Part shown: one piece after another, positions 1-64,000 of the stretch
Layout of the letters: every line of letters begins with the position of its first letter
Numbering within the stretch: the stretch's first letter is position 1
Assembly: GCA_945874695.1 (NCBI GenBank)
Contig: CAMCHP010000001.1
Span: forward strand, 1 to 64,000
DNA: 64,000 nucleotides
Reading direction: 5' to 3'
Origin: Chryseobacterium gleum
Lineage (GTDB): Bacteria > Bacteroidota > Bacteroidia > Flavobacteriales_D > Sanyastnellaceae
Made by a program: the position numbers and the translations under genes
The notes under the pieces: model-generated
What the model saw: only the letters and a program-made list of their open reading frames with translations
Told to the model about the DNA's origin: nothing
The model's database searches: none

Positions 1-46
1 TTGATCGAGACAACGCTTGCCGCATGTGACAGAAGTTGGCATGAAC

Positions 47-69
47 AAAAAAAGGAGCATTAAGCTCCT
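47..69 (-). terminator. Rho-independent terminator downstream of rpmF
   Basis: Read on the minus strand this is AGGAGC, a 5-nt loop, GCTCCT, then seven T residues. It lies about 27 bases past the rpmF stop codon and would end the yceD-rpmF transcript. Confidence 0.85.
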
Positions 70-95
70 GAAACCGCACCAGTCGATGCAGTAAA

Positions 96-281
96 TTAAT
101 TCTCTTTCTCGAGAACGACCTGGCCTTTGTAGTATAGCTTCCCATCGAACCAATGTGCATGGTGGCGAAGGTGGGCTTGCCCGGTTGTTTGACAAGTAGA
201 AAACCCTGGAGCTTCTGCTTTGTAATGAGTACGGCGCTTCGCGGTGCGCGCTTTCGACTGTCGGCGTTTAGGATGTGCCAT
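96..281 (-). CDS. rpmF: 50S ribosomal protein L32
   Basis: Small basic protein of 61 residues, the usual size for bacterial L32 in this phylum. The N-terminus [17 protein letters not shown] is the family signature: MAxPKRxxSKxRxxxRR. It assembles into the large ribosomal subunit. It lies 11 bases downstream of a DUF177 (YceD) gene on the same strand, the conserved yceD-rpmF arrangement of many bacteria, and a clear hairpin plus T-run terminator follows it. The zinc-binding cysteine pairs of some L32 proteins are absent (a single Cys), so this is the zinc-free form. Confidence 0.97.
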
Positions 282-292
282 CGTTCAATGGA

Positions 293-808
293 TTACTTCA
301 ATTTTTTCAATGCTTCCCAACGTGGATCAACATCGTCTTCTTCGTCGCGGTCATCGATTTTAAGATCTCTCAAAATCTCGAGGGCCTTTTGATTACATTC
401 TGATTCATCGTCGTGCTCCACCTTGGTAGGTAAACCCAAATGGGCATACTCGTAAAGGTATTGGTGAAGTTCAAGCAGGTGTTCTGACGGACCAACAACA
501 AGAATCTCGTCATCGGTCAATTCAGTCACATCACCATACTTGACAATGAGGCGGTCGGTGTGTTCTACCTCGACCTCAACAGGGTCACCACAGCGATCAC
601 AAACGCCTTCTACAACGCCTTCAACCTCGAAATCGAGTACCAACATGGTACTCTGCTTTTCGAGCTTTAAGTACGCCTTAAGGTCGCCCTTCTGAATCTC
701 TGAATGCTCAAATGCGGCAAAGAACGCGTTGTCCATTTCAAATTCGAAATCATGAAACCCGGTCTTCAGTCCAAGAAATGGAATCTGATACGCTTTAAAA
801 GGATTCAT
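293..808 (-). CDS. yceD: DUF177 (YceD-family) protein, 23S rRNA accumulation factor-like
   Basis: Acidic protein of 171 residues with the family element CDRCG near residue 90 and a highly acidic C-terminus (DDRDEEDDVDPRWEALKKL, about 152-170), typical of DUF177. Homologues are linked to accumulation of 23S rRNA in bacteria and plastids and are almost always next to rpmF, as here (11 bp gap). The second cysteine pair found in some members is missing. The ATG start at 808 is the first in frame. Family assignment is firm; the molecular role is known only from relatives. Confidence 0.88.
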   Translation of the reverse strand: MNPFKAYQIPFLGLKTGFHDFEFEMDNAFFAAFEHSEIQKGDLKAYLKLEKQSTMLVLDFEVEGVVEGVCDRCGDPVEVEVEHTDRLIVKYGDVTELTDDEILVVGPSEHLLELHQYLYEYAHLGLPTKVEHDDESECNQKALEILRDLKIDDRDEEDDVDPRWEALKKLK

Positions 809-880
809 GCCTTCGTTTTTGAGGAGGGCAAAGGTAGTAAAATTCTTTTCAACAAAAAAGTGTCAGCCTGTGAATATTGA

Positions 881-1945
881 TCAACGTTCTGGCCGTCCAC
901 GATCTTTACTGATCTTCAAGACATTGGCGGTGAGCTCGCGGTGCACCCGACGACTTCGGTATACATCGCAAGCCACAAAAATCGCGGCGCGAAGCGATGA
1001 AGGGTCTGCCAAGCCCTTACCGGCAATATCGTAGCCCGTGCCGTGGTCAGGACTGGTGCGCACAATGGGCAAACCTGCCGTATAATTCACACCACTGTCA
1101 AATGCAAGCGCCTTAAATGGAGCCAAACCTTGATCGTGGTACATGGCTAAAACCGCATCAAAATTCTTGTACTGTGCAGTTCCAAAGAAGCCATCAGCTC
1201 CATACGGACCCATCACAAAAACCTCGCGCTCCATTTCACGAATCGCAGGTAAAATAATGTTCGACTCTTCATCGCCGATCAAGCCTTTGTCGCCAGCATG
1301 CGGATTCAACCCCAAAACTGCAATCTTCGGACGCGCAATGCCAAAATCACGCACCAAACTCTCATGCATTAAACGCAATTTGCGGATGATCAAGTCTTTC
1401 GACAACGCCGACGCTACATCCCGCAAGGGTACGTGGCCTGTTGCCACCCCAATGCGCATGCTATCACTCACCAAAAACATGAGTGAATCTTCAACATTCG
1501 ACATCTTTGCCAAATACTCAGTGTGCCCCGGAAACTGAAAATCAGGACCGTGCATGGTGTCTTTGTCGATCGGTAAGGTCACCAACACGTCAACCTTGTT
1601 CGAGGCTAAATCGGCCACAGCAGCTTGCAGGCTTTTGAGCGCAAAGCTTCCTGATACGCGGTCTGCCTTACCCAATACCGGCTCCCACTTGTCATCCCAA
1701 ACATTCACTACGTTGATCTTCTTCGGATGCGCTTCCTCAGCGCTAGATACCGTGTTCAATCGCACATCTGGCATCTCCAATACCTTGCGGTGAAATCGCA
1801 GCAAATCAGTATTTCCATAAATAATCGGAAGCACAATTTCGTTCATCCTTTGGTCTGAAAACACTTTCAATAAGGTCTCAATACCTATGCCATTCGGGTC
1901 ACCCGTGGTAATCCCCACGCGTATCAATTCTTGTCCTTGACTCAT
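881..1945 (-). CDS. pdxA: 4-hydroxythreonine-4-phosphate dehydrogenase
   Basis: 354-residue protein of the PdxA family, which oxidises 4-phosphohydroxy-L-threonine with NAD(P) in the DXP-dependent pathway to pyridoxal phosphate. Seen in the sequence: N-terminal GITTGDPNGIG, and the three histidine-bearing metal-site motifs PGHTEYLAK, LNPHAGDKG and MYHDQGLAPFK, in the usual order. Length is normal (about 330-350). It starts 5 bases after the stop of the upstream aminopeptidase gene, so the two are probably cotranscribed. Confidence 0.96.
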   Translation of the reverse strand: MSQGQELIRVGITTGDPNGIGIETLLKVFSDQRMNEIVLPIIYGNTDLLRFHRKVLEMPDVRLNTVSSAEEAHPKKINVVNVWDDKWEPVLGKADRVSGSFALKSLQAAVADLASNKVDVLVTLPIDKDTMHGPDFQFPGHTEYLAKMSNVEDSLMFLVSDSMRIGVATGHVPLRDVASALSKDLIIRKLRLMHESLVRDFGIARPKIAVLGLNPHAGDKGLIGDEESNIILPAIREMEREVFVMGPYGADGFFGTAQYKNFDAVLAMYHDQGLAPFKALAFDSGVNYTAGLPIVRTSPDHGTGYDIAGKGLADPSSLRAAIFVACDVYRSRRVHRELTANVLKISKDRGRPER

Positions 1946-1950
1946 TGCCT

Positions 1951-3387
1951 TTAAACCTTAAAATGTTTCTCAATGAAACGCACCAATAAACGCACACCCG
2001 TCGCTGTACCACCTGATGTGCGGTAGCTTGCACGGCCGTGCAAATATGCCGGACCAGCGATGTCGAGGTGCACCCAAGGGTAGTTTGTAAAATGTTCCAA
2101 AAACTTAGCTGCACTGATCTGCCCCCCTTCGCCTTTGCCTAAATTTGACAGGTCGGCAATTTCGCTTTTTATCTCCTCCGCGTATTCAGACCAAAGGGGA
2201 AAGCGCACCAAGCGCTCGTAAGTATCGTTTCCACAGGCATCAAGAGTGGCCATCACCTGATCATCGGCAGTTGCCATGACACAAGTGGCATAATTGCCAA
2301 TCGCGCGAACGGCTGCACCGGTGAGTGTTGCTGCATCAATAACCAAAAGCGGATCGTACTTCTTCGCATAAGTCAGCGCATCTGCCAATAGCAAACGCCC
2401 CTCAGCATCGGTGTTCTTAACCTCAACCGTGGTACCATCGTACATGGTAATTACATCGCCAGGCACATAAGCATTTCCATCGGTGCGGTTGTCGGTCGCC
2501 GGAATCAAGGCAACTACATGCACCGGTAATTTCATCGCCGCAACAGCGCGCAAAACACCAGCCATTGCTGCAGCGCCTGCCATGTCGCTCTTCATAAAAT
2601 CCATCGACTGAGGGGTGGGCTTCAAGCTCATCCCGCCCGTATCGTAAACCACACCTTTGCCAACGAGCACCAACGGCTTGCTGTTTACGGCGCCCTTCGG
2701 CTTATACTCGGCAATGGTAAAGGTTGGCGGATCAACACTGCCGCGATTCACGGCTAGCAATCCGCCCATTTTCAATGCCACAATGCGTTGCTTGTTCAAC
2801 ACCTCAACCTGAAATCCGAATTCCTCGCCTGCTGCTGCAATGCTCGAGGCCAAATCGGATGCGTTCAAATGTGACAGTGGACGATTCACCAAGTCGCGAC
2901 TCCAGCACACCGCATCAGCAATTACCAGCACCCGCTGAAGTTGCTTTGCGTCAAGGTTGGGGTCAACCAAGGCCAATTGCGCAAAGCTGTTCTTCTTCGC
3001 TTCCGAATCTGAAAACAACTCCAAAAACTGGTAATTGCTCAGCACCATCGACTCCACAGCCAGCAAAGTCACCTCTGGATTTCCCGTATGATTCACAAAA
3101 CTGGCCGATGTCATTTTCTGCGCGTTCAATCCGCTCAAAACCTGAAAAGCCAGCGATCGAATGGCCTCACGTTCGCCCGCAGCACCGCTTTTTGCATCGG
3201 TAATAACCACGGTTTGCACCTGGCCATCCGCTGCAAATTGTGCAACTTTTACACCATTCTTAACTGCCAGTTGCTGCGCACTTTTGAGCGCAACATCTTG
3301 AATATCTGTCTTTTTCGCGTCGGTCACCCAATGTACAAGGTGACTCGCTTTCGCGGGAGTTTTCGCGTGTTTAACCTGCAAAGCCAT
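1951..3387 (-). CDS. Leucyl aminopeptidase family M17 metallopeptidase
   Basis: 478-residue cytosolic aminopeptidase of family M17, which removes N-terminal residues from peptides with a two-metal (Zn/Mn) centre. The signature NTDAEGRLLLADAL is intact (about residue 328-341), with the upstream metal and catalytic elements VGKGVVYDTGGMSLKP and MKSDMAGAAA also present. The N-terminal third is variable, as usual for hexamer-forming M17 enzymes. It sits directly upstream of pdxA. Whether it corresponds to PepA or PepB cannot be settled by reading alone, so no symbol is given. Confidence 0.95.
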   Translation of the reverse strand: MALQVKHAKTPAKASHLVHWVTDAKKTDIQDVALKSAQQLAVKNGVKVAQFAADGQVQTVVITDAKSGAAGEREAIRSLAFQVLSGLNAQKMTSASFVNHTGNPEVTLLAVESMVLSNYQFLELFSDSEAKKNSFAQLALVDPNLDAKQLQRVLVIADAVCWSRDLVNRPLSHLNASDLASSIAAAGEEFGFQVEVLNKQRIVALKMGGLLAVNRGSVDPPTFTIAEYKPKGAVNSKPLVLVGKGVVYDTGGMSLKPTPQSMDFMKSDMAGAAAMAGVLRAVAAMKLPVHVVALIPATDNRTDGNAYVPGDVITMYDGTTVEVKNTDAEGRLLLADALTYAKKYDPLLVIDAATLTGAAVRAIGNYATCVMATADDQVMATLDACGNDTYERLVRFPLWSEYAEEIKSEIADLSNLGKGEGGQISAAKFLEHFTNYPWVHLDIAGPAYLHGRASYRTSGGTATGVRLLVRFIEKHFKV

Positions 3388-3433
3388 GGCTCATTCTTTG
3401 GGGCGCAAGATAGTGAACTTCAAGGGGTATTTG

Positions 3434-3456
3434 TTTTCGCCCTAAACGGGCGGATG
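3434..3456 (+). repeat. Palindromic repeat, copy 1 (stem CGCCC/GGGCG)
   Basis: TTTT, then CGCCC-TAAAC-GGGCG, then GATG. Lies in the gap between the aminopeptidase start and the omega-amidase stop. Both arms differ from the canonical CGGCC/GGCCG stem by compensating changes. Confidence 0.8.
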
Positions 3457-3470
3457 CGCGAGGTGCTGGC

Positions 3471-4253
3471 TCACTTGCGGTCGCCAAGTACAGGAAACTT
3501 CCTGCGAAAATCACTGAGCGATTCAGCGCTACACACAGCATGGATAAGGCCCTCCTGACCCGGTTCAAGCCCAGCCAAAACCTCTCCGCGTGCATCGAGA
3601 ATTACGCTGTCACCGCTGTATGCATGGCCATTCCCATCTTCACCCACACGGTTAGATGCAGCAACATAGCACTGGTTCTCAATCGCCCGAGCAACAAGCA
3701 AGGCTTGCCAAGGGTGGCGACGCACCGCGGGCCAATTGGCAACATAAAGCAATACATCATACCGGTAAACGTCGTCAACTTTCGCATTGCGCGCGCCTTC
3801 TGGGAAACGCAAATCATAACAGACCTGCAGGCAAATTTTCCAGCCCCGGAAAGTAACAACCTGCGCTGCATCACCCGCTGTGTAATGCAAATCTTCACCT
3901 GCAAGTGTAAAAAGATGCTGCTTGTCGTACCAAATTACTAGGCCATCAGGCTGCACCCAGTACAAGCGGTTGTAATAGTGTGCTTCATCGTGTATCGATA
4001 CGCTGCCCGCAATCGCGCAATCAAGATTCTTGCTCATGCGCAACATCCATTGCACCGTTTCACCCGATGCAACATCATGATGCTCGGCAATCCGTTCAGG
4101 TTCCATAGAAAAACCCGTTGTGAACATCTCGGGCAAGAGCACCAAATCAGTTGACCCAACCGCAGCTAACAGGTGTTCGATGTGCCGGCGGTTCGCAGCA
4201 GGATTTTCCCAAACTAAATCGGGCTGAACTGAAGTAACGCGAAAGTCGTTCAT
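3471..4253 (-). CDS. yafV: YafV-like omega-amidase (nitrilase superfamily)
   Basis: Carbon-nitrogen hydrolase of about 260 residues. The Glu-Lys-Cys triad is visible: E42 in LLPEMFTTGF, K111 in YDKQHLF, C145 in QVCYDLRFPE. Overall it reads very like E. coli YafV, which hydrolyses alpha-ketoglutaramate and 2-oxosuccinamate. It lies directly downstream of a YbdL-type aminotransferase, the enzyme that would make alpha-ketoglutaramate when glutamine is the amino donor. The frame is open to a TTG at 4271, but the ATG at 4253 gives the N-terminus typical of the family, so I place the start there. Confidence 0.92.
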   Translation of the reverse strand: MNDFRVTSVQPDLVWENPAANRRHIEHLLAAVGSTDLVLLPEMFTTGFSMEPERIAEHHDVASGETVQWMLRMSKNLDCAIAGSVSIHDEAHYYNRLYWVQPDGLVIWYDKQHLFTLAGEDLHYTAGDAAQVVTFRGWKICLQVCYDLRFPEGARNAKVDDVYRYDVLLYVANWPAVRRHPWQALLVARAIENQCYVAASNRVGEDGNGHAYSGDSVILDARGEVLAGLEPGQEGLIHAVCSAESLSDFRRKFPVLGDRK

Positions 4254-4267
4254 GGGGCGTTGTGGTT

Positions 4268-5428
4268 TCAAATGGCATTCAAACGTTCAGCGGCGGCCAA
4301 CAACACGTCGTCAGTTTTCGCAAAGCAGAAGCGGAGCATCTGGTTGTGTTCAGGCTGATGATAAAATACAGAAATCGGCACCGAAGTTACACCGTGTTTC
4401 ACGGTCCAATCTACCGCCACTTGCGTGTCTTCCTCGTGCGTGATGGCTCCATAATGCAAGAGCTGAAAATAAGTGCCTGGTGAGGGTGTGAATGTAAACC
4501 TTCCTGGCTTTAATGCGGTCAGAAAAAGATCGCGTTTTTGGCTGTAAAAGGCACTGAGTGTTTGCAGGTGTGCGGGCTGATCGCGCAAAAAGTCAGCGAG
4601 TGCATGCTGAATGGGCGTGTTCACACTGAATACATTGTACTGATGAACTTTGGTGAATTCAGCAATGAGCGCCGCAGGACCCGCAATGTAACCCACCTTC
4701 CAACCGGTGGCATGAAACGATTTTCCAAAAGAACCTACAACGAGCGTGCAATGCTGCAACCGCGGCATCGCAGCACAACTTAAATGTGACACACCGTCAA
4801 ATACAATGTGTTCATACACTTCGTCACTCAAAACAATCAAATCAGAATCTGCAGTTAAATGTTCGAGTTCATCGAGGTCGTGTTGCGTCAGTACCGCCCC
4901 TGTTGGGTTATGCGGGGTATTGATAATCATCATGCGGGTGTGCCGGTTTACAACCTTGCGCACCTCATCCCAATCAATGCGATAATCTGGCGCTTTCAAC
5001 TTCACGTAAATGGGCTTGCCTCCGGCCAATTCGATGGCCGGCGCATAACAATCATAGGCGGGGGTGAACACAACAACTTCGTCGTTTTCACGCACAAGAG
5101 CCATGATCGCTGTGAAAATTGCTTGCGTTGCCCCTGCGGTGATAACCACTTCACAATCAGGATCATAACTCACCTGTGAAGTGCGCAAGCGATCAAGTGC
5201 AACTTGTTCTCGTAAAGCCCGTACACCTTGCATCGGCGCATACTGATTCAAACCGCTTTGCAAATAATGCGCAACCCGATCTTTCAAGTCTTGAGGCACA
5301 TCAAAGCCCGGAAAACCCTGAGAAAGATTGATTGCGTCGTGCGAAGTTGCCAAAGCGCTCATTTTCGAAAATATCGTGGTACCCGTTCGGGGCAATTTCG
5401 ACGAAATCGCGAATGGATATTGCGGCAT
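4268..5428 (-). CDS. ybdL: YbdL-type PLP aminotransferase (methionine/glutamine transaminase)
   Basis: 386-residue class I/II aminotransferase. It aligns from the first residues with E. coli YbdL (SKLPxxGTTIFxxMSALAxxHxAINLSQGFP). The PLP lysine is K236 in SFGKSFHATGWKVGY; the NTPHNPTG and SDEVYEH motifs are present. YbdL/GTK-type enzymes transaminate methionine and other bulky or aromatic 2-oxo acid partners with glutamine. The adjacent omega-amidase gene fits the coupled glutaminase II (methionine salvage) scheme. The preferred substrate is inferred from the family. Confidence 0.92.
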   Translation of the reverse strand: MPQYPFAISSKLPRTGTTIFSKMSALATSHDAINLSQGFPGFDVPQDLKDRVAHYLQSGLNQYAPMQGVRALREQVALDRLRTSQVSYDPDCEVVITAGATQAIFTAIMALVRENDEVVVFTPAYDCYAPAIELAGGKPIYVKLKAPDYRIDWDEVRKVVNRHTRMMIINTPHNPTGAVLTQHDLDELEHLTADSDLIVLSDEVYEHIVFDGVSHLSCAAMPRLQHCTLVVGSFGKSFHATGWKVGYIAGPAALIAEFTKVHQYNVFSVNTPIQHALADFLRDQPAHLQTLSAFYSQKRDLFLTALKPGRFTFTPSPGTYFQLLHYGAITHEEDTQVAVDWTVKHGVTSVPISVFYHQPEHNQMLRFCFAKTDDVLLAAAERLNAI

Positions 5429-5465
5429 ATGGAGTTGTTGAGAAGCCGCAAGTTAGGAAAAGCAC

Positions 5466-5498
5466 TTTTGCAGAATTCAAGAGTTTTTCATATATTTA
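5466..5498 (+). promoter_or_regulatory. Bacteroidota-type promoter of the subtilase gene
   Basis: A -33 element TTTTG (5466-5470) and a -7 box TATATTTA (5491-5498, 7 of 8 to TAnnTTTG) are separated by 20 bases, matching the known spacing. The gene starts 33 bases downstream. Confidence 0.6.
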
Positions 5499-5531
5499 TG
5501 TTCTTTTGTTAGAGCGAACCAATCTGAGACT

Positions 5532-8033
5532 ATGCGCAAACTTTACTTCTTTCTCGCGGCGTTGCTAATGGCCAGCACAGCTACAAGCCAAGAAACGCCG
5601 TATGTTCCTGGTGAAATCATTGTCATGATGGAAAAAGGCAATAGCCCACACACCACGGCAGCCATTTTGTCGCGAATACTGGCACCGCAATTGAGCATCG
5701 AAGTCAGCGCGTGTTTGTCTGAACGCAGCGCTATTTATCTACTAAATTATTCGACCTCACTCGGCAACGACGAGGCAATTTTGACAAAAACACGCCAAAT
5801 GTCTGGCGTACGCGCGGCCCAATTCAATCACTACATCACTGAACGTGCTACGCTGCCAAACGACCCTTCCATCGGCACCCAATGGCACCATGTGAATGGC
5901 AACGACCGCGACATTGACAGCGATCTTGCTTGGGACATTACCACAGGCGGAAGCACAGCAACAGGTGACGAAATCGTGGTTTGTGTCATTGAACCTGGAG
6001 GAGCGAATTACAACCACAACGACCTCATCGCTAACCACTGGACAAACACCTCTGAAATCGCTGGAAACGGCATCGATGACGATGGCAACGGATTTGTTGA
6101 TGACGTGAATGGATGGAACCCAAGCGGCAATAACGACAACGTAGGAACCGGCAACCACGGCACAGCTGTGTCAGGTATGATCGGTGCCCGAGGCAACAAT
6201 GGAATTGGCGGCGCAGGCGTGAACTGGGACGTGAAAATTATGCAAGTACGCGTGGGCTCGCTCACTGAATCGAACGTTATTGCTGCTTACAACTACCCCT
6301 ATGTGATGCGCAACCTGTACAACACTACGGGCGGCAGCCAAGGTGCACTTGTTGTGGCAACAAATGCTTCTTGGGGCATCGATAACGCCAATCCGAACAA
6401 CTACCCGGTATGGTGTGCTTACTACGACGATTTGGGCGAGGTAGGCATTCTCAACTGCGGTGCTACAGCCAACAACAATGTTAGCATCGACGTGGTGGGC
6501 GACATGCCTACCGCTTGCAGCAGCAACTTTATGATTGCTGTAACGGCCACCAACACCAACGATGTGCGTACATTCTCGGGCTATGGCGCAACGACCATCG
6601 ACCTCGGCGCACCTGGCGAATCGGTTTTTTTGCCTTCTGGCTCTACTTCGTATGCCAATACCTCTGGAACCTCGTTCGCTAGCCCATGCGTAGCCGGCGC
6701 CATTGCCTTGGTTTACAGCACACCCTGCCCTGACCTCGCCGCACTCACACTGAGCAACCCCCAATTGGCTGCAGAACAAGTGCGTGGGTATATTTTAAAC
6801 GGTGTCGACATTGTCGGCAACCTCATTCCTGAAACTGTAACGGGCGGACGGTTGAACGTGCGTAACTCCATCGACTTGGCGCTCGCCAACTGCGGACCCC
6901 TGCCTGATTGCAATCCTGTTGATCTTACCCTAGCTACCTCATGCTACTTCAACGAAGTTGATCAAAGCATTGAAGCAGAAATTACATTGGATGTTACACT
7001 CTCTGAAAACTGGTGCAATGCCACCTCGGTATGCTACCAAGCTGCAGGAGGTAACGTAGTGTGCGACGACCTTGTCGCACTCGGTGTGAACGTGAACAAC
7101 CTCAACAACTACACCATCTTCGGTTTGGCATCGAACACAACCTATACGGTGTATTACACAACCGCAAACGGCACCTCTGCAAGCGTGAACATCACCACAG
7201 GAAACTGCAGTGCGCTGATTCCAGGTTGCACAGATTCCTTTGCCGTGAACTACAACCCCGCAGCTACTTTCGACGATGGCAGTTGCGAATATCCTTGCAC
7301 GCAAGTGACCTTTAGCATCACGACCGATTGTTGGGGCTATGAAAGCAGCTGGAACATTCAAGCCGCTGATGGAACCACCGTAGCCTCCATTCCATTCAAC
7401 ACCTACGGAAACAACCAAACGTACACCTGGACGGGCTGTCTCGAATGGGGGTGCTACACCTTTAACATCCTCGACAGCTTCGGTGATGGATTAGCCGGAA
7501 TTGCATCAGGCTGCGTACAAAACGGCAACTACAGCCTCGTTGATGACCAAGGAAACACGCTCTTTCAAATGGGAGCCCCCAATTTCGGAAGCGGAACCAA
7601 CCACGCATTCTGTGTGCCCGTTGATTTGCCCGGCTGCACCGATGTGGCGGCGTGTAACTACAACGCGCTGGCTACCATTGACAACGGCTCTTGCACCTAC
7701 CCCGATGGTTGTACCGATGCTGCAGCATGTAACTACAATCCTGCCGCAACGTGCGACAATGGCTCTTGCTCCTATGCATTTGGTTGTACCGACAGCCAAG
7801 CCTGCAATTACGATCCCTCAGCGCTATGCGATAGCGGCTGCGAATACCAAAGCTGCGCGTCGTGCCTAGGTGATTTCAACAGCGATGGCTTCCGCACAGT
7901 GGCCGATTTGCTGATGCTCATGTCTCAATTTGGTTGTGTATCTGGTTGCGCTTATGACCTCGACAACAACGACTACATCAATGCAGCTGACATGGTTGTC
8001 TTCCTGAGTCTTTTCGCTACAGCGTGCAACTAG
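5532..8033 (+). CDS. Secreted S8 (subtilisin-like) peptidase with GCTD repeats and dockerin-like C-terminus
   Basis: 833-residue exported protease. Signal peptide at 1-20 (cleavage near TATSQ). The peptidase domain spans about 110-455: histidine motif at H209 (HGTAVSG), oxyanion Asn N278, nucleophile S381 in SGTSFASP. The position normally held by catalytic Asp (VIDTG) reads VIEPGG, so E154 replaces Asp. After the catalytic domain come repeats of the type GCTDxxAxNYNPxATxDDGSC (about 565-590 and 700-775), probably calcium-binding and cross-linked by cysteines. The last 55 residues resemble a dockerin module (GDFNSDG...DLDNNDYINAADM). No classical T9SS CTD is seen; the same tail ends the gene at 55774. 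It is transcribed divergently from ybdL. Confidence 0.9.
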   Translation: MRKLYFFLAALLMASTATSQETPYVPGEIIVMMEKGNSPHTTAAILSRILAPQLSIEVSACLSERSAIYLLNYSTSLGNDEAILTKTRQMSGVRAAQFNHYITERATLPNDPSIGTQWHHVNGNDRDIDSDLAWDITTGGSTATGDEIVVCVIEPGGANYNHNDLIANHWTNTSEIAGNGIDDDGNGFVDDVNGWNPSGNNDNVGTGNHGTAVSGMIGARGNNGIGGAGVNWDVKIMQVRVGSLTESNVIAAYNYPYVMRNLYNTTGGSQGALVVATNASWGIDNANPNNYPVWCAYYDDLGEVGILNCGATANNNVSIDVVGDMPTACSSNFMIAVTATNTNDVRTFSGYGATTIDLGAPGESVFLPSGSTSYANTSGTSFASPCVAGAIALVYSTPCPDLAALTLSNPQLAAEQVRGYILNGVDIVGNLIPETVTGGRLNVRNSIDLALANCGPLPDCNPVDLTLATSCYFNEVDQSIEAEITLDVTLSENWCNATSVCYQAAGGNVVCDDLVALGVNVNNLNNYTIFGLASNTTYTVYYTTANGTSASVNITTGNCSALIPGCTDSFAVNYNPAATFDDGSCEYPCTQVTFSITTDCWGYESSWNIQAADGTTVASIPFNTYGNNQTYTWTGCLEWGCYTFNILDSFGDGLAGIASGCVQNGNYSLVDDQGNTLFQMGAPNFGSGTNHAFCVPVDLPGCTDVAACNYNALATIDNGSCTYPDGCTDAAACNYNPAATCDNGSCSYAFGCTDSQACNYDPSALCDSGCEYQSCASCLGDFNSDGFRTVADLLMLMSQFGCVSGCAYDLDNNDYINAADMVVFLSLFATACN

Positions 8034-8069
8034 GCATTGCTACTGAGCGACCGATTGCCTTACAGCTCC

Positions 8070-8092
8070 CATCCGGCCGTTTAGGCCGAAAA
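8070..8092 (-). repeat. Palindromic repeat, copy 2 (canonical)
   Basis: Canonical stem CGGCC-TAAAC-GGCCG on the minus strand with TTTT before and GATG after. It lies in the 68-bp gap between two convergent genes (subtilase and lysoplasmalogenase). Confidence 0.85.
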
Positions 8093-8101
8093 CCCTTAAA
8101 C

Positions 8102-8806
8102 CTACGCTTCGTCGGTATTGAGGGCCTTGGATCGGTGCATCACCAAGCCCAATACGATTAATCCTTGGGCCAAGGTGTATGTGCTCATGATGTAAAAGCC
8201 GTGAATGGGCGCATCGAATCGGTCAAAGGCAATGAGTGCATCAGAAAGCACGAAAAGTACCGCCCCAATGAGCACGAGCCAAAAACTCACTTCATTGGTG
8301 CGGCGGCTGCGATTGAGCGCGGCCATCAACATCAAAAACAAGATGCCGCTGTAGGCCATAACAGGCCAGTACAGGCTGCCCAAGTCAGCGTAGAACTGAC
8401 GCACAACGACCACGAAAATGAAGGCGCTCACCAAGATCACCGAAGGGTGTCTGCGCAAAAGCGATCGTTTTTCGTTGGGTTTAATGTGCCGTGAAAACAC
8501 GGCCACATACAGGGCCTGCGCCAAGAAAAAACTGGCCAAACCGGCTTTGAAATAGGCCTCATCAACGTCGTAAAGCAGCAAAACGTCGCCCGCCCAAGCA
8601 AAGAGCAACGAACCCAAAAGCAACACCCGAACGCTGACGCGACTCAGCGAGGGCGATGTGGCCACCATGAGCATCAAAATGGGCATCAACCCGCCTTTGA
8701 AAATCCCATGCATCACCGGATACATGTCTTTCACCAGTTGAAGAGAAAGCTCGACGATGGTCCATACCAAATACGTCTGAATCAATATGCGATCGCTCTT
8801 AACCAT
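8102..8806 (-). CDS. Lysoplasmalogenase (YhhN/TMEM86 family)
   Basis: Integral membrane protein of about 234 residues with around eight hydrophobic segments and the family elements DVLLLYD, SDALIAFDRF and YTLAQGLIVLG. Members of the YhhN/TMEM86 family hydrolyse the vinyl-ether bond of lysoplasmalogens. I choose the ATG at 8806 because it overlaps the upstream stop codon by 8 bases (ATGGTTAA). Translational coupling to the AGMO-like gene suggests a shared ether-lipid role. The family call is firm; the substrate is inferred. Confidence 0.85.
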   Translation of the reverse strand: MVKSDRILIQTYLVWTIVELSLQLVKDMYPVMHGIFKGGLMPILMLMVATSPSLSRVSVRVLLLGSLLFAWAGDVLLLYDVDEAYFKAGLASFFLAQALYVAVFSRHIKPNEKRSLLRRHPSVILVSAFIFVVVVRQFYADLGSLYWPVMAYSGILFLMLMAALNRSRRTNEVSFWLVLIGAVLFVLSDALIAFDRFDAPIHGFYIMSTYTLAQGLIVLGLVMHRSKALNTDEA

Positions 8807-10034
8807 TCCATTTTTGTTTGGTCCACAAGACAATAAAAACCGCTAAACCGGTTAAAGTCAAGCCAAAAATTATCGACCCAAAGGTCTGCATTTCTAGGCT
8901 AAGCGCGACCCAAACCGCGGTACTGAGTAACACAATCTGGCGAATCAACTCCAAAATACGGGCTCCTGTGCGCCGATCAAACAAACTCCCCAACGCATAC
9001 ACTTGAAACAAAACAACAACTAAAAAAATCGCATTGATGACGTTGCTGTAGTTCTGAAACGTGAACAGAAAAACACTGGTAAACCCGATTACAACCGCAT
9101 ATTGACTTAACAAATAGGCATTCACCGCAAAAGGCAAATCGCGGTTGAATTTCACTTCATTACCGGTGAGCTCAGGCGGTGATTTGAATCCGCCCATGCT
9201 CGCAGGGTACCAACCCGGGGCTGCAAATAAAAAACGCAAACGATCGCGCCAGCTGGGCACTTGAGCGGCCTCTGAAAACAGTTGTTTAAAGGGAGCGATG
9301 TGCGCCATAACTGGGTTGAAGCTGTTCAAGGGGGTGGTAATGCCATAGGTCGGACGTTCTTCTTCGACCTGAAAAGTGCCAAATAAGCGATCCCAGATTA
9401 TAAATACACCCGCGTGGTTCTTATCGATGTACTTGGGGTTACGCCCATGGTGCACCCGGTGATGCGAGGGGGTATTCAACACCCACTCCAAAGGGCCGAG
9501 GCGATCAATGAACTCGGTGTGAATCCAAAACTGATACAACAAATTCAGTCCGATGCTCACCGCAAACCAAGCCGGCGGAAAGCCCGCTGCCGCAAGCGGT
9601 AAGTAAATCCAAAACATCAACATCTTCTGAAAAGCGCCTTGCCGCAAGGCCACTGACAGGTTGTAATCTTCACTTTGGTGGTGCACCACATGGCCCATCC
9701 AAAACAAGTTGATTTGGTGGCTCAATCGATGCGACCAATAGTAGGCCAAATCAACCAAAACAAAGCAGAGGGCCCAAAAAACGAAGGTATTTGGCAGCTC
9801 AAAACCGCGAAAATTACGAAACAACTCAAACACGAGCACGTACGCGCCAACTGTAAATACCTTGGCAAATACGCCCGTCATTTGGTCGATTACGCCGCAA
9901 GAAATATTCGCAAATGCGTCGTTCAACCGGTAACTCTTGCGCTGTTTCACCAAATCGTACACCAGCTCAATGGCGATCAGCGCAAAGAAAATCGGGATAC
10001 TAAGAATTACAACATCCAAGTTCAAATTGTCCAA
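8799..10034 (-). CDS. AGMO-like fatty acid hydroxylase superfamily protein (alkylglycerol monooxygenase type)
   Basis: Polytopic membrane di-iron protein, about 411 residues. Three histidine clusters are visible: HRLSH, GHVVHHQSE and HHRVHHGRN. The central block (HHQSEDYNLSVALRQ, LLYQFWIHTEFIDRLGPLE, LNTPSHHRVHH, IDKNHAGVFIIWDRLFGTF) is much closer to animal alkylglycerol monooxygenase (TMEM195) than to sterol desaturases, and the extra C-terminal membrane segments also match AGMO. AGMO cleaves glyceryl ether lipids. The frame is open to 10172, but a -7 box at 10056-10063 lies inside that stretch, so I place the start at the TTG at 10034. The 3' end overlaps the lysoplasmalogenase gene. Confidence 0.82.
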   Translation of the reverse strand: MDNLNLDVVILSIPIFFALIAIELVYDLVKQRKSYRLNDAFANISCGVIDQMTGVFAKVFTVGAYVLVFELFRNFRGFELPNTFVFWALCFVLVDLAYYWSHRLSHQINLFWMGHVVHHQSEDYNLSVALRQGAFQKMLMFWIYLPLAAAGFPPAWFAVSIGLNLLYQFWIHTEFIDRLGPLEWVLNTPSHHRVHHGRNPKYIDKNHAGVFIIWDRLFGTFQVEEERPTYGITTPLNSFNPVMAHIAPFKQLFSEAAQVPSWRDRLRFLFAAPGWYPASMGGFKSPPELTGNEVKFNRDLPFAVNAYLLSQYAVVIGFTSVFLFTFQNYSNVINAIFLVVVLFQVYALGSLFDRRTGARILELIRQIVLLSTAVWVALSLEMQTFGSIIFGLTLTGLAVFIVLWTKQKWNG

Positions 10035-10055
10035 AGCAATACCTTTTGTTCCTCT

Positions 10056-10063
10056 CAAAGATA
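10056..10063 (-). promoter_or_regulatory. -7 box for the AGMO-like gene
   Basis: TATCTTTG on the minus strand, exact match to TAnnTTTG, 21 bases upstream of the TTG start at 10034. It rules out the longer open frame as the translated product from this promoter. Confidence 0.6.
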
Positions 10064-10114
10064 CATCGCTTCGCATGAACAACAATCGCCCGCAGAGATC
10101 GTGTTTACCTTGCG

Positions 10115-10122
10115 TATCTTCG
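10115..10122 (+). promoter_or_regulatory. -7 box, probable leaderless start
   Basis: TATCTTCG (7 of 8 to TAnnTTTG) followed by exactly four bases and the ATG at 10127. Confidence 0.5.
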
Positions 10123-10126
10123 ACCC

Positions 10127-10768
10127 ATGGCTTGGCAAAAAATGGCATGTCTTTTTCTTGCGGTTGCTGCACTCCAAGTACAGGGTCAACAGCCGCTTTT
10201 TAATTTAGGCCTAACGGCCGGATGGCACGCAGCAGCCATCACACGTCGGCCTGAAAGTAACCAGCTTTCACCGGTGGCCGCATGGGGCGTCAACAATGCG
10301 CATGGAGGCGCATTCATGGAGATCCGTCTGCGCGAACCGGTTTACCTGCTCGCTGAAGCACAGCTTTCCAGTTTGAATACACGGGGCAGTTATTTCGTGC
10401 GCAACAATACCCAAGAAATCATGCGTATGCAAGCCTCCATGCGCGAAACCGCATTTCTGTTTTCAGCCTTAATTCAGTACCACGTCGACAATGTGCGGGC
10501 TTGCGTTGGCTTTACTTCAATGCTTCTGCAAAACAGCACGCTCGACCCTGCTCCTGCTTCGCTGGTGAATAACCGAAGGGCTTTTGATTTCGGTCTAACG
10601 ACCGGATTAGAAATCACCCTCAAACCACACCTCAGCGTCACCGCGCGGTTCATTCGGCTTTATGGCGGATTGTACATGGCACGTCCAGAAGGCACTGAAC
10701 AAGCTCGTTACTACCTCTTACAGATCGCTGGGCGCGTGCACATCCGGCCGTTAGGCCGAAAACCATAA
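10127..10768 (+). CDS. Exported outer-membrane beta-barrel-like protein, function unknown
   Basis: 213 residues with a signal peptide (MAWQKMACLFLAVAALQVQG, cleavage near residue 20). The rest is rich in alternating hydrophobic and aromatic residues suggesting a small beta-barrel (for example LLAEAQLSSLN, ACVGFTSMLL, LSVTARFIRLYGGLYM). I do not recognise a specific family. Two copies of the palindromic repeat lie in this gene: one just after the signal peptide (encoding GLTAGW) and one at the very C-terminus (encoding IRPLGRKP). The gene is divergent from the AGMO-like gene. Confidence 0.75.
   Translation: MAWQKMACLFLAVAALQVQGQQPLFNLGLTAGWHAAAITRRPESNQLSPVAAWGVNNAHGGAFMEIRLREPVYLLAEAQLSSLNTRGSYFVRNNTQEIMRMQASMRETAFLFSALIQYHVDNVRACVGFTSMLLQNSTLDPAPASLVNNRRAFDFGLTTGLEITLKPHLSVTARFIRLYGGLYMARPEGTEQARYYLLQIAGRVHIRPLGRKP
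10204..10225 (+). repeat. Palindromic repeat, copy 3 (inside gene, loop one base shorter)
   Basis: AGGCC-TAAC-GGCCG followed by GATGG, one mismatch from the core. It is in frame with the outer-membrane protein and encodes GLTAG just after its signal peptide; the gene at 55774 has the same peptide from the same repeat. Confidence 0.65.
10741..10762 (-). repeat. Palindromic repeat, copy 4 (end of gene)
   Basis: Minus-strand TTTT, CGGCC-TAAC-GGCCG, GATG. It forms the last codons of the outer-membrane protein gene, antisense to it, and the stop codon follows within a few bases. Confidence 0.8.
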
Positions 10769-10783
10769 ATACCCCTGCTTCGC

Positions 10784-10791
10784 TATCTTTG
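10784..10791 (+). promoter_or_regulatory. -7 box, probable leaderless start
   Basis: TATCTTTG, exact match, then four bases (CCGC) and the ATG of the DUF4286 gene at 10796. Confidence 0.7.
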
Positions 10792-10795
10792 CCGC

Positions 10796-11110
10796 ATGAT
10801 TTTGTACAACGTAACGGTAAACATCGATGAAGCGGTTCACGACGAATGGCTCACGTGGATGAAAACTGAACACATACCTGCAGTTTTGGCCACAGGCATG
10901 TTCATTGAGAACCGCATTTGCCTTATTCACGGTGAAACAGAAGGCGGTATTTCATACGCCATTCAATATGTGGCGCCTGACAAAGCGCATTACGACCGCT
11001 ACCAGGTTGAGTTTGCGCCCGCATTGCAGCATGAACATGGCACACGCTATGCGGGTAAATTCGTTGCGTTTCGCACCGTGCTTGAAATCATTCATCAGAG
11101 CCGCTCATGA
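10796..11110 (+). CDS. DUF4286 family protein
   Basis: 104-residue cytosolic protein matching the DUF4286 pattern common in Bacteroidota: MILYNVTVNIDEAVHDEWLTWMKTEHIPAVLATGMF, then a GETEGGISYAIQY strand and a YAGKFVAFRTVLEII end. The fold is probably a ferredoxin-like dimeric alpha/beta barrel; no function is established. Its stop overlaps the rsmA start by 4 bases (ATGA), so it is translationally coupled to that rRNA methyltransferase. It has an exact -7 box four bases before the ATG. Confidence 0.88.
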   Translation: MILYNVTVNIDEAVHDEWLTWMKTEHIPAVLATGMFIENRICLIHGETEGGISYAIQYVAPDKAHYDRYQVEFAPALQHEHGTRYAGKFVAFRTVLEIIHQSRS

Positions 11111-11901
11111 ATGTACGGCCTAAAAAAGCGCTCGGACAGCACTTTCTGATCCATAAGCACATTGCCGACGACATTGCTGGAGCCTTGACCTTTCATACGG
11201 GGTATAGCCGCTATCTTGAAATCGGACCAGGCACGGGGGCGCTCACGCGTTGCCTGCTCGAACAACACCCGAACAAAGAACTGTTTGTGGTTGAAATCGA
11301 CCGCGACTCTGTGGCCTATTTGAAAGCCAACAAGGTGGTGCCCAACGACCACATCATCGAAGCCGATTTTCTTCGCACCGATCTGCGGGGCACGCTGGGC
11401 GATCATTTCGGCGTGACCGGTAATTTTCCGTACAACATTTCAACGCAGATCCTTTTCCGCGTGTTTGAGCAGCGCGACCAGATTCCAGAAGTGGTTGGCA
11501 TGTTCCAAAAAGAGGTGGCCGAGCGCATTGCAAGCGGACCGGGCACGAAAGACTATGGCATCTTGTCGGTGTTCTTACAACTCTTTTACGACATCGAGTA
11601 CCTTTTCACCGTGCCCGCGGAGGCATTCGACCCGCCACCGAAGGTGCTTTCGGGTGTGATTCGATTGAAGCGCAACAGCACAATCGATCCGGGGTGTGAT
11701 GTCAAGCGATTCACCCAGGTGGTAAAAACAGCATTCAATCAACGCCGCAAAATGATGCGCGTTTCACTTAAATCGATGCTCCCGCCAGGCAGTGAATTGC
11801 CCGCACATTTTGCGACTGAACGGCCCGAGCAACTCACCTCCCTCCAGTTCGTTGAGCTCACCAATTACTTGGCTGCGCTACCGAGCGACTCAACCCAATG
11901 A
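11107..11901 (+). CDS. rsmA: 16S rRNA (adenine(1518)-N6/adenine(1519)-N6)-dimethyltransferase
   Basis: 264-residue KsgA/Dim1 enzyme that dimethylates two adjacent adenines near the 3' end of 16S rRNA during 30S maturation. Seen: RPKKALGQHFL at the N-terminus, SAM motif LEIGPGTGALT (about 38-48), acidic residue in VVEIDRD, catalytic GNFPYNIS (about 107-114) and the C-terminal FNQRRKMMR. Length is normal. It is the second gene of a DUF4286-rsmA pair with a 4-base overlap. Confidence 0.97.
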   Translation: MNVRPKKALGQHFLIHKHIADDIAGALTFHTGYSRYLEIGPGTGALTRCLLEQHPNKELFVVEIDRDSVAYLKANKVVPNDHIIEADFLRTDLRGTLGDHFGVTGNFPYNISTQILFRVFEQRDQIPEVVGMFQKEVAERIASGPGTKDYGILSVFLQLFYDIEYLFTVPAEAFDPPPKVLSGVIRLKRNSTIDPGCDVKRFTQVVKTAFNQRRKMMRVSLKSMLPPGSELPAHFATERPEQLTSLQFVELTNYLAALPSDSTQ

Positions 11902-11908
11902 ATCTGAC

Positions 11909-11916
11909 TATCTTTG
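11909..11916 (+). promoter_or_regulatory. -7 box upstream of fbp
   Basis: TATCTTTG, exact match to TAnnTTTG, 25 bases before the fbp ATG at 11942. Confidence 0.65.
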
Positions 11917-11941
11917 ACCGGCCAATAACGGTAGCAGCGGC

Positions 11942-12961
11942 ATGAACGACATCACCACACTCAGCGAGTTCATCATCGATCGGCAAGGCGATTTCCCTTA
12001 CGCCTCGGGCGACCTTTCACGCTTGTTGAGCGACATTGGTATTGCTGCGAAAATCGTCAATCAGCAAGTCAATAAAGCAGGCTTGGGCGACATTCTCGGT
12101 GCATTGGGCAGCAGCAATGTGCAAGGCGAAACCCAGCAAAAACTCGACGTTTTTGCCGATGAAGTGTTCAAAAGTGCCTTTCAATCAGGCGGACAAGTTT
12201 GCGGCATTGCCAGCGAAGAAAACGATGCTTACGTCGCATTCGAAAAAGCCCTGTGTTTGAAAGGAAAGTATGTGGTTTTATTCGATCCGCTTGATGGTTC
12301 ATCGAACATCGATGTGAATGTTTCGATTGGCACCATTTTCAGCATCTTTCGCCGGGTTTCGAGCATCGGTGACCGGGCTAACATCAACGACTTTTTACAA
12401 GCTGGCAGCGCACAGGTCGCAGCCGGATATGTCATCTACGGGTCATCAACCATGTTGGTTTACACCACCGGTCATGGGGTCAACGGCTTTACACTTGAAC
12501 CGTCAATTGGCGAGTTTTGCCTGAGCCACCCGAACATGCGGGTGCCCGAAGACGGAACAATCTACAGCATCAATGAAGGCAACATGAGCCAGTGCGATCA
12601 GGGTGTGCGCGATTATGTTGCGTATTGTAAAACCCCCGACGCCGAAACCAACCGCCCGTATTCAGCGCGCTACATTGGCTCTTTGGTAGCTGATGTGCAT
12701 CGCAATTTGATCAAAGGGGGCATTTACATGTATCCAGCAACAACTAAAGCTCCGCAAGGAAAATTGAGGTTGATGTATGAAAACAATCCGCTTGCATTCA
12801 TCGTTGAGCAAGCCGGTGGACTTGCAACCGATGGGGTTCGACGCATTCTTGACATTCAACCTTCTGAATTGCACCAGCGTACCCCGCTTTTCATTGGGTC
12901 AAAAAACATGGTATTGCGCGCGATGGGCCAGCTTGAAGCGGCAGAAGAATCGGCCTCCTAA
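11942..12961 (+). CDS. fbp: Class 1 fructose-1,6-bisphosphatase
   Basis: 339-residue FBPase class 1, the gluconeogenic enzyme that converts fructose 1,6-bisphosphate to fructose 6-phosphate. The metal-binding signature [14 protein letters not shown] (about 112-125) and upstream GIASEEND are intact, as are the substrate-binding elements [15 protein letters not shown] and GGIYMYPA. Length is normal. The gene has its own -7 box and converges on the cytochrome gene with a 23-base gap. Confidence 0.97.
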
Positions 12962-12984
12962 ACCATTTGCAACTTCAGGTCTCG

Positions 12985-14928
12985 CTACTCCCGCAGCACT
13001 TTCCAAACGCGCATTGCGCCAAAAGCATCGCGCACGACCACATGGTACACACCCGCAGTAGCGGGCAGTGTGATGCGTTGATTAAGGTTGCGTTGAAAGG
13101 GAACTACCATCCGACCGTTTAGGTCGAAAACCCCAAACTCGAACTGCGAAAGTTTCGCTGGATCGCCAATAATGCGTACCACGCCGTCAGGTGTTGGATT
13201 GGGACCGAGGCTCAACCCGGCAAAGGCCGATTCGACCACATGGGTTGTGCTACCGAAAATGCGCTCCTTCACCAAAACAGGCGATTGATCTGCAGCATCA
13301 AACATCGACTTGAACGATTGAATTTCAGCATCGTCCCATGCAAACATCTCTTCCATCCAACGCGGTGGAACACTTTGATACCATGCCCGCGCCTCCACTG
13401 AAATGGGGCCTACGTAACCGTTTACCCCAACCCGATACTCAATGCGATCGGTGCCGCTGCCCTCCACGCCGTTCAGCCGATTGAAGTTGAGGTCGCTTTC
13501 GTCAACACCCGCAATGCGCACCGTATCGTAGCTCAAATGGGAAGTCGTAAAGCCAGTAGGCACCAAGCGATTGTCTTTTAGCAGGGTGTGTGCCCGTTCG
13601 AGCACCGTAGTGGGTGTACCCGAAACATCGGCAAACACCATCTCATAGATCTGCACTTGGTCATCGCCGCGAATCACGTCGTGGTGAGGCTCCCAATCGA
13701 GGTCGCGCCCCAAAATCTCATAATCGGCATCGAAGCCGCCGCTTTGAAACAAGACGTTGTTGGCTTCATCACGCACCACAAACTCAATCGACAAAAGGCG
13801 ACTGGGGTAACCCGAAGGGAATTTATGTCCGGCCAAGTTCACCAAATCGACTGCGAATACCGCTGTATCGTTTGTGGTGTTGAGGTGACTCACGGTCATG
13901 TTCAAGCTCTCTTCTTGGAGCAGGTATTCTGTGCGCTCGACAACGGCATCGAAATTGGCATCGCTAGCAGTAAGCCCCAAGGCCTCAGCATTGTCTTTCA
14001 TGAGTTTTAGCATGAAACTGTTTCCGCCGACGAAATAGTGCTTCTTAAACGGTCGAGGAAAAAGCCACGATGGCGAAGTAGCTGCGCTAGCGCCGCCCTC
14101 AGCTTCAGGCATGTGGCAAGTTTGACATTCAACCTGTTGCTCATCGTACACCGAGTTCAACCATTCATGGTAGGTGGCTTGCTCAAAAAAGGTAATCCCC
14201 AAACTGTTGCCCTCAAAGTCAACTGTTTGCAAAAACAAACTGTGACAACCCGCGCAAAGCTCGCTTTCACCTACGTGCGGGCTGTACACGGGAGCGAAGC
14301 CCGTTTGCTGAATCATGGGGCTGGCCCAAGGATCAGTAAATGTTCCGTAAGCAATGTTATCAGCGTTGTAAGTTTGATTGCCATTGAACGTATTGGCTAA
14401 ATCGACATCTGCAATGGCATGACAGCCGATGCAACCCACCCCGTCGAGGCCGAGTTCATCGGTACTTAAATATTCCATGGTATAGTGTCCTTGCTGCCCA
14501 GTCATCTCAAACTCACTGTGCCCTTGCGGCGCGTGGCATGCGGTACATGCATGTTCAATTTCATTGGCAAGCGATGGCGTCTCAAGTACTTCATGGCGCA
14601 CTTTGGCCTTCCAAAAGGGGTCTTTCGCTGCATTGGCCATCAGGGTCGCCCGCCAATCGTTTACTGGTGAAACGTCGTTGCCTAGGGCATCAACGGCTAA
14701 AAGCCCGTTCGGGTCAGTGTTATGGCAATTCACACAATTGCCACTTCCGGTCATGAACTCACCCGTTGCGGTGGTTAATTCAGTCATTCTGAACGTGACT
14801 TGTTCTATCGGCGAATGGTAACGGTTGGGAGCAGGTACAAATGCGGTAAACCCGAATGCAGCAAGCACCATCAACGTAAGAGCTACGGGCAGCGGACGAA
14901 ACATTTTCTGTAGCGATTTCTTAAACAT
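12985..14928 (-). CDS. Exported pentaheme cytochrome c with T9SS C-terminal sorting domain
   Basis: About 647 residues from the ATG at 14928, chosen because a -7 box lies 7 bases upstream of it; the frame is open to 14973. Signal peptide or anchor at about 12-32. Five CXXCH haem sites lie at about 65, 128, 166, 225 and 268, the last with a following Met (CQTCHMPE). The middle is a beta-rich domain without haem. The end is a type A T9SS sorting domain (about 572-647: LGPNPTPDG, FGVFDLNGRMV, AGVYHVVV, VWKVLRE), so the mature protein is predicted on the cell surface or secreted. The FDLNGRM stretch is encoded by a palindromic repeat. It is divergent from a PQQ-type dehydrogenase with the same kind of tail. 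Confidence 0.88.
   Translation of the reverse strand: MFKKSLQKMFRPLPVALTLMVLAAFGFTAFVPAPNRYHSPIEQVTFRMTELTTATGEFMTGSGNCVNCHNTDPNGLLAVDALGNDVSPVNDWRATLMANAAKDPFWKAKVRHEVLETPSLANEIEHACTACHAPQGHSEFEMTGQQGHYTMEYLSTDELGLDGVGCIGCHAIADVDLANTFNGNQTYNADNIAYGTFTDPWASPMIQQTGFAPVYSPHVGESELCAGCHSLFLQTVDFEGNSLGITFFEQATYHEWLNSVYDEQQVECQTCHMPEAEGGASAATSPSWLFPRPFKKHYFVGGNSFMLKLMKDNAEALGLTASDANFDAVVERTEYLLQEESLNMTVSHLNTTNDTAVFAVDLVNLAGHKFPSGYPSRLLSIEFVVRDEANNVLFQSGGFDADYEILGRDLDWEPHHDVIRGDDQVQIYEMVFADVSGTPTTVLERAHTLLKDNRLVPTGFTTSHLSYDTVRIAGVDESDLNFNRLNGVEGSGTDRIEYRVGVNGYVGPISVEARAWYQSVPPRWMEEMFAWDDAEIQSFKSMFDAADQSPVLVKERIFGSTTHVVESAFAGLSLGPNPTPDGVVRIIGDPAKLSQFEFGVFDLNGRMVVPFQRNLNQRITLPATAGVYHVVVRDAFGAMRVWKVLRE
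13108..13130 (-). repeat. Palindromic repeat, copy 5 (stem CGACC/GGTCG, in T9SS domain)
   Basis: Minus-strand TTTT, CGACC-TAAAC-GGTCG, GATG. Sense to the cytochrome gene and in frame, encoding FDLNGRM of its sorting domain. Both arms carry a compensating change relative to the canonical copy. Confidence 0.85.
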
Positions 14929-14943
14929 ATCTTTGCAAAGATA
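14928..14943. promoter_or_regulatory. Palindromic divergent -7 boxes (TATCTTTGCAAAGATA)
   Basis: A perfect 16-base palindrome made of two back-to-back -7 boxes, one per strand. The minus box (14936-14943) is 7 bases from the cytochrome ATG at 14928. The plus box (14928-14935) points at the PQQ dehydrogenase gene. Confidence 0.6.
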
Positions 14944-14994
14944 GTTGTAACGGCAAGTTAGTTGCTTTGCCATGCAACTTCGTTCTTGAATGGT

Positions 14995-15002
14995 TGAATT
15001 TG
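14995..15002 (+). promoter_or_regulatory. Second candidate -7 box for the PQQ-type dehydrogenase
   Basis: TGAATTTG (7 of 8 to TAnnTTTG), four bases before the ATG at 15007, the same spacing as other probable leaderless genes in the window. Confidence 0.4.
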
Positions 15003-15006
15003 AAGC

Positions 15007-16539
15007 ATGAGAGTACCAGTTCTTTTCACGGCTTTTGCCTTTTTACTGAATGTTTGTTCAACGGCAGTGATGGCGCAACCCACGCGTTTGATTGCCGATC
15101 GCTTGGCTTATATCGACAATGCCATTCAAGTGCTTTCATTCAGCAATTCACCCGATGAAGAACGCCTGTTTTTCATGGCGCACACGGGCAAAATTTATGT
15201 TTTCGAAAATGGTGATGTCAGAGAGCAACTCTTCTTTAATATCGGAGAAGGTGGACTTGACATCGTTGACTTTGGCATCGGTTCTGAAGAAGGCTTAAAT
15301 GGCATGGCGCTTGACCCGAATTATGCCGAGAACGGCTATTTCTATCTCATGTACAACGGTTGGTTGCCAGACGGCAGCGGTACAACCTTATATGATGAGC
15401 ATGTGGTGCGCTTTCGACGCTCATTTGATGACCCATACACCGCAGACCCCACCTTTTGGGAAGAGATCATCACTTTTGAAATGCCACGTCGCGGTCACAA
15501 CGGGGGGAATATTCACTTCGGAACCGATGGATACCTCTATATTTCAGTCGGTGACGGGGGCTCAACGGGTTCTGGCGCAACAGGCGGCGGTAGCGGCGGC
15601 GATGCCGATAACAACGGGCAGCGACTTGATGTAACATTGGGCAAAATTTTACGCATTGATGTCAGCGGACCAGCACCCTACACCATTCCGGTTGACAACC
15701 CATTTTCTCAACAGTTTGGTGCCCGCGGCGAGATTTGGGCTTACGGATTAAGAAACCCCTGGCGTTGGAGCTTTGATCGGTTGACTGGTGACATGTATGT
15801 CGGTGACGTGGGTGAAGTCGATTGGGAAGAAATCAATTACACCCCCGCAGGCGTTGCTGGCGCGAACTATGGTTGGCGCCTGCTTGAAGGCCCTGATTGT
15901 TACGAACCCATTGTCGATTGTGACCCCGAAGACCTAACCGACCGACCGATATTTGCATACCGGCATGATCAAAACTTATGCAGTGTAATCGGCGGTTTCG
16001 TGTACCGCGGCTCACAAATTCCGTCGTTGAATGGCTACTACATGTATTCTGATGCATGTGGCTTTGGGAACGAGAAATTCTGGACGCTCACCGAAACCAA
16101 CACGGGTTGGGAATCAAAACCCGTAGAAATGATTGTTGAAGGCGGCTTTGTTCCTTGGCAAGAAGTGCGTTATGGCTTCGGCGAAGACAACCAAGGCGAG
16201 CTCTACATTTGCACGCGCCTGGCCGTTTACAAAATCACGAATGACCCCGACGACATTGGCAACGACAACATCGACACTGCCGAATTGCAAATCAGGCCGA
16301 ACCCAGCAGTTGATGAAGTCACCCTCGATTTAGGCGGCAATTTTACCTTGGAGTCGTTGGAGTTTTTCGACCTAAACGGTCGGATGGCTGATATCTCCTA
16401 CCCCATTGGTGGGGCATACCGCACGGTAACCCTCGACATCGGCAATTTGGCTGCAGGCGTGTACATTGTGCGTGCACGCTATCTTGGTTTTGACCAAGTT
16501 AAAACAGGGAAGCTACTTATCAACCGGGAAGCGCGCTAA
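15007..16539 (+). CDS. PQQ-dependent sugar dehydrogenase-like protein with T9SS tail
   Basis: 510 residues. Signal peptide at 1-24 (MRVPVLFTAFAFLLNVCSTAVMA). The central part (about 30-415) is a glucose/sorbosone dehydrogenase beta-propeller: GHNGGNIHFGTDGYLYISVGD, RLDVTLGKILRID, YGLRNPWRWSFD and VGDVGEVDWEEIN. Relatives are soluble PQQ aldose dehydrogenases, though some family members lack PQQ activity. The C-terminal 80 residues form a T9SS sorting domain (IRPNPAVDEVTL, FFDLNGRMADIS, AAGVYIVRA), with FDLNGRM encoded by a palindromic repeat. It is divergent from a pentaheme cytochrome with the same tail, a plausible electron acceptor. Confidence 0.88.
   Translation: MRVPVLFTAFAFLLNVCSTAVMAQPTRLIADRLAYIDNAIQVLSFSNSPDEERLFFMAHTGKIYVFENGDVREQLFFNIGEGGLDIVDFGIGSEEGLNGMALDPNYAENGYFYLMYNGWLPDGSGTTLYDEHVVRFRRSFDDPYTADPTFWEEIITFEMPRRGHNGGNIHFGTDGYLYISVGDGGSTGSGATGGGSGGDADNNGQRLDVTLGKILRIDVSGPAPYTIPVDNPFSQQFGARGEIWAYGLRNPWRWSFDRLTGDMYVGDVGEVDWEEINYTPAGVAGANYGWRLLEGPDCYEPIVDCDPEDLTDRPIFAYRHDQNLCSVIGGFVYRGSQIPSLNGYYMYSDACGFGNEKFWTLTETNTGWESKPVEMIVEGGFVPWQEVRYGFGEDNQGELYICTRLAVYKITNDPDDIGNDNIDTAELQIRPNPAVDEVTLDLGGNFTLESLEFFDLNGRMADISYPIGGAYRTVTLDIGNLAAGVYIVRARYLGFDQVKTGKLLINREAR
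16364..16386 (+). repeat. Palindromic repeat, copy 6 (stem CGACC/GGTCG, in T9SS domain)
   Basis: TTTT, CGACC-TAAAC-GGTCG, GATG. In frame with the PQQ-type dehydrogenase, encoding FDLNGRM, with the same codons as copy 5 in the neighbouring cytochrome gene. Confidence 0.85.
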
Positions 16540-16550
16540 ACAAGCGCAGT

Positions 16551-16946
16551 TTATTCGCAGTCACACGCTTTGCTCGCCGCTGAAAGTGGCGCCACTCGCA
16601 GCACAAGCGTGGCGGTGTCACGCAACTCAAACAGCATGGCATACGGAAGGTCTTCTGCTTCGGAGGTCAAATAATAACGCTGCAACGCTGCACGGGGTTC
16701 GCTTTGGCTGTAGTCGATTTCACCTTCAGCGATGATGCGTTGAACGGCATCCGTTTCCAATCCGTAGCAACGCATGAAACAACGTGCTGAATCGGTGTAG
16801 CGAATGGGTTGCTCGGTTAAAAAATCGCGAATGCGTTTTCCGGGTAACCAGTTGGTGCAGCTGCGCTGACCAAATAACATAAACGAAACCAGCACGCCGA
16901 TGAAAATTCCGACCATATAGCGTGCAAAACGTTGCTGAAAATTCAT
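16551..16946 (-). CDS. DUF4258 family protein with N-terminal membrane anchor
   Basis: 131 residues. One N-terminal hydrophobic segment (about 10-28: YMVGIFIGVLVSFMLFG) precedes a small domain with the DUF4258 pattern RYTDSARCFMRCYGLETDAVQRIIAEGEIDYSQS. The domain is found in short proteins of unknown role, often near toxin-like genes; nothing nearby suggests that here. A TACTTTTA box lies four bases before the ATG, which supports this start. Confidence 0.72.
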   Translation of the reverse strand: MNFQQRFARYMVGIFIGVLVSFMLFGQRSCTNWLPGKRIRDFLTEQPIRYTDSARCFMRCYGLETDAVQRIIAEGEIDYSQSEPRAALQRYYLTSEAEDLPYAMLFELRDTATLVLRVAPLSAASKACDCE

Positions 16947-16950
16947 GCCG

Positions 16951-16958
16951 TAAAAGTA
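16951..16958 (-). promoter_or_regulatory. -7 box, probable leaderless start
   Basis: TACTTTTA (7 of 8 to TAnnTTTG) on the minus strand, followed by four bases and the DUF4258 ATG at 16946. Confidence 0.5.
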
Positions 16959-17039
16959 GGCTAAAGCTGCGTGAGTTCAGGCACCCCGACATTGCGAATA
17001 GCACCCCAAGTTGTCGTTCTAGAATTGACGTACCCTTCG

Positions 17040-17047
17040 TACCTTTA
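17040..17047 (+). promoter_or_regulatory. -7 box of the ABC-DUF3299 operon
   Basis: TACCTTTA (7 of 8 to TAnnTTTG), four bases before the ATG at 17052. It decides that start over the GTG at 16971. Confidence 0.55.
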
Positions 17048-17051
17048 CAGC

Positions 17052-17678
17052 ATGTTAAGAAGCACAGGCGTACAATTTCGCTATCCTGGGGGTAGCCCGA
17101 TGCAGTTTCCTGATGTCGTATGTGGCGCCCAAGAGCACCTGCTCCTATTGGGCGAATCAGGCACCGGAAAAACAACCCTTTTGCACTTGTTGGCGGGCAT
17201 GCTTCGTCCGTCAGCCGGTTCAATTGTGATCGACAACCAAGAAATCACCAACCTTTCAAGCCACGCACTCGATCGTTTTCGCGGCGCCCGCATTGGAATT
17301 GTCTTTCAAACGGCACACTTCGTGCACAGCCTCACGGTTGAAGACAATCTAACATTGCCCCAATTCTTAGCGGGCAATTCAAGCGACAAACAGCGCGCGC
17401 ATGATTTGTTAGCACGCATGAATCTTGCGCACAAACTCTCGAGCAGACCCAGCGAACTGAGCATTGGTGAGCAACAGCGCGTGGCGATTGCACGTGCACT
17501 GATGAATAATCCGGCCATATTGCTGGCTGATGAACCAACCTCGGCACTCGATGACAAAAACGCCAGCCAGGTAATCGATTTGCTTGAGGCTGAAGCGCGC
17601 AACACCGGTGCGTCGCTCATCATTGTTACCCACGACCAACGCTTAAAAGACCGTTTTGAAAAACGCGTGACCCTATGA
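17052..17678 (+). CDS. ABC transporter ATP-binding protein (LolD/MacB type)
   Basis: 208 residues from the ATG at 17052. Walker A GESGTGKTT (about 35-43), signature LSIGEQQR (degenerate LSGGQ), Walker B AILLADEP and the His switch VTHDQ are all present, so it should hydrolyse ATP. It is the LolD/MacB class, which powers FtsX-like permeases rather than channel importers. Its stop overlaps the permease start by 4 bases (ATGA). It drives the permease at 17675, with the DUF3299 lipoprotein-like gene as third member. Confidence 0.92.
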   Translation: MLRSTGVQFRYPGGSPMQFPDVVCGAQEHLLLLGESGTGKTTLLHLLAGMLRPSAGSIVIDNQEITNLSSHALDRFRGARIGIVFQTAHFVHSLTVEDNLTLPQFLAGNSSDKQRAHDLLARMNLAHKLSSRPSELSIGEQQRVAIARALMNNPAILLADEPTSALDDKNASQVIDLLEAEARNTGASLIIVTHDQRLKDRFEKRVTL

Positions 17679-18859
17679 ACCTCTTCAGAATTGCACGCAA
17701 AAACATTGGCGCCAAACCGTTAAACACGGTTTTAAGCCTCATGTTGCTCGCCTTTGGCGTAGGCATTATTTCACTTCTATTCATTGTCGAAGACAAACTC
17801 CAAGATCAGTTTGATCGCAACATCCGCGACATCGATATGGTGTTGGGCGCGAAAGGCAGTCCACTTCAGCTCATTCTCGCCAATGTGTACCACATTGATG
17901 TGCCTACGGGAAACATATCCCGCCGTGAGGCGGAAAAAATTATGAGGCACCCGTACATTGATGCCGCGATCCCGATGGCGTATGGCGACAATTACGAATT
18001 GTTTCGCATTGTTGGCACTACACCCGCGTATCCTGCGCATTATGGTGCCTCATTGCAAGAAGGCAATATGTTTGAAGCGCCTTACTCGGCGAGCATTGGC
18101 GCAGAGGTGGCAAAAACCCTTGGATTAAAACTGGGTGACCACTTTTTCAGTGCGCACGGTCTTACCGACGGCACCGACGTGCATGCCGACCAGCAGTTTA
18201 CCGTTGTGGGCATCTTTGCACCTACAGGCACGGTAATTGACCAGCTTATTTTGACGCCAATGGAATCGGTTTGGGGTGTTCACGAGGCAGAGGCTGCAGA
18301 GCGAGAAGAAGATCCGAGCGATGAAATAACGGCTGTGTTATTAACGAAAAAGAATCCGCTCGCTGTAGTAATGATGCCTAATTTGCTGAAAGAAACGAAC
18401 ATGCAAATTGCACTCCCCTCCATTGAAATCAACCGCTTGCAATCGAATTTTGGTATCGGCATGGCCACCTTGCGCGCTTTAGCGATTTTAATCATGCTCA
18501 TCTCGTTTGTGAGTGTGTTTATTTCACTTTACAACTCGTTGAAAGAGCGCAAATATGAACTTGCATTGATGCGCACCATGGGCGCGACGCGGTTTACGCT
18601 CTTCGCACTGATTTTGCTTGAGGGCATGCTTTTAACGGCCTGGGGCACCTTGGTCGGACTCGGCCTAAGCCGCATCGGTTTGCTTGCATTGGGCGACCAA
18701 TTGAAAGCCAAATTCCGTTATGACATTGTCGATATGGGTATGCTCCCCGGCGAATGGCTCTTGGTGATTATCACTATCTTTGTAGGTATTTTGGCATCGT
18801 TATTGCCAGCTATTACAGCAGTACGGATTGATATATCCAAAACGCTCGCAGATGCATAA
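17675..18859 (+). CDS. ABC transporter permease, FtsX/MacB family
   Basis: 394 residues with one N-terminal membrane segment (about 18-38), a periplasmic MacB-like core of about 220 residues, and three C-terminal segments (about 268-292, 314-345, 356-382). The element YNSLKERKYELALMRTMGATR is the FtsX-family coupling segment. It contains an acidic and histidine-containing loop (DHFFSAHGLTDGTDVHADQ, about 151-169) that could bind metal. It overlaps both neighbours (ATPase and DUF3299), so the three products probably work together. Confidence 0.9.
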   Translation: MNLFRIARKNIGAKPLNTVLSLMLLAFGVGIISLLFIVEDKLQDQFDRNIRDIDMVLGAKGSPLQLILANVYHIDVPTGNISRREAEKIMRHPYIDAAIPMAYGDNYELFRIVGTTPAYPAHYGASLQEGNMFEAPYSASIGAEVAKTLGLKLGDHFFSAHGLTDGTDVHADQQFTVVGIFAPTGTVIDQLILTPMESVWGVHEAEAAEREEDPSDEITAVLLTKKNPLAVVMMPNLLKETNMQIALPSIEINRLQSNFGIGMATLRALAILIMLISFVSVFISLYNSLKERKYELALMRTMGATRFTLFALILLEGMLLTAWGTLVGLGLSRIGLLALGDQLKAKFRYDIVDMGMLPGEWLLVIITIFVGILASLLPAITAVRIDISKTLADA

Positions 18860-19499
18860 GTATTCGAAACTTGTTCTTGTTGTTATGGTTGTGGTTACCA
18901 CAGCCACGCTGAATTTGAGCACTTCATGTCAGCCCCCGTCGTCAAGCACAGGCTTGAACGAAGTGGCAGCGCACCGCCGTGACTTAATGGCAGACGTTGC
19001 CGACACGCCGCTCACTGCGTCTGCTGCCGAGCCCGCGGCAGAGCCAGAATTGATCGCCAGCATTGAAGGCGATGCTGCTTTTTTTGAGAATGAGTTTCTC
19101 GACCTACCGGTCGGAGCGCCCGCCGAGTTGTCGTGGCGAACTCTTACCGACGTTGAATTCAAAGATGTATACGTTGATGAGCTGGATGCGTATTACTGGA
19201 AACCCACTTTTGGGCCGACCGTAAAAGCACTCGAAGGCAAAGAAGTGTATATCACCGGATATATCATTCCGGTAGACTACGACGAAGATTTTTACGTGAT
19301 TTCACGCTATCCTTTTGCCAACTGCTTTTTTTGCGGTGGCGCAGGTCCTGAATCAGTTGTTGACCTCCGTTTCAAAGGCAAAACCCGTCGCTACGAAACC
19401 GATGAACGGCTTACGTTTAAGGGTGTCTTCGCATTGAATGCGAACGACATTTACCAAATGAATTACATCTTAGAAGGCGCGGTAGAATTTAAGCCGTAA
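18852..19499 (+). CDS. DUF3299 exported lipoprotein-like protein
   Basis: About 215 residues from the ATG at 18852, which overlaps the permease stop by 8 bases. N-terminal hydrophobic segment ending in LSTSC, a plausible lipobox. After a low-complexity Ala/Glu linker, the DUF3299 domain (about 95-213) carries VYITGYIIPVDYDEDFYVISRYPFANCFFCGGAGPES; the CFFCG cysteine pair and nearby acids look like a metal site. In Vibrio, DUF3299 proteins are, as far as I recall, linked to a zinc-responsive ABC (Zrg) cluster. Metal handling is an inference. Confidence 0.8.
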   Translation: MHKYSKLVLVVMVVVTTATLNLSTSCQPPSSSTGLNEVAAHRRDLMADVADTPLTASAAEPAAEPELIASIEGDAAFFENEFLDLPVGAPAELSWRTLTDVEFKDVYVDELDAYYWKPTFGPTVKALEGKEVYITGYIIPVDYDEDFYVISRYPFANCFFCGGAGPESVVDLRFKGKTRRYETDERLTFKGVFALNANDIYQMNYILEGAVEFKP

Positions 19500-19521
19500 A
19501 GCCGGCGATTCATCGCGGCCT

Positions 19522-19535
19522 CGGCATTTATGCCG
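19522..19535 (+). terminator. Possible terminator hairpin after the ABC-DUF3299 operon
   Basis: CGGCAT-TT-ATGCCG is a perfect 6-bp stem 23 bases after the DUF3299 stop, preceded by another small hairpin GCGAT-TC-ATCGC (19505-19516). No T-run follows, only TTAATAAC, so termination is uncertain. The rest of 19536-19710 is AT-rich with no gene seen. Confidence 0.35.
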
Positions 19536-19710
19536 TTAATAACGCTGAACTGCCATACTTGGGGAATTTTGCGGTTGAATTGACTTCAAAAGAGAAATCT
19601 GGAATTATAAAATTTCCACTGCAAAATTCAATATCAAACAATTATCCGTAAGCCTCGAATACTGTAAGCTCAAATTCTCTGCTTAAGAGAAACTTGACCT
19701 AAAAAACACT

Positions 19711-20793
19711 CTACTCTCCGTTAAACTTCAATAATCGCGGGTCACCCAGCACACGCACACCTTTGCGCGCACCGTCGCCACCGCGCATGCGGCCTTTGCT
19801 GAAAATGCGATTGCTATTGTTTTTCCCTTTGCGCAGCTCACGTTGCTCGTCTTCAGGCAAGGCATGCACCGATTTGCAATCGTCAGAACAGCAACCCGCG
19901 TACTTCGCGCTGCAAGCATCGCACTGAATAAACAACAAATTGCAGGCGACATTCAAACAGTTGGTGTGTTCGTCACAGGCCGTGCCGCACAAATGACAGG
20001 TCGCAATCACATGGGGTGAAATTCGCTCAGCCCGCCGTTCATCAAACACGAAGTTCTTACCTACAAACTTATTCTCTAAGCCCTGCTCGCGCACCTGACG
20101 CACGTATTCAATGATGCCTCCATTGAGCTGATGCACATTTTGATAACCTTGATGCTTGAACCACGCGCTGGCTTTCTCACAGCGGATTCCGCCGGTACAG
20201 TACATCACGATGTTCTTGTCTTCATTGCCTTGCAGCATCTCCGTTACCACATCAATCTCTTCGCGAAAGGTGTCAACATCTGGCGTAACTGCACCAATAA
20301 AATGCCCCACTTCAGATTCATAGTGATTGCGCATATCAATCAACACCGTATTGGGCTGCGCGGTGAGCGCATTGAATTCGGCCGCCGTGAGGTGCTTGCC
20401 CTTGTTGGTGACATCAAACGTGTCGTCGTTCAAGCCATCGGCCACAATCTTCGGACGAACCTTAATGGTTAGCTTAAAAAACGACTTGCCATTGTCGTCA
20501 ACGGCGATGTTCAAACGAATACCCTCAAGAAAAGTGATGGAATAGAGGTGTGCTTTGAAACGCTCGAATTGCGCCACAGGCAAGCTGATTTGCGCATTGA
20601 TGCCTTCATGTGCGACATAGGTGCGGCCGAGAACACCCATCTCTTCCCAATTCCAGAAGAGAAAATCGCGAAAAAACTGCGGGTTCTTGATTTTGGCATA
20701 CTGGTAAAACGACAAAGTCATACGCGCTTCATCACTGCTCAACATGCGCTCAATCAACACCCGACGATCGACCTGGTTGTGGAGCTTTTTCAT
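19711..20793 (-). CDS. trhO: tRNA uridine(34) hydroxylase TrhO (YceA/rhodanese family)
   Basis: 360 residues. N-terminal ferredoxin-like UPF0176 domain (about 25-125), then a rhodanese domain with active-site Cys in VMYCTGGIRCEKA (about 197-209), then a cysteine-rich tail (CHLCGTACDEHTNC, QCDACSAKYAGCCSDDC) likely to bind zinc. TrhO makes 5-hydroxyuridine at the wobble position of some tRNAs with oxygen. Length and domain order match the longer (about 350) version of the family. It ends in a basic, glycine-rich stretch that may bind RNA. Confidence 0.93.
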   Translation of the reverse strand: MKKLHNQVDRRVLIERMLSSDEARMTLSFYQYAKIKNPQFFRDFLFWNWEEMGVLGRTYVAHEGINAQISLPVAQFERFKAHLYSITFLEGIRLNIAVDDNGKSFFKLTIKVRPKIVADGLNDDTFDVTNKGKHLTAAEFNALTAQPNTVLIDMRNHYESEVGHFIGAVTPDVDTFREEIDVVTEMLQGNEDKNIVMYCTGGIRCEKASAWFKHQGYQNVHQLNGGIIEYVRQVREQGLENKFVGKNFVFDERRAERISPHVIATCHLCGTACDEHTNCLNVACNLLFIQCDACSAKYAGCCSDDCKSVHALPEDEQRELRKGKNNSNRIFSKGRMRGGDGARKGVRVLGDPRLLKFNGE

Positions 20794-20993
20794 CGTACAA
20801 TTACAAGTTATACGTGGTTGTGCTCGACAAATCCAGCGTGGAGTTTATCGAAGTGCAAAGGTACTGCTTTTGCAGCGGAGCAAAAATGACTTTCATCAGC
20901 TCATTCGGCGTACGCAAAAATCCGTGTTAACAACAATTAGATTTTATCTTACACGCTAATCGGGTAGGAATCGTATATTCAACATCGAAAACC

Positions 20994-21000
20994 AGAAGGA
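20994..21000 (+). promoter_or_regulatory. Shine-Dalgarno-like site (unusual here)
   Basis: AGAAGGA immediately upstream of the ATG at 21002, one of the very few purine-rich ribosome-binding sites in this window, where most genes have none. Confidence 0.4.
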
Positions 21001-21001
21001 A

Positions 21002-21196
21002 ATGTTAGAATTCACCAAGAAAATCCTGACTAAAGTGAGCTTCGACCGCATGCTCTTCACCAAAGAGCTCAAAAAGGCGGTGAAATGGTTAACCCACGAC
21101 GAGTTACAACACTTGAAAACGTGGTGCAATCAGCGCTTCGGGAACATGTATGGCGATGTGATCAACGAAACTTTTGCTGGCGTATCGCTCGCCTAA
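21002..21196 (+). CDS. Small conserved-looking protein, function unknown
   Basis: 64 residues, basic and helical, with no signal peptide: it reads as two helices (about 3-30 and 32-60) with two Trp and one Cys (KTWCNQRFGNMYGDVI). I do not recognise a characterised family. Reasons to keep it as a gene: it fills a gap between two genes on the other strand, has a Shine-Dalgarno-like AGAAGGA in front of the ATG, a weak box TATATTCA at 20974-20981, and a composition like that of a real protein. Confidence 0.65.
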   Translation: MLEFTKKILTKVSFDRMLFTKELKKAVKWLTHDELQHLKTWCNQRFGNMYGDVINETFAGVSLA

Positions 21197-21220
21197 TTGC
21201 CAATCACTGGTACTTCGCGT

Positions 21221-22198
21221 TTAAGACTTTTCTTTTTCTTCGCCTATCGGCGGATGGGGGGTGTCGTTTAAAAAACGCACGTTGCGCATCAAACCCTCGT
21301 AACCTGTGCGCTGTACCGCTGATTTCGGGAAAAGATCCCGAAAGACATCCTGCGTGAGGTCGACCCAGTCAGCACGTGTCATGTTCAGCAGCGCTTCTTT
21401 GGGCCGAAAGGCGGGCTCTGTATGCTCTTCAGCGAAGCGATTCCATGGGCAAACAGCTTGACAAATGTCGCAGCCAAACATCCAATCGTCCATTGTGCCT
21501 TTGAACGCTTGCGGAATCGCGTCTTTCAACTCAATCGTGAAGTACGATATGCAGCGCGAACCATCGACGCTGTAGGGCTTAATGATAGCCCCCGTCGGAC
21601 AAGCATCAATGCATCGGGTGCACGACCCGCAATGGTCACTCACTGGCGCATCAGGTTGCAATTCCAAGTCAATGATCAGCTCAGCGATGAAGAAGTAACT
21701 GCCTTCTTGCTTCCGAATCACATTGGTGTGTTTCCCCATCCAGCCGGCACCACTGCGCACCGCCCACGCTTTATCGAGCACGGGGGCTGAATCAACAAAT
21801 GCCCTTCCTTCTACTGCGCCAATTTCAGCCTCAATGCGAGCTACGAGGGTTTTCAGGTGGCGTTTAACCACAAAGTGATAGTCTTCACCGTAGGCATACA
21901 TCGAAATCTTCGGCGCGTCGGGGTCGTTTTGTTTAGTGGCCGTGTAGTAATTAAAGAGCAGGGTAACCACCGACTTCGCACCCGGAACCAACAAACGCGG
22001 ATCGAGTCGCTTATCGAAGTGATTCTCCATGTAGCGCATTTGGCCGTGCATCGCTTGATTTAGCCAGTGCTCGAGTCGTGGCGCCTCATCTTCAAGAAAC
22101 TCAGCCTTGCTAATGCCGCAATGCAAAAAGCCCACCTCGCGTGCGAGTTCTTTTATTTTCGCACTTCGTGCAGATGCGGTGTGTTCGGCGTTTGTCAC
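21221..22198 (-). CDS. queG: Epoxyqueuosine reductase
   Basis: 325 residues, starting at a GTG at 22198. QueG reduces epoxyqueuosine to queuosine in tRNA, using cobalamin and two [4Fe-4S] clusters. Both clusters are visible: [16 protein letters not shown] (about 191-206) and [11 protein letters not shown] (about 248-258). N-terminal [13 protein letters not shown] and the [13 protein letters not shown] strand fit the family. The last codons contain a degenerate palindromic repeat (21239-21257). Confidence 0.95.
21239..21257 (+). repeat. Palindromic repeat, copy 7 (short stem CGCC/GGCG)
   Basis: TT, CGCC-TATC-GGCG, GATGG; a shortened relative of the family inside the 3' end of queG, antisense to it. 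Confidence 0.5.
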
Positions 22199-22236
22199 TG
22201 GTGTGAACTGTGATTCATATCAGCCTCCAAAAGCAC

Positions 22237-23256
22237 TCAGAACAAGGTACCTGCATTCCCGTGTGGCAATTTTCCAAGATGTTTGTATGCCAAATCGGTT
22301 ACTTGCCTTCCGCGGGGAGTGCGCATTAAGAAACCCTCTTGAATAAGAAAGGGTTCATACACCTCTTCAAGGGTACCTGCGTCTTCGCCAACCGCCGTGG
22401 CGATGGTGTTTAATCCGACCGGGCCACCCTTGAACTTGTCAATTAAGGTGTTCAAAATGCGGTTATCCATCTCATCCAGGCCTTTGGCATCGACGTTCAA
22501 GGCATCCAAGGCAACGTTGGTAATTTGGACATCAATTCGCCCATCGCCTTTGATTTGCGCAAAGTCACGCACGCGGCGCAGCAAGGCATTTGCGATTCGC
22601 GGTGTTCCGCGGCTGCGTGAGGCAATCTCATAGGCCGCGTCGGGTAAAATCTCGATATTCAAAATGCCCGCGCTTCGTTCGACAATGTCGGTGAGGGTTT
22701 TCGTGTCGTAGTACGTCAAGCGCAAATTGATACCAAAACGCGCACGAAGTGGCGATGTCAGCAATCCTGAACGTGTTGTAGCGCCAACAAGCGTAAACGG
22801 ATTCAGTCCGATTTGTACGGTGCGCGCATTGGGGCCACTATCAATGACCAAGTCAATGCGAAAGTCTTCCATCGCTGAGTACAAGTACTCCTCGATCACT
22901 GGACTCATTCGGTGAATTTCGTCGATGAAGAGCACGTCATTGGCATCGAGGTTGGTGAGCAAACCGGCGAGGTCTCCGGGCTTATCGAGCACGGGGCCTG
23001 AGGTGGTTTTAATTTGCACACCCATTTCTTGCGCCACGATGTTGGCCAGTGTAGTTTTACCCAATCCTGGCGGACCGTGAAGCAACACGTGATCTAAGGC
23101 TTCACCGCGTTGTTTAGCCGCAGCGACAAACACTTGCAGGTTGTCGAGCACTTGGCGTTGACCTGTAAAGTCGTCAAAGGCCCGAGGCCTAAGCACGCGT
23201 TCAAGTTCTTGGTCAGAAGTCTTTGCTGCTTCGTTATGGTAATCGAAGGTATCCAT
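22237..23256 (-). CDS. ruvB: Holliday junction branch migration ATPase RuvB
   Basis: 339 residues from the ATG at 23256. The open frame extends to 23358, but a TATCTTTG box lies 5 bases upstream of this ATG and family members begin close to here. Walker [14 protein letters not shown] (about 61-73), Walker [10 protein letters not shown] and the RuvB elements [21 protein letters not shown] and TPRGRQVT are present. RuvB drives branch migration with RuvA and RuvC; neither of those is in the window. Confidence 0.97.
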
Positions 23257-23261
23257 TGCAT

Positions 23262-23269
23262 CAAAGATA
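23262..23269 (-). promoter_or_regulatory. -7 box of ruvB
   Basis: TATCTTTG on the minus strand, exact match, 5 bases upstream of the ATG at 23256; the mRNA would be leaderless or nearly so. Confidence 0.65.
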
Positions 23270-23427
23270 CGGGAAAGCACAGGGAAACGCATGGTGCTGT
23301 ATGCAAACACATTCGCCCCATACGACGAGCAAATCACAGCACCGATGCGACTGTACACTTCGCAGAGGATGCTCTATCCAAAGAGGCATGAAATAAAAGT
23401 GACGGTCAGGCCATGAAATGCTCCGAT

Positions 23428-23450
23428 CATCCGGCCGTTTAGGCCGAAAA
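23428..23450 (-). repeat. Palindromic repeat, copy 8 (canonical)
   Basis: Canonical CGGCC-TAAAC-GGCCG with TTTT before and GATG after, 4 bases past the stop of the gene at 23455-24108. Confidence 0.85.
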
Positions 23451-23454
23451 CCCC

Positions 23455-24108
23455 TCAATCGACGCGCTTCAAAAGCGACTCGACGTCACGCCTTACTTGA
23501 CCCAGTTTGAAACGGAAACGCATTTCCCAGAGGGGTGCTGTGAATTGTTGATCGATGTTTTGGTTGTTCTTGAGCATCAAGCGCATGCCAACACCCGCTC
23601 CCACTGCGAAATAACGTAAGAAATGATACTCGGCGATGACCCCTGGTTCGTAGAGGACCACGCCGGCGTGATTGAACGCCGCCTTGCGCCCTTCTGACGA
23701 GGCAAACTCGTAGCTTCGGCCCACACCGAACACGAACGGAAACGTAACCTGCCAGTGTTTTCGAGCTTGAAAGGTATACTCGAAAAAAAGCCCGACATAG
23801 GAAAGACGCAACTCACGCTCCTCAAAGACTCCATTCTCATAGCGATACTGGTATGTATCGCCGTGTTTTAGCCAATGGTAACCGATGCCAAAGGTGATAC
23901 GCTGTCCGTAGCTATAACCCGCTTTGATGCCATAGGTGCGCACAGGTCGACCGGTAACGAATGCATTGCGGGTATTCAAACGGACGTTGAAACTCGGCTT
24001 TGTGGCCAATGCTTCTTTGATGCTGTCAGCAATCGCGGGACGGGCAGGTTGGCTCAACGCAGCGCTCGCGAACACACAAAAAAACAGGGTAAAAAAGAAA
24101 GTCCGCAT
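23455..24108 (-). CDS. Exported outer-membrane beta-barrel-like protein, function unknown
   Basis: 217 residues from the ATG at 24108; the frame runs on to 24408 but overlaps ctaD and a -7 box sits between, so the extension is discarded. Signal peptide MRTFFFTLFFCVFASAALS at 1-19. The mature part has alternating strands with aromatic ends (YSYGQRITFGIGYHWLKHG, YVGLFFEYTF, WQVTFPFVFGVGRSYEF, YFAVGAGVGMRLML), typical of a small barrel. No named family recognised. It has its own promoter after the respiratory operon. Confidence 0.72.
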   Translation of the reverse strand: MRTFFFTLFFCVFASAALSQPARPAIADSIKEALATKPSFNVRLNTRNAFVTGRPVRTYGIKAGYSYGQRITFGIGYHWLKHGDTYQYRYENGVFEERELRLSYVGLFFEYTFQARKHWQVTFPFVFGVGRSYEFASSEGRKAAFNHAGVVLYEPGVIAEYHFLRYFAVGAGVGMRLMLKNNQNIDQQFTAPLWEMRFRFKLGQVRRDVESLLKRVD

Positions 24109-24123
24109 CTTCGGGTAAGAACC

Positions 24124-24131
24124 CAAAGATA
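24124..24131 (-). promoter_or_regulatory. -7 box of the beta-barrel gene
   Basis: TATCTTTG on the minus strand, exact match, 15 bases before the ATG at 24108 and just after the ctaD stop. Confidence 0.6.
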
Positions 24132-24157
24132 CGGACTTAAATATCTGATTTACGCGC

Positions 24158-25921
24158 TTAATGTTCTTCTTCACCTGCTGCCAATGGCACGGTTTGAGGA
24201 ACAAAATCGGCATCGTAATTCGGGTTGCTGTAGTCATAAGCCCAGCGGTGAACTTCTGGCAACGCACCAGGCCAGTTCCCGTGGATACGCTCCACTGGGG
24301 TTGTCCACTCCAAAGTGTTTGACTGCCACGGGTTTTGTACGGCTTCTTGTCCACGGAAAATGCTGTAGAAGAAGTTATACAAGAACAACAATTGCGCCAA
24401 ACCTCCAATGATTGCGAACACCGAAATAATCGGGTTCAAATCCATTACAAAGTCGAGGAACTCAAATGCACTGTAGTCGTAGTAACGGCGTGGTGCACCA
24501 GCCATGCCCACAAAGTGCATTGGGAAGAAGACACCATATCCGCTGATCAATGTCAACCAGAAGTGCGCAAAACCTAGTTTCGAGCCCATCATTCGTCCGT
24601 ACATTTTCGGGAACCAGTGGTAAATACCGGCTAACATTCCAAAAATCGCAGACATCCCCATTACGATGTGGAAGTGGGCCACTACGAAGTAGGTATCGTG
24701 CACGTTCACGTCAAGCGCAGAGTCAGCAAGAATGATACCCGTCAAACCACCTGTAACGAAGGTTGAAACGAGGCCAACGCTAAACAGCATTGCTGGGGTG
24801 AACTTGATATTGCCCTTCCACAACGTCGTGATGTAGTTGAATGCCTTCACCGCAGAAGGAATCGCAATGAGGAGCGTTGTGAATACGAATACAGAACCTA
24901 AGAAAGGATTCATCCCTGTCACGAACATGTGGTGACCCCAAACGATAAAGCTCAAGAAACCGATCGCGAGGATTGAACCAATCATTGCACGGTATCCAAA
25001 GATTGGTTTGCGGCTGTTTGTTGAAATGATTTCTGACGAAATACCAAGAGCAGGTAACAATACGATGTAAACCTCCGGGTGACCTAGAAACCAGAACAAG
25101 TGCTGGAACAAGATCGGAGAACCACCTGTGACATCGAGCGACTCACCTGCAATGTTAATTTCACTGAGGTAAAATGCCGTACCCATTGAGCGGTCCATGA
25201 GCAAGAGCACAACTGCACTTACCAAAACAGGGAACGACAATACACCAAGAATTGCAGTTACTAGGAATGCCCAAATGGTCAATGGCAAGCGGGTCATTTT
25301 CATGCCCTTAGTACGCAAGTTCACGATGGTCACAATGTAGTTCAAACCACCCAAAAGTGAAGACGCTACAAATAGAACCATTGAGATCAACCAAAGGGTC
25401 ATACCCATACCTGAACCAGGTGCCGCTTGCGGAAGCGCAGACAACGGTGGGTAGATCGTCCACCCTCCTGAGGCTGCTCCACCTTCTACAAAGAGTGACG
25501 CAATCATGATGACACTTGATACGAAGAAGAACCAGTACGAGAGCATGTTCAAGAAACCCGAAGCCATGTCACGTGCACCAATTTGCAACGGAATAAGCAG
25601 GTTTGAGAACGTACCTGACAAACCACCAGTGAGTACAAAGAATACCATGATGGTACCGTGAATGGTTACCAAGGCCAAATATGCATTGCGATCGAGCACG
25701 CCATCAGGTGCCCATTTGCCCATTAACCCTTCAAGGATTGCAAATGACTCGCCCGGCCAGCCCAATTGCAAGCGGAAGAGAATCGAGAGCATCACCGCGA
25801 TGATGCCCATGAAAATAGCTGTGACCAAGAATTGCTTCGAGATCATCTTGTGATCTTGCGAGAAAACATACTTCGAAATGAAGCTTTCCTCGTGGTGGTG
25901 TGCGTGAGCGTTTGCTGCCAT
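24158..25921 (-). CDS. ctaD: Cytochrome c oxidase subunit I
   Basis: 587 residues, about 12-14 membrane helices. Haem and Cu_B ligands are visible: HGTIMVFF (low-spin haem His), WFLGHPEVYIVLLPALG (Cu_B His with the His-Tyr crosslink pair), VWGHHMF (two Cu_B His) and HDTYFVVAHFHIVMG (haem a3 and low-spin haem His). The Tyr of HPEVY places it in the A-type oxygen reductases. Last gene of the actABCDEF-ctaCD operon, 25 bases after ctaC. Subunit III is not in the window. Confidence 0.97.
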   Translation of the reverse strand: MAANAHAHHHEESFISKYVFSQDHKMISKQFLVTAIFMGIIAVMLSILFRLQLGWPGESFAILEGLMGKWAPDGVLDRNAYLALVTIHGTIMVFFVLTGGLSGTFSNLLIPLQIGARDMASGFLNMLSYWFFFVSSVIMIASLFVEGGAASGGWTIYPPLSALPQAAPGSGMGMTLWLISMVLFVASSLLGGLNYIVTIVNLRTKGMKMTRLPLTIWAFLVTAILGVLSFPVLVSAVVLLLMDRSMGTAFYLSEINIAGESLDVTGGSPILFQHLFWFLGHPEVYIVLLPALGISSEIISTNSRKPIFGYRAMIGSILAIGFLSFIVWGHHMFVTGMNPFLGSVFVFTTLLIAIPSAVKAFNYITTLWKGNIKFTPAMLFSVGLVSTFVTGGLTGIILADSALDVNVHDTYFVVAHFHIVMGMSAIFGMLAGIYHWFPKMYGRMMGSKLGFAHFWLTLISGYGVFFPMHFVGMAGAPRRYYDYSAFEFLDFVMDLNPIISVFAIIGGLAQLLFLYNFFYSIFRGQEAVQNPWQSNTLEWTTPVERIHGNWPGALPEVHRWAYDYSNPNYDADFVPQTVPLAAGEEEH

Positions 25922-25946
25922 GTCTTTTGGTTCTAAACGATCTTAC

Positions 25947-27383
25947 TTATCTGTTAATCGAAGCTGAAATGGTTCCTGCAGGTACATCGGCAGCCGGCAC
26001 AGAATCTGTTGGAGCTGCCTCAACTTCACCTTCTTTCGCTTCTTCACCTTCTTGAACATAGAAGGTATCGAGTTGTTCAAGCCAAGCCTTGTATTGCGTT
26101 TCTGAATCCACGACTATCTTCATTTGCATATTGAAGTGCGCTGCACCGCATACTTTGTTGCAAAGCAAAACATAGTCAAAGTCCTCATCGCCCGTAATTA
26201 AGCGCATGCTATCGGTTGTGATCGTCGGTGTCATTTTGAATCGTGTAGGTACCCCTGGCACGCAGTTCATTTGCGCACGGAAGTGTGGCATGTAAGCGGA
26301 GTGAATCACGTCGCGTGAGCGGAAGATGAATTCGACTTCTTTGCCCACGGGTAAGTGAAACTCACCCTTGATGATTTTATCGTCTTTACCTGCTTGCCAA
26401 GCGCTCAAATCACCGTCAAAACTGAACTCATCCAGTTCCATGATACGCTGTACGTGACGATCAAGGCGGCGAAGCTTTTCCTTACGCGTTTTAATGGCTG
26501 CATCGGTCAAAATGGTCACCTTGTCTGAAGCGAGCATGGTTTCAATCTCTGCCAAACGTTCGTTTAAGCGCTTCTTCAAACCTTCGTCCATGGCGTGGTC
26601 ACCGTGGTCGTGATCACCATGTCCATGTTCACCATGTCCATGTTCACCGCCTTCAAGCTGATGTAAGATATCCTTCTGTTCATCAAGCAATAAACCGCGC
26701 TCATATGCCAGTTCCATTCGGATCTTCTCACGCTCTTTATTGATCTCAGCTAAACTTTCTTCAATACCTTCAGGTGTGACTATTCCGAGTGGATTAGTGG
26801 GTGTAATCAGGTTGTAATTCGAAACGCCGAACTCGCCATCATTGCCTGCATAGCGTGCTGTCCAGTCAAATTGTTTCGAGTAAAGCTCTACGCGAAGCGC
26901 ATCCTCAGCTGCATCACCCGTCATATCGTTCCAAGTGCGCAAACCGTAGATAATGATCACGGCCAATACGATTGAAGGAATTACCGTCCAGATTAACTCA
27001 AGCCGGTTATCGTGCGGAAAGAATTTTGCTCTGCGATCTTTTCGGTAGTAGTACTTCGCAGCAAACCAAAACAATGCTGTGTTTACTAGGAAAAATACGG
27101 CGACGATAATAATGAGGTTGAAATTCATTAATGTGTCAACGGCCGCGCCATGCTCCGATGCCGAAGGGGGCAAATAATCACCGTAGGCTACAAAAAGATA
27201 AATCACCCCGGCGTAAAAGAGAATCATGAAAACGATCCACAATGCCGCATTGAGGCGGTTGTCTGCGTACGAGATTTCTTCTTCTCTCGTCTTCCGCAAC
27301 TTTGCTGTCAGTTCATACACACGGGCGAGTTGCGCCACCGCGATGATCCCTACAACAACCACCAAAAGAATTAAAAGCTTCAT
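25947..27383 (-). CDS. ctaC: Cytochrome c oxidase subunit II with a long His-rich insertion
   Basis: 478 residues, longer than usual. Hydrophobic segments at about 1-20, 47-68, 88-108 and 131-150. The Cu_A domain is split: its first strand (FDWTARYAG, 172-180) is followed by an insertion of about 140 residues (195-335) with charged, coiled-coil-like sequence and a His/Gly/Asp run at 248-263. The Cu_A site itself is complete: H361 (DVIHSAYMPHF), C408, C412, H416 and M419 in CNKVCGAAHFNM. The Glu usually between the cysteines is Lys here. No fused haem c domain. Confidence 0.95.
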   Translation of the reverse strand: MKLLILLVVVVGIIAVAQLARVYELTAKLRKTREEEISYADNRLNAALWIVFMILFYAGVIYLFVAYGDYLPPSASEHGAAVDTLMNFNLIIIVAVFFLVNTALFWFAAKYYYRKDRRAKFFPHDNRLELIWTVIPSIVLAVIIIYGLRTWNDMTGDAAEDALRVELYSKQFDWTARYAGNDGEFGVSNYNLITPTNPLGIVTPEGIEESLAEINKEREKIRMELAYERGLLLDEQKDILHQLEGGEHGHGEHGHGDHDHGDHAMDEGLKKRLNERLAEIETMLASDKVTILTDAAIKTRKEKLRRLDRHVQRIMELDEFSFDGDLSAWQAGKDDKIIKGEFHLPVGKEVEFIFRSRDVIHSAYMPHFRAQMNCVPGVPTRFKMTPTITTDSMRLITGDEDFDYVLLCNKVCGAAHFNMQMKIVVDSETQYKAWLEQLDTFYVQEGEEAKEGEVEAAPTDSVPAADVPAGTISASINR

Positions 27384-27404
27384 GACCTGTTGGTTTGAAT
27401 TCGA

Positions 27405-28661
27405 TTAAATGTGCAAATCTTTACTTTCCTGCAAGAATGGGTGATTTACCGCAACCAATGGCGCTTTACTAAGCGCACGGAAGGTGGTAAATACAAACAA
27501 GCCGAGGAAGCCGAGGAACATACCAACCTCCATCCAACCAAAATGGTTGTGGTCATGCATGGTTCCGGGAATAACGAGCAAATAAACATCCACGAAGTGT
27601 CCCACAAAGATCAATAGCGCAACTGGCAAGATGAACGCCGGGTTTCGCTTTGCATCACGAGCGATCAAAACGTAAAATGGAACTGCAAAATTGATGAAGA
27701 ACATTACTATGAACGGCACCGAGTAATCGGTATACATGCGGTTTACGAAATACGTCACTTCTTCAGGAATGTTCGAGTACCAAATCAACATAAACTGGCT
27801 GAACCACAAGTAGCTCCACAGCATTGAAATTGCGAACATCCACTTTGACAAATCGTGCACGTGCGACTGGTTCATGTTTGGGAAGTAACCCTTTGAGCGT
27901 AACCACAGCAAGCTAAGAAGTGCAAAAATCATAGTTGTTACCCACATCCCTGAGAACACGTACCAACCATACAAGGTAGAGAACCAGTGCGTATCAATGG
28001 ACATCAACCAGTCCCAAGACAAAGTAGACGAGAATACCGCGAAAAACACGAGGAACAGTGCGGCGCGGCGATACATCAAAAAGTGGAGGCGCGTGCCACC
28101 TTCGCGGTCTTCTTGCAAAGACCACTTGCGGAATAAACGAGCAAAAATTAGAAACGTAGCCAAGTAGATGATGGTGCGCAACCAAAAGAACCAGGTACTC
28201 AGGTACGCTGACTTATTGGCGATAATGTGATCGTAATTTGGATTCGCAATGGCACCAGCCTCAGCGGTATCAGTGTAAGTAACTGTATCTCCACTCACGA
28301 TCATGTACTCATGATACAAGGTGCCATCCATCCAGTGATAGATGTGGTGCAAATGTGCTTGACCTGCCAAAAGTACGATCAGAATAACCGCACTACCTAT
28401 TGGTAAATAAGAGAACATGGCCTCAAACATACGCTTTACGTAGGCTGACCATCCCACTTCCGCAGCATATTGCAAAGCATAGAAAAACAGTGCACCCAAC
28501 GCTATGGCAAAAAAGAAAAAGCCATTAACAAGCAGGTTTGACCACCAACGTTGGTGATGTTCTGAATCATCGGTGATGAATCCACCGACCAACGCGATAA
28601 CTCCTACTAACATTAGTGCGAGCGACAGCGTCTTTAGTTTTCCTTCGAACTTGAATTCCAT
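27405..28661 (-). CDS. actF: Alternative complex III subunit ActF (quinol:cytochrome c oxidoreductase)
   Basis: 418 residues with about ten membrane helices, lying between ctaC and actE. It belongs to the ActF family of ACIII, related to the NrfD-like quinone-binding subunit ActC but shorter. Typical elements: LSWDWLMSIDTHWFSTLYGWYVFSG and YLWFSQFMLIWYSNIPEE. It is thought to help form the quinol site and the membrane part of the complex. Confidence 0.93.
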   Translation of the reverse strand: MEFKFEGKLKTLSLALMLVGVIALVGGFITDDSEHHQRWWSNLLVNGFFFFAIALGALFFYALQYAAEVGWSAYVKRMFEAMFSYLPIGSAVILIVLLAGQAHLHHIYHWMDGTLYHEYMIVSGDTVTYTDTAEAGAIANPNYDHIIANKSAYLSTWFFWLRTIIYLATFLIFARLFRKWSLQEDREGGTRLHFLMYRRAALFLVFFAVFSSTLSWDWLMSIDTHWFSTLYGWYVFSGMWVTTMIFALLSLLWLRSKGYFPNMNQSHVHDLSKWMFAISMLWSYLWFSQFMLIWYSNIPEEVTYFVNRMYTDYSVPFIVMFFINFAVPFYVLIARDAKRNPAFILPVALLIFVGHFVDVYLLVIPGTMHDHNHFGWMEVGMFLGFLGLFVFTTFRALSKAPLVAVNHPFLQESKDLHI

Positions 28662-28693
28662 GGTATTCGTTCTCTGTGTTAATCTCTTTTAGG

Positions 28694-29398
28694 TTATCCT
28701 GCTACTTGATCTGCGGCAGCTTCAGCCACTACGGTACCTGTCGAATCTGCAGGCGCTTCAGTGCTCACGTTCCCTGACTCATCAAAAGTTGGCATCTTAC
28801 CTCCTTGTTGAAGCACTTGAACGTATTGAATCACTTGCCACCGCTCCTTCGCTGAAATTTGAGCGGCGTGCGATCCCATCAAACCTTTACCGTAGTAAAT
28901 TGAATGGTACATGCGGCCCTCCGCCAAATCTTTAAGTTTACCGCTGTACTCCGGAATACCTTCGATATGACCATTCCTTGCGATGGCACCGTCACCTTTT
29001 CCTTTCTCACCATGACAGTGCTGGCACATGATGGTGTAAATCTCTTTACCACGCTCGATGTTTGCTTGGTTGAATGGGATCGGACTTTTAAGGCCTTCTG
29101 AAAGTTCATATCCTTCTGGAGTGTTCGGGTGAGGATACGGCATATTGAAAATCATATCGGCTCCAGCATAAGCAATTGAGCCTGCGACGGGTTTACGCGC
29201 GCTGATACGTCCGTTCAAAGAATCGTACTGCGCTTGTCCGAAGTGAAAGGGATCCATCCCATAATCTACGTACGCCTCAACCGCCGGGCTGCGGTACATA
29301 TCAGGCATGTACTCCAATCCTGGGCTATTCGGATCGGTCACACATGCGCCGAGCAGCACAACCGAGGAGAAGAAAAGCAATGTATTTCTAAGCAACAT
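28694..29398 (-). CDS. actE: Alternative complex III subunit ActE, monohaem cytochrome c lipoprotein
   Basis: 234 residues. Lipoprotein signal with LLGAC lipobox at about residue 19, then one CXXCH (CQHCHGEKGKGDG, about 129-133) with a distal Met in the GKMPTF region. ActE carries electrons from the quinol site of ACIII toward the oxidase. The N-terminal PDMYRSPAVEAYVDYG region and the C-terminal low-complexity tail (APADSTGTVVAEAAADQ) are usual in Bacteroidota. It is 11 bases after actD. Confidence 0.94.
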   Translation of the reverse strand: MLLRNTLLFFSSVVLLGACVTDPNSPGLEYMPDMYRSPAVEAYVDYGMDPFHFGQAQYDSLNGRISARKPVAGSIAYAGADMIFNMPYPHPNTPEGYELSEGLKSPIPFNQANIERGKEIYTIMCQHCHGEKGKGDGAIARNGHIEGIPEYSGKLKDLAEGRMYHSIYYGKGLMGSHAAQISAKERWQVIQYVQVLQQGGKMPTFDESGNVSTEAPADSTGTVVAEAAADQVAG

Positions 29399-29409
29399 GG
29401 CTTGGTCTT

Positions 29410-29943
29410 TTATTCGTAATCTTTAATGCTCAATTCGATCATTGGAGTGTCTTTCACCAATGCTTCAATTTCATCGGCTGACATCGCATTCTGATCAGTT
29501 GTAATTTCCATCACAAACTTATCATCTGTTGTGCGCGGGTCAGGATTGGTAGCCGGCATACCTGGTAAAGTTCCATTCCGAAGCAGGTAAGTCAAGACCA
29601 TCCCGTGGGCTCCACAGAGCACGCTGAATTCGAAGGTTACCGGAATAAATGCAGGCAAGTTCTCAATCAAAGAAAAACTCGGCTTACCACCGATGTTCAT
29701 CGGCCAGTCATGAATCATGAAATACCACATCCCCAAAAGGGCGAGTGCTGTTCCAGCAGAGGCATACATAAACGAGGCGATCGCCAAGCGTGTGCGCTTC
29801 ACACCAATGATAGGGTCTAATCCGTGGATCGGGAAAGGTGAATACACATCCTTTACGCGAATCCCTTTTGCAACGAGATGCTCTGCTGCATGCAACAGGG
29901 TATCGTCGTCATCGTACATCACATGAAAAACTTTCTTGCTCAT
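29410..29943 (-). CDS. actD: Alternative complex III subunit ActD (DUF3341)
   Basis: 177 residues with two membrane helices (about 56-78 and 95-120) and a short cytoplasmic N-terminal domain (HVMYDDDDTLLHAAEHLVAKGIRVKDVYSPFPIHGLD), the DUF3341 signature. ActD anchors ACIII and packs next to ActC. Gene order and 10-11 base spacings on both sides match the conserved act operon. Confidence 0.94.
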   Translation of the reverse strand: MSKKVFHVMYDDDDTLLHAAEHLVAKGIRVKDVYSPFPIHGLDPIIGVKRTRLAIASFMYASAGTALALLGMWYFMIHDWPMNIGGKPSFSLIENLPAFIPVTFEFSVLCGAHGMVLTYLLRNGTLPGMPATNPDPRTTDDKFVMEITTDQNAMSADEIEALVKDTPMIELSIKDYE

Positions 29944-29953
29944 GGTTCAGCGC

Positions 29954-31339
<1,386 letters not shown>

Positions 31340-31350
31340 TGCTGCTTGGT

Positions 31351-34300
31351 TTATGCTTGCTGATCTTCTTCTACGTTACGCACTTTCACCATGTAGTAGA
31401 TGTTAGGTTGTACACCAACTTCTTCCAAGGCGTGGTATGCGCGATTATTTTCTGAAATGCTGCGCACTTGGCTCTGCTTGTCGTTCAAGTCACCGAAACG
31501 AATCGCACCGATTGAACATGCTTCAGCACATGCGGTAACAACTTCGCCATCTACCACAGCGCGACCTGCTTTCTTCGCTTCGAGCTTTCCAGCTTGCAAG
31601 CGTTGAACGCACATGCTACACTTCTCCATTACACCGCGCGAACGCACCGTAACGTCTGGGTTCAAAACCATACGTGTGAGCATATCTTGCGCAGGGTTCA
31701 CATTCTGGAACTTGTCATAGCCCATGTAGTTGAACCAGTTGAAGCGACGCACTTTATATGGGCAGTTGTTTGCGCAGTAACGCGTTCCGATGCAACGGTT
31801 GTAGGTCATTTGATTCAGGCCCTCGTTGCTGTGTGTAGTTGCTGCAACTGGACAAACCGTTTCGCACGGTGCGTGGTTACAGTGTTGACACATCATCGGC
31901 ATGTGCACGGTTTGTGGGTTCTCCGCTGGATCTTCCATCTTGCGGTAGGTCGAAATGGCACCCAAACCTTCTTCTGCTCCGCGCTCTTTTGAGTAATCTG
32001 AAGAGTAGAAACGGTCGATGCGCAACCAGTGCATGTCGCGGTGACGAAGCACTTCATCTTTACCTACTACAGGCACGTTATTTTCAGTATGGCAGGCTGT
32101 AACACAGGCTCCACAACCTAAGCAAGAGCTCAGGTCAATCGCCATGCCCCAGCGATGCCCAACACCCTCAACAGGGTGTGCATGCCACAAATCGAAGTCT
32201 CGAATCGACTTTTTATCGCTCGCGTTGATCTCACCGTCGCCGTTCACATCTTCGTGAACACCCAACTTATGCGCCTTATTCCAAGTTGCATCACCTTTCT
32301 GCTTTTCTTTTTCTGCAAGGTATGCAGCTAAAGAGGTTTCCTTCACGACCGAAGTACGGCCCATGTAGGTATGATGCATTTGCGTGCAAGCCAACGGATA
32401 TGTGCCGCCCGCAGCTTCGACTTTCACATCGAGGTTATGCAAAACAGGGTATCCATTCGCTAATGTCGCGAGTGGGTATGCGTTCTTACCAATCGGAATC
32501 AAGTTTCCTGACGTGTCAGACAAATGAGATCCATTCTCTGCGGTTTGGTAAGCGGCCTTGCCAATGCGCTCATTTGATGCGCCTCGGCCGTAGCCAATCG
32601 CAATTCCAATTGTTCCTCGTTTCTGACCCGGTTGCGGGTAAGCTGGCAATACCATCTCAACGCCATTGGCAGTTACCTTAACCAAAGAAGCATGATCGTT
32701 TTGAGCGATGTAGGTGTTCAAGCCCATCTCGTCCATGTCTGCCTTTGCCATGGTTACGTAGTTGTCCCACGTCACCTTAGAAACCGGGTCTGGCAATTCT
32801 TGCAACCACGGGTTTGCAGCATGCGAACCATCCCCCAATCCTGTCTTTTGGTACAAGGCCAATTGCCAAGCGCCACCATTCTGACCATTGAGTTTGCTCA
32901 CAGCATCGCTAACATCCCAACCTGGCGCTGCAACTTCAGCACTTGGCGCCGCCTCATAAGCTGCTGTACCTTGCGTTACGATTGCTGTTTCAGCCAGAAC
33001 GGGCTTTTGCAAGAGTACCCCATTATGAACCGCTGCGTTCCAATCCACATCGGTGTACATCTGATCTTCGGTGTAAGCACTGTTATGCGTTTTCCGAAGG
33101 AAGGTGTAATATGAGTCGATATTATCACTCCACTTCAAGAGGCTCTCTTGCGCCTGACGTGTATTGAAGAGGGGACTGATGGTTGGTTGAACCAAGTCAA
33201 TACGACCTGCAGTCAACGACAAATCATTCCACGACTCGAGGTAGTGGTGATCCGGACAGATATATTGGCAGCGGCTCGCTGTTTCGTCAGACAATCCTGA
33301 GAACGAAACGGTCAGTTTACACTTAGCCAATGCAGCTGCAAAATCGCCTGCTGCATACCATGAGTACGCAGGGTTTGTTCCATAAACGACCAAGGCATCC
33401 ACCTGACCGCTATTCATATTCTTCACCAACTCAGCCATGTCGCGGTCGTTGCCAGCGAACATGCTAACTGGTTCATCTGTATTGATGGTTTTGCCATAAT
33501 TGTTCAACGCTTGGTTGATGGCATTCACGACACGCTGCACGTCTGGATCATTGCTACCAGCAACGACTAACGATGCACCACTGTTACGCTTCAAGGCATC
33601 GGCTGCATTTGCGAGTGCAATCTCACTAACACCGTCAACGTTTCCGTTTCCACTACCTGTCACACGAGCAAGCAAGGCTGCAGCCACTTTACCGTGCTGA
33701 TCAGGACGAATAGCTACGCGCGTATCCGCATTCGTTCCAGTCAAGGACATGATTGTCTCGAACTGGAAGTGGCGCGACATCCACTCCCCTTCAGGTTTGC
33801 GGCGGCTTGCGTAATCGACAGCGTAAAGGTTAGAAGTAAGCCAGTTCGCCAAGAAATCAGCCCCAATGCTTACAATGGTTTTGGCTTGATCGAAGTGGTA
33901 GGTAGGAATGATTGCTTTGCCAATGGTTTTGGCATTCGCTTCACGCATTCCGCTGTATGAAACTGCGTCATATTGAATATGACGGGCGTTGTATTTCACT
34001 TTAAATCCGTCAATCGCGCGCTGCGTTGAAGGAGAAATAACCGTATTGCTCAAAAGCACAACGTTGCTCGAAGCGGCAAGGGCCGCCATGATCTCTTGAT
34101 CAACGGTTGCCCAATCGGCAGGCGCGTTGTTCTTCATCGGACCTTCCAAGCGCGCTGAGTCATAAAGGCTCAACACAGATGAGTTGATGCGCGCATTTAA
34201 CGCTCCACCTTTCACACCGTGTGCTCGATTCGCTTTGATGAAGATCGGACGGCCCTCACGGGTTTTGACGAACATGCTGCCGAAATCGTTGCCATCGTAG

Positions 34301-34593
34301 TAGGCGCTTGCGTAATAGTTCGCAACACCTGGAGTGATCTCAGCCGGTTTGTTAACGTAAGGGATCGATTTGATCACGGGTGTTTCACACGCCGCCAAGG
34401 TTGCAGCAGTAATGCTGAAACCCATGAATTTCAAAAAGTCACGACGTCCGGTGCTGGTTTCTTTCAGTTTGTCATCTGCTAGAAACTCGTCTACGCTTTG
34501 TTGCGCCGGAAATTCTTCTTTTAACAACGCTTGGTATTCCGGTGTCTCGTGAAGCTCATCGAGTCCTGCCCAGTATTGCTTGCTATTGCTCAT
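31351..34593 (-). CDS. actB: Alternative complex III subunit ActB (TAT-variant molybdopterin oxidoreductase-like / 4Fe-4S protein)
   Basis: 1080 residues. A twin-arginine signal variant (RRDFLKFMGFSITAATLAAC, about 50-69) follows a conserved N-terminal stretch. The middle (about 100-740) is the molybdopterin-oxidoreductase-like domain without obvious cofactor cysteines, as known for ActB. The C-terminal ferredoxin-like part has four cysteine groups: CLGCGACVTACH, CQHCNHAPCETVCP, CIGTRYCANNCPYK and CSMCVQR...CAEACSIGA, enough for three [4Fe-4S] and one [3Fe-4S] cluster. The order and size fit the family. Confidence 0.96.
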   Translation of the reverse strand: MSNSKQYWAGLDELHETPEYQALLKEEFPAQQSVDEFLADDKLKETSTGRRDFLKFMGFSITAATLAACETPVIKSIPYVNKPAEITPGVANYYASAYYDGNDFGSMFVKTREGRPIFIKANRAHGVKGGALNARINSSVLSLYDSARLEGPMKNNAPADWATVDQEIMAALAASSNVVLLSNTVISPSTQRAIDGFKVKYNARHIQYDAVSYSGMREANAKTIGKAIIPTYHFDQAKTIVSIGADFLANWLTSNLYAVDYASRRKPEGEWMSRHFQFETIMSLTGTNADTRVAIRPDQHGKVAAALLARVTGSGNGNVDGVSEIALANAADALKRNSGASLVVAGSNDPDVQRVVNAINQALNNYGKTINTDEPVSMFAGNDRDMAELVKNMNSGQVDALVVYGTNPAYSWYAAGDFAAALAKCKLTVSFSGLSDETASRCQYICPDHHYLESWNDLSLTAGRIDLVQPTISPLFNTRQAQESLLKWSDNIDSYYTFLRKTHNSAYTEDQMYTDVDWNAAVHNGVLLQKPVLAETAIVTQGTAAYEAAPSAEVAAPGWDVSDAVSKLNGQNGGAWQLALYQKTGLGDGSHAANPWLQELPDPVSKVTWDNYVTMAKADMDEMGLNTYIAQNDHASLVKVTANGVEMVLPAYPQPGQKRGTIGIAIGYGRGASNERIGKAAYQTAENGSHLSDTSGNLIPIGKNAYPLATLANGYPVLHNLDVKVEAAGGTYPLACTQMHHTYMGRTSVVKETSLAAYLAEKEKQKGDATWNKAHKLGVHEDVNGDGEINASDKKSIRDFDLWHAHPVEGVGHRWGMAIDLSSCLGCGACVTACHTENNVPVVGKDEVLRHRDMHWLRIDRFYSSDYSKERGAEEGLGAISTYRKMEDPAENPQTVHMPMMCQHCNHAPCETVCPVAATTHSNEGLNQMTYNRCIGTRYCANNCPYKVRRFNWFNYMGYDKFQNVNPAQDMLTRMVLNPDVTVRSRGVMEKCSMCVQRLQAGKLEAKKAGRAVVDGEVVTACAEACSIGAIRFGDLNDKQSQVRSISENNRAYHALEEVGVQPNIYYMVKVRNVEEDQQA

Positions 34594-34611
34594 TGTCGTT
34601 GTGTTCAGGAA

Positions 34612-36030
34612 TTAATAGTGGCACTTAGAGCATTCCCAGCCCCCGAGATCTTTAACAGTCACGCTTTCATCTTCGATGTAGCGGCGCAGTTCTTCGTTGC
34701 CACGAATGTCTTCTTTCAGGCGGTTGTGTACTTCTTCGTAGTATCCACTGCTTGCCAAGTCAATATTGGCTTTGTTATGACACTCAATGCACCAACCCAT
34801 TGTGAGCGTGGGCTTTGAAAGCTGAATCAAGCTTGGATACTCGCTCACCAAACGGTTGATTTCTTCAACCGGTGTCAAACGACCACCTTTATAGGTTGCT
34901 ACATCACCGTGACAGTTTTGGCACTCCAAACCACCAACAACAACGTGTTGCTCGTGATTGAAGTAAACGTGATCTGGCAGGTTATGAACTTTATTCCATT
35001 TGATCGGCTCCTCTACATGGTCTTCAATGTACTGACCTGTTTCGGGATTGAATCCAATTGCCGCATAAATCTTACCGATTTCTTTTTCTCCCCAGCGGCT
35101 ACCGTTCTTGATGCCTTTGTGGCAATTCATACAAACGTTAACTGAAGGGATGCCCGCGTGCTTAGACTTCGAGGCACTGCTATGGCAGTATTGGCAATCA
35201 ACCTCGTTTTCACACACGTGAATGCTGTGCCAAAATTTGATGGGTTGCTCTGGCTCGTACGCTTGGTAAGTCCCGATATCCATCGCTGCCTGGTAGGCAA
35301 CCACTGCGCCGTAAACCACCACGAACAAACCAATAAGCGAAACAAGAACTAAGTTCTTCCAAGCCCATGCTTTGAACGCTTGACCATATGTCATTGGGGG
35401 CAATGCTGGTTTGCCTTCACTTTCGCGGTGTGCATTGGTGAGCGATTGCTTCACACTTGACGCCGAGGCAGCTATGATGATGAAGAGCACCACCAAAATA
35501 ATGAACCACAGCGTAGCCGAGCTGCTCTTCTCTTCAGGGTAGATCTCGTCGTAGGTTAAACATTCGTTAGCTGCCGTAGCATCCACGGGCGCCTGTCCGG
35601 GAGGGTTTTGCACGTATGCCATGATGTCAGCCACATCAGCTGCACTCACGGCCTGCGCGCTCATCCAGCCGTAAACGGGCACATAGCGTTCCACCAAAGA
35701 TTTGATGTACGCATCACCTGACTCAGCGGCTTTTTGCGGGTTTTGAATCCAAAGTACAAGCAATTCATCACTTGCTCCCCAGCGATCGGCAATACCTGCC
35801 AATCCTGGTCCTGCAAGGACTTCATTGGTAACTTTGTGGCACGAGGCACAGTTTGCTTTAAAAAGCTGCTCACCTTTCACTGCGTCACCTTCATCCCATA
35901 CGCTTGCGCTCAGTGATGATGAGAGGATAAGGGAGAGGAGAAATAGCAAGCCTCTCGAGGTTCTGTTGGCCTTCCATGGCCGTAAAGGAAGTCGGATCAT
36001 CTCGCGTTGTTTACGGATCTGAACAGTCAT
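34612..36030 (-). CDS. actA: Alternative complex III subunit ActA, multihaem cytochrome c with fused monohaem domain
   Basis: About 472 residues from the ATG at 36030, chosen because a TAAATTTG box is 9 bases upstream. Signal-anchor at about 26-44, then a monohaem cytochrome c domain (CASCH at 61-65), a membrane helix (about 170-190), a second helix (about 225-250) and a pentahaem region with CQYCH, CMNCH, CQNCH, CIECH and CSKCH at the extreme C-terminus. ActA passes electrons within ACIII toward ActE or the oxidase. First gene of an eight-gene operon. Confidence 0.94.
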   Translation of the reverse strand: MTVQIRKQREMIRLPLRPWKANRTSRGLLFLLSLILSSSLSASVWDEGDAVKGEQLFKANCASCHKVTNEVLAGPGLAGIADRWGASDELLVLWIQNPQKAAESGDAYIKSLVERYVPVYGWMSAQAVSAADVADIMAYVQNPPGQAPVDATAANECLTYDEIYPEEKSSSATLWFIILVVLFIIIAASASSVKQSLTNAHRESEGKPALPPMTYGQAFKAWAWKNLVLVSLIGLFVVVYGAVVAYQAAMDIGTYQAYEPEQPIKFWHSIHVCENEVDCQYCHSSASKSKHAGIPSVNVCMNCHKGIKNGSRWGEKEIGKIYAAIGFNPETGQYIEDHVEEPIKWNKVHNLPDHVYFNHEQHVVVGGLECQNCHGDVATYKGGRLTPVEEINRLVSEYPSLIQLSKPTLTMGWCIECHNKANIDLASSGYYEEVHNRLKEDIRGNEELRRYIEDESVTVKDLGGWECSKCHY

Positions 36031-36039
36031 ATTCGCGGG

Positions 36040-36047
36040 CAAATTTA
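36040..36047 (-). promoter_or_regulatory. -7 box of the act-cta respiratory operon
   Basis: TAAATTTG on the minus strand, exact match, 9 bases before the actA ATG at 36030. A clear -33 TTG is not evident. Confidence 0.6.
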
Positions 36048-36230
36048 TGTGATTTTGACATTGGCTTTCGAGCAGCATGACAAAATTGTGACACTCTCGG
36101 GTAATTTAAAATCGTTCTAAATAAACCGTGCTTTTGCGCTCCACATGCGGGAAACAGTGAACTTCAGTAAGTTATGGAGGCAAAGCGGTTGATTGTACTT
36201 GTTTTGGCACAATTCATGCTGATATTCCAT

Positions 36231-36238
36231 TAATTTTG
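36231..36238 (+). promoter_or_regulatory. -7 box of the SPOR-like protein gene
   Basis: TAATTTTG, exact match, 18 bases before the ATG at 36257. The TTG at 36236 lies inside the box and cannot be the start for this promoter. Confidence 0.6.
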
Positions 36239-36256
36239 TCATCTCAACATTGTGTT

Positions 36257-36817
36257 ATGACCCTCCTTCGCTTGTTCTTTTTTTTGACATTATCATGTGC
36301 AATTGTCAACGTTAGCAATGCACAAGACGATGGATGGTGGAAGAAACTCTTTAAAAAAGAGACAGCAGAAAGCATTGAAAGTTCACCGGCTGACTCGACC
36401 AAAGAAACAGAGGTAACGGTAACACCAAATCCAGGTGTGAGCAACGCACCCGTAGAAACAATCGACTCGGTTGACACGATTATCTTGCCGAAAAGTAACG
36501 GACAAATCAACGTTTCCAAACCTGCGGCTATCAACCAATTAGATAGCCTCTATCGGGCAGAGCCTCCTACTTTACGCGGATTCCGCATCCAAATCTACTT
36601 TGGTGATTTGAATAGCGCCCGTGAAAAACGATTGCAATTCATCTCTGCGAACGATCGTTTGCCCTGCTACATGGTACAAAACGCTCCGAACTTCGCTGTT
36701 TTGGTCGGTGACTTCAGAACCCACCTTGATGCATACCGCGAGGTGCAAATGATCAAAGCTGACTATCCGTTGGCGACCATCGTTCCTGCAAAAATAGAAC
36801 CCCCAGCCATCGATTGA
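36257..36817 (+). CDS. Exported SPOR-domain-like protein
   Basis: 186 residues from the ATG at 36257. Signal peptide at 1-22 (MTLLRLFFFLTLSCAIVNVSNA). A Ser/Thr/Glu-rich linker (about 35-85) leads to a C-terminal domain of about 80 residues (LRGFRIQIYFGDLNSAREKRLQFI...YMVQNAPNFAVLVGDFRTHLDAYREVQMIKADYP), which has the repeated alpha/beta pattern of SPOR domains; these bind denuded peptidoglycan at division sites. It converges on infB with a 44-base gap. The SPOR call is by pattern. Confidence 0.72.
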   Translation: MTLLRLFFFLTLSCAIVNVSNAQDDGWWKKLFKKETAESIESSPADSTKETEVTVTPNPGVSNAPVETIDSVDTIILPKSNGQINVSKPAAINQLDSLYRAEPPTLRGFRIQIYFGDLNSAREKRLQFISANDRLPCYMVQNAPNFAVLVGDFRTHLDAYREVQMIKADYPLATIVPAKIEPPAID

Positions 36818-36861
36818 TGACTAGGGGTTTCTAAGCTTATTCTTACCGATTAAACGTCTGC

Positions 36862-39810
36862 TTAATCGTTCAGCGTTTGTTTCACTTCAACCAACTCAAA
36901 GGCTTCAATTTGGTCACCTTCTTTGATGTCGTTGAACTTGTCGATGTTCAAACCACATTCGTAGCCTTTGGTTACTTCCTTCACATCGTCTTTGAATCGT
37001 TTCAATGATCCGAGATCACCGGTGTAGATTACAATGCCGTCGCGAATGATACGCACCTTATTGTTTCGCGTGATTTTACCGTCGAGTACGAAGCATCCTG
37101 CAATGGTACCCACTTTAGAAATCTTGAAGGCTTCACGAATTTCAGCTGTTCCAACAACGCGCTCTTCGATACGGGCGGCCAACATGCCTTCCATCGCTTC
37201 GCGCATTTCGTCGATCGCCTGATAGATGACCGAATAGAGGCGGATCTGAATCTCCTCGTTCTCTGCCAACTTGCGGGCACCAGCTGATGGACGAACCTGG
37301 AAGCCGATGATGATCGCATCGGAAGCCGATGCCAACATCACATCGCTCTCAGAGATCTGACCAACCGCCTTGTGAATAATATTCACTTGGATTTTCTCCG
37401 TAGAAAGCTTCTGCAACGCATCGCTCAACGCTTCGATTGATCCATCCACGTCACCTTTCACAATCAAATTCAATTCTTTGAATTCTCCGATTGCAATACG
37501 ACGACCAATTTCTTCGATGGTAATGTGGCGTTGTGTACGCACGCCTTGTTCACGTTGAAGCTGTTGACGCTTGGTTGCGATCGCGCGCGCCTCACGTTCA
37601 TCTTCAAACACATGGAACTTATCACCCGCGCTTGGTGCGCCGCTCATACCGAGCATCGAAACCGGCATCGCCGGTCCGGCCTCTTCAACACGTTGGCCAC
37701 GCTCATTGTACATCGCTTTTACGCGACCGCTGAACTGTCCCGCCAACATAGCGTCACCTACACGCAGCGTACCGTTCTCCACAAGAAGGGTACAAACGTA
37801 GCCGCGACCTTTATCCAACGCAGATTCGATAATCGTACCCAATGCACGACGTTTCGGGTTTGCTTTCAATTCGAGAATTTCGGCCTCCAAGAGCACTTTC
37901 TCGAGGAGCTCCTCGATGTTCAATCCTTGCTTCGCAGATATCTCTTGGCATTGGTATTTACCACCCCAATCTTCAACCAAGATGTTCATATTGGCCAACT
38001 GCTCCCTGATCTTCTCTGGGTTCGCGTCTGGACGGTCGATTTTGTTAATGGCGAATACCATTGGAATACCTGCAGCCTGTGCGTGGTTAATCGCCTCTTT
38101 GGTTTGCGGCATCACTGCGTCGTCGGCAGAGATGACGATGATTGCCAAGTCGGTTACTTGCGCACCTCGGGCTCGCATTGCCGTAAAGGCTTCGTGACCC
38201 GGTGTATCGAGGAAGGTCATGGTTTTACCATTTCCAATCATCACATTGTACGCACCGATGTGCTGGGTAATGCCTCCGGCTTCACCTGCAATAACGTTGG
38301 CTTTACGTATGTAGTCGAGCAACGATGTTTTACCGTGATCGACGTGACCCATTACCGTTACAATCGGTGGACGGGTAATAAGTGCCGATGGATCATCAGC
38401 CTCTTCCGTAATCGCTTCTTGTACTTCAGCGCTAACGAATTCGGCCTCATAACCGAATTCTTCAGCAATAATTTGAATGGTTTCGGCGTCAAGACGTTGA
38501 TTGATTGACACCATGATGCCCAGCGACATGCACGCAGAAATAACGTCATTCACCGCTGCATTCATCATGCGGGTAAGTTCAGACACCGTTACGAACTCTG
38601 TGAGCTTCAAAACAGTCGACTCCTCTTGACGGCGAATTTCTTCTTCTTCGTGGCGTGCTGCCACCATATCACGCTTGGCACGACGAAGTTTTGAAGACTT
38701 CGATTTTCCACCTCCGCTGAGGCGTGCCAGTGTTTCTTTGATCTCCTTTTGGATATCTGCGTCAGAAACCTCTTGTTTCTTATCGTTCTGTTGGGCTTGT
38801 TTTCCACGAGCTGGGCCGCGCTGTAAGCGCGAAATGCCTTGTCCTGGTTCGCGTGTACCCGCAGGCTTCGGCGGTGCCGGCGCTGGCTCATTTGAAATGC
38901 GCTTGCGCTTGCGTTTCTTGCTATCGTTGTCAGAAGATGATGCAACAGGATGCTTCTTCTTCGCACGCTCAACCGGGAGCTCAATACGGCCGACAACCGT
39001 TAAGCCTTGCAGTTTCTCAGCTTCAGCCCGCATCACCTGAGGCGGTTCGGCAGCTTTTGCTTCGGCAGCGGCTTTCTTCTCAGCTGCGGCTTGCTCTGCT
39101 GCAGCCTTCTCGGCAGCGGCCTTTTCGGCGGCAGCTTTTTCAGCGGCAGCTTTCTGCGCAGCGAGTTCAGACGCTCGATCTGCGGCGGCCTTATCAGCAG
39201 CAGCTTTTGAAGCGTTGGCTTTCGCTTGCACGTCGCGTTCAGCTTGTGCCGCTTTTTTGCGCGGATTGAGTGCGTCAAGGTCAACGTGCCCGATCACCTT
39301 TGGTGATGTGCGCGGACCTTCTTCAGCGGGCGCTTCAACCTCGGGTTCAGGGCGAGCTTCTGGAACAGGAGCGGCCTCTACTTTCGGAGGTTCGGGTGCT
39401 ACTGGCGGTGTTGGCGGAACCGGTGCCGGTGCCGGAGCTGGCTTCTCAGCCGGCTTCGACGCCTCCTTTGCAGGCGTAGTTACACCAGACGCAGATACTG
39501 TATTCTGAAACGAAGACAAATCAAGCTCGTCTTCATCTTCTTCAGGATCTTCTTTTACCTTCTTGTTTGATTCAAGGGTAATTGACTCACGTTCAAGCGG
39601 ACGAACAGCCCGCTTGGCTTTCTCTTTGAGCGTTTTCTCATCGGCAAATTCGTCCCGGATCATGTCGTACACCGACTGATCAATTTTGGCATTGGGGCTA
39701 TTTTCAACCTCAATTCCTTTCTTCTCCAGGAACTCACAAATGGTGGTTACACCGATGTTAAATTCCTTGGCGACTTTGCTGAGACGTACCGGCTTGGTTG
39801 CTTCGGACAT
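36862..39810 (-). CDS. infB: Translation initiation factor IF-2
   Basis: 982 residues. The N-terminal IF2_N helix ([25 protein letters not shown]) is followed by a long, low-complexity Lys/Ala/Pro/Glu linker (about 90-370) with Ala-rich heptad-like repeats. The GTPase domain begins at about 480 with [25 protein letters not shown] and NKIDRP. Domains II-IV follow. IF-2 brings initiator tRNA to the 30S subunit. It is the third gene of the rimP-nusA-infB operon, 54 bases after nusA. Confidence 0.97.
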
Positions 39811-39864
39811 ACAGTTTAATTCTCTTTTCGCTCTTTAATCTATGCGTGGATGAAGTTAAGTGAA

Positions 39865-41100
39865 TCATTCGAATTCAGAACGCAAGATGCGCACTACTTC
39901 GCGAACGGTTTCCACTTCGAGGTCGGTTCGCTTGGCCATGTCTTCGACATCCAGATCAAGTACACTGCGCGCGGTATCACAACCGATCGATTTCAGTGCA
40001 TCGATGATCCAGCTTTCGATTTCATCTGCAAACTCTTCGAGCTCAACGTCATCCAATTCGGCCTCTGACTCACGGTATACGTCGATTTCGAATCCGGTGA
40101 GTTTACTTGCCAGTTTAATATTGTGACCGCCTTTACCGATGGCCAACGACACTTGGTCGGGCTTGAGGTAAACGTCGGCTTTCATGTTATCATTATCGAG
40201 GGTGATTGACGAAATTTTCGCCGGGCTCAAGGCGCGGGAAATTAACAACTGATCGTTCGATGTGTAGTTAATGACGTCGATGTTCTCGTTGCGCAATTCA
40301 CGCACAATGCTGTGAATACGTGCACCTTTCATACCCACACATGCACCAACAGGGTCAATGCGGTCATCGTATGACTCAACGGCCACTTTCGCGCGCTCAC
40401 CCGGTTCACGCACAATTTTCTTGATGGTAATTAAACCGTCAAAAATCTCAGGCACTTCTTGTTCGAACAAACGCTCCAAAAACTCAGGAGCTGTGCGCGA
40501 CAAGATGATACGCGGGGTATTGTTCCGCATATCCACTTCGGCAACAACGGCGCGAACCGTATCGCCCTTTTTGAAGAAATCAGATGGAATTTGATTGCTT
40601 TTTGGCAACACCAACTCGTTGTCTTCGTCGTCAACGACCAAAATTTCGCGTTTCCAGATCTGGTAAACTTCACCACTTACGATGTCGCCTACGCGCTCCT
40701 TATACTTCTGGTAAATCTGATCTTTCTCTAAGTCGAGGATTCGGCTCACCAAATTTTGGCGCATGGCCAATACATTGCGTCGACCGAACGACTCAATCTT
40801 GATTTCTTCAGAAACCTCTTCACCAATCTCGAAGTCTTCTTCGATGCGCAATGCCTCGCTCAGACCAATCTGCTGGTTCTCGTCTTCTACGTCATCGTCA
40901 GCAACGATTTCGCGGTTTCGCCAAATCTCAAGGTCACCCTTGTCAGGGTTGATGATGATGTCGAAGTTTTCATCAGACCCGTAGCGCTTGATAATCATGG
41001 CGCGGAAAACCTCTTCCAAAATTGCGAGCATCGTCTCACGATCGATGTTCTTTAATTCTTTAAAGTCTTGGAAAGACTCGGTAAGATTCACAACGTTCAT
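39865..41100 (-). CDS. nusA: Transcription termination/antitermination factor NusA
   Basis: 411 residues. N-terminal RNA polymerase-binding domain (about 1-125), S1 domain (about 128-200: GDIVSGEVYQIWKREILV), KH1 and KH2 (about 205-345, with GACVGMKGARIHSIVREL and LAIGKGGHNIKLASKLTG). The tail is short and acidic, without the two AR repeats of enterobacteria, as in most Bacteroidota. It promotes pausing, termination and rRNA antitermination. It lies 7 bases downstream of rimP. Confidence 0.97.
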   Translation of the reverse strand: MNVVNLTESFQDFKELKNIDRETMLAILEEVFRAMIIKRYGSDENFDIIINPDKGDLEIWRNREIVADDDVEDENQQIGLSEALRIEEDFEIGEEVSEEIKIESFGRRNVLAMRQNLVSRILDLEKDQIYQKYKERVGDIVSGEVYQIWKREILVVDDEDNELVLPKSNQIPSDFFKKGDTVRAVVAEVDMRNNTPRIILSRTAPEFLERLFEQEVPEIFDGLITIKKIVREPGERAKVAVESYDDRIDPVGACVGMKGARIHSIVRELRNENIDVINYTSNDQLLISRALSPAKISSITLDNDNMKADVYLKPDQVSLAIGKGGHNIKLASKLTGFEIDVYRESEAELDDVELEEFADEIESWIIDALKSIGCDTARSVLDLDVEDMAKRTDLEVETVREVVRILRSEFE

Positions 41101-41107
41101 TAGTTGC

Positions 41108-41575
41108 TTATTTAAAAGAAATGATCACTTTAGTCTCTTTTATTTTCTCGTAAGGCAGGGCAAAGATTTCCTCTACCCACTCCTTCGATTTACGTCCTTC
41201 AATGCGGCGCTTCTCACGCACTTTTACCTGCGCTTCATCAGCGTTTGCACCAACCAGTTCCCCAGTAATGCTACCCCCATCGAGCAGTTTCACTGCTACT
41301 TGTCGTCCGACATTCTTTACATACTGCCGGGTCACCTTAAACGGTTGATCGGCCCCTGCCGACATCACCTGAAGCGAGAAATCTTCGATTTCACGATCAA
41401 ATGACGACTCTAAAAAACGGCTTACCGTCACACAATCGCTGATGGAAATTCCGTTATCATTGTCAACAAGCACACGAATGTCGTTCGCGCCAGTCACATC
41501 AATATCGACAAAAAACAGCGGTGTTTCTCCAAACTCTGCCGTCAACAGCTCCACTACCTGCGTTTTTGTTATCAT
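41108..41575 (-). CDS. rimP: Ribosome maturation factor RimP
   Basis: 155 residues from the ATG at 41575; the frame is open to 41761 but the ATG gives the family-normal length and start (MITKTQVVELLTAEFGE). N-terminal alpha/beta domain with VDIDVTGANDIRVLVDNDNGISISDCVTVSRFLE, then a small beta-barrel. RimP assists 30S assembly. First gene of rimP-nusA-infB. Its leader holds a terminator-like hairpin. Confidence 0.95.
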   Translation of the reverse strand: MITKTQVVELLTAEFGETPLFFVDIDVTGANDIRVLVDNDNGISISDCVTVSRFLESSFDREIEDFSLQVMSAGADQPFKVTRQYVKNVGRQVAVKLLDGGSITGELVGANADEAQVKVREKRRIEGRKSKEWVEEIFALPYEKIKETKVIISFK

Positions 41576-41585
41576 CTTGTATGTG

Positions 41586-41611
41586 AATAAAAAGAGGGGC
41601 TCGCACCCCTC
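41586..41611 (-). terminator. Terminator-like hairpin in the rimP-nusA-infB leader
   Basis: On the minus strand GAGGGG, a 6-nt loop, CCCCTC, then TTTTTATT. It lies between the promoter box (41636-41643) and the rimP ATG (41575), so it could attenuate its own operon. Confidence 0.65.
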
Positions 41612-41635
41612 CACGAAAACATCCATACGACGCTG

Positions 41636-41643
41636 CAAATATA
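41636..41643 (-). promoter_or_regulatory. -7 box of the rimP-nusA-infB operon
   Basis: TATATTTG on the minus strand, exact match, 60 bases from the rimP start. This gives an unusually long leader for this genome, which contains a hairpin. Confidence 0.6.
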
Positions 41644-41709
41644 ATGAATTCATTCGATGTGCAATACATCGGCTTGCAAGCGAGCCACATTTACGATCGC
41701 ACGTGCCCC

Positions 41710-41731
41710 CATCCGGCCGTTTAGGCCGAAA
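41710..41731 (-). repeat. Palindromic repeat, copy 10 (canonical)
   Basis: TTT, CGGCC-TAAAC-GGCCG, GATG on the minus strand, in the gap between the divergent rimP operon and the YwqK-like gene. Confidence 0.85.
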
Positions 41732-41786
41732 CACTTCACTGTGGAAAACCAATGCCAGCATGCCGTCGCTGTGCCAAAAGTTGCTC

Positions 41787-41794
41787 TAAATTTG
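41787..41794 (+). promoter_or_regulatory. -7 box of the YwqK/MORN-like gene
   Basis: TAAATTTG, exact match, 17 bases before the ATG at 41812. Confidence 0.6.
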
Positions 41795-41811
41795 ACACCT
41801 ATTTCCTCGAT

Positions 41812-43404
41812 ATGAAATTCATGAAACACGCCTCGATTTTCGCGTTTCTTTTGACCTTAGCAGCCTCAATAACTGCCCAGCAACAGAGTTATGTCGATTT
41901 TCATGACAACGGTAAAAAGCGCTCTGAAGGCATGTACGAACGTGGTTTAGAGCACGGTTTGTGGCAATGGTGGACGACCGACGGTCAACTCAAAGAATCA
42001 TCGTACTACTGGTTCGGACAATTGCATGGGGCTTCAAAAACGTGGCATTCAAATGGGCAACTCCAAACAGAAGGCTACTTTTTTTATGGCAAACCCGACA
42101 GTTTGTTGCGCACTTTGTCGCCTGACAGTGTGGTGCTTGAAATGGGGATCTTCGATAAAGGCGAAAAAATTGGCCCCTGGAATTACCACTTCGCTGATGG
42201 TAGCTTGCGACTCAAAGAGGTGTACGCTGACTCAACGATGTACCTGATGCACATGGTCAACGAAAAACGTGAAGTCCTCATTGAAAATGGCAATGGTACA
42301 CTGCGCACGTTCTTCGATGACGGCAAACTGCAGCAAACGACCGCCTACGCCGACGGGCTGCCCAACGGTTCGCATCAGTTGTTCTACGTCGACGGATCAC
42401 TGCGCGAACAAGGCGCATGGAAAGCCGGCAAAAAACACGGCGAGTGGCTCGTTTACCACCGCAATGGCAACTTGCACCGCAAATCAAATTTCACCCACGA
42501 TGTGCTCGACGGTGCCTTTGAACAATACTTCGTCGATGGAAAACTGGATGTGAAAGGTGACTATCAAAACGGAAAAAAAACCGGAGAATGGGCCTGGTAC
42601 TTCGCTGAAGGCTCACTCGACATGAAAGGTGAATTCACCGAGGATGTGCAAAACGGCAACTGGACCTGGTACTACCGCAACGGGCAGGTGCACTATACAG
42701 GAACCTATGCCATGGGCAGTCGCGAAGGCACTTGGAAGTACTTCTACACCACCGGTGAAGACTGGAAAAGTGGTCCGTACGCCAACAACATGCGCAACGG
42801 CGTGTGGAGCTACTGGTTTGAAAATGGCCAAGACCTCATGCGCGGCAACTTCGTCAACGACGTTGAAGATGGCCTTTGGGAAAGTTGGTTTGAAAACGGC
42901 CGCATCAAAGACAAAGGCAGCTTTAAACAAGGCGTCATGAACGGGCTCTGGGAAGGGTGGTACCCGAACGGCGTGGTACACTATAAAGGTGCTTGGAACG
43001 GCGATCTCCGCGTTGGCGAATGGACCGTTTACCATGAAACCGGAAAAGTACGCGAAACAGGAAAGTACGATTCAACAGGACAAAAAACCGGCAAGTGGAG
43101 CATGTCGAATGCCTCAGGCATACTCGAACAAAGCGGCAGTTACAAGGCTGGAACACCCGATGGCGAATGGATTTACAACTTCCCAAACGGTTCGCCAGAG
43201 TTCAAACGAACCTACAAACTAGGCAAACTCAACGGCACAGCCATTACCTACACGCGAAATGGCCAGGTACTCGAAGAAGTTGAGTACAAAGACAATCGCA
43301 GGCATGGAAAATACATCCGCTACAACGAAAAAACACGAAAAGTTGAGCAGCACCTCATTTTTGAGAACGGAATGCTCTTGAAAACGGTTACAGGTAAACC
43401 CTAA
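41812..43404 (+). CDS. Exported YwqK/MORN-repeat protein
   Basis: About 530 residues from the ATG at 41812. Signal peptide at about 1-22 (FLLTLAASITAQ). The whole mature protein is a chain of about 20 short beta-hairpin repeats of the form G-x-W-x-x-Y-x-x-N/D-G-x-x-x-x-x-G-x-Y-x-x-G-x-K, the MORN_2/YwqK type. YwqK in Bacillus is annotated as an antitoxin component, but in Bacteroidota such proteins are usually exported and unlinked to toxins; no toxin gene is next to it. Function unknown. Confidence 0.85.
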   Translation: MKFMKHASIFAFLLTLAASITAQQQSYVDFHDNGKKRSEGMYERGLEHGLWQWWTTDGQLKESSYYWFGQLHGASKTWHSNGQLQTEGYFFYGKPDSLLRTLSPDSVVLEMGIFDKGEKIGPWNYHFADGSLRLKEVYADSTMYLMHMVNEKREVLIENGNGTLRTFFDDGKLQQTTAYADGLPNGSHQLFYVDGSLREQGAWKAGKKHGEWLVYHRNGNLHRKSNFTHDVLDGAFEQYFVDGKLDVKGDYQNGKKTGEWAWYFAEGSLDMKGEFTEDVQNGNWTWYYRNGQVHYTGTYAMGSREGTWKYFYTTGEDWKSGPYANNMRNGVWSYWFENGQDLMRGNFVNDVEDGLWESWFENGRIKDKGSFKQGVMNGLWEGWYPNGVVHYKGAWNGDLRVGEWTVYHETGKVRETGKYDSTGQKTGKWSMSNASGILEQSGSYKAGTPDGEWIYNFPNGSPEFKRTYKLGKLNGTAITYTRNGQVLEEVEYKDNRRHGKYIRYNEKTRKVEQHLIFENGMLLKTVTGKP

Positions 43405-43463
43405 ACGTTTTTTTGCCTGATTGCTGTCAGCAGGCCATGTTCTGACACGCGCAGTACCTCACC

Positions 43464-44147
43464 ATGTCGCAACTCATTAACCTCATCGCTGAAGGTGAAC
43501 ACCAGTCGCAAGACTTCAAAATGCGCATCGAAGACGCCAGAAAAATCGCGCGCACTTTGGTCGCTTTCGCCAACACCGACGGCGGACGGGTTTTGATCGG
43601 CGTGAAAGACAATGGTTCAGTGAGCGGGGTGCAACCCGAAGAAGAGTTTCACATGATTGAGGCCGCCGCTGAGATGTACAGCCAACCTCCAATCGCTTTC
43701 ACCACCCAGGTTTGGAAGGTCAACAACAAAGCGGTTCTTGAAATCCTCATCGAATCATCCTCCGCTCGGCCACACTTCGCCAAAGATGAAACCGGCGAGT
43801 GGTGCGCCTACCAGCGGCAAAACGACCGCAATGTCAAGGCCAATGGCGTATTGTTAAAGGTATGGGAGTTCACCCGCGCTCGCACACCCGTTGAATTTGC
43901 TTACACCAACCGCGTGCGCCGCCTCTTTCATCTGCTTCAGCGCAATCAAGAACTCACGCAACGCTCCATTTCAAAGCTTTTACGCATGGGGCGCGAACAA
44001 ACCGAGCTGCTGCTTGCTCAGCTCGTCGTTTGGGAAGTTGTGGAGATGAACTTCACGGATACCGGCTGCTTTTTCAGCCTCATCCACGATGAAGACGATG
44101 CCATGGCCCACGTGAACCGAAGAATTAACCGCGCCGATCACAAATAA
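43464..44147 (+). CDS. AlbA_2/Schlafen-like ATP-binding domain protein
   Basis: 227 residues. The N-terminal AlbA_2 domain (about 1-125) has EGEHQSQDFKMRI, FANTDGGRVLIGVKDNGSVSGV and the GEWCAYQRQNDRN element. The C-terminal half (about 140-210) is a winged-helix-like region (LTQRSISKLLRMGREQTELLLAQL). Such proteins are usually putative nucleic-acid-binding regulators; some relatives take part in defence, but no defence genes are nearby. It starts 59 bases after the YwqK-like gene. Confidence 0.82.
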   Translation: MSQLINLIAEGEHQSQDFKMRIEDARKIARTLVAFANTDGGRVLIGVKDNGSVSGVQPEEEFHMIEAAAEMYSQPPIAFTTQVWKVNNKAVLEILIESSSARPHFAKDETGEWCAYQRQNDRNVKANGVLLKVWEFTRARTPVEFAYTNRVRRLFHLLQRNQELTQRSISKLLRMGREQTELLLAQLVVWEVVEMNFTDTGCFFSLIHDEDDAMAHVNRRINRADHK

Positions 44148-44217
44148 TTTGAATCACATTGCGCCACGCACATACGCCAAAGTTACTTTCTGCGTTGAAC
44201 ATGCACACGAACCGATA

Positions 44218-46569
44218 ATGAATGCACCTTTGAATTTTTCGCGCCTTACCGCATTTTTTGTTTTGCTCGCTGCGCTCGGATGGTCGATCTCTTCGGCACA
44301 ACTGCCTGTGCAAGGGTGGCGCGAACACTTGCCATACCGACAAACCATCGACGTTGCCTTCGGAAATCAAACCGCTTGGTGCGCAACACCCTTTGCGGTG
44401 TTCGGATTCAACACAACGGATAACAGCGTGCAGCGCATTTCCAAAGCCAACCTGCTCAGTGGTGCCGACATCTCTGCCATCGCCTTCGACGAGGCCAGCG
44501 GATCGCTCCTCGTAGGTTACATTTCTGGCGTACTCGACATCATCACTAAAGGTAGCCCCTTCGCACTCCCCGATATCGCGCAAAGCACCATTTTGGGAGA
44601 CAAACAGATTTATGACATCTACCTTGCCGATGGCAAAGCCTACCTCGGTTGCGGTTTTGGTGTCGTTGTAATCGACATTGCACGCCGCGAAGTGTCTGAA
44701 ACCTGGTACATCGACGGCCAAAACAACCTCCTGCAAATCAACAGCATTCAACGCACAAACAGCCATTGGTACCTCGCCACAAACAGCGGGGTGTACCGCG
44801 CCGAAGTCAACAACCCCTTCTTGGTGAGCTTTGAAGCTTGGGAAATCATCGATGACCTTCCCCTTGATAACGCCAATTACAGCAAATTGATCATTCACCA
44901 GAACACCATGCTCCTGGTGCGCGAAAACAACGCCGAAGATGAACTTTGGCACGCTGAAATCGATTCGTGGAACTGGGCGCTTGTACCCGGCTTTGAAAGC
45001 ACACCCATCTTCGACATCGCTGCTGGCCAAAACGCATTTGTTGTTTGCGGTTTCAGCCAAATCTTTGAACTCGACTACACATTCAACATCCTTTCAGCGC
45101 GCTTCGGCGTGAATAACCTCCCGGTTCGACCCAATGCCGCCATCTACGACTCGGCTGGCAGAGTTTGGATTGCAAGCGGTGAAAATGGGCTCATGACCTA
45201 CGGCAACAATTGGCCCGATCAAATCATAGCGCCCTCGGGACCCCGCTCATTCAACGCCTTTCGGCTCGATGCATACAATGAAAACCTTTGGATTGCCTCA
45301 GGCGGGGTTGACCTCTCTTGGACCAATAAATACGAATTGAACGGCTTCTATGGCCTAGTCGAAGGCAACTGGTGGCGCGTGGCTGACAATCCGGGGATAA
45401 ATGACCTCAGCGGCGTGCGCGACATCATGGCGGTGGCCATCGATCCTGAAGAAAACACCCGCGTTTACTTCGGCTCATGGGAAGAAGGATTGATCGAGGT
45501 AAACAACGGCGTGGTAACGAACATCTTTAACCAAGACAACAGCACCTTGCAAACCGCTAGCTTCGGCGGCGGACAGTACATCGGTGTCGCCGGTGTTGAT
45601 TTCGACGAAGAAGGAAACCTGTGGTTTTCGAACGCCTACACCTCGAGCGGACAATTGCACGTGCGCAAACCCGACGGAAGCTTCAGAGCGTTCAACTTCC
45701 AACCGCAGCTGAACGCAACCGTATTCATGGGCGAAGTCCTCGCTACACGCCAAGGCTACGTTTGGGGCATTCTTCCCCGTGGCAACGGCTTGGTTGTTTT
45801 CGATCATGCCGGAACCATCGATGACCCATCCGATGACAGCTACCGTGTTTTGACTAACCAACCGGGGCAAGGCGGACTGCCCAACATGGACATTTACGCA
45901 GTTGAGGAAGACTTAAACGGCGAAATCTGGGTTGGAACATTGCAAGGTATTGCTGTTTTTTATGCACCCCAAGCCATCTTCAGCGAAGCCGGAAACTTTG
46001 ATGCACAACAAATTTTAATTGAGCAAGATGGCAACATCCAAATATTGCTCGAAACCGAACAAATTAACTGCATCACCATCGACGGTGCCAACCGCAAATG
46101 GATCGGCACAGCCGGAAGCGGGGTCTTTTTGCTCAGCCAAAACGGACAAGAGCAAATTCACCATTTTACAACCCGAAACAGTCCGCTGCTCTCGAACAAC
46201 GTGCTCGACATAGCCATCAACTACGGCACCGGTGAAACTTTTTTTGCCACCGACCGCGGCGTAGTTTCTTACATGTCTACCGCAACCAACTTTGATCAAG
46301 ACATGGCAGCCGTGCGCGTCTTCCCAAATCCGGTGCGCGCTGATTTTGAAGGTCTAATTTCAATTGATGGATTGGCCTTCGATTCTGACGTCAGAATCAC
46401 TGACACATCGGGCAACCTCGTGCATGCGACCCGTTCGAATGGTGGCCGCGCCGTGTGGGATGGCAACGGCCGCGACGGACGCCGTGTTGCAACTGGCATT
46501 TACCTCGTATTTTGCAGTTCACCCGACGGTGAAGCGGCCAATGTGGGTAAAATTGCCATCATTCGTTAA
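44218..46569 (+). CDS. porZ: PorZ-like T9SS component with two beta-propellers
   Basis: About 783 residues from the ATG at 44218, which gives a proper signal peptide (cleavage near SISSAQ). Two beta-propeller regions follow (about 30-340 and 345-690) with repeats such as VWIASGENGLMTY and GEIWVGTLQGIAVFY, then a type A T9SS sorting domain (about 698-783). Start of the mature protein (LPVQGWREHLPYRQ), size and domain order match PorZ of Porphyromonas, the surface protein that helps deliver anionic LPS to the sortase. The call rests on architecture. Confidence 0.7.
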   Translation: MNAPLNFSRLTAFFVLLAALGWSISSAQLPVQGWREHLPYRQTIDVAFGNQTAWCATPFAVFGFNTTDNSVQRISKANLLSGADISAIAFDEASGSLLVGYISGVLDIITKGSPFALPDIAQSTILGDKQIYDIYLADGKAYLGCGFGVVVIDIARREVSETWYIDGQNNLLQINSIQRTNSHWYLATNSGVYRAEVNNPFLVSFEAWEIIDDLPLDNANYSKLIIHQNTMLLVRENNAEDELWHAEIDSWNWALVPGFESTPIFDIAAGQNAFVVCGFSQIFELDYTFNILSARFGVNNLPVRPNAAIYDSAGRVWIASGENGLMTYGNNWPDQIIAPSGPRSFNAFRLDAYNENLWIASGGVDLSWTNKYELNGFYGLVEGNWWRVADNPGINDLSGVRDIMAVAIDPEENTRVYFGSWEEGLIEVNNGVVTNIFNQDNSTLQTASFGGGQYIGVAGVDFDEEGNLWFSNAYTSSGQLHVRKPDGSFRAFNFQPQLNATVFMGEVLATRQGYVWGILPRGNGLVVFDHAGTIDDPSDDSYRVLTNQPGQGGLPNMDIYAVEEDLNGEIWVGTLQGIAVFYAPQAIFSEAGNFDAQQILIEQDGNIQILLETEQINCITIDGANRKWIGTAGSGVFLLSQNGQEQIHHFTTRNSPLLSNNVLDIAINYGTGETFFATDRGVVSYMSTATNFDQDMAAVRVFPNPVRADFEGLISIDGLAFDSDVRITDTSGNLVHATRSNGGRAVWDGNGRDGRRVATGIYLVFCSSPDGEAANVGKIAIIR

Positions 46570-46618
46570 CTGACTAAAGTCTCCTTTTCCGAGCGCCCGC
46601 CAAACGTCGAATTAACCT

Positions 46619-46626
46619 TACCTTTG
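46619..46626 (+). promoter_or_regulatory. -7 box of the flippase-like gene
   Basis: TACCTTTG, exact match. It overlaps the TTG at 46624, so translation must start further downstream if this promoter is used. Confidence 0.55.
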
Positions 46627-46644
46627 AAGTCTAACTCTTCGAAG

Positions 46645-47853
46645 TTGACGCAGAACGAGGCTGAAATCCGCAAACAACTTAGCTGGAAGCGCATCATGGT
46701 GCCCGTGATCATCGGTTTCGCGGCTGCCGCAGGTTTGCTCATTCACAACCTCACCACCACCACTTTCGTGCTTGACCCTGGCGCAGGAACACACGCTTGG
46801 GTTGATGCCAACGAAAACGACGTGCCTGATTTTGATGAAGAAGAGGAGTTTACCCCAGCTGAAAACGGCGACTATCGGCGAACGAGTGCTACCGAACTCA
46901 TTCGAACCTACGAATGGGAGAGCCACGCCCTCTGGGCAATTTTAGGTGCATTTCTCATGGTGGCCCTGCGTGACCTCGGCTATATGTACCGCATAAGACT
47001 TCTCTCTGACCGCGCATTCAGTTGGCGAAAAAGCTTCGATGTCATTATGCTGTGGGAGTTTGCAAGCGCCTTAACCCCCAGTATTGTCGGGGGTTCTGGC
47101 GTGGCCATTTTCGTACTGAACCGCGAAGGCATGAACTTTGGAAGAGCGACCTCGGTAGTTTTCGTCACGGCATTAATGGATGAACTCTTCTACATCATCA
47201 TGGTGCCCTTGGTCTTCATCCTCATTGGCCCTGAACGCCTCTTCCCAAGTAATGACCTTTTCGGCGTTTTCACCCCCGGGTTTCTGCGTTCACTCTTCTA
47301 CTTTGGCTACTTATTCATTGTCGTTCTCACTACCTTCATCTTGCTAGGAATTTTCTTTTTCCCCAAGCAAACCAAGTTGTTTCTTGTAAAACTATTCTCA
47401 TTCGGGATCTTGCGCAGATGGCAAAAAAACATGGTCAAACTCGGCGATGAAATCATCCTCAGTTCAATCCATTTTCGCGGTAAATCCGTAGGTTTCTGGT
47501 CCAAAGCTATGGCAGCTACCATCGTCAGTTGGACCGCGCGCTTTGCCACACTTAACTTCATCTTCTTGGCATTTATCGGCGGCTTCGATCAACTCGAGGT
47601 CTTCGGTCGACAGCTCGTGATGTGGGTCATCATGCTGATCAGTGTCACGCCAGGTTCAAGCGGCATTGCTGAACTCCTTCTCCCCGCATTTTTTGGCTAT
47701 TTGCCTGATCTTGCACCCGTATTGCTCGCTCTTGTGGCCATCATTTGGCGCCTGTTGACCTATTTCCCATACTTGTTTGTTGGTGCTGCAGTCTTACCCG
47801 GATGGTTGCGAAGAACCGCACGCAAACGAAAAAAAGTTGAAGTAGCCACCTAA
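46645..47853 (+). CDS. LPG synthase/flippase-like membrane protein (UPF0104 family) with acidic calcium-loop-like segment
   Basis: About 402 residues from the TTG at 46645; the ATG at 46696 is also possible. Around eight membrane helices and the family element VTPGSSGIAELLLPAFFG (about 340-357). Related proteins move or sense phospholipids; the C-terminal lysyl-transferase domain of MprF is absent. Between helix 1 and 2 is a loop (about 45-72) reading DANENDVPDFDEEEEF, like the calcium-binding loops of thrombospondin repeats. Exact substrate unknown. A palindromic repeat starts 2 bases after the stop. Confidence 0.8.
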   Translation: MTQNEAEIRKQLSWKRIMVPVIIGFAAAAGLLIHNLTTTTFVLDPGAGTHAWVDANENDVPDFDEEEEFTPAENGDYRRTSATELIRTYEWESHALWAILGAFLMVALRDLGYMYRIRLLSDRAFSWRKSFDVIMLWEFASALTPSIVGGSGVAIFVLNREGMNFGRATSVVFVTALMDELFYIIMVPLVFILIGPERLFPSNDLFGVFTPGFLRSLFYFGYLFIVVLTTFILLGIFFFPKQTKLFLVKLFSFGILRRWQKNMVKLGDEIILSSIHFRGKSVGFWSKAMAATIVSWTARFATLNFIFLAFIGGFDQLEVFGRQLVMWVIMLISVTPGSSGIAELLLPAFFGYLPDLAPVLLALVAIIWRLLTYFPYLFVGAAVLPGWLRRTARKRKKVEVAT

Positions 47854-47855
47854 GG

Positions 47856-47878
47856 TTTTCGGCCTAAACGGCCGGATG
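47856..47878 (+). repeat. Palindromic repeat, copy 11 (canonical)
   Basis: TTTT, CGGCC-TAAAC-GGCCG, GATG, 2 bases after the stop codon of the flippase-like gene and about 70 bases before the next gene. Confidence 0.85.
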
Positions 47879-47950
47879 GGGTGCTTCCATATTACACGGT
47901 TATTTTTAACTTTCCGCTCCCTAATAAAGCGCATTTAAAGCGAAACGCGA

Positions 47951-49108
47951 ATGAACCACTCACATCAGAAATTTGGCACCCGAGCCGTGCATGCTGGCGT
48001 AGAACCTGATCCAACGACTGGAGCCATCATGACCCCCATTTATCAAACTTCAACCTACGTGCAAGCTGGAATAGGCAACCACAAAGGATACGAATACTCC
48101 CGTACGCACAATCCAACGCGTACCGCCCTCCAAAACAGCTTGGCAGCACTCGAAAACGGGAAACATGGCATCACCTTTGCCAGCGGCCTCGCCGCCATCG
48201 ATGCGGTGGTGAAACTCCTCCGCCCTGGCGATGAAGTAGTGGCTGTTAACGACCTCTACGGCGGAACATACCGCTTATTTAAAACCGTGTTTGAACCTTT
48301 TGGCATCAAATTCACCTTTGTAGACTTGCGCGATGCCAATACCATTGCGCCCCTCATCACCGACAAAACACGCCTCGTTTGGGTTGAAACACCAACCAAT
48401 CCGGTACTCCAAATTGTCGATATCGCGGCCATTGCTCAATTGATTGCCGGCAAAAACATCTTGCTCGCAGTTGATAACACCTTCGCCACGCCTTATTTGC
48501 AAAATCCGCTTGACTTGGGTGCCGACATCGTAATGCACTCAGTCACCAAATACTTGGGCGGCCACTCCGATGTAATTATGGGAGCCTTGGTTGTAAAAGA
48601 CGACGAATTGGGCCAACGCCTCTACACCTTACAAAACAGTTGCGGCGCCGTACACGGCCCGATGGACGCCTTCTTGGTGCTGCGGGGCATCAAAACATTG
48701 CACCTGCGCATGAAGGCCCACTGTGAAAATGGCAAGGTAATCGCCAACTACCTCGTACAGCATCCAAAAGTAGATGCCGTGTACTATCCTGGATTGAAAG
48801 ACCACGTCAATCACGACGTTGCCGCACGACAGATGCGCGATTTCGGAGGTATGCTCTCTTTCACCTTGAAAGACAACACGCTCGAAGCCGCGAAAAAAGT
48901 CGTCAAAAACGTGAAACTCTTCACCCTTGCTGAATCGCTTGGCGGCGTAGAATCACTCATCGGGCACCCCGCTACCATGACCCACGCATCCATTCCTAAG
49001 GTAGAGCGTGAAAAGTCTGGGGTTACTGACTCGCTCGTGCGACTCAGTGTGGGCGTTGAAGATGTTGAAGACCTCATTGCCGACCTCGAACAAGCTTTAG
49101 CCGAATGA
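47951..49108 (+). CDS. Cystathionine gamma-synthase/gamma-lyase family PLP enzyme
   Basis: 385 residues, fold-type I Cys/Met metabolism PLP family. PLP lysine K200 in [11 protein letters not shown]; substrate phosphate/propionate-binding elements [11 protein letters not shown] and the Tyr in [11 protein letters not shown] are present. It could act as cystathionine gamma-synthase or gamma-lyase; the family cannot be split by reading alone. The next gene overlaps it by 4 bases (kynurenine monooxygenase), so they are cotranscribed. Confidence 0.92.
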
Positions 49109-50451
49109 GCAACAAAGAGAACATAGGCATTGCCGGTGCCGGATTGGTAGGAAGCCTTTTGGCCGTTATGATGGCGCGCAAAGGGCATACCGTAAGTGTT
49201 TACGAACGGCGCAAAGATCCGCGTGCGAAAGGCTTCATCGGCGGACGATCAATCAACCTCGCGCTTTCAGACCGAGGCTGGAAAGCACTTGAAATGGCCG
49301 GTGTTGATCAGGCGGTAAAGAACATGGCTATCCCTATGCACGGCCGCATGATTCATGCGGTAGATGGAAGTTTGACCTACCAACCTTACGGCAAAGAGAA
49401 CCAAGCCATTTACTCAGTGCCGCGGGGTGGCTTAAATAAACTCCTCATCGAACTGGCTGATGAGCTACCCAATGTGAGCGTACACTTTGATCACAGCGTT
49501 CAAAACGTCGATCTTGAAACGGCCACTTTGGATCTGCAAAACGGAGAAACTGGCGAGGCTGTAAGGGCGCAGCACGACCTCATCTTTGGAACCGACGGGG
49601 CTTTTTCAGCCATCCGTGCGCGCATGATGCGCCTCGACCGTTTTAACTACGAACAGCGGTACTTGAGTCACGGCTACAAAGAGCTCACCATCCCGCCGTT
49701 AGGCGGAAAACACCAAATGGAAGTCAACGCGCTGCACATTTGGCCGCGCGGTGAATTCATGCTGATCGCGTTACCGAACCCTGACGGCAGTTTCACGTGC
49801 ACCTTGTTCTTCCCATTTGAAGGCGAAATTTCATTTGACAGTTTGCAGTTGGATGCGGAAATAACGTCTTTCTTCGAGACCTATTTCGCTGACGCGATTC
49901 CGATCATGCCCGATTACCTGAACGATTTCAAAGACAATCCGACCTCGTCGCTCGTGATGGTGCAATGCGAACCTTGGAATTACAAGGGCAAAGTGTGCTT
50001 GTTGGGCGACGCGTCACACGCCATTGTACCTTTTTACGGCCAGGGTATGAACAGTGGTTTTGAAGATTGCTCAGTGCTGAATCAGTTGATGCAGCAGTTC
50101 GAGGGCGATTGGAGTGATATATTTTCAAACTTCTCACGCATTCGAAAACCACAGGCTGACGCCATTCGCGAATTGGCTTTGCGCAACTACATCGAAATGC
50201 GCGACAAAACGGCTGACCCCTCGTTCTTGCTTCAGAAAAAAATCGAAGCCCGCTTCAGCAGCCGCCACCCTGAAAAGTGGATTCCGCTGTATTCTCAGGT
50301 TACCTTTTCGCACATCCCTTATGATGTAGCCCTTCACAACGGTGAAGTTCAAGACGCCATCATGAAACGCGTCATGAACCGACCAGACATTGAAACGGTT
50401 TGGGATAGCGCGGAGGTTGAAGCCGCGATTTTGGCTGAATTGCAACATTGA
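49105..50451 (+). CDS. kmo: Kynurenine 3-monooxygenase
   Basis: 448 residues, FAD-dependent aromatic hydroxylase. Rossmann GAGLVGSLLAVMMARKGHTV (about 10-29), FAD motif CLLGDASHAIVPFYGQGMNSGFED (about 299-322) and the KMO elements FIGGRSINLALSDRGWKAL and HIWPRGEFMLIALPN. It makes 3-hydroxykynurenine in tryptophan degradation. Other kynurenine genes (kynureninase, dioxygenases) are not in the window. Its start overlaps the PLP gene by 4 bases. A palindromic repeat variant is embedded at 49689-49710. Confidence 0.95.
   Translation: MSNKENIGIAGAGLVGSLLAVMMARKGHTVSVYERRKDPRAKGFIGGRSINLALSDRGWKALEMAGVDQAVKNMAIPMHGRMIHAVDGSLTYQPYGKENQAIYSVPRGGLNKLLIELADELPNVSVHFDHSVQNVDLETATLDLQNGETGEAVRAQHDLIFGTDGAFSAIRARMMRLDRFNYEQRYLSHGYKELTIPPLGGKHQMEVNALHIWPRGEFMLIALPNPDGSFTCTLFFPFEGEISFDSLQLDAEITSFFETYFADAIPIMPDYLNDFKDNPTSSLVMVQCEPWNYKGKVCLLGDASHAIVPFYGQGMNSGFEDCSVLNQLMQQFEGDWSDIFSNFSRIRKPQADAIRELALRNYIEMRDKTADPSFLLQKKIEARFSSRHPEKWIPLYSQVTFSHIPYDVALHNGEVQDAIMKRVMNRPDIETVWDSAEVEAAILAELQH
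49689..49710 (-). repeat. Palindromic repeat, copy 12 (stem variant inside kmo)
   Basis: Minus strand TTTT, CCGCC-TAAC-GGCGG, GATGG. Antisense in kmo; the outermost stem pair differs from the core. Confidence 0.55.
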
Positions 50452-50518
50452 CCAACGTGGTGTTGACAAATCGCCGCGGACGTGAAACGAAGTTGGTGAT
50501 TCTGCGTTAATTTAGAAT

Positions 50519-51403
50519 ATGCATAAGGTCACACTCGCAATACTGCTCTGCCTGCTCGGCGCATCAGCAACTTTCGCACAAAGCGGACGCCAAAAACGGC
50601 CGCTCTACACCTTTGGTAATCAATTTAACACGGGAGGTTGGCACTTTGCGCCCGGTGCTACCTTTATGCTGCCCGCTCAATCAAATCGCTTCGAATCACG
50701 GCTCATCAACACCGGTGAACAAATTGACACCCTTTTTACCGGCAATTTTGATGCCGGGGGCCGATTGGGCTTTTACCTCGAATTTGGCAAACAACGCTTC
50801 TTCGAACGTCCGCTCTTTGTGCATTACATCGATTACGGCATTCACTTCAAACAACTGCGCGGAAGAGAGGAGTTCATTGGCATCGTGCAAAATGAAGGCG
50901 CGCCCTTGCTCGCTTCAAATCGCGGCACCTTCAGCGACGGATTTCTCGGTTTGTACTTCAATGCCAATCACATCGTGCAAACCAGCGACAACGCGTTTGT
51001 GCAACTCAGTTTAGGACTCAATGCCGAGTACAGAATCCTTTCTCGACGCACCTTTGAAGGAATTGCAAGTAGTTTGGGACAAGAGTTTGCTGACCCTTTG
51101 CAAGGACAGTTGCACGCGAAAATTGGTTACGGCTTTCGGCCTGAAGCAGGTATCTTAATCATACCCACACTCGAAACGCCGATATTGAACATCACGCCTT
51201 TCTATGATGGTAAGTCTACTTTGCCTTACTTCAACTCGCGCTATCGGCCGATCATACTCACCTTGCGCATTCTTTTCATGGGCAAGAACAAGCCCGCTGA
51301 TTGCGTAGGCGCGGGCACTGAAAAGCGCGGACACCACCTCTGGGATCCTGAAATGGAGCGAAAAACCAAGAAGAAAACGAAGAAAAAACCGAGCCGCCGC
51401 TAA
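50519..51403 (+). CDS. Exported outer-membrane-like protein, function unknown
   Basis: 294 residues. Signal peptide MHKVTLAILLCLLGASATFA (cleavage near residue 20). Mature part reads as amphipathic strands (GGRLGFYLEFG, RPLFVHYIDYGIHFKQL, AFVQLSLGLNAEYRIL, LHAKIGYGFRPEAGILI) with a very basic C-terminus (KKTKKKTKKKPSRR) that may be cytosolic or bind LPS or nucleic acid. No named family recognised. It starts 67 bases after kmo; a box-like TAATTTAG lies just upstream (50508-50515). Confidence 0.7.
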   Translation: MHKVTLAILLCLLGASATFAQSGRQKRPLYTFGNQFNTGGWHFAPGATFMLPAQSNRFESRLINTGEQIDTLFTGNFDAGGRLGFYLEFGKQRFFERPLFVHYIDYGIHFKQLRGREEFIGIVQNEGAPLLASNRGTFSDGFLGLYFNANHIVQTSDNAFVQLSLGLNAEYRILSRRTFEGIASSLGQEFADPLQGQLHAKIGYGFRPEAGILIIPTLETPILNITPFYDGKSTLPYFNSRYRPIILTLRILFMGKNKPADCVGAGTEKRGHHLWDPEMERKTKKKTKKKPSRR

Positions 51404-51408
51404 CCCGC

Positions 51409-51810
51409 TTATTCGCGCTCTGCGCAGAGTTCAACCAATACGCGGTTGCTGTCTTTCGGATGCAAAAACGCAATCAACTTGTTATCAGCACCCAGCTTGG
51501 GCACATCATTCAACAACGTGTAACCCAAGGCTTTCAAGCGTGAAATCTCGCCGTAAATGTCGGTAACCGCAAAAGCGATGTGGTGAATGCCTTCCCCCTT
51601 CTTTTCGATGAACTTCGCAATGGCACTGTCAGCACTTGTGGCTTGAAGCAGTTCAATTTTGCTTGCTCCGATGTGAAAAAACGAGGTAATGACATGTTCG
51701 CTTTCTACCTCTTCGCGCTTGTATGGTGCTACACCTAAGAGATCGGTAAAAATCCGCTCCGCAGCGTCGAGGTCTGCCACAGCAATGCCCAAATGTTCAA
51801 TTTTATTCAT
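51409..51810 (-). CDS. mce: Methylmalonyl-CoA epimerase
   Basis: 133-residue glyoxalase/VOC fold enzyme. Metal ligands fit the family: H6 (EHLGIAV), His of GIHHIAF (about 76-77) and E127 (VLVELC). It interconverts R- and S-methylmalonyl-CoA for the methylmalonyl-CoA mutase route (propionate or branched-chain degradation). The mutase is not in the window. Length is normal. Confidence 0.93.
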   Translation of the reverse strand: MNKIEHLGIAVADLDAAERIFTDLLGVAPYKREEVESEHVITSFFHIGASKIELLQATSADSAIAKFIEKKGEGIHHIAFAVTDIYGEISRLKALGYTLLNDVPKLGADNKLIAFLHPKDSNRVLVELCAERE

Positions 51811-51833
51811 GAAAACGCGCTAAAAAGTCAAAG

Positions 51834-52631
51834 TTAGCGCTTGCGAACGACTGCACCGAAAGTGGCGTCAAAATTCACGTAGTGATCACCCGGCCTCCAG
51901 CGTGAAGCATCTACTTTCTTTCCAAAACCGCGTGCGACGAGAATACCATAAGCATCATACACCTCATAATCGGTTGGCGCACTAAACTCCAAGGTTTGAT
52001 TTACCTTGTTTGACACCAAAGTCACCGGCGTGTTGCCTCCTTGGACTTCGAATTTTTTCGAGCTGCGCGTTCCAATGGCATCGGTTTGCGAAATGCGGAA
52101 CTGATTTGTACCGTGATGAATCGGCACAATCACCTCGTACTGCTCCTTGCCTTTCTTGCCGCCCCGGCCTTCAAACCCCGCTACGGCAACCCATTTGTTC
52201 CATTTAAATTGTTCAACCACAAAAGGCAATTCACCGCTTTCATTGGTGGTGGTGAAGCTCAAGGTTTCAGTGCCTTTCATCGCAAACGCATCGAGTTCAA
52301 AGGTGCTGCGTGGTGCGATGGCCTCAGGATTGATCACCAAAGGCTCGCAGCTATCTTTTGAACGAATAACCACTTCGATCGGTGCTCCAATGGCCAAGTT
52401 AAACTGGGCCAAATCAATCGCGAAGGCTGATGAGTTAACCTCGTCAGAAGTTGTTTCACCATTCACACGGACTTCAAACACACAAAAACCGACACCATCA
52501 GGCGAAAACGGATTCTTTACATAGAGGTCTTTACCCTGATAAACCCCGGTAAAAACATACACTTCGGCGAAGGCCGCAGGGGCCAACATTAGCAAAGCGA
52601 AGAAAACGAGAGACTTTGGTAAATTCAACAT
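51834..52631 (-). CDS. Exported protein with T9SS-like C-terminal domain, function unknown
   Basis: 265 residues. Signal peptide at 1-22 (MLNLPKSLVFFALLMLAPAAFA). Two beta-sandwich-like parts follow. The last 60 residues (LEFSAPTDYEVYDAYGILVARG...VDASRWRPGDHYVNF...VVRKR) have the strand pattern of a T9SS type A sorting domain: VYDxxG, then W/xxG-xYxV, then a final basic VxK. No enzymatic motif is recognised. It may be cell-surface attached. Confidence 0.7.
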   Translation of the reverse strand: MLNLPKSLVFFALLMLAPAAFAEVYVFTGVYQGKDLYVKNPFSPDGVGFCVFEVRVNGETTSDEVNSSAFAIDLAQFNLAIGAPIEVVIRSKDSCEPLVINPEAIAPRSTFELDAFAMKGTETLSFTTTNESGELPFVVEQFKWNKWVAVAGFEGRGGKKGKEQYEVIVPIHHGTNQFRISQTDAIGTRSSKKFEVQGGNTPVTLVSNKVNQTLEFSAPTDYEVYDAYGILVARGFGKKVDASRWRPGDHYVNFDATFGAVVRKR

Positions 52632-52695
52632 AGCTCAGAATCAGTATGTAACAAATATACAACACAGATCTGAGAACCAGGGTTCACATGAAAAC

Positions 52696-53208
52696 TTATT
52701 GAACCACAGCCAGTGAATTAATCAACTTACCCGCTTGAAGGGCCGTGTAGTAATTGTAAATCGCTGTATCGTCGGTGTAGGCCACAAACGATTGATTGCC
52801 CGATTGAAAACACCGAATATAATGATGCCCCGCTGAATTGCCATCGGGTAAAATGGTCTCATAAAACACCGCATCGGGCTGCGTATCGAAGAAAATTAAG
52901 TCGAACAAATCTTGCGCACGCAAATCTTCACGAACGGTCTCAACTGATTGCGCCTCCTGCTTCACATAAAAAACGAAATCCTTTCCAACGCTTACCTGAA
53001 CTATTCCTTGGGGTTGAATGATTTCGACCTGAACGGTCGGATGGGTGGCTCCCTGTTCAGGAAACACTCCAGCCAAGTTGTAGTTCGGGGTACTCACTAC
53101 AAAGGAACTCGCTTGAGGTTGGTCAGCCGATTCGACAACAGCGGGTGCATCCTGCCGACAGGCAGAAAACAAAAAAACACAGAAGGATAACCAAAGTAAT
53201 TTACGCAC
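52696..53208 (-). CDS. Lipoprotein, function unknown
   Basis: 170 residues with a GTG start at 53208. Lipoprotein signal with LFSAC lipobox (Cys near residue 17), then a Ser/Gln-rich spacer and a single alpha/beta-like domain (about 40-168) containing IVQVSVGKDFVFYVKQE and GHHYIRCFQSGNQSFVAYTDD. No family recognised. A palindromic repeat variant (53022-53044) is antisense within it. Confidence 0.72.
   Translation of the reverse strand: MRKLLWLSFCVFLFSACRQDAPAVVESADQPQASSFVVSTPNYNLAGVFPEQGATHPTVQVEIIQPQGIVQVSVGKDFVFYVKQEAQSVETVREDLRAQDLFDLIFFDTQPDAVFYETILPDGNSAGHHYIRCFQSGNQSFVAYTDDTAIYNYYTALQAGKLINSLAVVQ
53022..53044 (+). repeat. Palindromic repeat, copy 13 (stem CGACC/GGTCG)
   Basis: TTT, CGACC-TGAAC-GGTCG, GATGG. 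Antisense inside the lipoprotein gene, encoding THPTVQVEI there. Confidence 0.75.
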
Positions 53209-53293
53209 GGTGATAACTGTTCAACTGCATGTTTTACGCAAATAAACCCAAAGGGTTGCATCAGTTGCACAGCGTTGATTCAAGAAAAAATTC

Positions 53294-53301
53294 AATCTTT
53301 G
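53294..53301 (+). promoter_or_regulatory. -7 box of the SDR gene
   Basis: AATCTTTG (7 of 8 to TAnnTTTG), 21 bases before the ATG at 53323. It supports that start over 53275. Confidence 0.45.
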
Positions 53302-53322
53302 AGCACACCAACGCGTGAAAAC

Positions 53323-54117
53323 ATGACTTCGCAAGACCTCAATTTAAAACCCTACACCGCCGTCGTTTGCGGCAGTTCGCAAGGTATTGGCAAAGCCGCA
53401 GCGCTCGCACTCGCTCGCATGGGCGCCCGCATTGTGCTCGTTGCACGTGACCGCGACCGCTTGCAAGAGGTTATTCTTGAGTTGCAAGCCATTAACGATC
53501 AGGCACATACCGTGCTCGTTGCTGATTTTAGTCATCCCGAGACGCTTGAAAACGCCTTGCAAAGCTTCACCCAATCTGACGAAGCACATATTTTGGTGAA
53601 CAACACCGGCGGCCCCCCTGCCGGCACAGCCATTGATGCTCCCATTGATTCCTACCGCATTGCCTTCAATCAACACCTCGTGTGCAACCACCTTTTGGCG
53701 CAATACCTCGCACCGGGAATGAAGCGCAAAGGCTACGGCCGCATCATCAACGTGATCAGCACATCGGTCAAACAACCACTGGCCAACCTCGGTGTTTCGA
53801 ATACGGTGCGTGGCGCAGTGGCGAACTGGTCAAAAACCCTCGCACGCGAGCTCGGCCCCTCGGGCATTACCGTGAACAACGTACTGCCTGGTGCTACGGC
53901 CACGTCACGCCTCGATCAAATCATCGCGCGCAAATCTGAAGTTACCGGTGCCGATCACGATGCAATCATGCGTGAAATGACTGCCGAAGTACCCCTAAAA
54001 CGCGTTGCTCAACCCGAAGAAATTGCAAACGCCATTGCCTTCTTGGCAAGTCCGGCGGCAGCGTACATCTCTGGAATCAACCTCCCTGTTGATGGCGGAC
54101 GAACAAGCTGCTTATAA
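53323..54117 (+). CDS. SDR-family oxidoreductase with altered YxxxK site
   Basis: 264 residues. Cofactor motif GSSQGIGKAAALALARMG and the NNTGGPPAG and PGATATS elements are classical SDR. At the place of the catalytic Tyr-x-x-x-Lys the sequence reads SNTVR, so Ser and Arg replace them; this marks a known atypical subgroup annotated as FabG-like. NAD(P) binding is likely; the reaction is unclear. The C-terminus has the usual GGRTS. A 10-bp inverted repeat spans the stop codon. Confidence 0.85.
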   Translation: MTSQDLNLKPYTAVVCGSSQGIGKAAALALARMGARIVLVARDRDRLQEVILELQAINDQAHTVLVADFSHPETLENALQSFTQSDEAHILVNNTGGPPAGTAIDAPIDSYRIAFNQHLVCNHLLAQYLAPGMKRKGYGRIINVISTSVKQPLANLGVSNTVRGAVANWSKTLARELGPSGITVNNVLPGATATSRLDQIIARKSEVTGADHDAIMREMTAEVPLKRVAQPEEIANAIAFLASPAAAYISGINLPVDGGRTSCL

Positions 54118-54137
54118 GTGTACAAAATACACTTATA
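54113..54137. other. Perfect 10-bp inverted repeat spanning the SDR stop codon
   Basis: TATAAGTGTA, 5-nt loop, TACACTTATA. It has no T-run after it, so it is either a weak terminator or a protein-binding site between the SDR gene and gdhA. Confidence 0.6.
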
Positions 54138-54210
54138 GGCAAGCGTGAAATACCGTTAAAACGGCACAATTGAAGCGTGAAAAATGCGCTGTCAATCGTA
54201 TTTTTTCGTC

Positions 54211-55608
<1,398 letters not shown>

Positions 55609-55627
55609 TCACCTCAAACAATACTTC

Positions 55628-55662
55628 AAAGGGCTGCTTTTATCAAAGGCAGCCCTTTTTTT
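55628..55662 (+). terminator. Rho-independent terminator after gdhA
   Basis: AAAGGGCTGC, loop, GGCAGCCCTTT, followed by a T-run: a 10-bp GC-rich stem starting 20 bases after the gdhA stop. Confidence 0.9.
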
Positions 55663-55760
55663 GTGTTACAACACCCTGCAGACCATCGAAATTAATAGAC
55701 AAACGACGTAATTTCAACAATATACCCTATATTTAAAACGACGAAAACTGACCTCAATCA

Positions 55761-55768
55761 AATCTTTG
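55761..55768 (+). promoter_or_regulatory. -7 box of the dockerin-tailed protein gene
   Basis: AATCTTTG (7 of 8 to TAnnTTTG), 5 bases before the ATG at 55774. Confidence 0.45.
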
Positions 55769-55773
55769 TATTC

Positions 55774-56664
55774 ATGAAATCGCTCCTCGCCTTTCTTTTT
55801 TTCGGCCTAACGGCCGGATGCACCCTCGCACAAACGCCCTTCTGGATTGAAGGGTTTGGCTCAGGCTGCAACACCGGACAGCTGGCAACCGCCTACAGCG
55901 GCCCGAACGGATCATGGACCGTGACCAATACGGGCTCCAACACCGCTACGGCAAACCTTTGGTACATCAGCGGCACCGAAACCAACACTGGCGTTGGCAA
56001 CTGCGGCGCAGAGTGTGGAGCAAATCCGAATCCAACCTTGCACGTCTCCAATCAAACCGTGCTTGGAATTCCTGCTGATATCGGCGCGGCTTACTATGAA
56101 GGCTTAGTCGGCTTTTGCGGATTCATTCCCTGTGCTGCTACCGACAGACGGGTCGAATCACCCACCATCGACTGCAGCCAATACACCGATATTTCGCTTG
56201 AATTCACCTACCTCGAAGGTGGAAACGCCATTGACAACGCCACCGTATGGTACTTTGATGGCAGCACATGGTCACAACTTGATGACCCCGCGAAAACCTT
56301 CAGCGGAGCCTGCTCACCCCAAGGCCAATGGACGCTACTCACCTTGAGTTTGCCCGCATCAGCCAACGAAAATCCGAACGTGAAAATTGGTTTCCGATGG
56401 ATCAACAACGACGACGGCGACGCCACTGATCCGTCTTTCGCAGTGGATGACGTCACGCTTTCAGGTGTGCTCATCGTCGTCGACCCCGCCCCCTGCCTCG
56501 GCGACTTCAACAACGATGGCATCATCAATTCAGGCGATTTGCTGATTCTACTCAGCAACTTGGGCTGTACCGCAAATTGTGTAGCCGATATGAACGGCGA
56601 TGATTACATGGACATTACTGACCTTTTGGCCTTTCTAACCGTGTATGGCACAACTTGCGATTGA
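55774..56664 (+). CDS. Exported protein with dockerin-like C-terminal domain
   Basis: 296 residues. Signal peptide at about 1-20, whose C-region (FGLTAGC) is encoded by a palindromic repeat; GC after it could be a lipobox. A beta-sandwich domain follows (about 22-235; SPTIDCSQYTDISLEFTYLEGG looks like a MAM- or jelly-roll-type module). The last 55 residues match the end of the subtilase at 5532: CLGDFNNDGIINSGDLLILLSNLGC, then DMNGDDYMDITDLLAFL, two EF-hand-like loops flanked by cysteines. No classical T9SS CTD is present. Confidence 0.8.
   Translation: MKSLLAFLFFGLTAGCTLAQTPFWIEGFGSGCNTGQLATAYSGPNGSWTVTNTGSNTATANLWYISGTETNTGVGNCGAECGANPNPTLHVSNQTVLGIPADIGAAYYEGLVGFCGFIPCAATDRRVESPTIDCSQYTDISLEFTYLEGGNAIDNATVWYFDGSTWSQLDDPAKTFSGACSPQGQWTLLTLSLPASANENPNVKIGFRWINNDDGDATDPSFAVDDVTLSGVLIVVDPAPCLGDFNNDGIINSGDLLILLSNLGCTANCVADMNGDDYMDITDLLAFLTVYGTTCD
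55799..55820 (+). repeat. Palindromic repeat, copy 14 (loop one base shorter)
   Basis: TTTT, CGGCC-TAAC-GGCCG, GATG. In frame inside the signal peptide of the dockerin-tailed protein, encoding FGLTAGC. Confidence 0.8.
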
Positions 56665-56692
56665 TTCTGCGGCACAGATGCTGCGGTTTTCG

Positions 56693-56700
56693 TAACTTTG
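56693..56700 (+). promoter_or_regulatory. -7 box of the small cytochrome operon
   Basis: TAACTTTG, exact match, 6 bases before the ATG at 56707; decides this start over 56698. Confidence 0.65.
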
Positions 56701-56706
56701 ACTCCT

Positions 56707-57156
56707 ATGGAAACAGGTTTAGTTCACCTTCACTCAGCTTTGCGCTGGGTACTTCTTGTGCTCTTGGTAGCATCAATTGTTCGTGCATTCACGGGTACTC
56801 GGAGTCCGAAACCCTATGCAGGCATCAAAAAACTGGCGCTCTTCACCTTGATTAGCGCGCACTTGCAATTGGTGTTGGGTCTGGTCTTATACTTTGTAAA
56901 AGGTTGGAACAAACAATGGAGCAATCCAGAAATGATGAAAACCACCTTGCTTCGCTTCTTCACGATGGAGCACCTCGTGATGATGTTGCTCGCCATCACG
57001 CTCATTACCATGGGGTATTCAGGAGCAAAGCGCATGAGCGACAGCAAGCGTCAGCACAAGCGCATCTTCACCTTTTTCTTGATCGCCTTGATCTTAATTT
57101 TGGCGAGTATTCCGTGGCCTTTCCGCACAGCACTTGGTGCGCACAACTGGTTTTAA
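56707..57156 (+). CDS. Small integral membrane protein, cytochrome b-like
   Basis: 149 residues, four membrane helices (about 12-32, 42-65, 80-102, 122-142). Conserved histidines HLHSALRW near the start and MEHLVMMLLA in the third helix could bind haem; similar proteins in Bacteroidota are often labelled cytochrome B. It is cotranscribed with a small cytochrome c (stop and start overlap by one base, TAATG), which supports an electron-transfer role. Haem binding is inferred. Confidence 0.7.
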   Translation: METGLVHLHSALRWVLLVLLVASIVRAFTGTRSPKPYAGIKKLALFTLISAHLQLVLGLVLYFVKGWNKQWSNPEMMKTTLLRFFTMEHLVMMLLAITLITMGYSGAKRMSDSKRQHKRIFTFFLIALILILASIPWPFRTALGAHNWF

Positions 57157-57476
57157 TGCAACGACTGCTCTTCATTTTCAGTATCACTGCCTTGCTTGCA
57201 TGCAGCACTGCTGCCGAGCCACAGCCTGTTGCAAGTGGTGAAGTATCTACCGCTGACGCCCAGCGCTTGTATGTGATGAAGTGTTCATTGTGCCATGGTG
57301 ATCAGGGCAACCTGATGGTCGCTGGCGCACCAGATCTCACCGCCTCGCGCATGTCGCTTGACGAGCGCATCGCCTACATCACGTATGGTAAAGGAACCAT
57401 GCCTCCCCAAAAAGGCATCCTCACTGCCGATGAAATCAAAGCCATTGCGCTTTACATTGAAAGCTTTCGAAAATAG
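57156..57476 (+). CDS. Monohaem cytochrome c lipoprotein-like
   Basis: 106 residues. N-terminal hydrophobic segment with ALLAC at about residue 16, a plausible lipobox. One CXXC-type haem site CSLCHGDQG (about 50-54) and a distal Met in GKGTMPPQKG fit a small class I cytochrome c. Starts inside the stop codon of the upstream membrane protein (TAATG) and lies 2 bases before hflX. Confidence 0.85.
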   Translation: MQRLLFIFSITALLACSTAAEPQPVASGEVSTADAQRLYVMKCSLCHGDQGNLMVAGAPDLTASRMSLDERIAYITYGKGTMPPQKGILTADEIKAIALYIESFRK

Positions 57477-57478
57477 GC

Positions 57479-58708
57479 ATGGCCAAACTCACTGAAACCG
57501 CCAAGGAGCAAGAAACATGCATCTTGGTCGGACTTGTTACCCGCACACAAAGCCGCGAACGACTCGACGAATACCTCGACGAGCTCGAATTTTTGGCCAC
57601 GACTGCCCATGCGAAATGCCTCGGGCGGTTTACCCAAGTCATCGATAAAGCCAATCCGAAAACCTTTGTCGGTTCAGGTAAGGTTGAAGAAATCGCTGCT
57701 TTTGTGGCCGAGCACAAAGTCGACATCGTCATTTTCGACGACGAGTTGTCGCCCGCGCAGTTGCGCAACCTTGAAACCGAGTTGAAAGACACGAAGGTGA
57801 TGGATCGCAACAACCTCATACTTGACATCTTTGCCAGTCGCGCCCGCACGGCCCACGCGAAAACGCAGGTTGAACTGGCGCAATATCAATATTTGTTGCC
57901 CCGACTCACCCGCATGTGGACCCACCTTCAAAAGCAGAAAGGGGGCATCGGCATGAAGGGTCCGGGTGAGAAAGAAATTGAGACCGACCGCCGCATCATC
58001 CGTGATAAAATTGCCTCACTCAAAGCCGATCTTGAGCTCATCGACCGGCAAAAAGCGACCCAGCGCAGCAACCGTGGCGCCATGGTGCGCGTGGCCTTGG
58101 TGGGCTATACCAACGTTGGTAAATCAACCTTGATGAACATTTTGGCGAAGAGCGACGTGTATGCCGAAGACAAATTATTTGCGACCCTTGACACCACGGT
58201 GCGCAAAGTGGTATTGAACAACCTCCCATTTTTGTTATCTGACACGGTAGGTTTCATCCGCAAGCTGCCTCACCAGCTGATTGAGTCGTTCAAATCAACC
58301 CTCGATGAGACCCGAGAATCAGACATTTTGATTCATGTGGTCGACATCTCACACCGCCAGTTTGAAGACCAAATGAACATCGTGCACGAGACCTTGAACG
58401 ACATCGGTTCAGGCAACAAGCCTGTGATTTTGGTTTTTAACAAGATCGACGCCATCGAATTCGCGCCGGATGCCGCAGCAGCCCCGTTTGAGGAAGAGGC
58501 TACCATGGAAGAGCTCGACGAAATTCCGCCCATTCCGCGCAACCTTGACGACTTGCGCCGCACCTGGATGGCCCGCATGGCCGAGAAAGACGTGTTGTTT
58601 ATCAGCGCCCAAGACCGTGTGAACCTCGACGAGCTCCGCGACCTGCTTTACGAGCGTGTAAAAGCCATCCACGCTGAGCGGTACCCGTATAATAACTTTT
58701 TGTATTAG
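57479..58708 (+). CDS. hflX: GTPase HflX
   Basis: 409 residues. N-terminal HflX domain (about 15-180; FVGSGKVEEIAAFV, DDELSPAQLRNLE, RTAHAKTQVELAQYQYLLPRL, GGIGMKGPGEKEIE), then a GTPase domain from about 200 (GYTNVGKSTLMNIL, DTVGFIRKLPH, NKID). HflX splits or rescues stalled ribosomes. It contains an acidic insertion before the last GTPase element (about 325-355). Third gene of the small cytochrome operon. Confidence 0.96.
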   Translation: MAKLTETAKEQETCILVGLVTRTQSRERLDEYLDELEFLATTAHAKCLGRFTQVIDKANPKTFVGSGKVEEIAAFVAEHKVDIVIFDDELSPAQLRNLETELKDTKVMDRNNLILDIFASRARTAHAKTQVELAQYQYLLPRLTRMWTHLQKQKGGIGMKGPGEKEIETDRRIIRDKIASLKADLELIDRQKATQRSNRGAMVRVALVGYTNVGKSTLMNILAKSDVYAEDKLFATLDTTVRKVVLNNLPFLLSDTVGFIRKLPHQLIESFKSTLDETRESDILIHVVDISHRQFEDQMNIVHETLNDIGSGNKPVILVFNKIDAIEFAPDAAAAPFEEEATMEELDEIPPIPRNLDDLRRTWMARMAEKDVLFISAQDRVNLDELRDLLYERVKAIHAERYPYNNFLY

Positions 58709-58762
58709 GCACTGGTATTAAGGCTTTCGATTGACCTAAGCACCTCCCTCCCCCCTTTTCAT

Positions 58763-58770
58763 TATCTTTG
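58763..58770 (+). promoter_or_regulatory. -7 box of rbfA, probable leaderless start
   Basis: TATCTTTG, exact match, four bases (TACC) before the ATG at 58775. Confidence 0.7.
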
Positions 58771-58774
58771 TACC

Positions 58775-59113
58775 ATGTCAGGAATTCGTCAAGAAAAACT
58801 TGCCAGCTTGCTTAAACGCGAATTGGCAACCATCTTCCAAAAAGAAGCCAATACCCTCTTCAACGGGCGCTTCATTACCATTACCATCGTGCGACTCACG
58901 CCTGACCTCGGCATGGCCAAAGTGTACCTCTCCATCCTCGCTTCAAAAGACCGAGAGGCCGACCTCGAAATGATTCGCGATAACGCCTGGAAAGTGCGCC
59001 GCCTGCTCGCTGAAACCGCCGCGTCGCAATTGCGTAGAATGCCTGAACTCAACTTCTACATCGACGATTCGCTCGACTACTTTGAAGACATCGACCGTTT
59101 GCTGAAATCGTAA
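58775..59113 (+). CDS. rbfA: Ribosome-binding factor A
   Basis: 112 residues, the small KH-like 30S assembly factor RbfA. Seen: RQEKLASLLKRELATIFQ, ITIVRLTPDLGMAKVYLSIL, RRLLAETAASQLRRMPELNFYIDDSLDYFEDID. Length is normal. It has an exact -7 box four bases before the ATG and is followed 4 bases later by a methyltransferase gene and then a LolC/E-like permease. Confidence 0.95.
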   Translation: MSGIRQEKLASLLKRELATIFQKEANTLFNGRFITITIVRLTPDLGMAKVYLSILASKDREADLEMIRDNAWKVRRLLAETAASQLRRMPELNFYIDDSLDYFEDIDRLLKS

Positions 59114-59117
59114 TACC

Positions 59118-59921
59118 ATGCACCGCGAAGAGATCAGGCGCTCACTCCACCAAGTTTGCGGCCATTCCAAATACATGAGAATGGGCCTGTTTCGCATTAT
59201 GGATTGGCTCACCGTGCGCAGCTGGCACGTGCGCCGCGAACTCAAAAACTGGATGCGAACCGCACCCGCCCATGCGCACATCCTCGATGCAGGGTCAGGG
59301 TACGGACATAACGCCTACTGGATCAGCTGCCAACGCGACAAATACAGCGTGCTCGCCCTCGATGCCTCCGCTGAACGCGTCTGCAGCGGTAACGCCTTCG
59401 TCCGCGATAGCAAAAAAACTAACCTCCTCTTCAGAACTTTCGACCTCGAAAAACTCGAGAGCACCGATGCCTTCGACCTCATCATCTGCACCGAAACACT
59501 CGAATTCGTGCGCGATGATGACAAAGTCATCGAAAACCTACACCGCGCCCTGCGCCCCGGCGGACTAATCCTCACAACCGTTAACCGCACCCCAGATTCA
59601 GGCAAAACCGTCGACCCCGATGCCATTCGAAACGGCTACCACATGGCCGACCTCAAACAAAGCTTCAAAACCGCTGGGTTTCATAAAGTAAAAGGTCATT
59701 TTACCGGGGGTACAGCCGGACAAACTGCACGTAAAATCGGCATCGACTGGCCCCTCGCCATGCTGCGCGTAAGCCGCGTGTTTCTCGCGCTCATGCCCTT
59801 TTACTACGCCATTGTTATTCCGCTCGCCACACTCCTCAACTGGCTCGATAGCCACACCGCGCAAATGAGCGGAAAAGGCATTCTCGTCCTCGCACGAAAA
59901 CAAGCCGCGCATGGCGAGTAA
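59118..59921 (+). CDS. Class I SAM-dependent methyltransferase
   Basis: 267 residues. SAM motif I ILDAGSGYGHNAYWIS (about 54-69), acidic residue in LALDAS, and IICTETLEFVRDDDKVIENLHRALRPGGLILTTV (about 118-152) of the Methyltransf_11/25 type. A hydrophobic C-terminal segment (about 215-240, RVFLALMPFYYAIVIPLATLL) suggests membrane association, so the substrate could be a lipid or quinone-like molecule; this is inference. It lies between rbfA and a FtsX-like permease. Confidence 0.82.
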   Translation: MHREEIRRSLHQVCGHSKYMRMGLFRIMDWLTVRSWHVRRELKNWMRTAPAHAHILDAGSGYGHNAYWISCQRDKYSVLALDASAERVCSGNAFVRDSKKTNLLFRTFDLEKLESTDAFDLIICTETLEFVRDDDKVIENLHRALRPGGLILTTVNRTPDSGKTVDPDAIRNGYHMADLKQSFKTAGFHKVKGHFTGGTAGQTARKIGIDWPLAMLRVSRVFLALMPFYYAIVIPLATLLNWLDSHTAQMSGKGILVLARKQAAHGE

Positions 59922-59972
59922 AGTTCTGAAAAAACGTGCGCTGCTTCGTAAAATCCAAGCTATCTTGCCGTC

Positions 59973-61184
59973 GTGAAGGTGACCTTCTTTATATCGCGCC
60001 GCTACCTGTTCGCACGCAAATCACGCAACATCATCAACGTGATTTCGGCCATCTCCATGTTCGTGGTGGCCTGCGTCACCGCGGCCATGATCACGGTGCT
60101 CTCAGCCTTTAACGGCATCGAATCGCTCGTAAGTCAACTCTTCAGTTCATTCGATCCTGAAATCACCATCAGTCCGGCAAGCGGCAAAGTCTTCGTCGCC
60201 AACGACAGCCTCGTCAGCTACATCGCCGCCCTCGAAGGGGTTGATGTCGTATCACGCACCCTGGAAGATGACGTCATTGTGCGCTTCGATGGCCAACCTG
60301 CCGTAGCAACCCTCAAAGGCGTCGATACCCTCTTCGCATCGGTAACCGATGTCCGTGGCGTGGTGCGGTACGGCGAGTTCCAACTCGCACGCGACGGCCT
60401 GCCCTGCGCCATTGTCGGATTCGGCATCCAAAGCGAACTCGGCATCCCTTTCCATGTTGAAGACTTTCCGGTCTTCACCATTTCGGCCCCCATCCGCGGT
60501 AAAAAACTGAGCCGCCACAAAGAAAAAGCACTCAACACGCTACCCATTCTCATGAGCGCGGTTTTCAGCATCAATGCCGAACTCGACGTAAAATTTATAC
60601 TTGCACCCCTCGATTTCGCCCGTGAATTGCTCGAATACGAAGACGAGGTGAGCATGCTCAGCGTTTCATTGCTTTCGGGCTATCGCCCGGATGCGTTCCG
60701 CAAATCGCTCCAAGCCAAACTCGGCGAGCAGTTCATCGTTGAAACGCGGTATCAACGCAATGCCCTCGTTCACCAAACGAACAGAGCCGAAAAATGGGCC
60801 ACTTTTTTGATCCTCTCCTTCATCATGGTCATCGCCGGATTCAACATCATGGCTTCGCTCACCATGCTCATCATCGAAAAACGAAACGACATTTTCTTGC
60901 TCCAAAGCTTGGGCATGACCGCGCGTGACATCCGTAAAATTTTCAGCTACCAAGGTTTGATGATCAACCTGCTCGGCATGCTCATTGGACTGGTGATCGG
61001 ATTGATTTTGTGCTGGCTTCAGCAACAATTTGGCTTGGTTAAATTGCACGGATCAATCGTTCCCCATTACCCCATTGAAATCCGAACACTCGATATCATT
61101 GGTGTGGTTGCCACCGTTTTGATCATCGGTTCTACTTTCTCGACCTTGATGGTACGCTACCTCATCAAGCGCTTCGCGCAGTAA
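59973..61184 (+). CDS. LolC/LolE-like ABC permease (FtsX family)
   Basis: 403 residues with a GTG start. Helix 1 (about 23-45), periplasmic MacB-like core, then three C-terminal helices (about 275-297, 320-350, 365-392). The opening FISRRYLFARKSRNIINVISAIS is the LolC/E signature. These move lipoproteins toward the outer membrane with LolD. The gene end overlaps dusB on the other strand by 20 bases. The ATPase partner is not adjacent. A repeat variant lies in it at 60673-60693. Confidence 0.88.
   Translation: MKVTFFISRRYLFARKSRNIINVISAISMFVVACVTAAMITVLSAFNGIESLVSQLFSSFDPEITISPASGKVFVANDSLVSYIAALEGVDVVSRTLEDDVIVRFDGQPAVATLKGVDTLFASVTDVRGVVRYGEFQLARDGLPCAIVGFGIQSELGIPFHVEDFPVFTISAPIRGKKLSRHKEKALNTLPILMSAVFSINAELDVKFILAPLDFARELLEYEDEVSMLSVSLLSGYRPDAFRKSLQAKLGEQFIVETRYQRNALVHQTNRAEKWATFLILSFIMVIAGFNIMASLTMLIIEKRNDIFLLQSLGMTARDIRKIFSYQGLMINLLGMLIGLVIGLILCWLQQQFGLVKLHGSIVPHYPIEIRTLDIIGVVATVLIIGSTFSTLMVRYLIKRFAQ
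60673..60693 (+). repeat. Palindromic repeat, copy 15 (stem CGGGC/GCCCG)
   Basis: TTT, CGGGC-TATC-GCCCG, GATG, in frame inside the LolC/E-like gene (encodes GYRPDAF). Confidence 0.55.
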
Positions 61185-62169
61185 GCTCGATTCCAGCAAA
61201 TTCCACCCGAATTTTCTCCAACGTCGCCAGAATAGCGGCTTCATTGTCGAGGGTCACCAATGCCATGCGATGATCTTTAAAGTGCGGAATGCCTTTAAAG
61301 TAGTTCGTGTAATGGCGGCGCATTTCAACAACGCCTAACTTTTCACCCTTCCAACGCACTGACATTTGCAAGTGCGCGATAGCAGCATCTACACGTTCAG
61401 AGAGGGTTGGCCCGGCCAAATGCGTGCCGGTTGCAAAGTAGTGTTTGATCTCCCGAAACACCCACGGGTAACCGATGCTCGCTCGGCCAATCATGATTCC
61501 ATCAACCCCGTAGCGTTCGCGGTATTCCAACGCGCGCTCCGGCGTATCTACGTCGCCATTGCCAAACACGGGGATCTTCATGCGGGGATTGTTCTTCACA
61601 GCTGCAATGAGCGACCAATCGGCTTCGCCTTTGTACATCTGCTTACGTGTACGGCCGTGAATGCTAATGGCCTGAATGCCCACATCTTGCAAACGTTCAG
61701 CTACATCCACAATGTACATCGTGCTTTCATCCCATCCCAAACGGGTCTTCACCGTGACCGGCAAAGAAGTTGAATTCACAATCTCCCGTGTGAGTGATAC
61801 CATCTTCGGAATGTCTTGCAAAATGCCCGCACCTGCGCCTTTGCAAGCTACCTTCTTCACCGGACAACCATAGTTGATGTCGATGATATCAGGACCCGCT
61901 TGCTCCGTGATCTCTGTTGCCAAGCGCATCGATTCGATCTCGCTACCGAAAATCTGAATGCCGATCGGACGTTCATACTCGAAGATGTCAAGCTTTTGGC
62001 GGCTCTTTGCAGCATCGCGAATTAATCCTTCTGAAGAAATAAATTCGGTATACATCAAATCAGCGCCGTGTTGCTTGCATAGCGCACGAAACGGAGGGTC
62101 ACTAACATCCTCCATCGGGGCAAGTAACAGGGGAAAATCTCCCAATTCAATGTCTGCAATTTTCACCAT
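61165..62169 (-). CDS. dusB: tRNA-dihydrouridine synthase
   Basis: 334 residues, TIM-barrel FMN enzyme that reduces uridine to dihydrouridine in tRNA. Motifs: LLAPMEDVSDPPFRALC, DINYGCPVKKVACKGAGA (catalytic Cys in CPVKKV), TVKTRLGW, ISIHGRTRKQMYKGEADW, GNGDVDTPE, IGRASIGYPWVFREI. Order and length are those of the DusB/Nifr3 class. It has an exact TAAATTTG box 25 bases upstream. The 3' end overlaps the permease gene by 20 bases, convergent. Confidence 0.94.
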   Translation of the reverse strand: MVKIADIELGDFPLLLAPMEDVSDPPFRALCKQHGADLMYTEFISSEGLIRDAAKSRQKLDIFEYERPIGIQIFGSEIESMRLATEITEQAGPDIIDINYGCPVKKVACKGAGAGILQDIPKMVSLTREIVNSTSLPVTVKTRLGWDESTMYIVDVAERLQDVGIQAISIHGRTRKQMYKGEADWSLIAAVKNNPRMKIPVFGNGDVDTPERALEYRERYGVDGIMIGRASIGYPWVFREIKHYFATGTHLAGPTLSERVDAAIAHLQMSVRWKGEKLGVVEMRRHYTNYFKGIPHFKDHRMALVTLDNEAAILATLEKIRVEFAGIELTARSA

Positions 62170-62194
62170 CGGTTGAAATTGTCCAATTTCGCTG

Positions 62195-62202
62195 CAAATT
62201 TA
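62195..62202 (-). promoter_or_regulatory. -7 box of dusB
   Basis: TAAATTTG on the minus strand, exact match, 25 bases before the ATG at 62169. Confidence 0.6.
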
Positions 62203-62244
62203 CGAAATGAAAGTGACGCTTTGATTGTGAATGTTTTCCATACC

Positions 62245-63231
62245 ATGTCGCCCCTCCTCAAGGCCTTGTTCTTCGTGCTCATCGTATTGGTGATGGCCAG
62301 CCTCGGCAATGGGGTCGCTTTTGCCTTGGCAGCATTGATCTTCAACCTTGAATCAAGCGCAATTTTAACAACGTTAACTGCATCCTTGACGCCTGAAGAC
62401 GCGCCATTGCTCCAGTTTATGAACGTTGCCAATCAGCTGGTTACCTTTCTTGGTGCTGCATTGCTCTTCCGACTGCTATTCGGAGCTGCTGCTGTTCAGG
62501 GTTTTTGGCTGCGCACGCCCAATTCTGCCATCGTACTTGTTCCGCTGCTTGCCCTTTTTGCTTTGCCACTCATTCAAGCCGCCTTCGAAATCAACCAAAA
62601 CCTCATCCCCGAAGGCAGCTCCCTTGAAGCTTTGCTGAAACCGGGCGAAGAACTGGCTGAACGCATGACGGAGGCCATCTTGACAATGCCCGACCTGCCT
62701 GCGCTTTTGATAAATCTATTCGTGGTTGCACTCGTGCCCGCTTTTTGCGAAGAAATTGCTTTCCGCGGGGTCCTTCAAACGCAATTGGCTAAAGGATTCA
62801 GAAATCCGCATGTGGCCATTTGGGTGAGCGCCTTTCTGTTCAGCTTCATCCACTTTCAGTTTTATGGCTTCATTCCACGCTTGCTGCTCGGTGCCTTTTT
62901 CGGCTACCTCCTCATTCACACAGGGAGTTTATGGGCGCCCATTGCCGCGCATTTCATCAACAACGCGGTAGCTGTAGGTTCGCACTACATCCTCACTAAA
63001 AATCCTGATTCATTAATTGAAACCATTGAAGAACCGTCGCAACATAGCAACCTCGTGCTCATCGCGGCAGGATTGTTCACACTTTTCTTTTGGTTGGTTT
63101 TGCAGCGCTCGGTTTGGCCAAACATCAAAGCCAAATACCTTGAACAACCTCCGCGCTTGGCGACTTTATTCGGAGATAAAACCCCGATTGACGCTCCCCC
63201 TGCCGATGACCCCGATCAACGCGAAGCTTAA
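62245..63231 (+). CDS. CPBP-family intramembrane glutamic endopeptidase
   Basis: 328 residues from the ATG at 62245; the frame extends to a TTG at 62173 but that stretch is polar and close to the dusB promoter. About eight membrane helices. The CPBP (Abi) motifs are visible: EEIAFRG with FCEE before it (about 168-175), FxxxHF as FSFIHFQFYG and a later HFINNA. These proteases include CAAX-type and bacteriocin-immunity members; the substrate here is unknown. The stop overlaps the following convergent gene. Confidence 0.85.
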   Translation: MSPLLKALFFVLIVLVMASLGNGVAFALAALIFNLESSAILTTLTASLTPEDAPLLQFMNVANQLVTFLGAALLFRLLFGAAAVQGFWLRTPNSAIVLVPLLALFALPLIQAAFEINQNLIPEGSSLEALLKPGEELAERMTEAILTMPDLPALLINLFVVALVPAFCEEIAFRGVLQTQLAKGFRNPHVAIWVSAFLFSFIHFQFYGFIPRLLLGAFFGYLLIHTGSLWAPIAAHFINNAVAVGSHYILTKNPDSLIETIEEPSQHSNLVLIAAGLFTLFFWLVLQRSVWPNIKAKYLEQPPRLATLFGDKTPIDAPPADDPDQREA

Positions 63232-64000
63232 TCTTCGCTGCCCTTCATAAAGCGCAACACATCTACACCGCTTGAAGTCTCAATGCGCAGGATGTAATAT
63301 CCAACCGGCCAGGATGAAATATCCAATACCGGTGAATCGGCCCTGAACTGTCCGGCAGCGACCATCCGCCCGTCAGGGCGAAAAGCTTGAAAAACTGCTG
63401 GCTCAAGCAAGCCCTGCACGTGCAATTCGCGCACACCCGGGTTTGGGAAAAGCTTGATTTCATGGGCATCATAGACCGTTGCAACACTCACGGGTGCCGC
63501 ACAATCGAGCTCGAAATTTACGTCGGCACTCGCCTCCAAAAGGGACTCAAAATCGGCAAATGCTGTTTCTTCACCTCTAAGCCAAAACGCCAGCCAAGGG
63601 AGCATGTGCAAATTCACGATGGCCTGTTGTTCTTCGCGTGACAGGGTGATCGTACTGCCCGCAAACAGCTCACCCACATCGCACGTTGCGCTCGCATTGG
63701 CGAAGAAACAATGCCCCCCCCTTCGATGGTCACCAAGGCCTTGCATGGTGACGCAGCCGCGTTGTAAATCGGCACCTGGTGGTCGGCTGGTGGTGTAACC
63801 GCATCGCCATCGCCGGCGAACATGAGCATGGGCACGGTCACATTGGCTGCCGCACCAACCGCTGACGGATTGGTTTCAGCCGATGCAAAACCCACATAGG
63901 CGTCAAAATCTCCAACTTGCGCCGCAAGCACGGCCGCGCCTCCGCCCATCGAATGGCCGGTTAAGGCCGCTTGTGGCGTAACATGTCCGTTGAAGAGCGA
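63228..64000 (-). CDS. Partial alpha/beta hydrolase with T9SS tail, interrupted by a frameshift
   Basis: The gene enters from beyond the window end and is read to 63228. The visible 5' part holds the nucleophile elbow GHSMGGG (just after position 63960, read minus), then FAGDGDAVTPPADHQVPIY (catalytic Asp). At a run of eight G (63714-63721 on the minus strand) the frame shifts; the continuation reads GGHCFFANASA (catalytic His) and then a T9SS sorting domain with FRPDGRMVAAGQ, encoded by a palindromic repeat. One missing or two extra G would explain it. The GHSMGGG/GDGDxxxPP/GGHC arrangement resembles dienelactone hydrolase and polyester hydrolase-like enzymes. It may be a sequencing indel, a phase-variable tract or a true pseudogene. 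Confidence 0.75.
63363..63384 (-). repeat. Palindromic repeat, copy 16 (stem CGCCC/GGGCG, in T9SS domain)
   Basis: TTTT, CGCCC-TGAC-GGGCG, GATG on the minus strand; sense and in frame, encoding FRPDGRM in the hydrolase sorting domain. Confidence 0.8.

Follow-up and report, generated by a model that had tools for sequence, protein, structure and literature searches.

The window analysed here, a 64,000-nucleotide stretch of DNA, carries a gene for a predicted di-iron membrane monooxygenase resembling animal alkylglycerol monooxygenase (AGMO), and this gene overlaps one for a protein of the YhhN/TMEM86 lysoplasmalogenase family. The association between the two genes is found in two phyla and arose, or was lost and regained, repeatedly. 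With modest confidence, we favor a reading of the pair as a two-gene membrane module for degrading lyso-ether lipids.

Gene layout and family assignments

The oxygenase (P0001) and YhhN (P0002) genes probably form a two-gene operon, since the flanking genes on both sides run on the opposite strand (Table 1). The initial annotation had described an 8-base overlap between them, which we see at 8799-8806 and which suggests translational coupling. Upstream of the TTG start at 10034, the oxygenase frame stays open as far as a GTG at 10172. The pair's promoter likely sits in the 92-bp gap before the divergent gene; a sigma-70 scan made no call in this gap and found nothing above shuffled sequence. 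The window genome holds a single oxygenase copy and, in our phylum scan, a single YhhN gene.

Table 1. Coordinates of the features discussed; positions without a locus or contig prefix are those of the window
Feature	Position	Strand	Details
AGMO-like di-iron membrane monooxygenase (P0001)	8799..10034	-	411 aa, TTG start
YhhN/TMEM86-type lysoplasmalogenase family protein (P0002)	8102..8806	-	234 aa, ATG start
Overlap, oxygenase stop and YhhN start	8799..8806	-	8 bases
Gap to divergent gene 10127-10768 (+, without Pfam match)	10035..10126		92 bp
Gap to convergent gene 5532-8033 (+)	8034..8101		68 bp; downstream limit of the two-gene unit
Multihaem cytochrome cluster	27405-36078	-
Carbon-nitrogen hydrolase and aminotransferase-like genes	3471-5428	-	overlap of 4 bases
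Long AGMO-like gene and short paralogue	L069:4995-7131		head to tail, one strand
Long AGMO-like gene and short paralogue	L075:3540-5688		head to tail, one strand
Cytophagales-type small gene	L037:6196-6567
Cytophagales-type small gene	L038:6187-6576
Cytophagales-type small gene	L039:6205-6576
Cytophagales-type small gene	L040:6214-6582
Cytophagales-type small gene	L043:6237-6620
Cytophagales-type small gene	L044:6245-6619
Cytophagales-type small gene	L045:6244-6621
Cytophagales-type small gene	L046:6244-6630
Cytophagales-type small gene	L049:6226-6585
Pterin-4a-carbinolamine dehydratase	G000:C40:6713-6946		genome without aromatic amino-acid hydroxylase match

Two other groups of genes stand out in the window. 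One encodes, by Pfam, a multihaem cytochrome, a 1080-aa Fe-S/molybdopterin-like subunit and an NrfD-like subunit, which we take to be a probable alternative complex III. The other, a carbon-nitrogen hydrolase gene overlapping an aminotransferase-like gene, presumably resembles an omega-amidase/glutamine transaminase pair.

P0001 matches the FA_hydroxylase family (PF04116) at 98.1 bits against a cut-off of 31, and plasmid records label the oxygenase a 'sterol desaturase family protein'. In human AGMO, nine histidines together with Q162, D233, N235, Y236, W243 and D244 are reported as essential, alanine at Glu137 or at Tyr236 impairs the enzyme, and H201, W243 and D244 are described as superfamily-wide (excerpts of PMC3617469 and PMC7911779). 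P0001 keeps 14 of the 16 positions important in this mutagenesis. These comprise all nine histidines, namely the eight-histidine motif plus the H201 equivalent (H102, H106, H115, H118, H119, H172, H192, H195 and H196), and all five equivalents of Q162, D233, N235, W243 and D244 (Q132, D204, N206, W214 and D215), with matching spacing. The two replacements are Gln107 at AGMO Glu137 and His207 at AGMO Tyr236. An alignment of 87 long forms shows no variation at the nine histidines or at the Gln162, Asp233 and Asn235 equivalents; Glu occupies the Glu137 position in 59 of them and Tyr the Tyr236 position in 28, with His there in the window clade. A larger set of 134 long rows includes 52 that keep all 16 positions, 41 that keep 15, 40 that keep 14 and one that keeps 13. 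The Gln162 equivalent is absent from the distant FA hydroxylases L022-L030.

Residues 305-372 of P0001 make up an AGMP_C-like C-terminal helical domain. Its match to the AGMO C-terminal family (PF24858) reaches 22.2 bits, below the cut-off of 28.3; the curated cut-off is exceeded in the relatives L121 (36.9 bits) and L122 (28.8 bits), and 7 of 16 members of group A1 match at E<=0.01. Homology of the AGMO C-terminal domain to YhhN was ruled out (hhalign probability 0.3%). The AlphaFold model of the oxygenase has a pLDDT of 95.8. Foldseek of this model against the PDB gave no match (best E 1.1), and a sequence search of solved structures gave none for P0001 or P0002.

For comparison with the animal enzyme we used an approximate human AGMO catalytic fragment, which agrees with 16/16 published positions. 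This approximate fragment is 59% identical to P0001 over 143 residues. It falls inside the long-form clade of our tree, set apart from six distant hydroxylases with an SH-aLRT of 97, a placement that serves as a lead only. In the same tree, the short paralogues (about 300 aa), which lack the C-terminal domain, cluster mostly apart. Both kinds occur together at L069 and L075, where a long AGMO-like gene is arranged head to tail with a short paralogue.

Because the published residue positions match, with the grouping of the approximate human fragment as a lead, we place the catalytic domain of P0001 with AGMO and not with the general fatty-acid hydroxylases, an assignment that is partly supported. 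The likeness to AGMO proposed from the first inspection of the sequence stands for 14 of 16 residues and is tempered by the replaced Glu137 and Tyr236 equivalents and the sub-threshold PF24858 match.

The downstream protein matches YhhN (PF07947) at 125.7 bits (cut-off 25.6), and its predicted structure (pLDDT 93.2) has eight helices of at least 20 residues. Positions mutated in TMEM86 are K43, G81, D82, H104, G182, S189, D190 and Y213, of which H104 is described as one that leaves more than 10% activity in the alanine mutant (an excerpt of PMC11994398). P0002 keeps 7 of these 8 (K37, G73, D74, G181, S188, D189 and Y210), with Gln97 replacing H104 of TMEM86A; across 44 aligned YhhN rows this position is His in 36 and Gln in 8. 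Foldseek of the YhhN model returned weak GPCR/rhodopsin-like matches only (best E 0.35). Profile score and predicted helices agree with the earlier assignment of this gene product to the TMEM86/YhhN family, whose tested members are, in the parts of PMC11994398 and PMC9052158 available, lysoplasmalogenases.

Distribution, repeated linkage and fusion

The oxygenase has matches at E<=0.001 in 32 of 40 related genomes. A YhhN frame adjoins 13 of the 16 long homologues fetched from these relatives and none of the 14 other loci fetched. Across a 296-genome sample of the phylum, we found 134 oxygenase matches in 89 genomes and 67 YhhN matches in 54, with both present in 43 (odds ratio 16.7; the p of 4e-17 is too strong, as the genomes are related). 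A same-strand YhhN neighbor occurs at 15 of 60 long oxygenase matches, downstream in every case, compared with 1 of 55 short and 0 of 19 other matches, and about 0.01 adjacent pairs would be expected by chance in this sample against the 15 observed. When an organism-named collection was searched, the best 80 of 590 relatives showed the pairing at at least 17 loci, or at least 15 after removal of duplicates; fewer than 700 bases lie downstream at 6 of the 78 distinct loci, making this adjacency count a lower bound. Loci with the same DNA (L031 and L004, L033 and L013) were dropped to one each before counting.

The pairing is present in Pedobacter (L055, L057, L059, L060 and L062), in a Chryseobacterium and in Quisquiliibacterium transsilvanicum, a betaproteobacterium whose two genes overlap by 4 bases. 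YhhN lies directly downstream in 6 of 9 long forms from 74 genomes of the Quisquiliibacterium family, and 26 of 33 distinct oxygenase-to-YhhN junctions overlap. Two thirds of the long homologues (93/134) are not beside YhhN.

The Quisquiliibacterium family also provided a fusion, L128, in which a single 501-aa frame matches both FA_hydroxylase (104.1 bits) and YhhN (144.9 bits). With this fusion as query, 115 of 399 Burkholderiales genomes matched. Among the best 30 long Burkholderiales loci, nine were linked to YhhN: six fused, one with YhhN downstream and two with it upstream, one of these upstream matches being weak (59.7 bits). Single-frame fusions therein are L131 (the same as L128) and L132-L136, at least six among the 399 genomes, and all six have the full set of 16 AGMO residues and the invariant YhhN residues. 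At two loci, G740 (L139) and G703:C127, YhhN precedes the AGMO-like gene, both on one strand, the G703 partner being of the short kind. A plasmid search with a fusion as query found no record covering 80% of the fusion.

We then mapped linkage to YhhN, which 41 rows show, onto a quick tree of 134 long rows that excluded duplicates (L117, L124 and L140 share genome G333 with L110, and L131 repeats L128). Linkage changes at least 12 times on this tree, with 8 changes forced by well supported branches. Therefore, the association has arisen, or been lost and regained, repeatedly. The earlier proposal that the two genes are linked is strongly supported: the link is seen again in two phyla, with either gene order and in fused form, and is not unique to the window genome.

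Proposed lipid breakdown, alternatives and cofactor

AGMO acts on alkylglycerols and lyso-alkylglycerophospholipids to give a hemiacetal, which yields a fatty aldehyde and a glycerol derivative, and the toxic aldehyde is then oxidized by a dehydrogenase (as described in part of PMC7911779). YhhN cleaves the vinyl ether of lysoplasmalogens only with a free sn-2 hydroxyl, likewise releasing a fatty aldehyde (an excerpt of PMC9052158). In the reading we favor, the AGMO-like enzyme would hydroxylate 1-O-alkyl glycerols or lyso-phospholipids at the ether carbon with O2, and the resulting hemiacetal would collapse, releasing a fatty aldehyde and leaving a glycerol derivative. YhhN would hydrolyze the vinyl ether in the corresponding 1-O-alkenyl lipids (lysoplasmalogens), giving the same product types. 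Since neither known enzyme acts unless sn-2 is free, the two could work in parallel, clearing alkyl and alkenyl ether lipids that other organisms have made, whether as a carbon source, for detoxification or for the two purposes together. This shared lyso-substrate rule and the shared aldehyde products (excerpts of PMC3617469, PMC7911779, PMC9052158 and PMC9131029) would, by analogy, offer the simplest reason for the genes to travel together. We infer the ether-lipid activity of the pair from its sequences; its reactions, substrates, exogenous lipid source and electron donor are likewise putative.

Aldehyde dehydrogenase genes account for 3 of the 104 neighbors scanned (from 167 candidates). 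In the close relatives L050 and L051 one comes next after the pair on the same strand, and in L063 one precedes the oxygenase across a short run of N. No pterin gene is among the 25 neighbor families listed for the 104 neighbors scanned. At nine Cytophagales-type loci, the gene directly after the long AGMO-like gene is not YhhN and instead encodes a small (~125 aa) lipoprotein-like protein. These proteins have a common core around 'LGRPD', and the two members scanned had no Pfam match.

An alternative that we consider unlikely, though it deserves serious weighing, is that the oxygenase has some other Bacteroidota lipid as its substrate (a hydroxy fatty acid, a sphingoid or an amino lipid), of which YhhN would attack a second bond. 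Substrates are many across PF04116, the Glu137 and Tyr236 equivalents are replaced in P0001, and a change of substrate within the AGMO-like family is real in at least one described case: PRUB680 of Pseudoalteromonas rubra, the one characterized bacterial enzyme of AGMO-like type that we found, reported as an AGMO-like prodigiosin cyclase (excerpts of PMC6667630, PMC7484904 and PMC7911779). We compared PRUB680 by description only; it is likewise bacterial and AGMO-like, but prodigiosin is not an ether lipid. The sole NCBIfam match of P0001 also points to another lipid, being to the ornithine-lipid hydroxylase OlsE, which shares the Pfam superfamily domain; however, it scores 53.6 bits where the equivalog cut-off of NF052566 is 475. 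Against such a substrate stand the invariance of the nine histidines and of the Gln162, Asp233 and Asn235 equivalents in all 87 aligned long forms, and the lysoplasmalogenase activity of the partner family's tested members.

Less probable still is a sequential scheme, in which the AGMO-like enzyme uses the same hydrogen abstraction to make a 1'-alkenyl (vinyl) ether that YhhN then hydrolyzes, with fusion channeling the intermediate. Fusions and overlapping genes would suit channeling, PRUB680 demonstrates an outcome other than hydroxylation, and the window clade has His where human AGMO has its essential Tyr236. Yet AGMO already yields aldehyde without a partner, and hydroxylation should be within reach of the fusions, whose 16 AGMO residues are all intact. 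We also know of no desaturase activity in the AGMO-like clade.

The bacterium could instead make alkyl or vinyl ether lipids itself and use the unit to edit them, as plasmalogens are made by some bacteria (parts of PMC9131029 and PMC9471318). We regard this as quite improbable. A profile search for the PEDS1/CarF desaturase (PF10520) found no match in the window genome or in any of the 40 relatives. The 296 phylum genomes gave one clear match, indicating that the model works, and one below the cut-off, and the genome with the clear match is not among the 15 with a long adjacent pair. Furthermore, Legionella is described as having a YhhN lysoplasmalogenase but not plasmalogens (an excerpt of PMC9471318). 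Since no PEDS1/CarF was found in this search, which covered that desaturase family only, the pair more likely degrades ether lipids from outside than remodels plasmalogens made by the cell itself. The initial description of a salvage or remodeling unit accordingly keeps its gene link, while its remodeling half is disfavored. Finally, many adjacent pairs come from related Bacteroidota and their counts are not independent, but chance inheritance of a meaningless adjacency in one lineage is very hard to credit given a minimum of 12 changes across the tree (8 of them forced) and three arrangements, fusion included, in two phyla.

Returning to breakdown of lyso-ether lipids, we considered which electron donor the oxygenase might use. 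Alanine at AGMO Glu137 raises the Km for tetrahydrobiopterin 18-fold, and a glutamate here is stated, in the available parts of PMC3617469 and PMC7911779, to be absent from all other proteins with the motif. Because this position is Gln in P0001, its donor probably binds differently from tetrahydrobiopterin in animal AGMO; the enzyme may use another donor, or a different pterin at lower affinity. The cofactor question raised at the outset therefore tilts away from tetrahydrobiopterin for the window protein. Loss of Glu137, seen in 18 of 33 downstream-linked versus 25 of 93 unlinked rows, was not significantly tied to YhhN adjacency (independent pairs: 0 same and a mean of 2.2 opposite over 6).

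Pterin recycling genes do not settle the cofactor. The suggested search for pterin genes covered three families. The window genome has a carbinolamine dehydratase, as do 33 of 40 relatives, and a PTPS-family gene, as do all 40 relatives, but gave no aromatic amino-acid hydroxylase match. The dehydratase does not track the oxygenase, being missing in some genomes with a long oxygenase (e.g., G006 and G009). One such dehydratase gene, on contig C40 of G000, is listed in Table 1.

Known relatives and implications

Like animal AGMO (TMEM195, EC 1.14.16.5), the window oxygenase combines the FA_hydroxylase domain, the nine histidines and the Q162, D233, N235, W243 and D244 equivalents with C-terminal helices. 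Unlike it, the window protein, a predicted monooxygenase, is bacterial, linked to YhhN and without the Glu137 and Tyr236 equivalents. Its partner shares the Pfam family, the eight long helices and 7 of 8 positions with the YhhN/TMEM86 proteins of Legionella, M. tuberculosis and human (TMEM86A/B), but has Gln97 in place of His and is encoded with, or in relatives fused to, an AGMO-like oxygenase. An AGMO-YhhN operon or fusion was not described in the literature searched, which included few subscription journals or preprints.

More tentatively, and with clearly less confidence than we attach to lyso-ether lipid breakdown as such, the pair could represent a dedicated bacterial ether-lipid cutter that sometimes occurs as a single protein. 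AGMO chemistry would then not be an animal specialty. The Bacteroidota branch to which the window protein belongs would have dropped the Glu used in tetrahydrobiopterin binding and the essential Tyr, and would run on another donor, and the fusions might act sequentially, taking an alkyl ether through an alkenyl ether or hemiacetal to the aldehyde.

AGMO is reported to be the sole known enzyme that cleaves the alkyl ether bond of ether lipids, and it has resisted purification. Bacterial relatives that carry all tested AGMO residues, including some with a fused lysoplasmalogenase, may prove more tractable to produce and investigate, and the natural Glu/Gln and Tyr/His variants can serve directly to probe the role of the pterin residue. 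If our reading is true, these genes would constitute an aerobic bacterial route for consuming the ether lipids of animals and other organisms.

Follow-up and report, generated by a model that had tools for sequence, protein, structure and literature searches.

The question raised by this locus is what sets the codons of a conserved strand in T9SS type A sorting domains (TIGR04183): the protein, codon preference, or a repeat at the DNA level. Within the window, i.e., the whole 64,000-nt stretch of DNA analyzed here, three such domains (C1:13018-13203, 16294-16521, and 63243-63452) host copies of a short palindromic repeat. The sequence-only reading had placed these three copies at the same site, orientation, and frame, and had proposed that a mobile or hairpin element may build or exchange sorting domains or, conversely, that fragments of the domain may have seeded the copies between genes.

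Copies of the hairpin in the window

The codons at 13110, 16366, and 63365 each proved to be a copy of the same hairpin, which has the pattern TTC-NNNCT(A/G)(A)AC-GNNN-GGATG. The agreement in site, orientation, and frame holds for the copies at 13110 and 16366 and only partly for the one at 63365: the loop of the latter is one base shorter, so that its 3' arm (CGG ATG) shares the frame of the other two while its 5' arm is offset by one base. The two neighboring copies indeed use identical codons over FDLNGRM (TTC GAC CTA AAC GGT CGG ATG). A recent duplication does not account for this identity, as the two domains differ outside the motif and the DNA in common is just 32 nt at 91%. The sequence CGACCTAAACGGTCGGA occurs exactly at 13110-13126 (-) and 16368-16384 (+), with eight matches in the window at up to three mismatches against 0.12 expected, and the wider hairpin has about 18 copies in the window. 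The copies located are given below; genes were called by codon score, so gene starts are approximate.

3436..3454, + strand, intergenic hairpin copy CGCCC-TAAAC-GGGCG
8072..8090, - strand, intergenic hairpin copy between convergent genes
10205..10222, + strand, hairpin copy, sense in beta-barrel ORF 10127-10768 (FNLGLTAGW, frame read from sequence)
10589..10606, + strand, hairpin copy in beta-barrel ORF 10127-10768 (FDFGLTTG, frame read from sequence)
10743..10760, - strand, hairpin copy over the C-terminal end of ORF 10127-10768, antisense to it and inverted relative to its partner at 10589
13110..13128, - strand, hairpin copy in the T9SS domain of a multiheme cytochrome, reads FDLNGRM
16366..16384, + strand, hairpin copy in the T9SS domain of a PQQ/sorbosone-type dehydrogenase, reads FDLNGRM
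17918..17935, - strand, hairpin copy, antisense in the FtsX/LolC-like permease gene 17675-18859
23430..23448, - strand, intergenic hairpin copy
41712..41730, - strand, hairpin copy between divergent genes
47858..47876, + strand, intergenic hairpin copy starting 5 nt past a stop codon
49691..49708, - strand, hairpin copy, antisense and without a gap (at ELTIPP) in the kynurenine 3-monooxygenase gene 49105-50451
53023..53041, + strand, hairpin copy with TGAAC loop, runs antisense to ORF 52696-53208 and forms an inverted pair with 53150
53150..53167, - strand, hairpin copy with TGTC loop in the 5' region of gene 52696-53208
55801..55818, + strand, hairpin copy in the signal-peptide region of ORF 55774-56664, reads FFGLTAGC
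60674..60691, + strand, hairpin copy with TATC loop avoiding a stop, in the LolC-like gene 59973-61184, reads SGYRPD
63365..63382, - strand, hairpin copy with 4-nt loop in a T9SS domain, reads FRPDGRM

Repeats of other kinds were also seen in the window. An array with a 15-nt period (39047-39223), which looks alanine-rich by eye when its coding strand is read, lies inside gene 36862-39810, and 15-nt repeats at 26602-26665 fall within gene 25947-27383; the 1080-aa ORF 31351-34593 is a few genes away from the latter. Two similar 63-nt stretches (7856-7918 and 56487-56549; 73% identical) lie in different genes and by eye read roughly CLGDFNxDG..DLLML.

Structure and copy number

The hairpin has a stem of 5 bp, CNNNC/GNNNG (in most cases CNNCC/GGNNG), and a loop of 4-5 nt of the form T..C. 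Its flanks are conserved, with a T-rich 5' side ending in GTTTT and GGATGG on the 3' side. For copy number, 900,770 bases (0.90 Mb) in 94 pieces were scanned out of the 3.09-Mb genome; the pieces were picked around T9SS domains and some repeat matches, so the densities obtained do not represent a random sample. The relaxed form of the hairpin has 240 copies in the 0.90 Mb and one in a reversed-sequence control, which scales to about 600-800 copies per genome (about 590 strict copies as estimated from pieces of at least 9 kb, and about 820 from the relaxed count). Likewise, GTTTTCN{10,15}GGATG was found 213 times in this genome and five times in the control. A search of the 64-kb window against Rfam families gave no match above the gathering score. 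A 59-nt tandem duplication elsewhere in the genome (G000:C3:55823-55900, L220) carries the hairpin.

The strict pattern imposes no pairing requirement, and yet all three variable stem positions are Watson-Crick in 174 of its 185 matches; with shuffled 3' arms, a mean of 36.5 and a maximum of 52 were fully Watson-Crick. G-T wobble pairs are almost absent from the stems. Among sequences with intact flanks, there were 148 perfect copies and none with one inner pair broken. This near-universal pairing, with few wobbles and no broken inner pairs, demonstrates that the arms are preserved as exact inverted repeats although their sequence varies. The flanks do not extend the stem, since they pair no better than shuffled flanks.

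Effect on T9SS sorting domains

The genome has 101 T9SS type A sorting domains, of which 16 have the hairpin at the V-F-D-L-N-G-R-M strand (hereafter motif 1) and 85 do not. Simulations from genome codon usage gave a mean of 1.45 carriers and a maximum of five (300 simulations), and the palindrome is thus kept beyond what synonymous choice allows, which is the point that the sequence-only reading had asked to have tested. The codons involved are uncommon in this genome (CTA, 4% of Leu codons; CGG, 9% of Arg codons). Residues are affected as well. Met follows Gly-Arg in all 16 carriers and in only one of the other 85 domains (Fisher p = 1e-17), and Gly replaces the usual Asp in 4/16 carriers compared with 1/85 of the others (p = 0.002). 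Based on these deviations from synonymous expectation, the Met in every carrier, and the Gly excess, the codons and some residues of this strand appear to be set by the hairpin and not by the protein or by preferred codons, so the claim that a repeat at the DNA level sets this stretch of the sorting domain is supported. Other T9SS domains do use varied codons here without the palindrome, a pattern that had been named as evidence against such an effect, but they also encode other residues, and the pattern tells against the effect only in part. Chance or codon bias as the origin of the repeat was ruled out by the control counts and the codon-usage simulation.

In all, the T9SS domains hold 31 hairpin copies, 15 of which lie at places other than motif 1, in both orientations (6/15 antisense). 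This corresponds to 31 copies in 21.7 kb, or 1.4/kb, which exceeds the intergenic density in the same selected pieces, and we read this excess as T9SS codons having lain close to the hairpin motif from the outset. Yet the domain does not depend on the hairpin, given that 85/101 lack a motif-1 copy. The proposal of a mobile element that builds or exchanges sorting domains is therefore not supported: besides the many domains without a copy, the 16 motif-1 carriers align without gaps, other copies lie elsewhere in the domain, and unrelated conserved enzymes likewise carry the hairpin in place. The hairpin shapes the T9SS strand without being the source of the domain, and it is not a T9SS part, because 63% of the copies lie in a wide variety of genes and on both strands.

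Replacement in conserved genes and distribution among relatives

In the conserved genes tested, the hairpin is found in place of existing residues. The copy in LpxB lies at SAYRPDA without a gap in the 29 relatives compared; in one relative, LpxB already reads ILAYRPDA, with DNA that partly matches the hairpin. Gap-free alignments were also obtained at ELTIPPLGG of kynurenine 3-monooxygenase (KMO), AYTAGCRRFD of HMG-CoA lyase, helicase motif VI of PriA (SGRSGR/SGRAGR), and the N-terminus of branched-chain E1 beta. For GlmU, there is a gap within 12 residues of the hairpin in 8/25 relatives, and none in the site itself among the 14 alignments inspected. The lack of alignment gaps indicates that, in these conserved genes and in the T9SS domains, the hairpin arose by replacement, not insertion. 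The copy in GltX falls in a variable-length region and several antisense copies fall in linkers; these may have been inserted.

Among the genomes sampled, the motif is private to this lineage; several of our statements rest on a single genome. The form with a TAAC loop, TTCNNNCTAACGNNNGGATG, has 115 copies here and none in 397 out of a sample of 398 other genomes from the order. Best matches of the FBPase were to Flavobacteriales and Cryomorphaceae MAGs, and 0/80 loci from relatives with these matches had the strict motif. A few relatives have a small excess of GTTTTCN{10,15}GGATG (e.g., 39 in G005 and seven in its control). In genus g6 (G005 and G024), there are a few similar hairpins with GTTTTC...GGATG flanks and other stem or loop lengths (e.g., L080, L092, L086, and L090), some of which are common to both species. 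Other relatives have over-represented words of their own, namely, G012 (L338-L342) and G019 (L348-L352), with CCGCGCTAG/CCGTCCACC and AGTTCCAACAACG; these are possibly other private repeat families. Viral contigs gave only three single matches, and a virus-borne motif was rejected.

These observations bear on whether the hairpin is a mobile palindrome of the REP/BIME type, which a Y1 transposase (since lost, perhaps) would have inserted and which would survive in genes only in frame and pair as inverted BIMEs. In favor of this, the hairpin resembles REPs (PMC3733652) in its size and form, high copy number, inverted pairs, and restriction to one lineage, and some antisense copies lie in gene linkers. 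However, residues in conserved proteins were replaced without gaps, the arms are almost undecayed, and neither a GTAG nor a CGTC tag is present. The only Y1 transposase gene of the genome (L043:1001-2291, G000:C123) is flanked by different palindromic repeats of its own (ATGTCATCCCTACCGAGATTGCGACCCTACGGGTC), by which a RAYT-linked REP was rejected; one hairpin copy lies about 0.9 kb from this gene. We consider a REP-like origin unlikely, though it deserves some weight.

Genomic placement and loops

Among the 240 copies, 151 are genic (94 sense and 57 antisense) and 87 lie between genes. In the pieces selected for scanning, this amounts to 0.19/kb in genes and 0.71/kb between genes, i.e., 3.7 times denser between genes. 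Counts by strand were 84 and 90, and the orientation of intergenic copies relative to their neighbors is about even (16/14/13/21). Copies less than 350 nt apart are inverted in 33/36 cases (p = 2e-7), with stems that differ in most partners. Apart from these inverted pairs, spacing is close to random, by which even spacing as in uptake sequences was rejected.

The loops are matched to the reading frame and avoid stops. Between genes, TAAC or TAAAC accounts for 62/87 loops, and 5-nt loops are nearly as common as 4-nt ones. In sense frame S1 and antisense frames A1 and A2, TAAAC or TAAC would create a stop, and other loops prevail there (most commonly TATC, TGAAC, and TGTC, respectively).

The loops TAAC, TGAC, and TCAC resemble UNAC tetraloops, and this likeness would suit an RNA hairpin that is recognized in transcripts, e.g., for processing or stability. 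The excess of sense over antisense copies within genes (p = 0.003) points the same way and is compatible with some effect at the level of RNA or peptide. However, 38% of the genic copies are antisense, intergenic copies have no preferred orientation, stems have almost no G-U pairs, and 5-nt loops are nearly as frequent as 4-nt loops between genes. The even intergenic orientation, even strands, and near-absence of wobble pairs argue for DNA rather than RNA, and an RNA hairpin as the main explanation seems improbable.

A proposed structure-defined DNA motif

The explanation that we favor, to which we give about an even chance, is a lineage-private, structure-defined DNA motif that accumulates in place at permissive sites, with behavior like that of uptake sequences and a shape like that of REPs. 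The hairpin would act at the DNA level, either as a cruciform or as a fold within one strand, and a putative DNA-handling factor would recognize it. Sequences that carry the hairpin would be retained with a bias, whether through direct selection or through molecular drive of the uptake-sequence kind, and the motif would accumulate at any site where the resulting peptide is tolerated. T9SS domains may be a rich host because VxDLxGR codons are few substitutions from the motif and there are about 100 copies of the domain; there, the motif would override codon choice and impose Met and sometimes Gly.

The upkeep of the arms calls for a further step. One-mismatch stems are missing, unlike the graded forms of uptake sequences, so plain point-by-point drive fails to explain it. 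Template switching during replication could correct the arms (PMC8794818). Taken alone, as a process that makes and maintains perfect hairpins without any recognition factor, it would account for perfect arms without intermediates, by the mechanism described in that work, but it leaves the conserved loop ends, the GTTTT/GGATGG flanks, and the private high copy number unexplained. Such a stand-alone role has, in our view, a slim chance, and template switching may instead be the arm-matching step within the favored explanation. The converse idea from the sequence-only reading, in which VFDLNGRMV fragments of T9SS codons spread into intergenic DNA, is very improbable: the repeat consensus reads VFGLNGRM, near the T9SS strand, and copies are dense in T9SS domains, but intergenic stems are mostly GGC, GCC, and TGC, many 4-nt loops break the FDLNGRM frame, and flanking T9SS sequence was not carried along.

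The structure-defined motif that we favor may also be a genome-wide DNA mark defined by its fold, which would spread through coding and non-coding DNA via biased retention as a structural uptake or recombination signal and reshape secretion signals and enzymes; we put this broader reading forward tentatively, as possible but doubtful. The hairpin matters as a case in which codons and residues of conserved proteins, namely, Met and Gly in T9SS domains and SGRSGR in PriA, visibly follow a motif at the DNA level that keeps its fold rather than its sequence. Through this case, the reach of DNA-level drive into proteomes becomes directly countable. These patterns suggest that, beside known sequence words (uptake sequences and HIP1, for example), there are genome signals defined by structure.

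Comparison with known systems

Similar to the DUS/USS of Neisseriaceae and Pasteurellaceae, the hairpin has hundreds of lineage-specific copies in genic and intergenic DNA and on both strands, and both arise by substitution rather than insertion at peptide-tolerant sites (PMC1939737). However, DUS/USS are fixed, non-palindromic words with graded over-representation of one-mismatch forms (PMC1939737), whereas the hairpin has arms that covary as they vary, lacks one-mismatch stems, and is inverted in close copies. The GTAG and CGTC families of REP/BIME are also short hairpins with many copies, covarying stems, inverted pairs, and some genic members (PMC3733652). In the hairpin described here, the tag at the foot is replaced by GTTTT and GGATGG flanks, there is no linked RAYT, the majority of copies are genic (151/240), replacement is gap-free, and arms are nearly undecayed. 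HIP1 of cyanobacteria is likewise an iterated high-copy palindrome with a proposed gain by biased mutation (PMC4390886); its sequence is an invariant 8-mer linked to methyltransferases, in contrast to a loop-bearing hairpin with variable arms. Finally, Rickettsia palindromic elements (RPE), as cited in PMC3733652, are palindromic repeats read in frame in many proteins. RPEs are insertions that add residues, whereas the hairpin replaces residues, as seen from the gap-free sites in LpxB, KMO, HMG-CoA lyase, and PriA.
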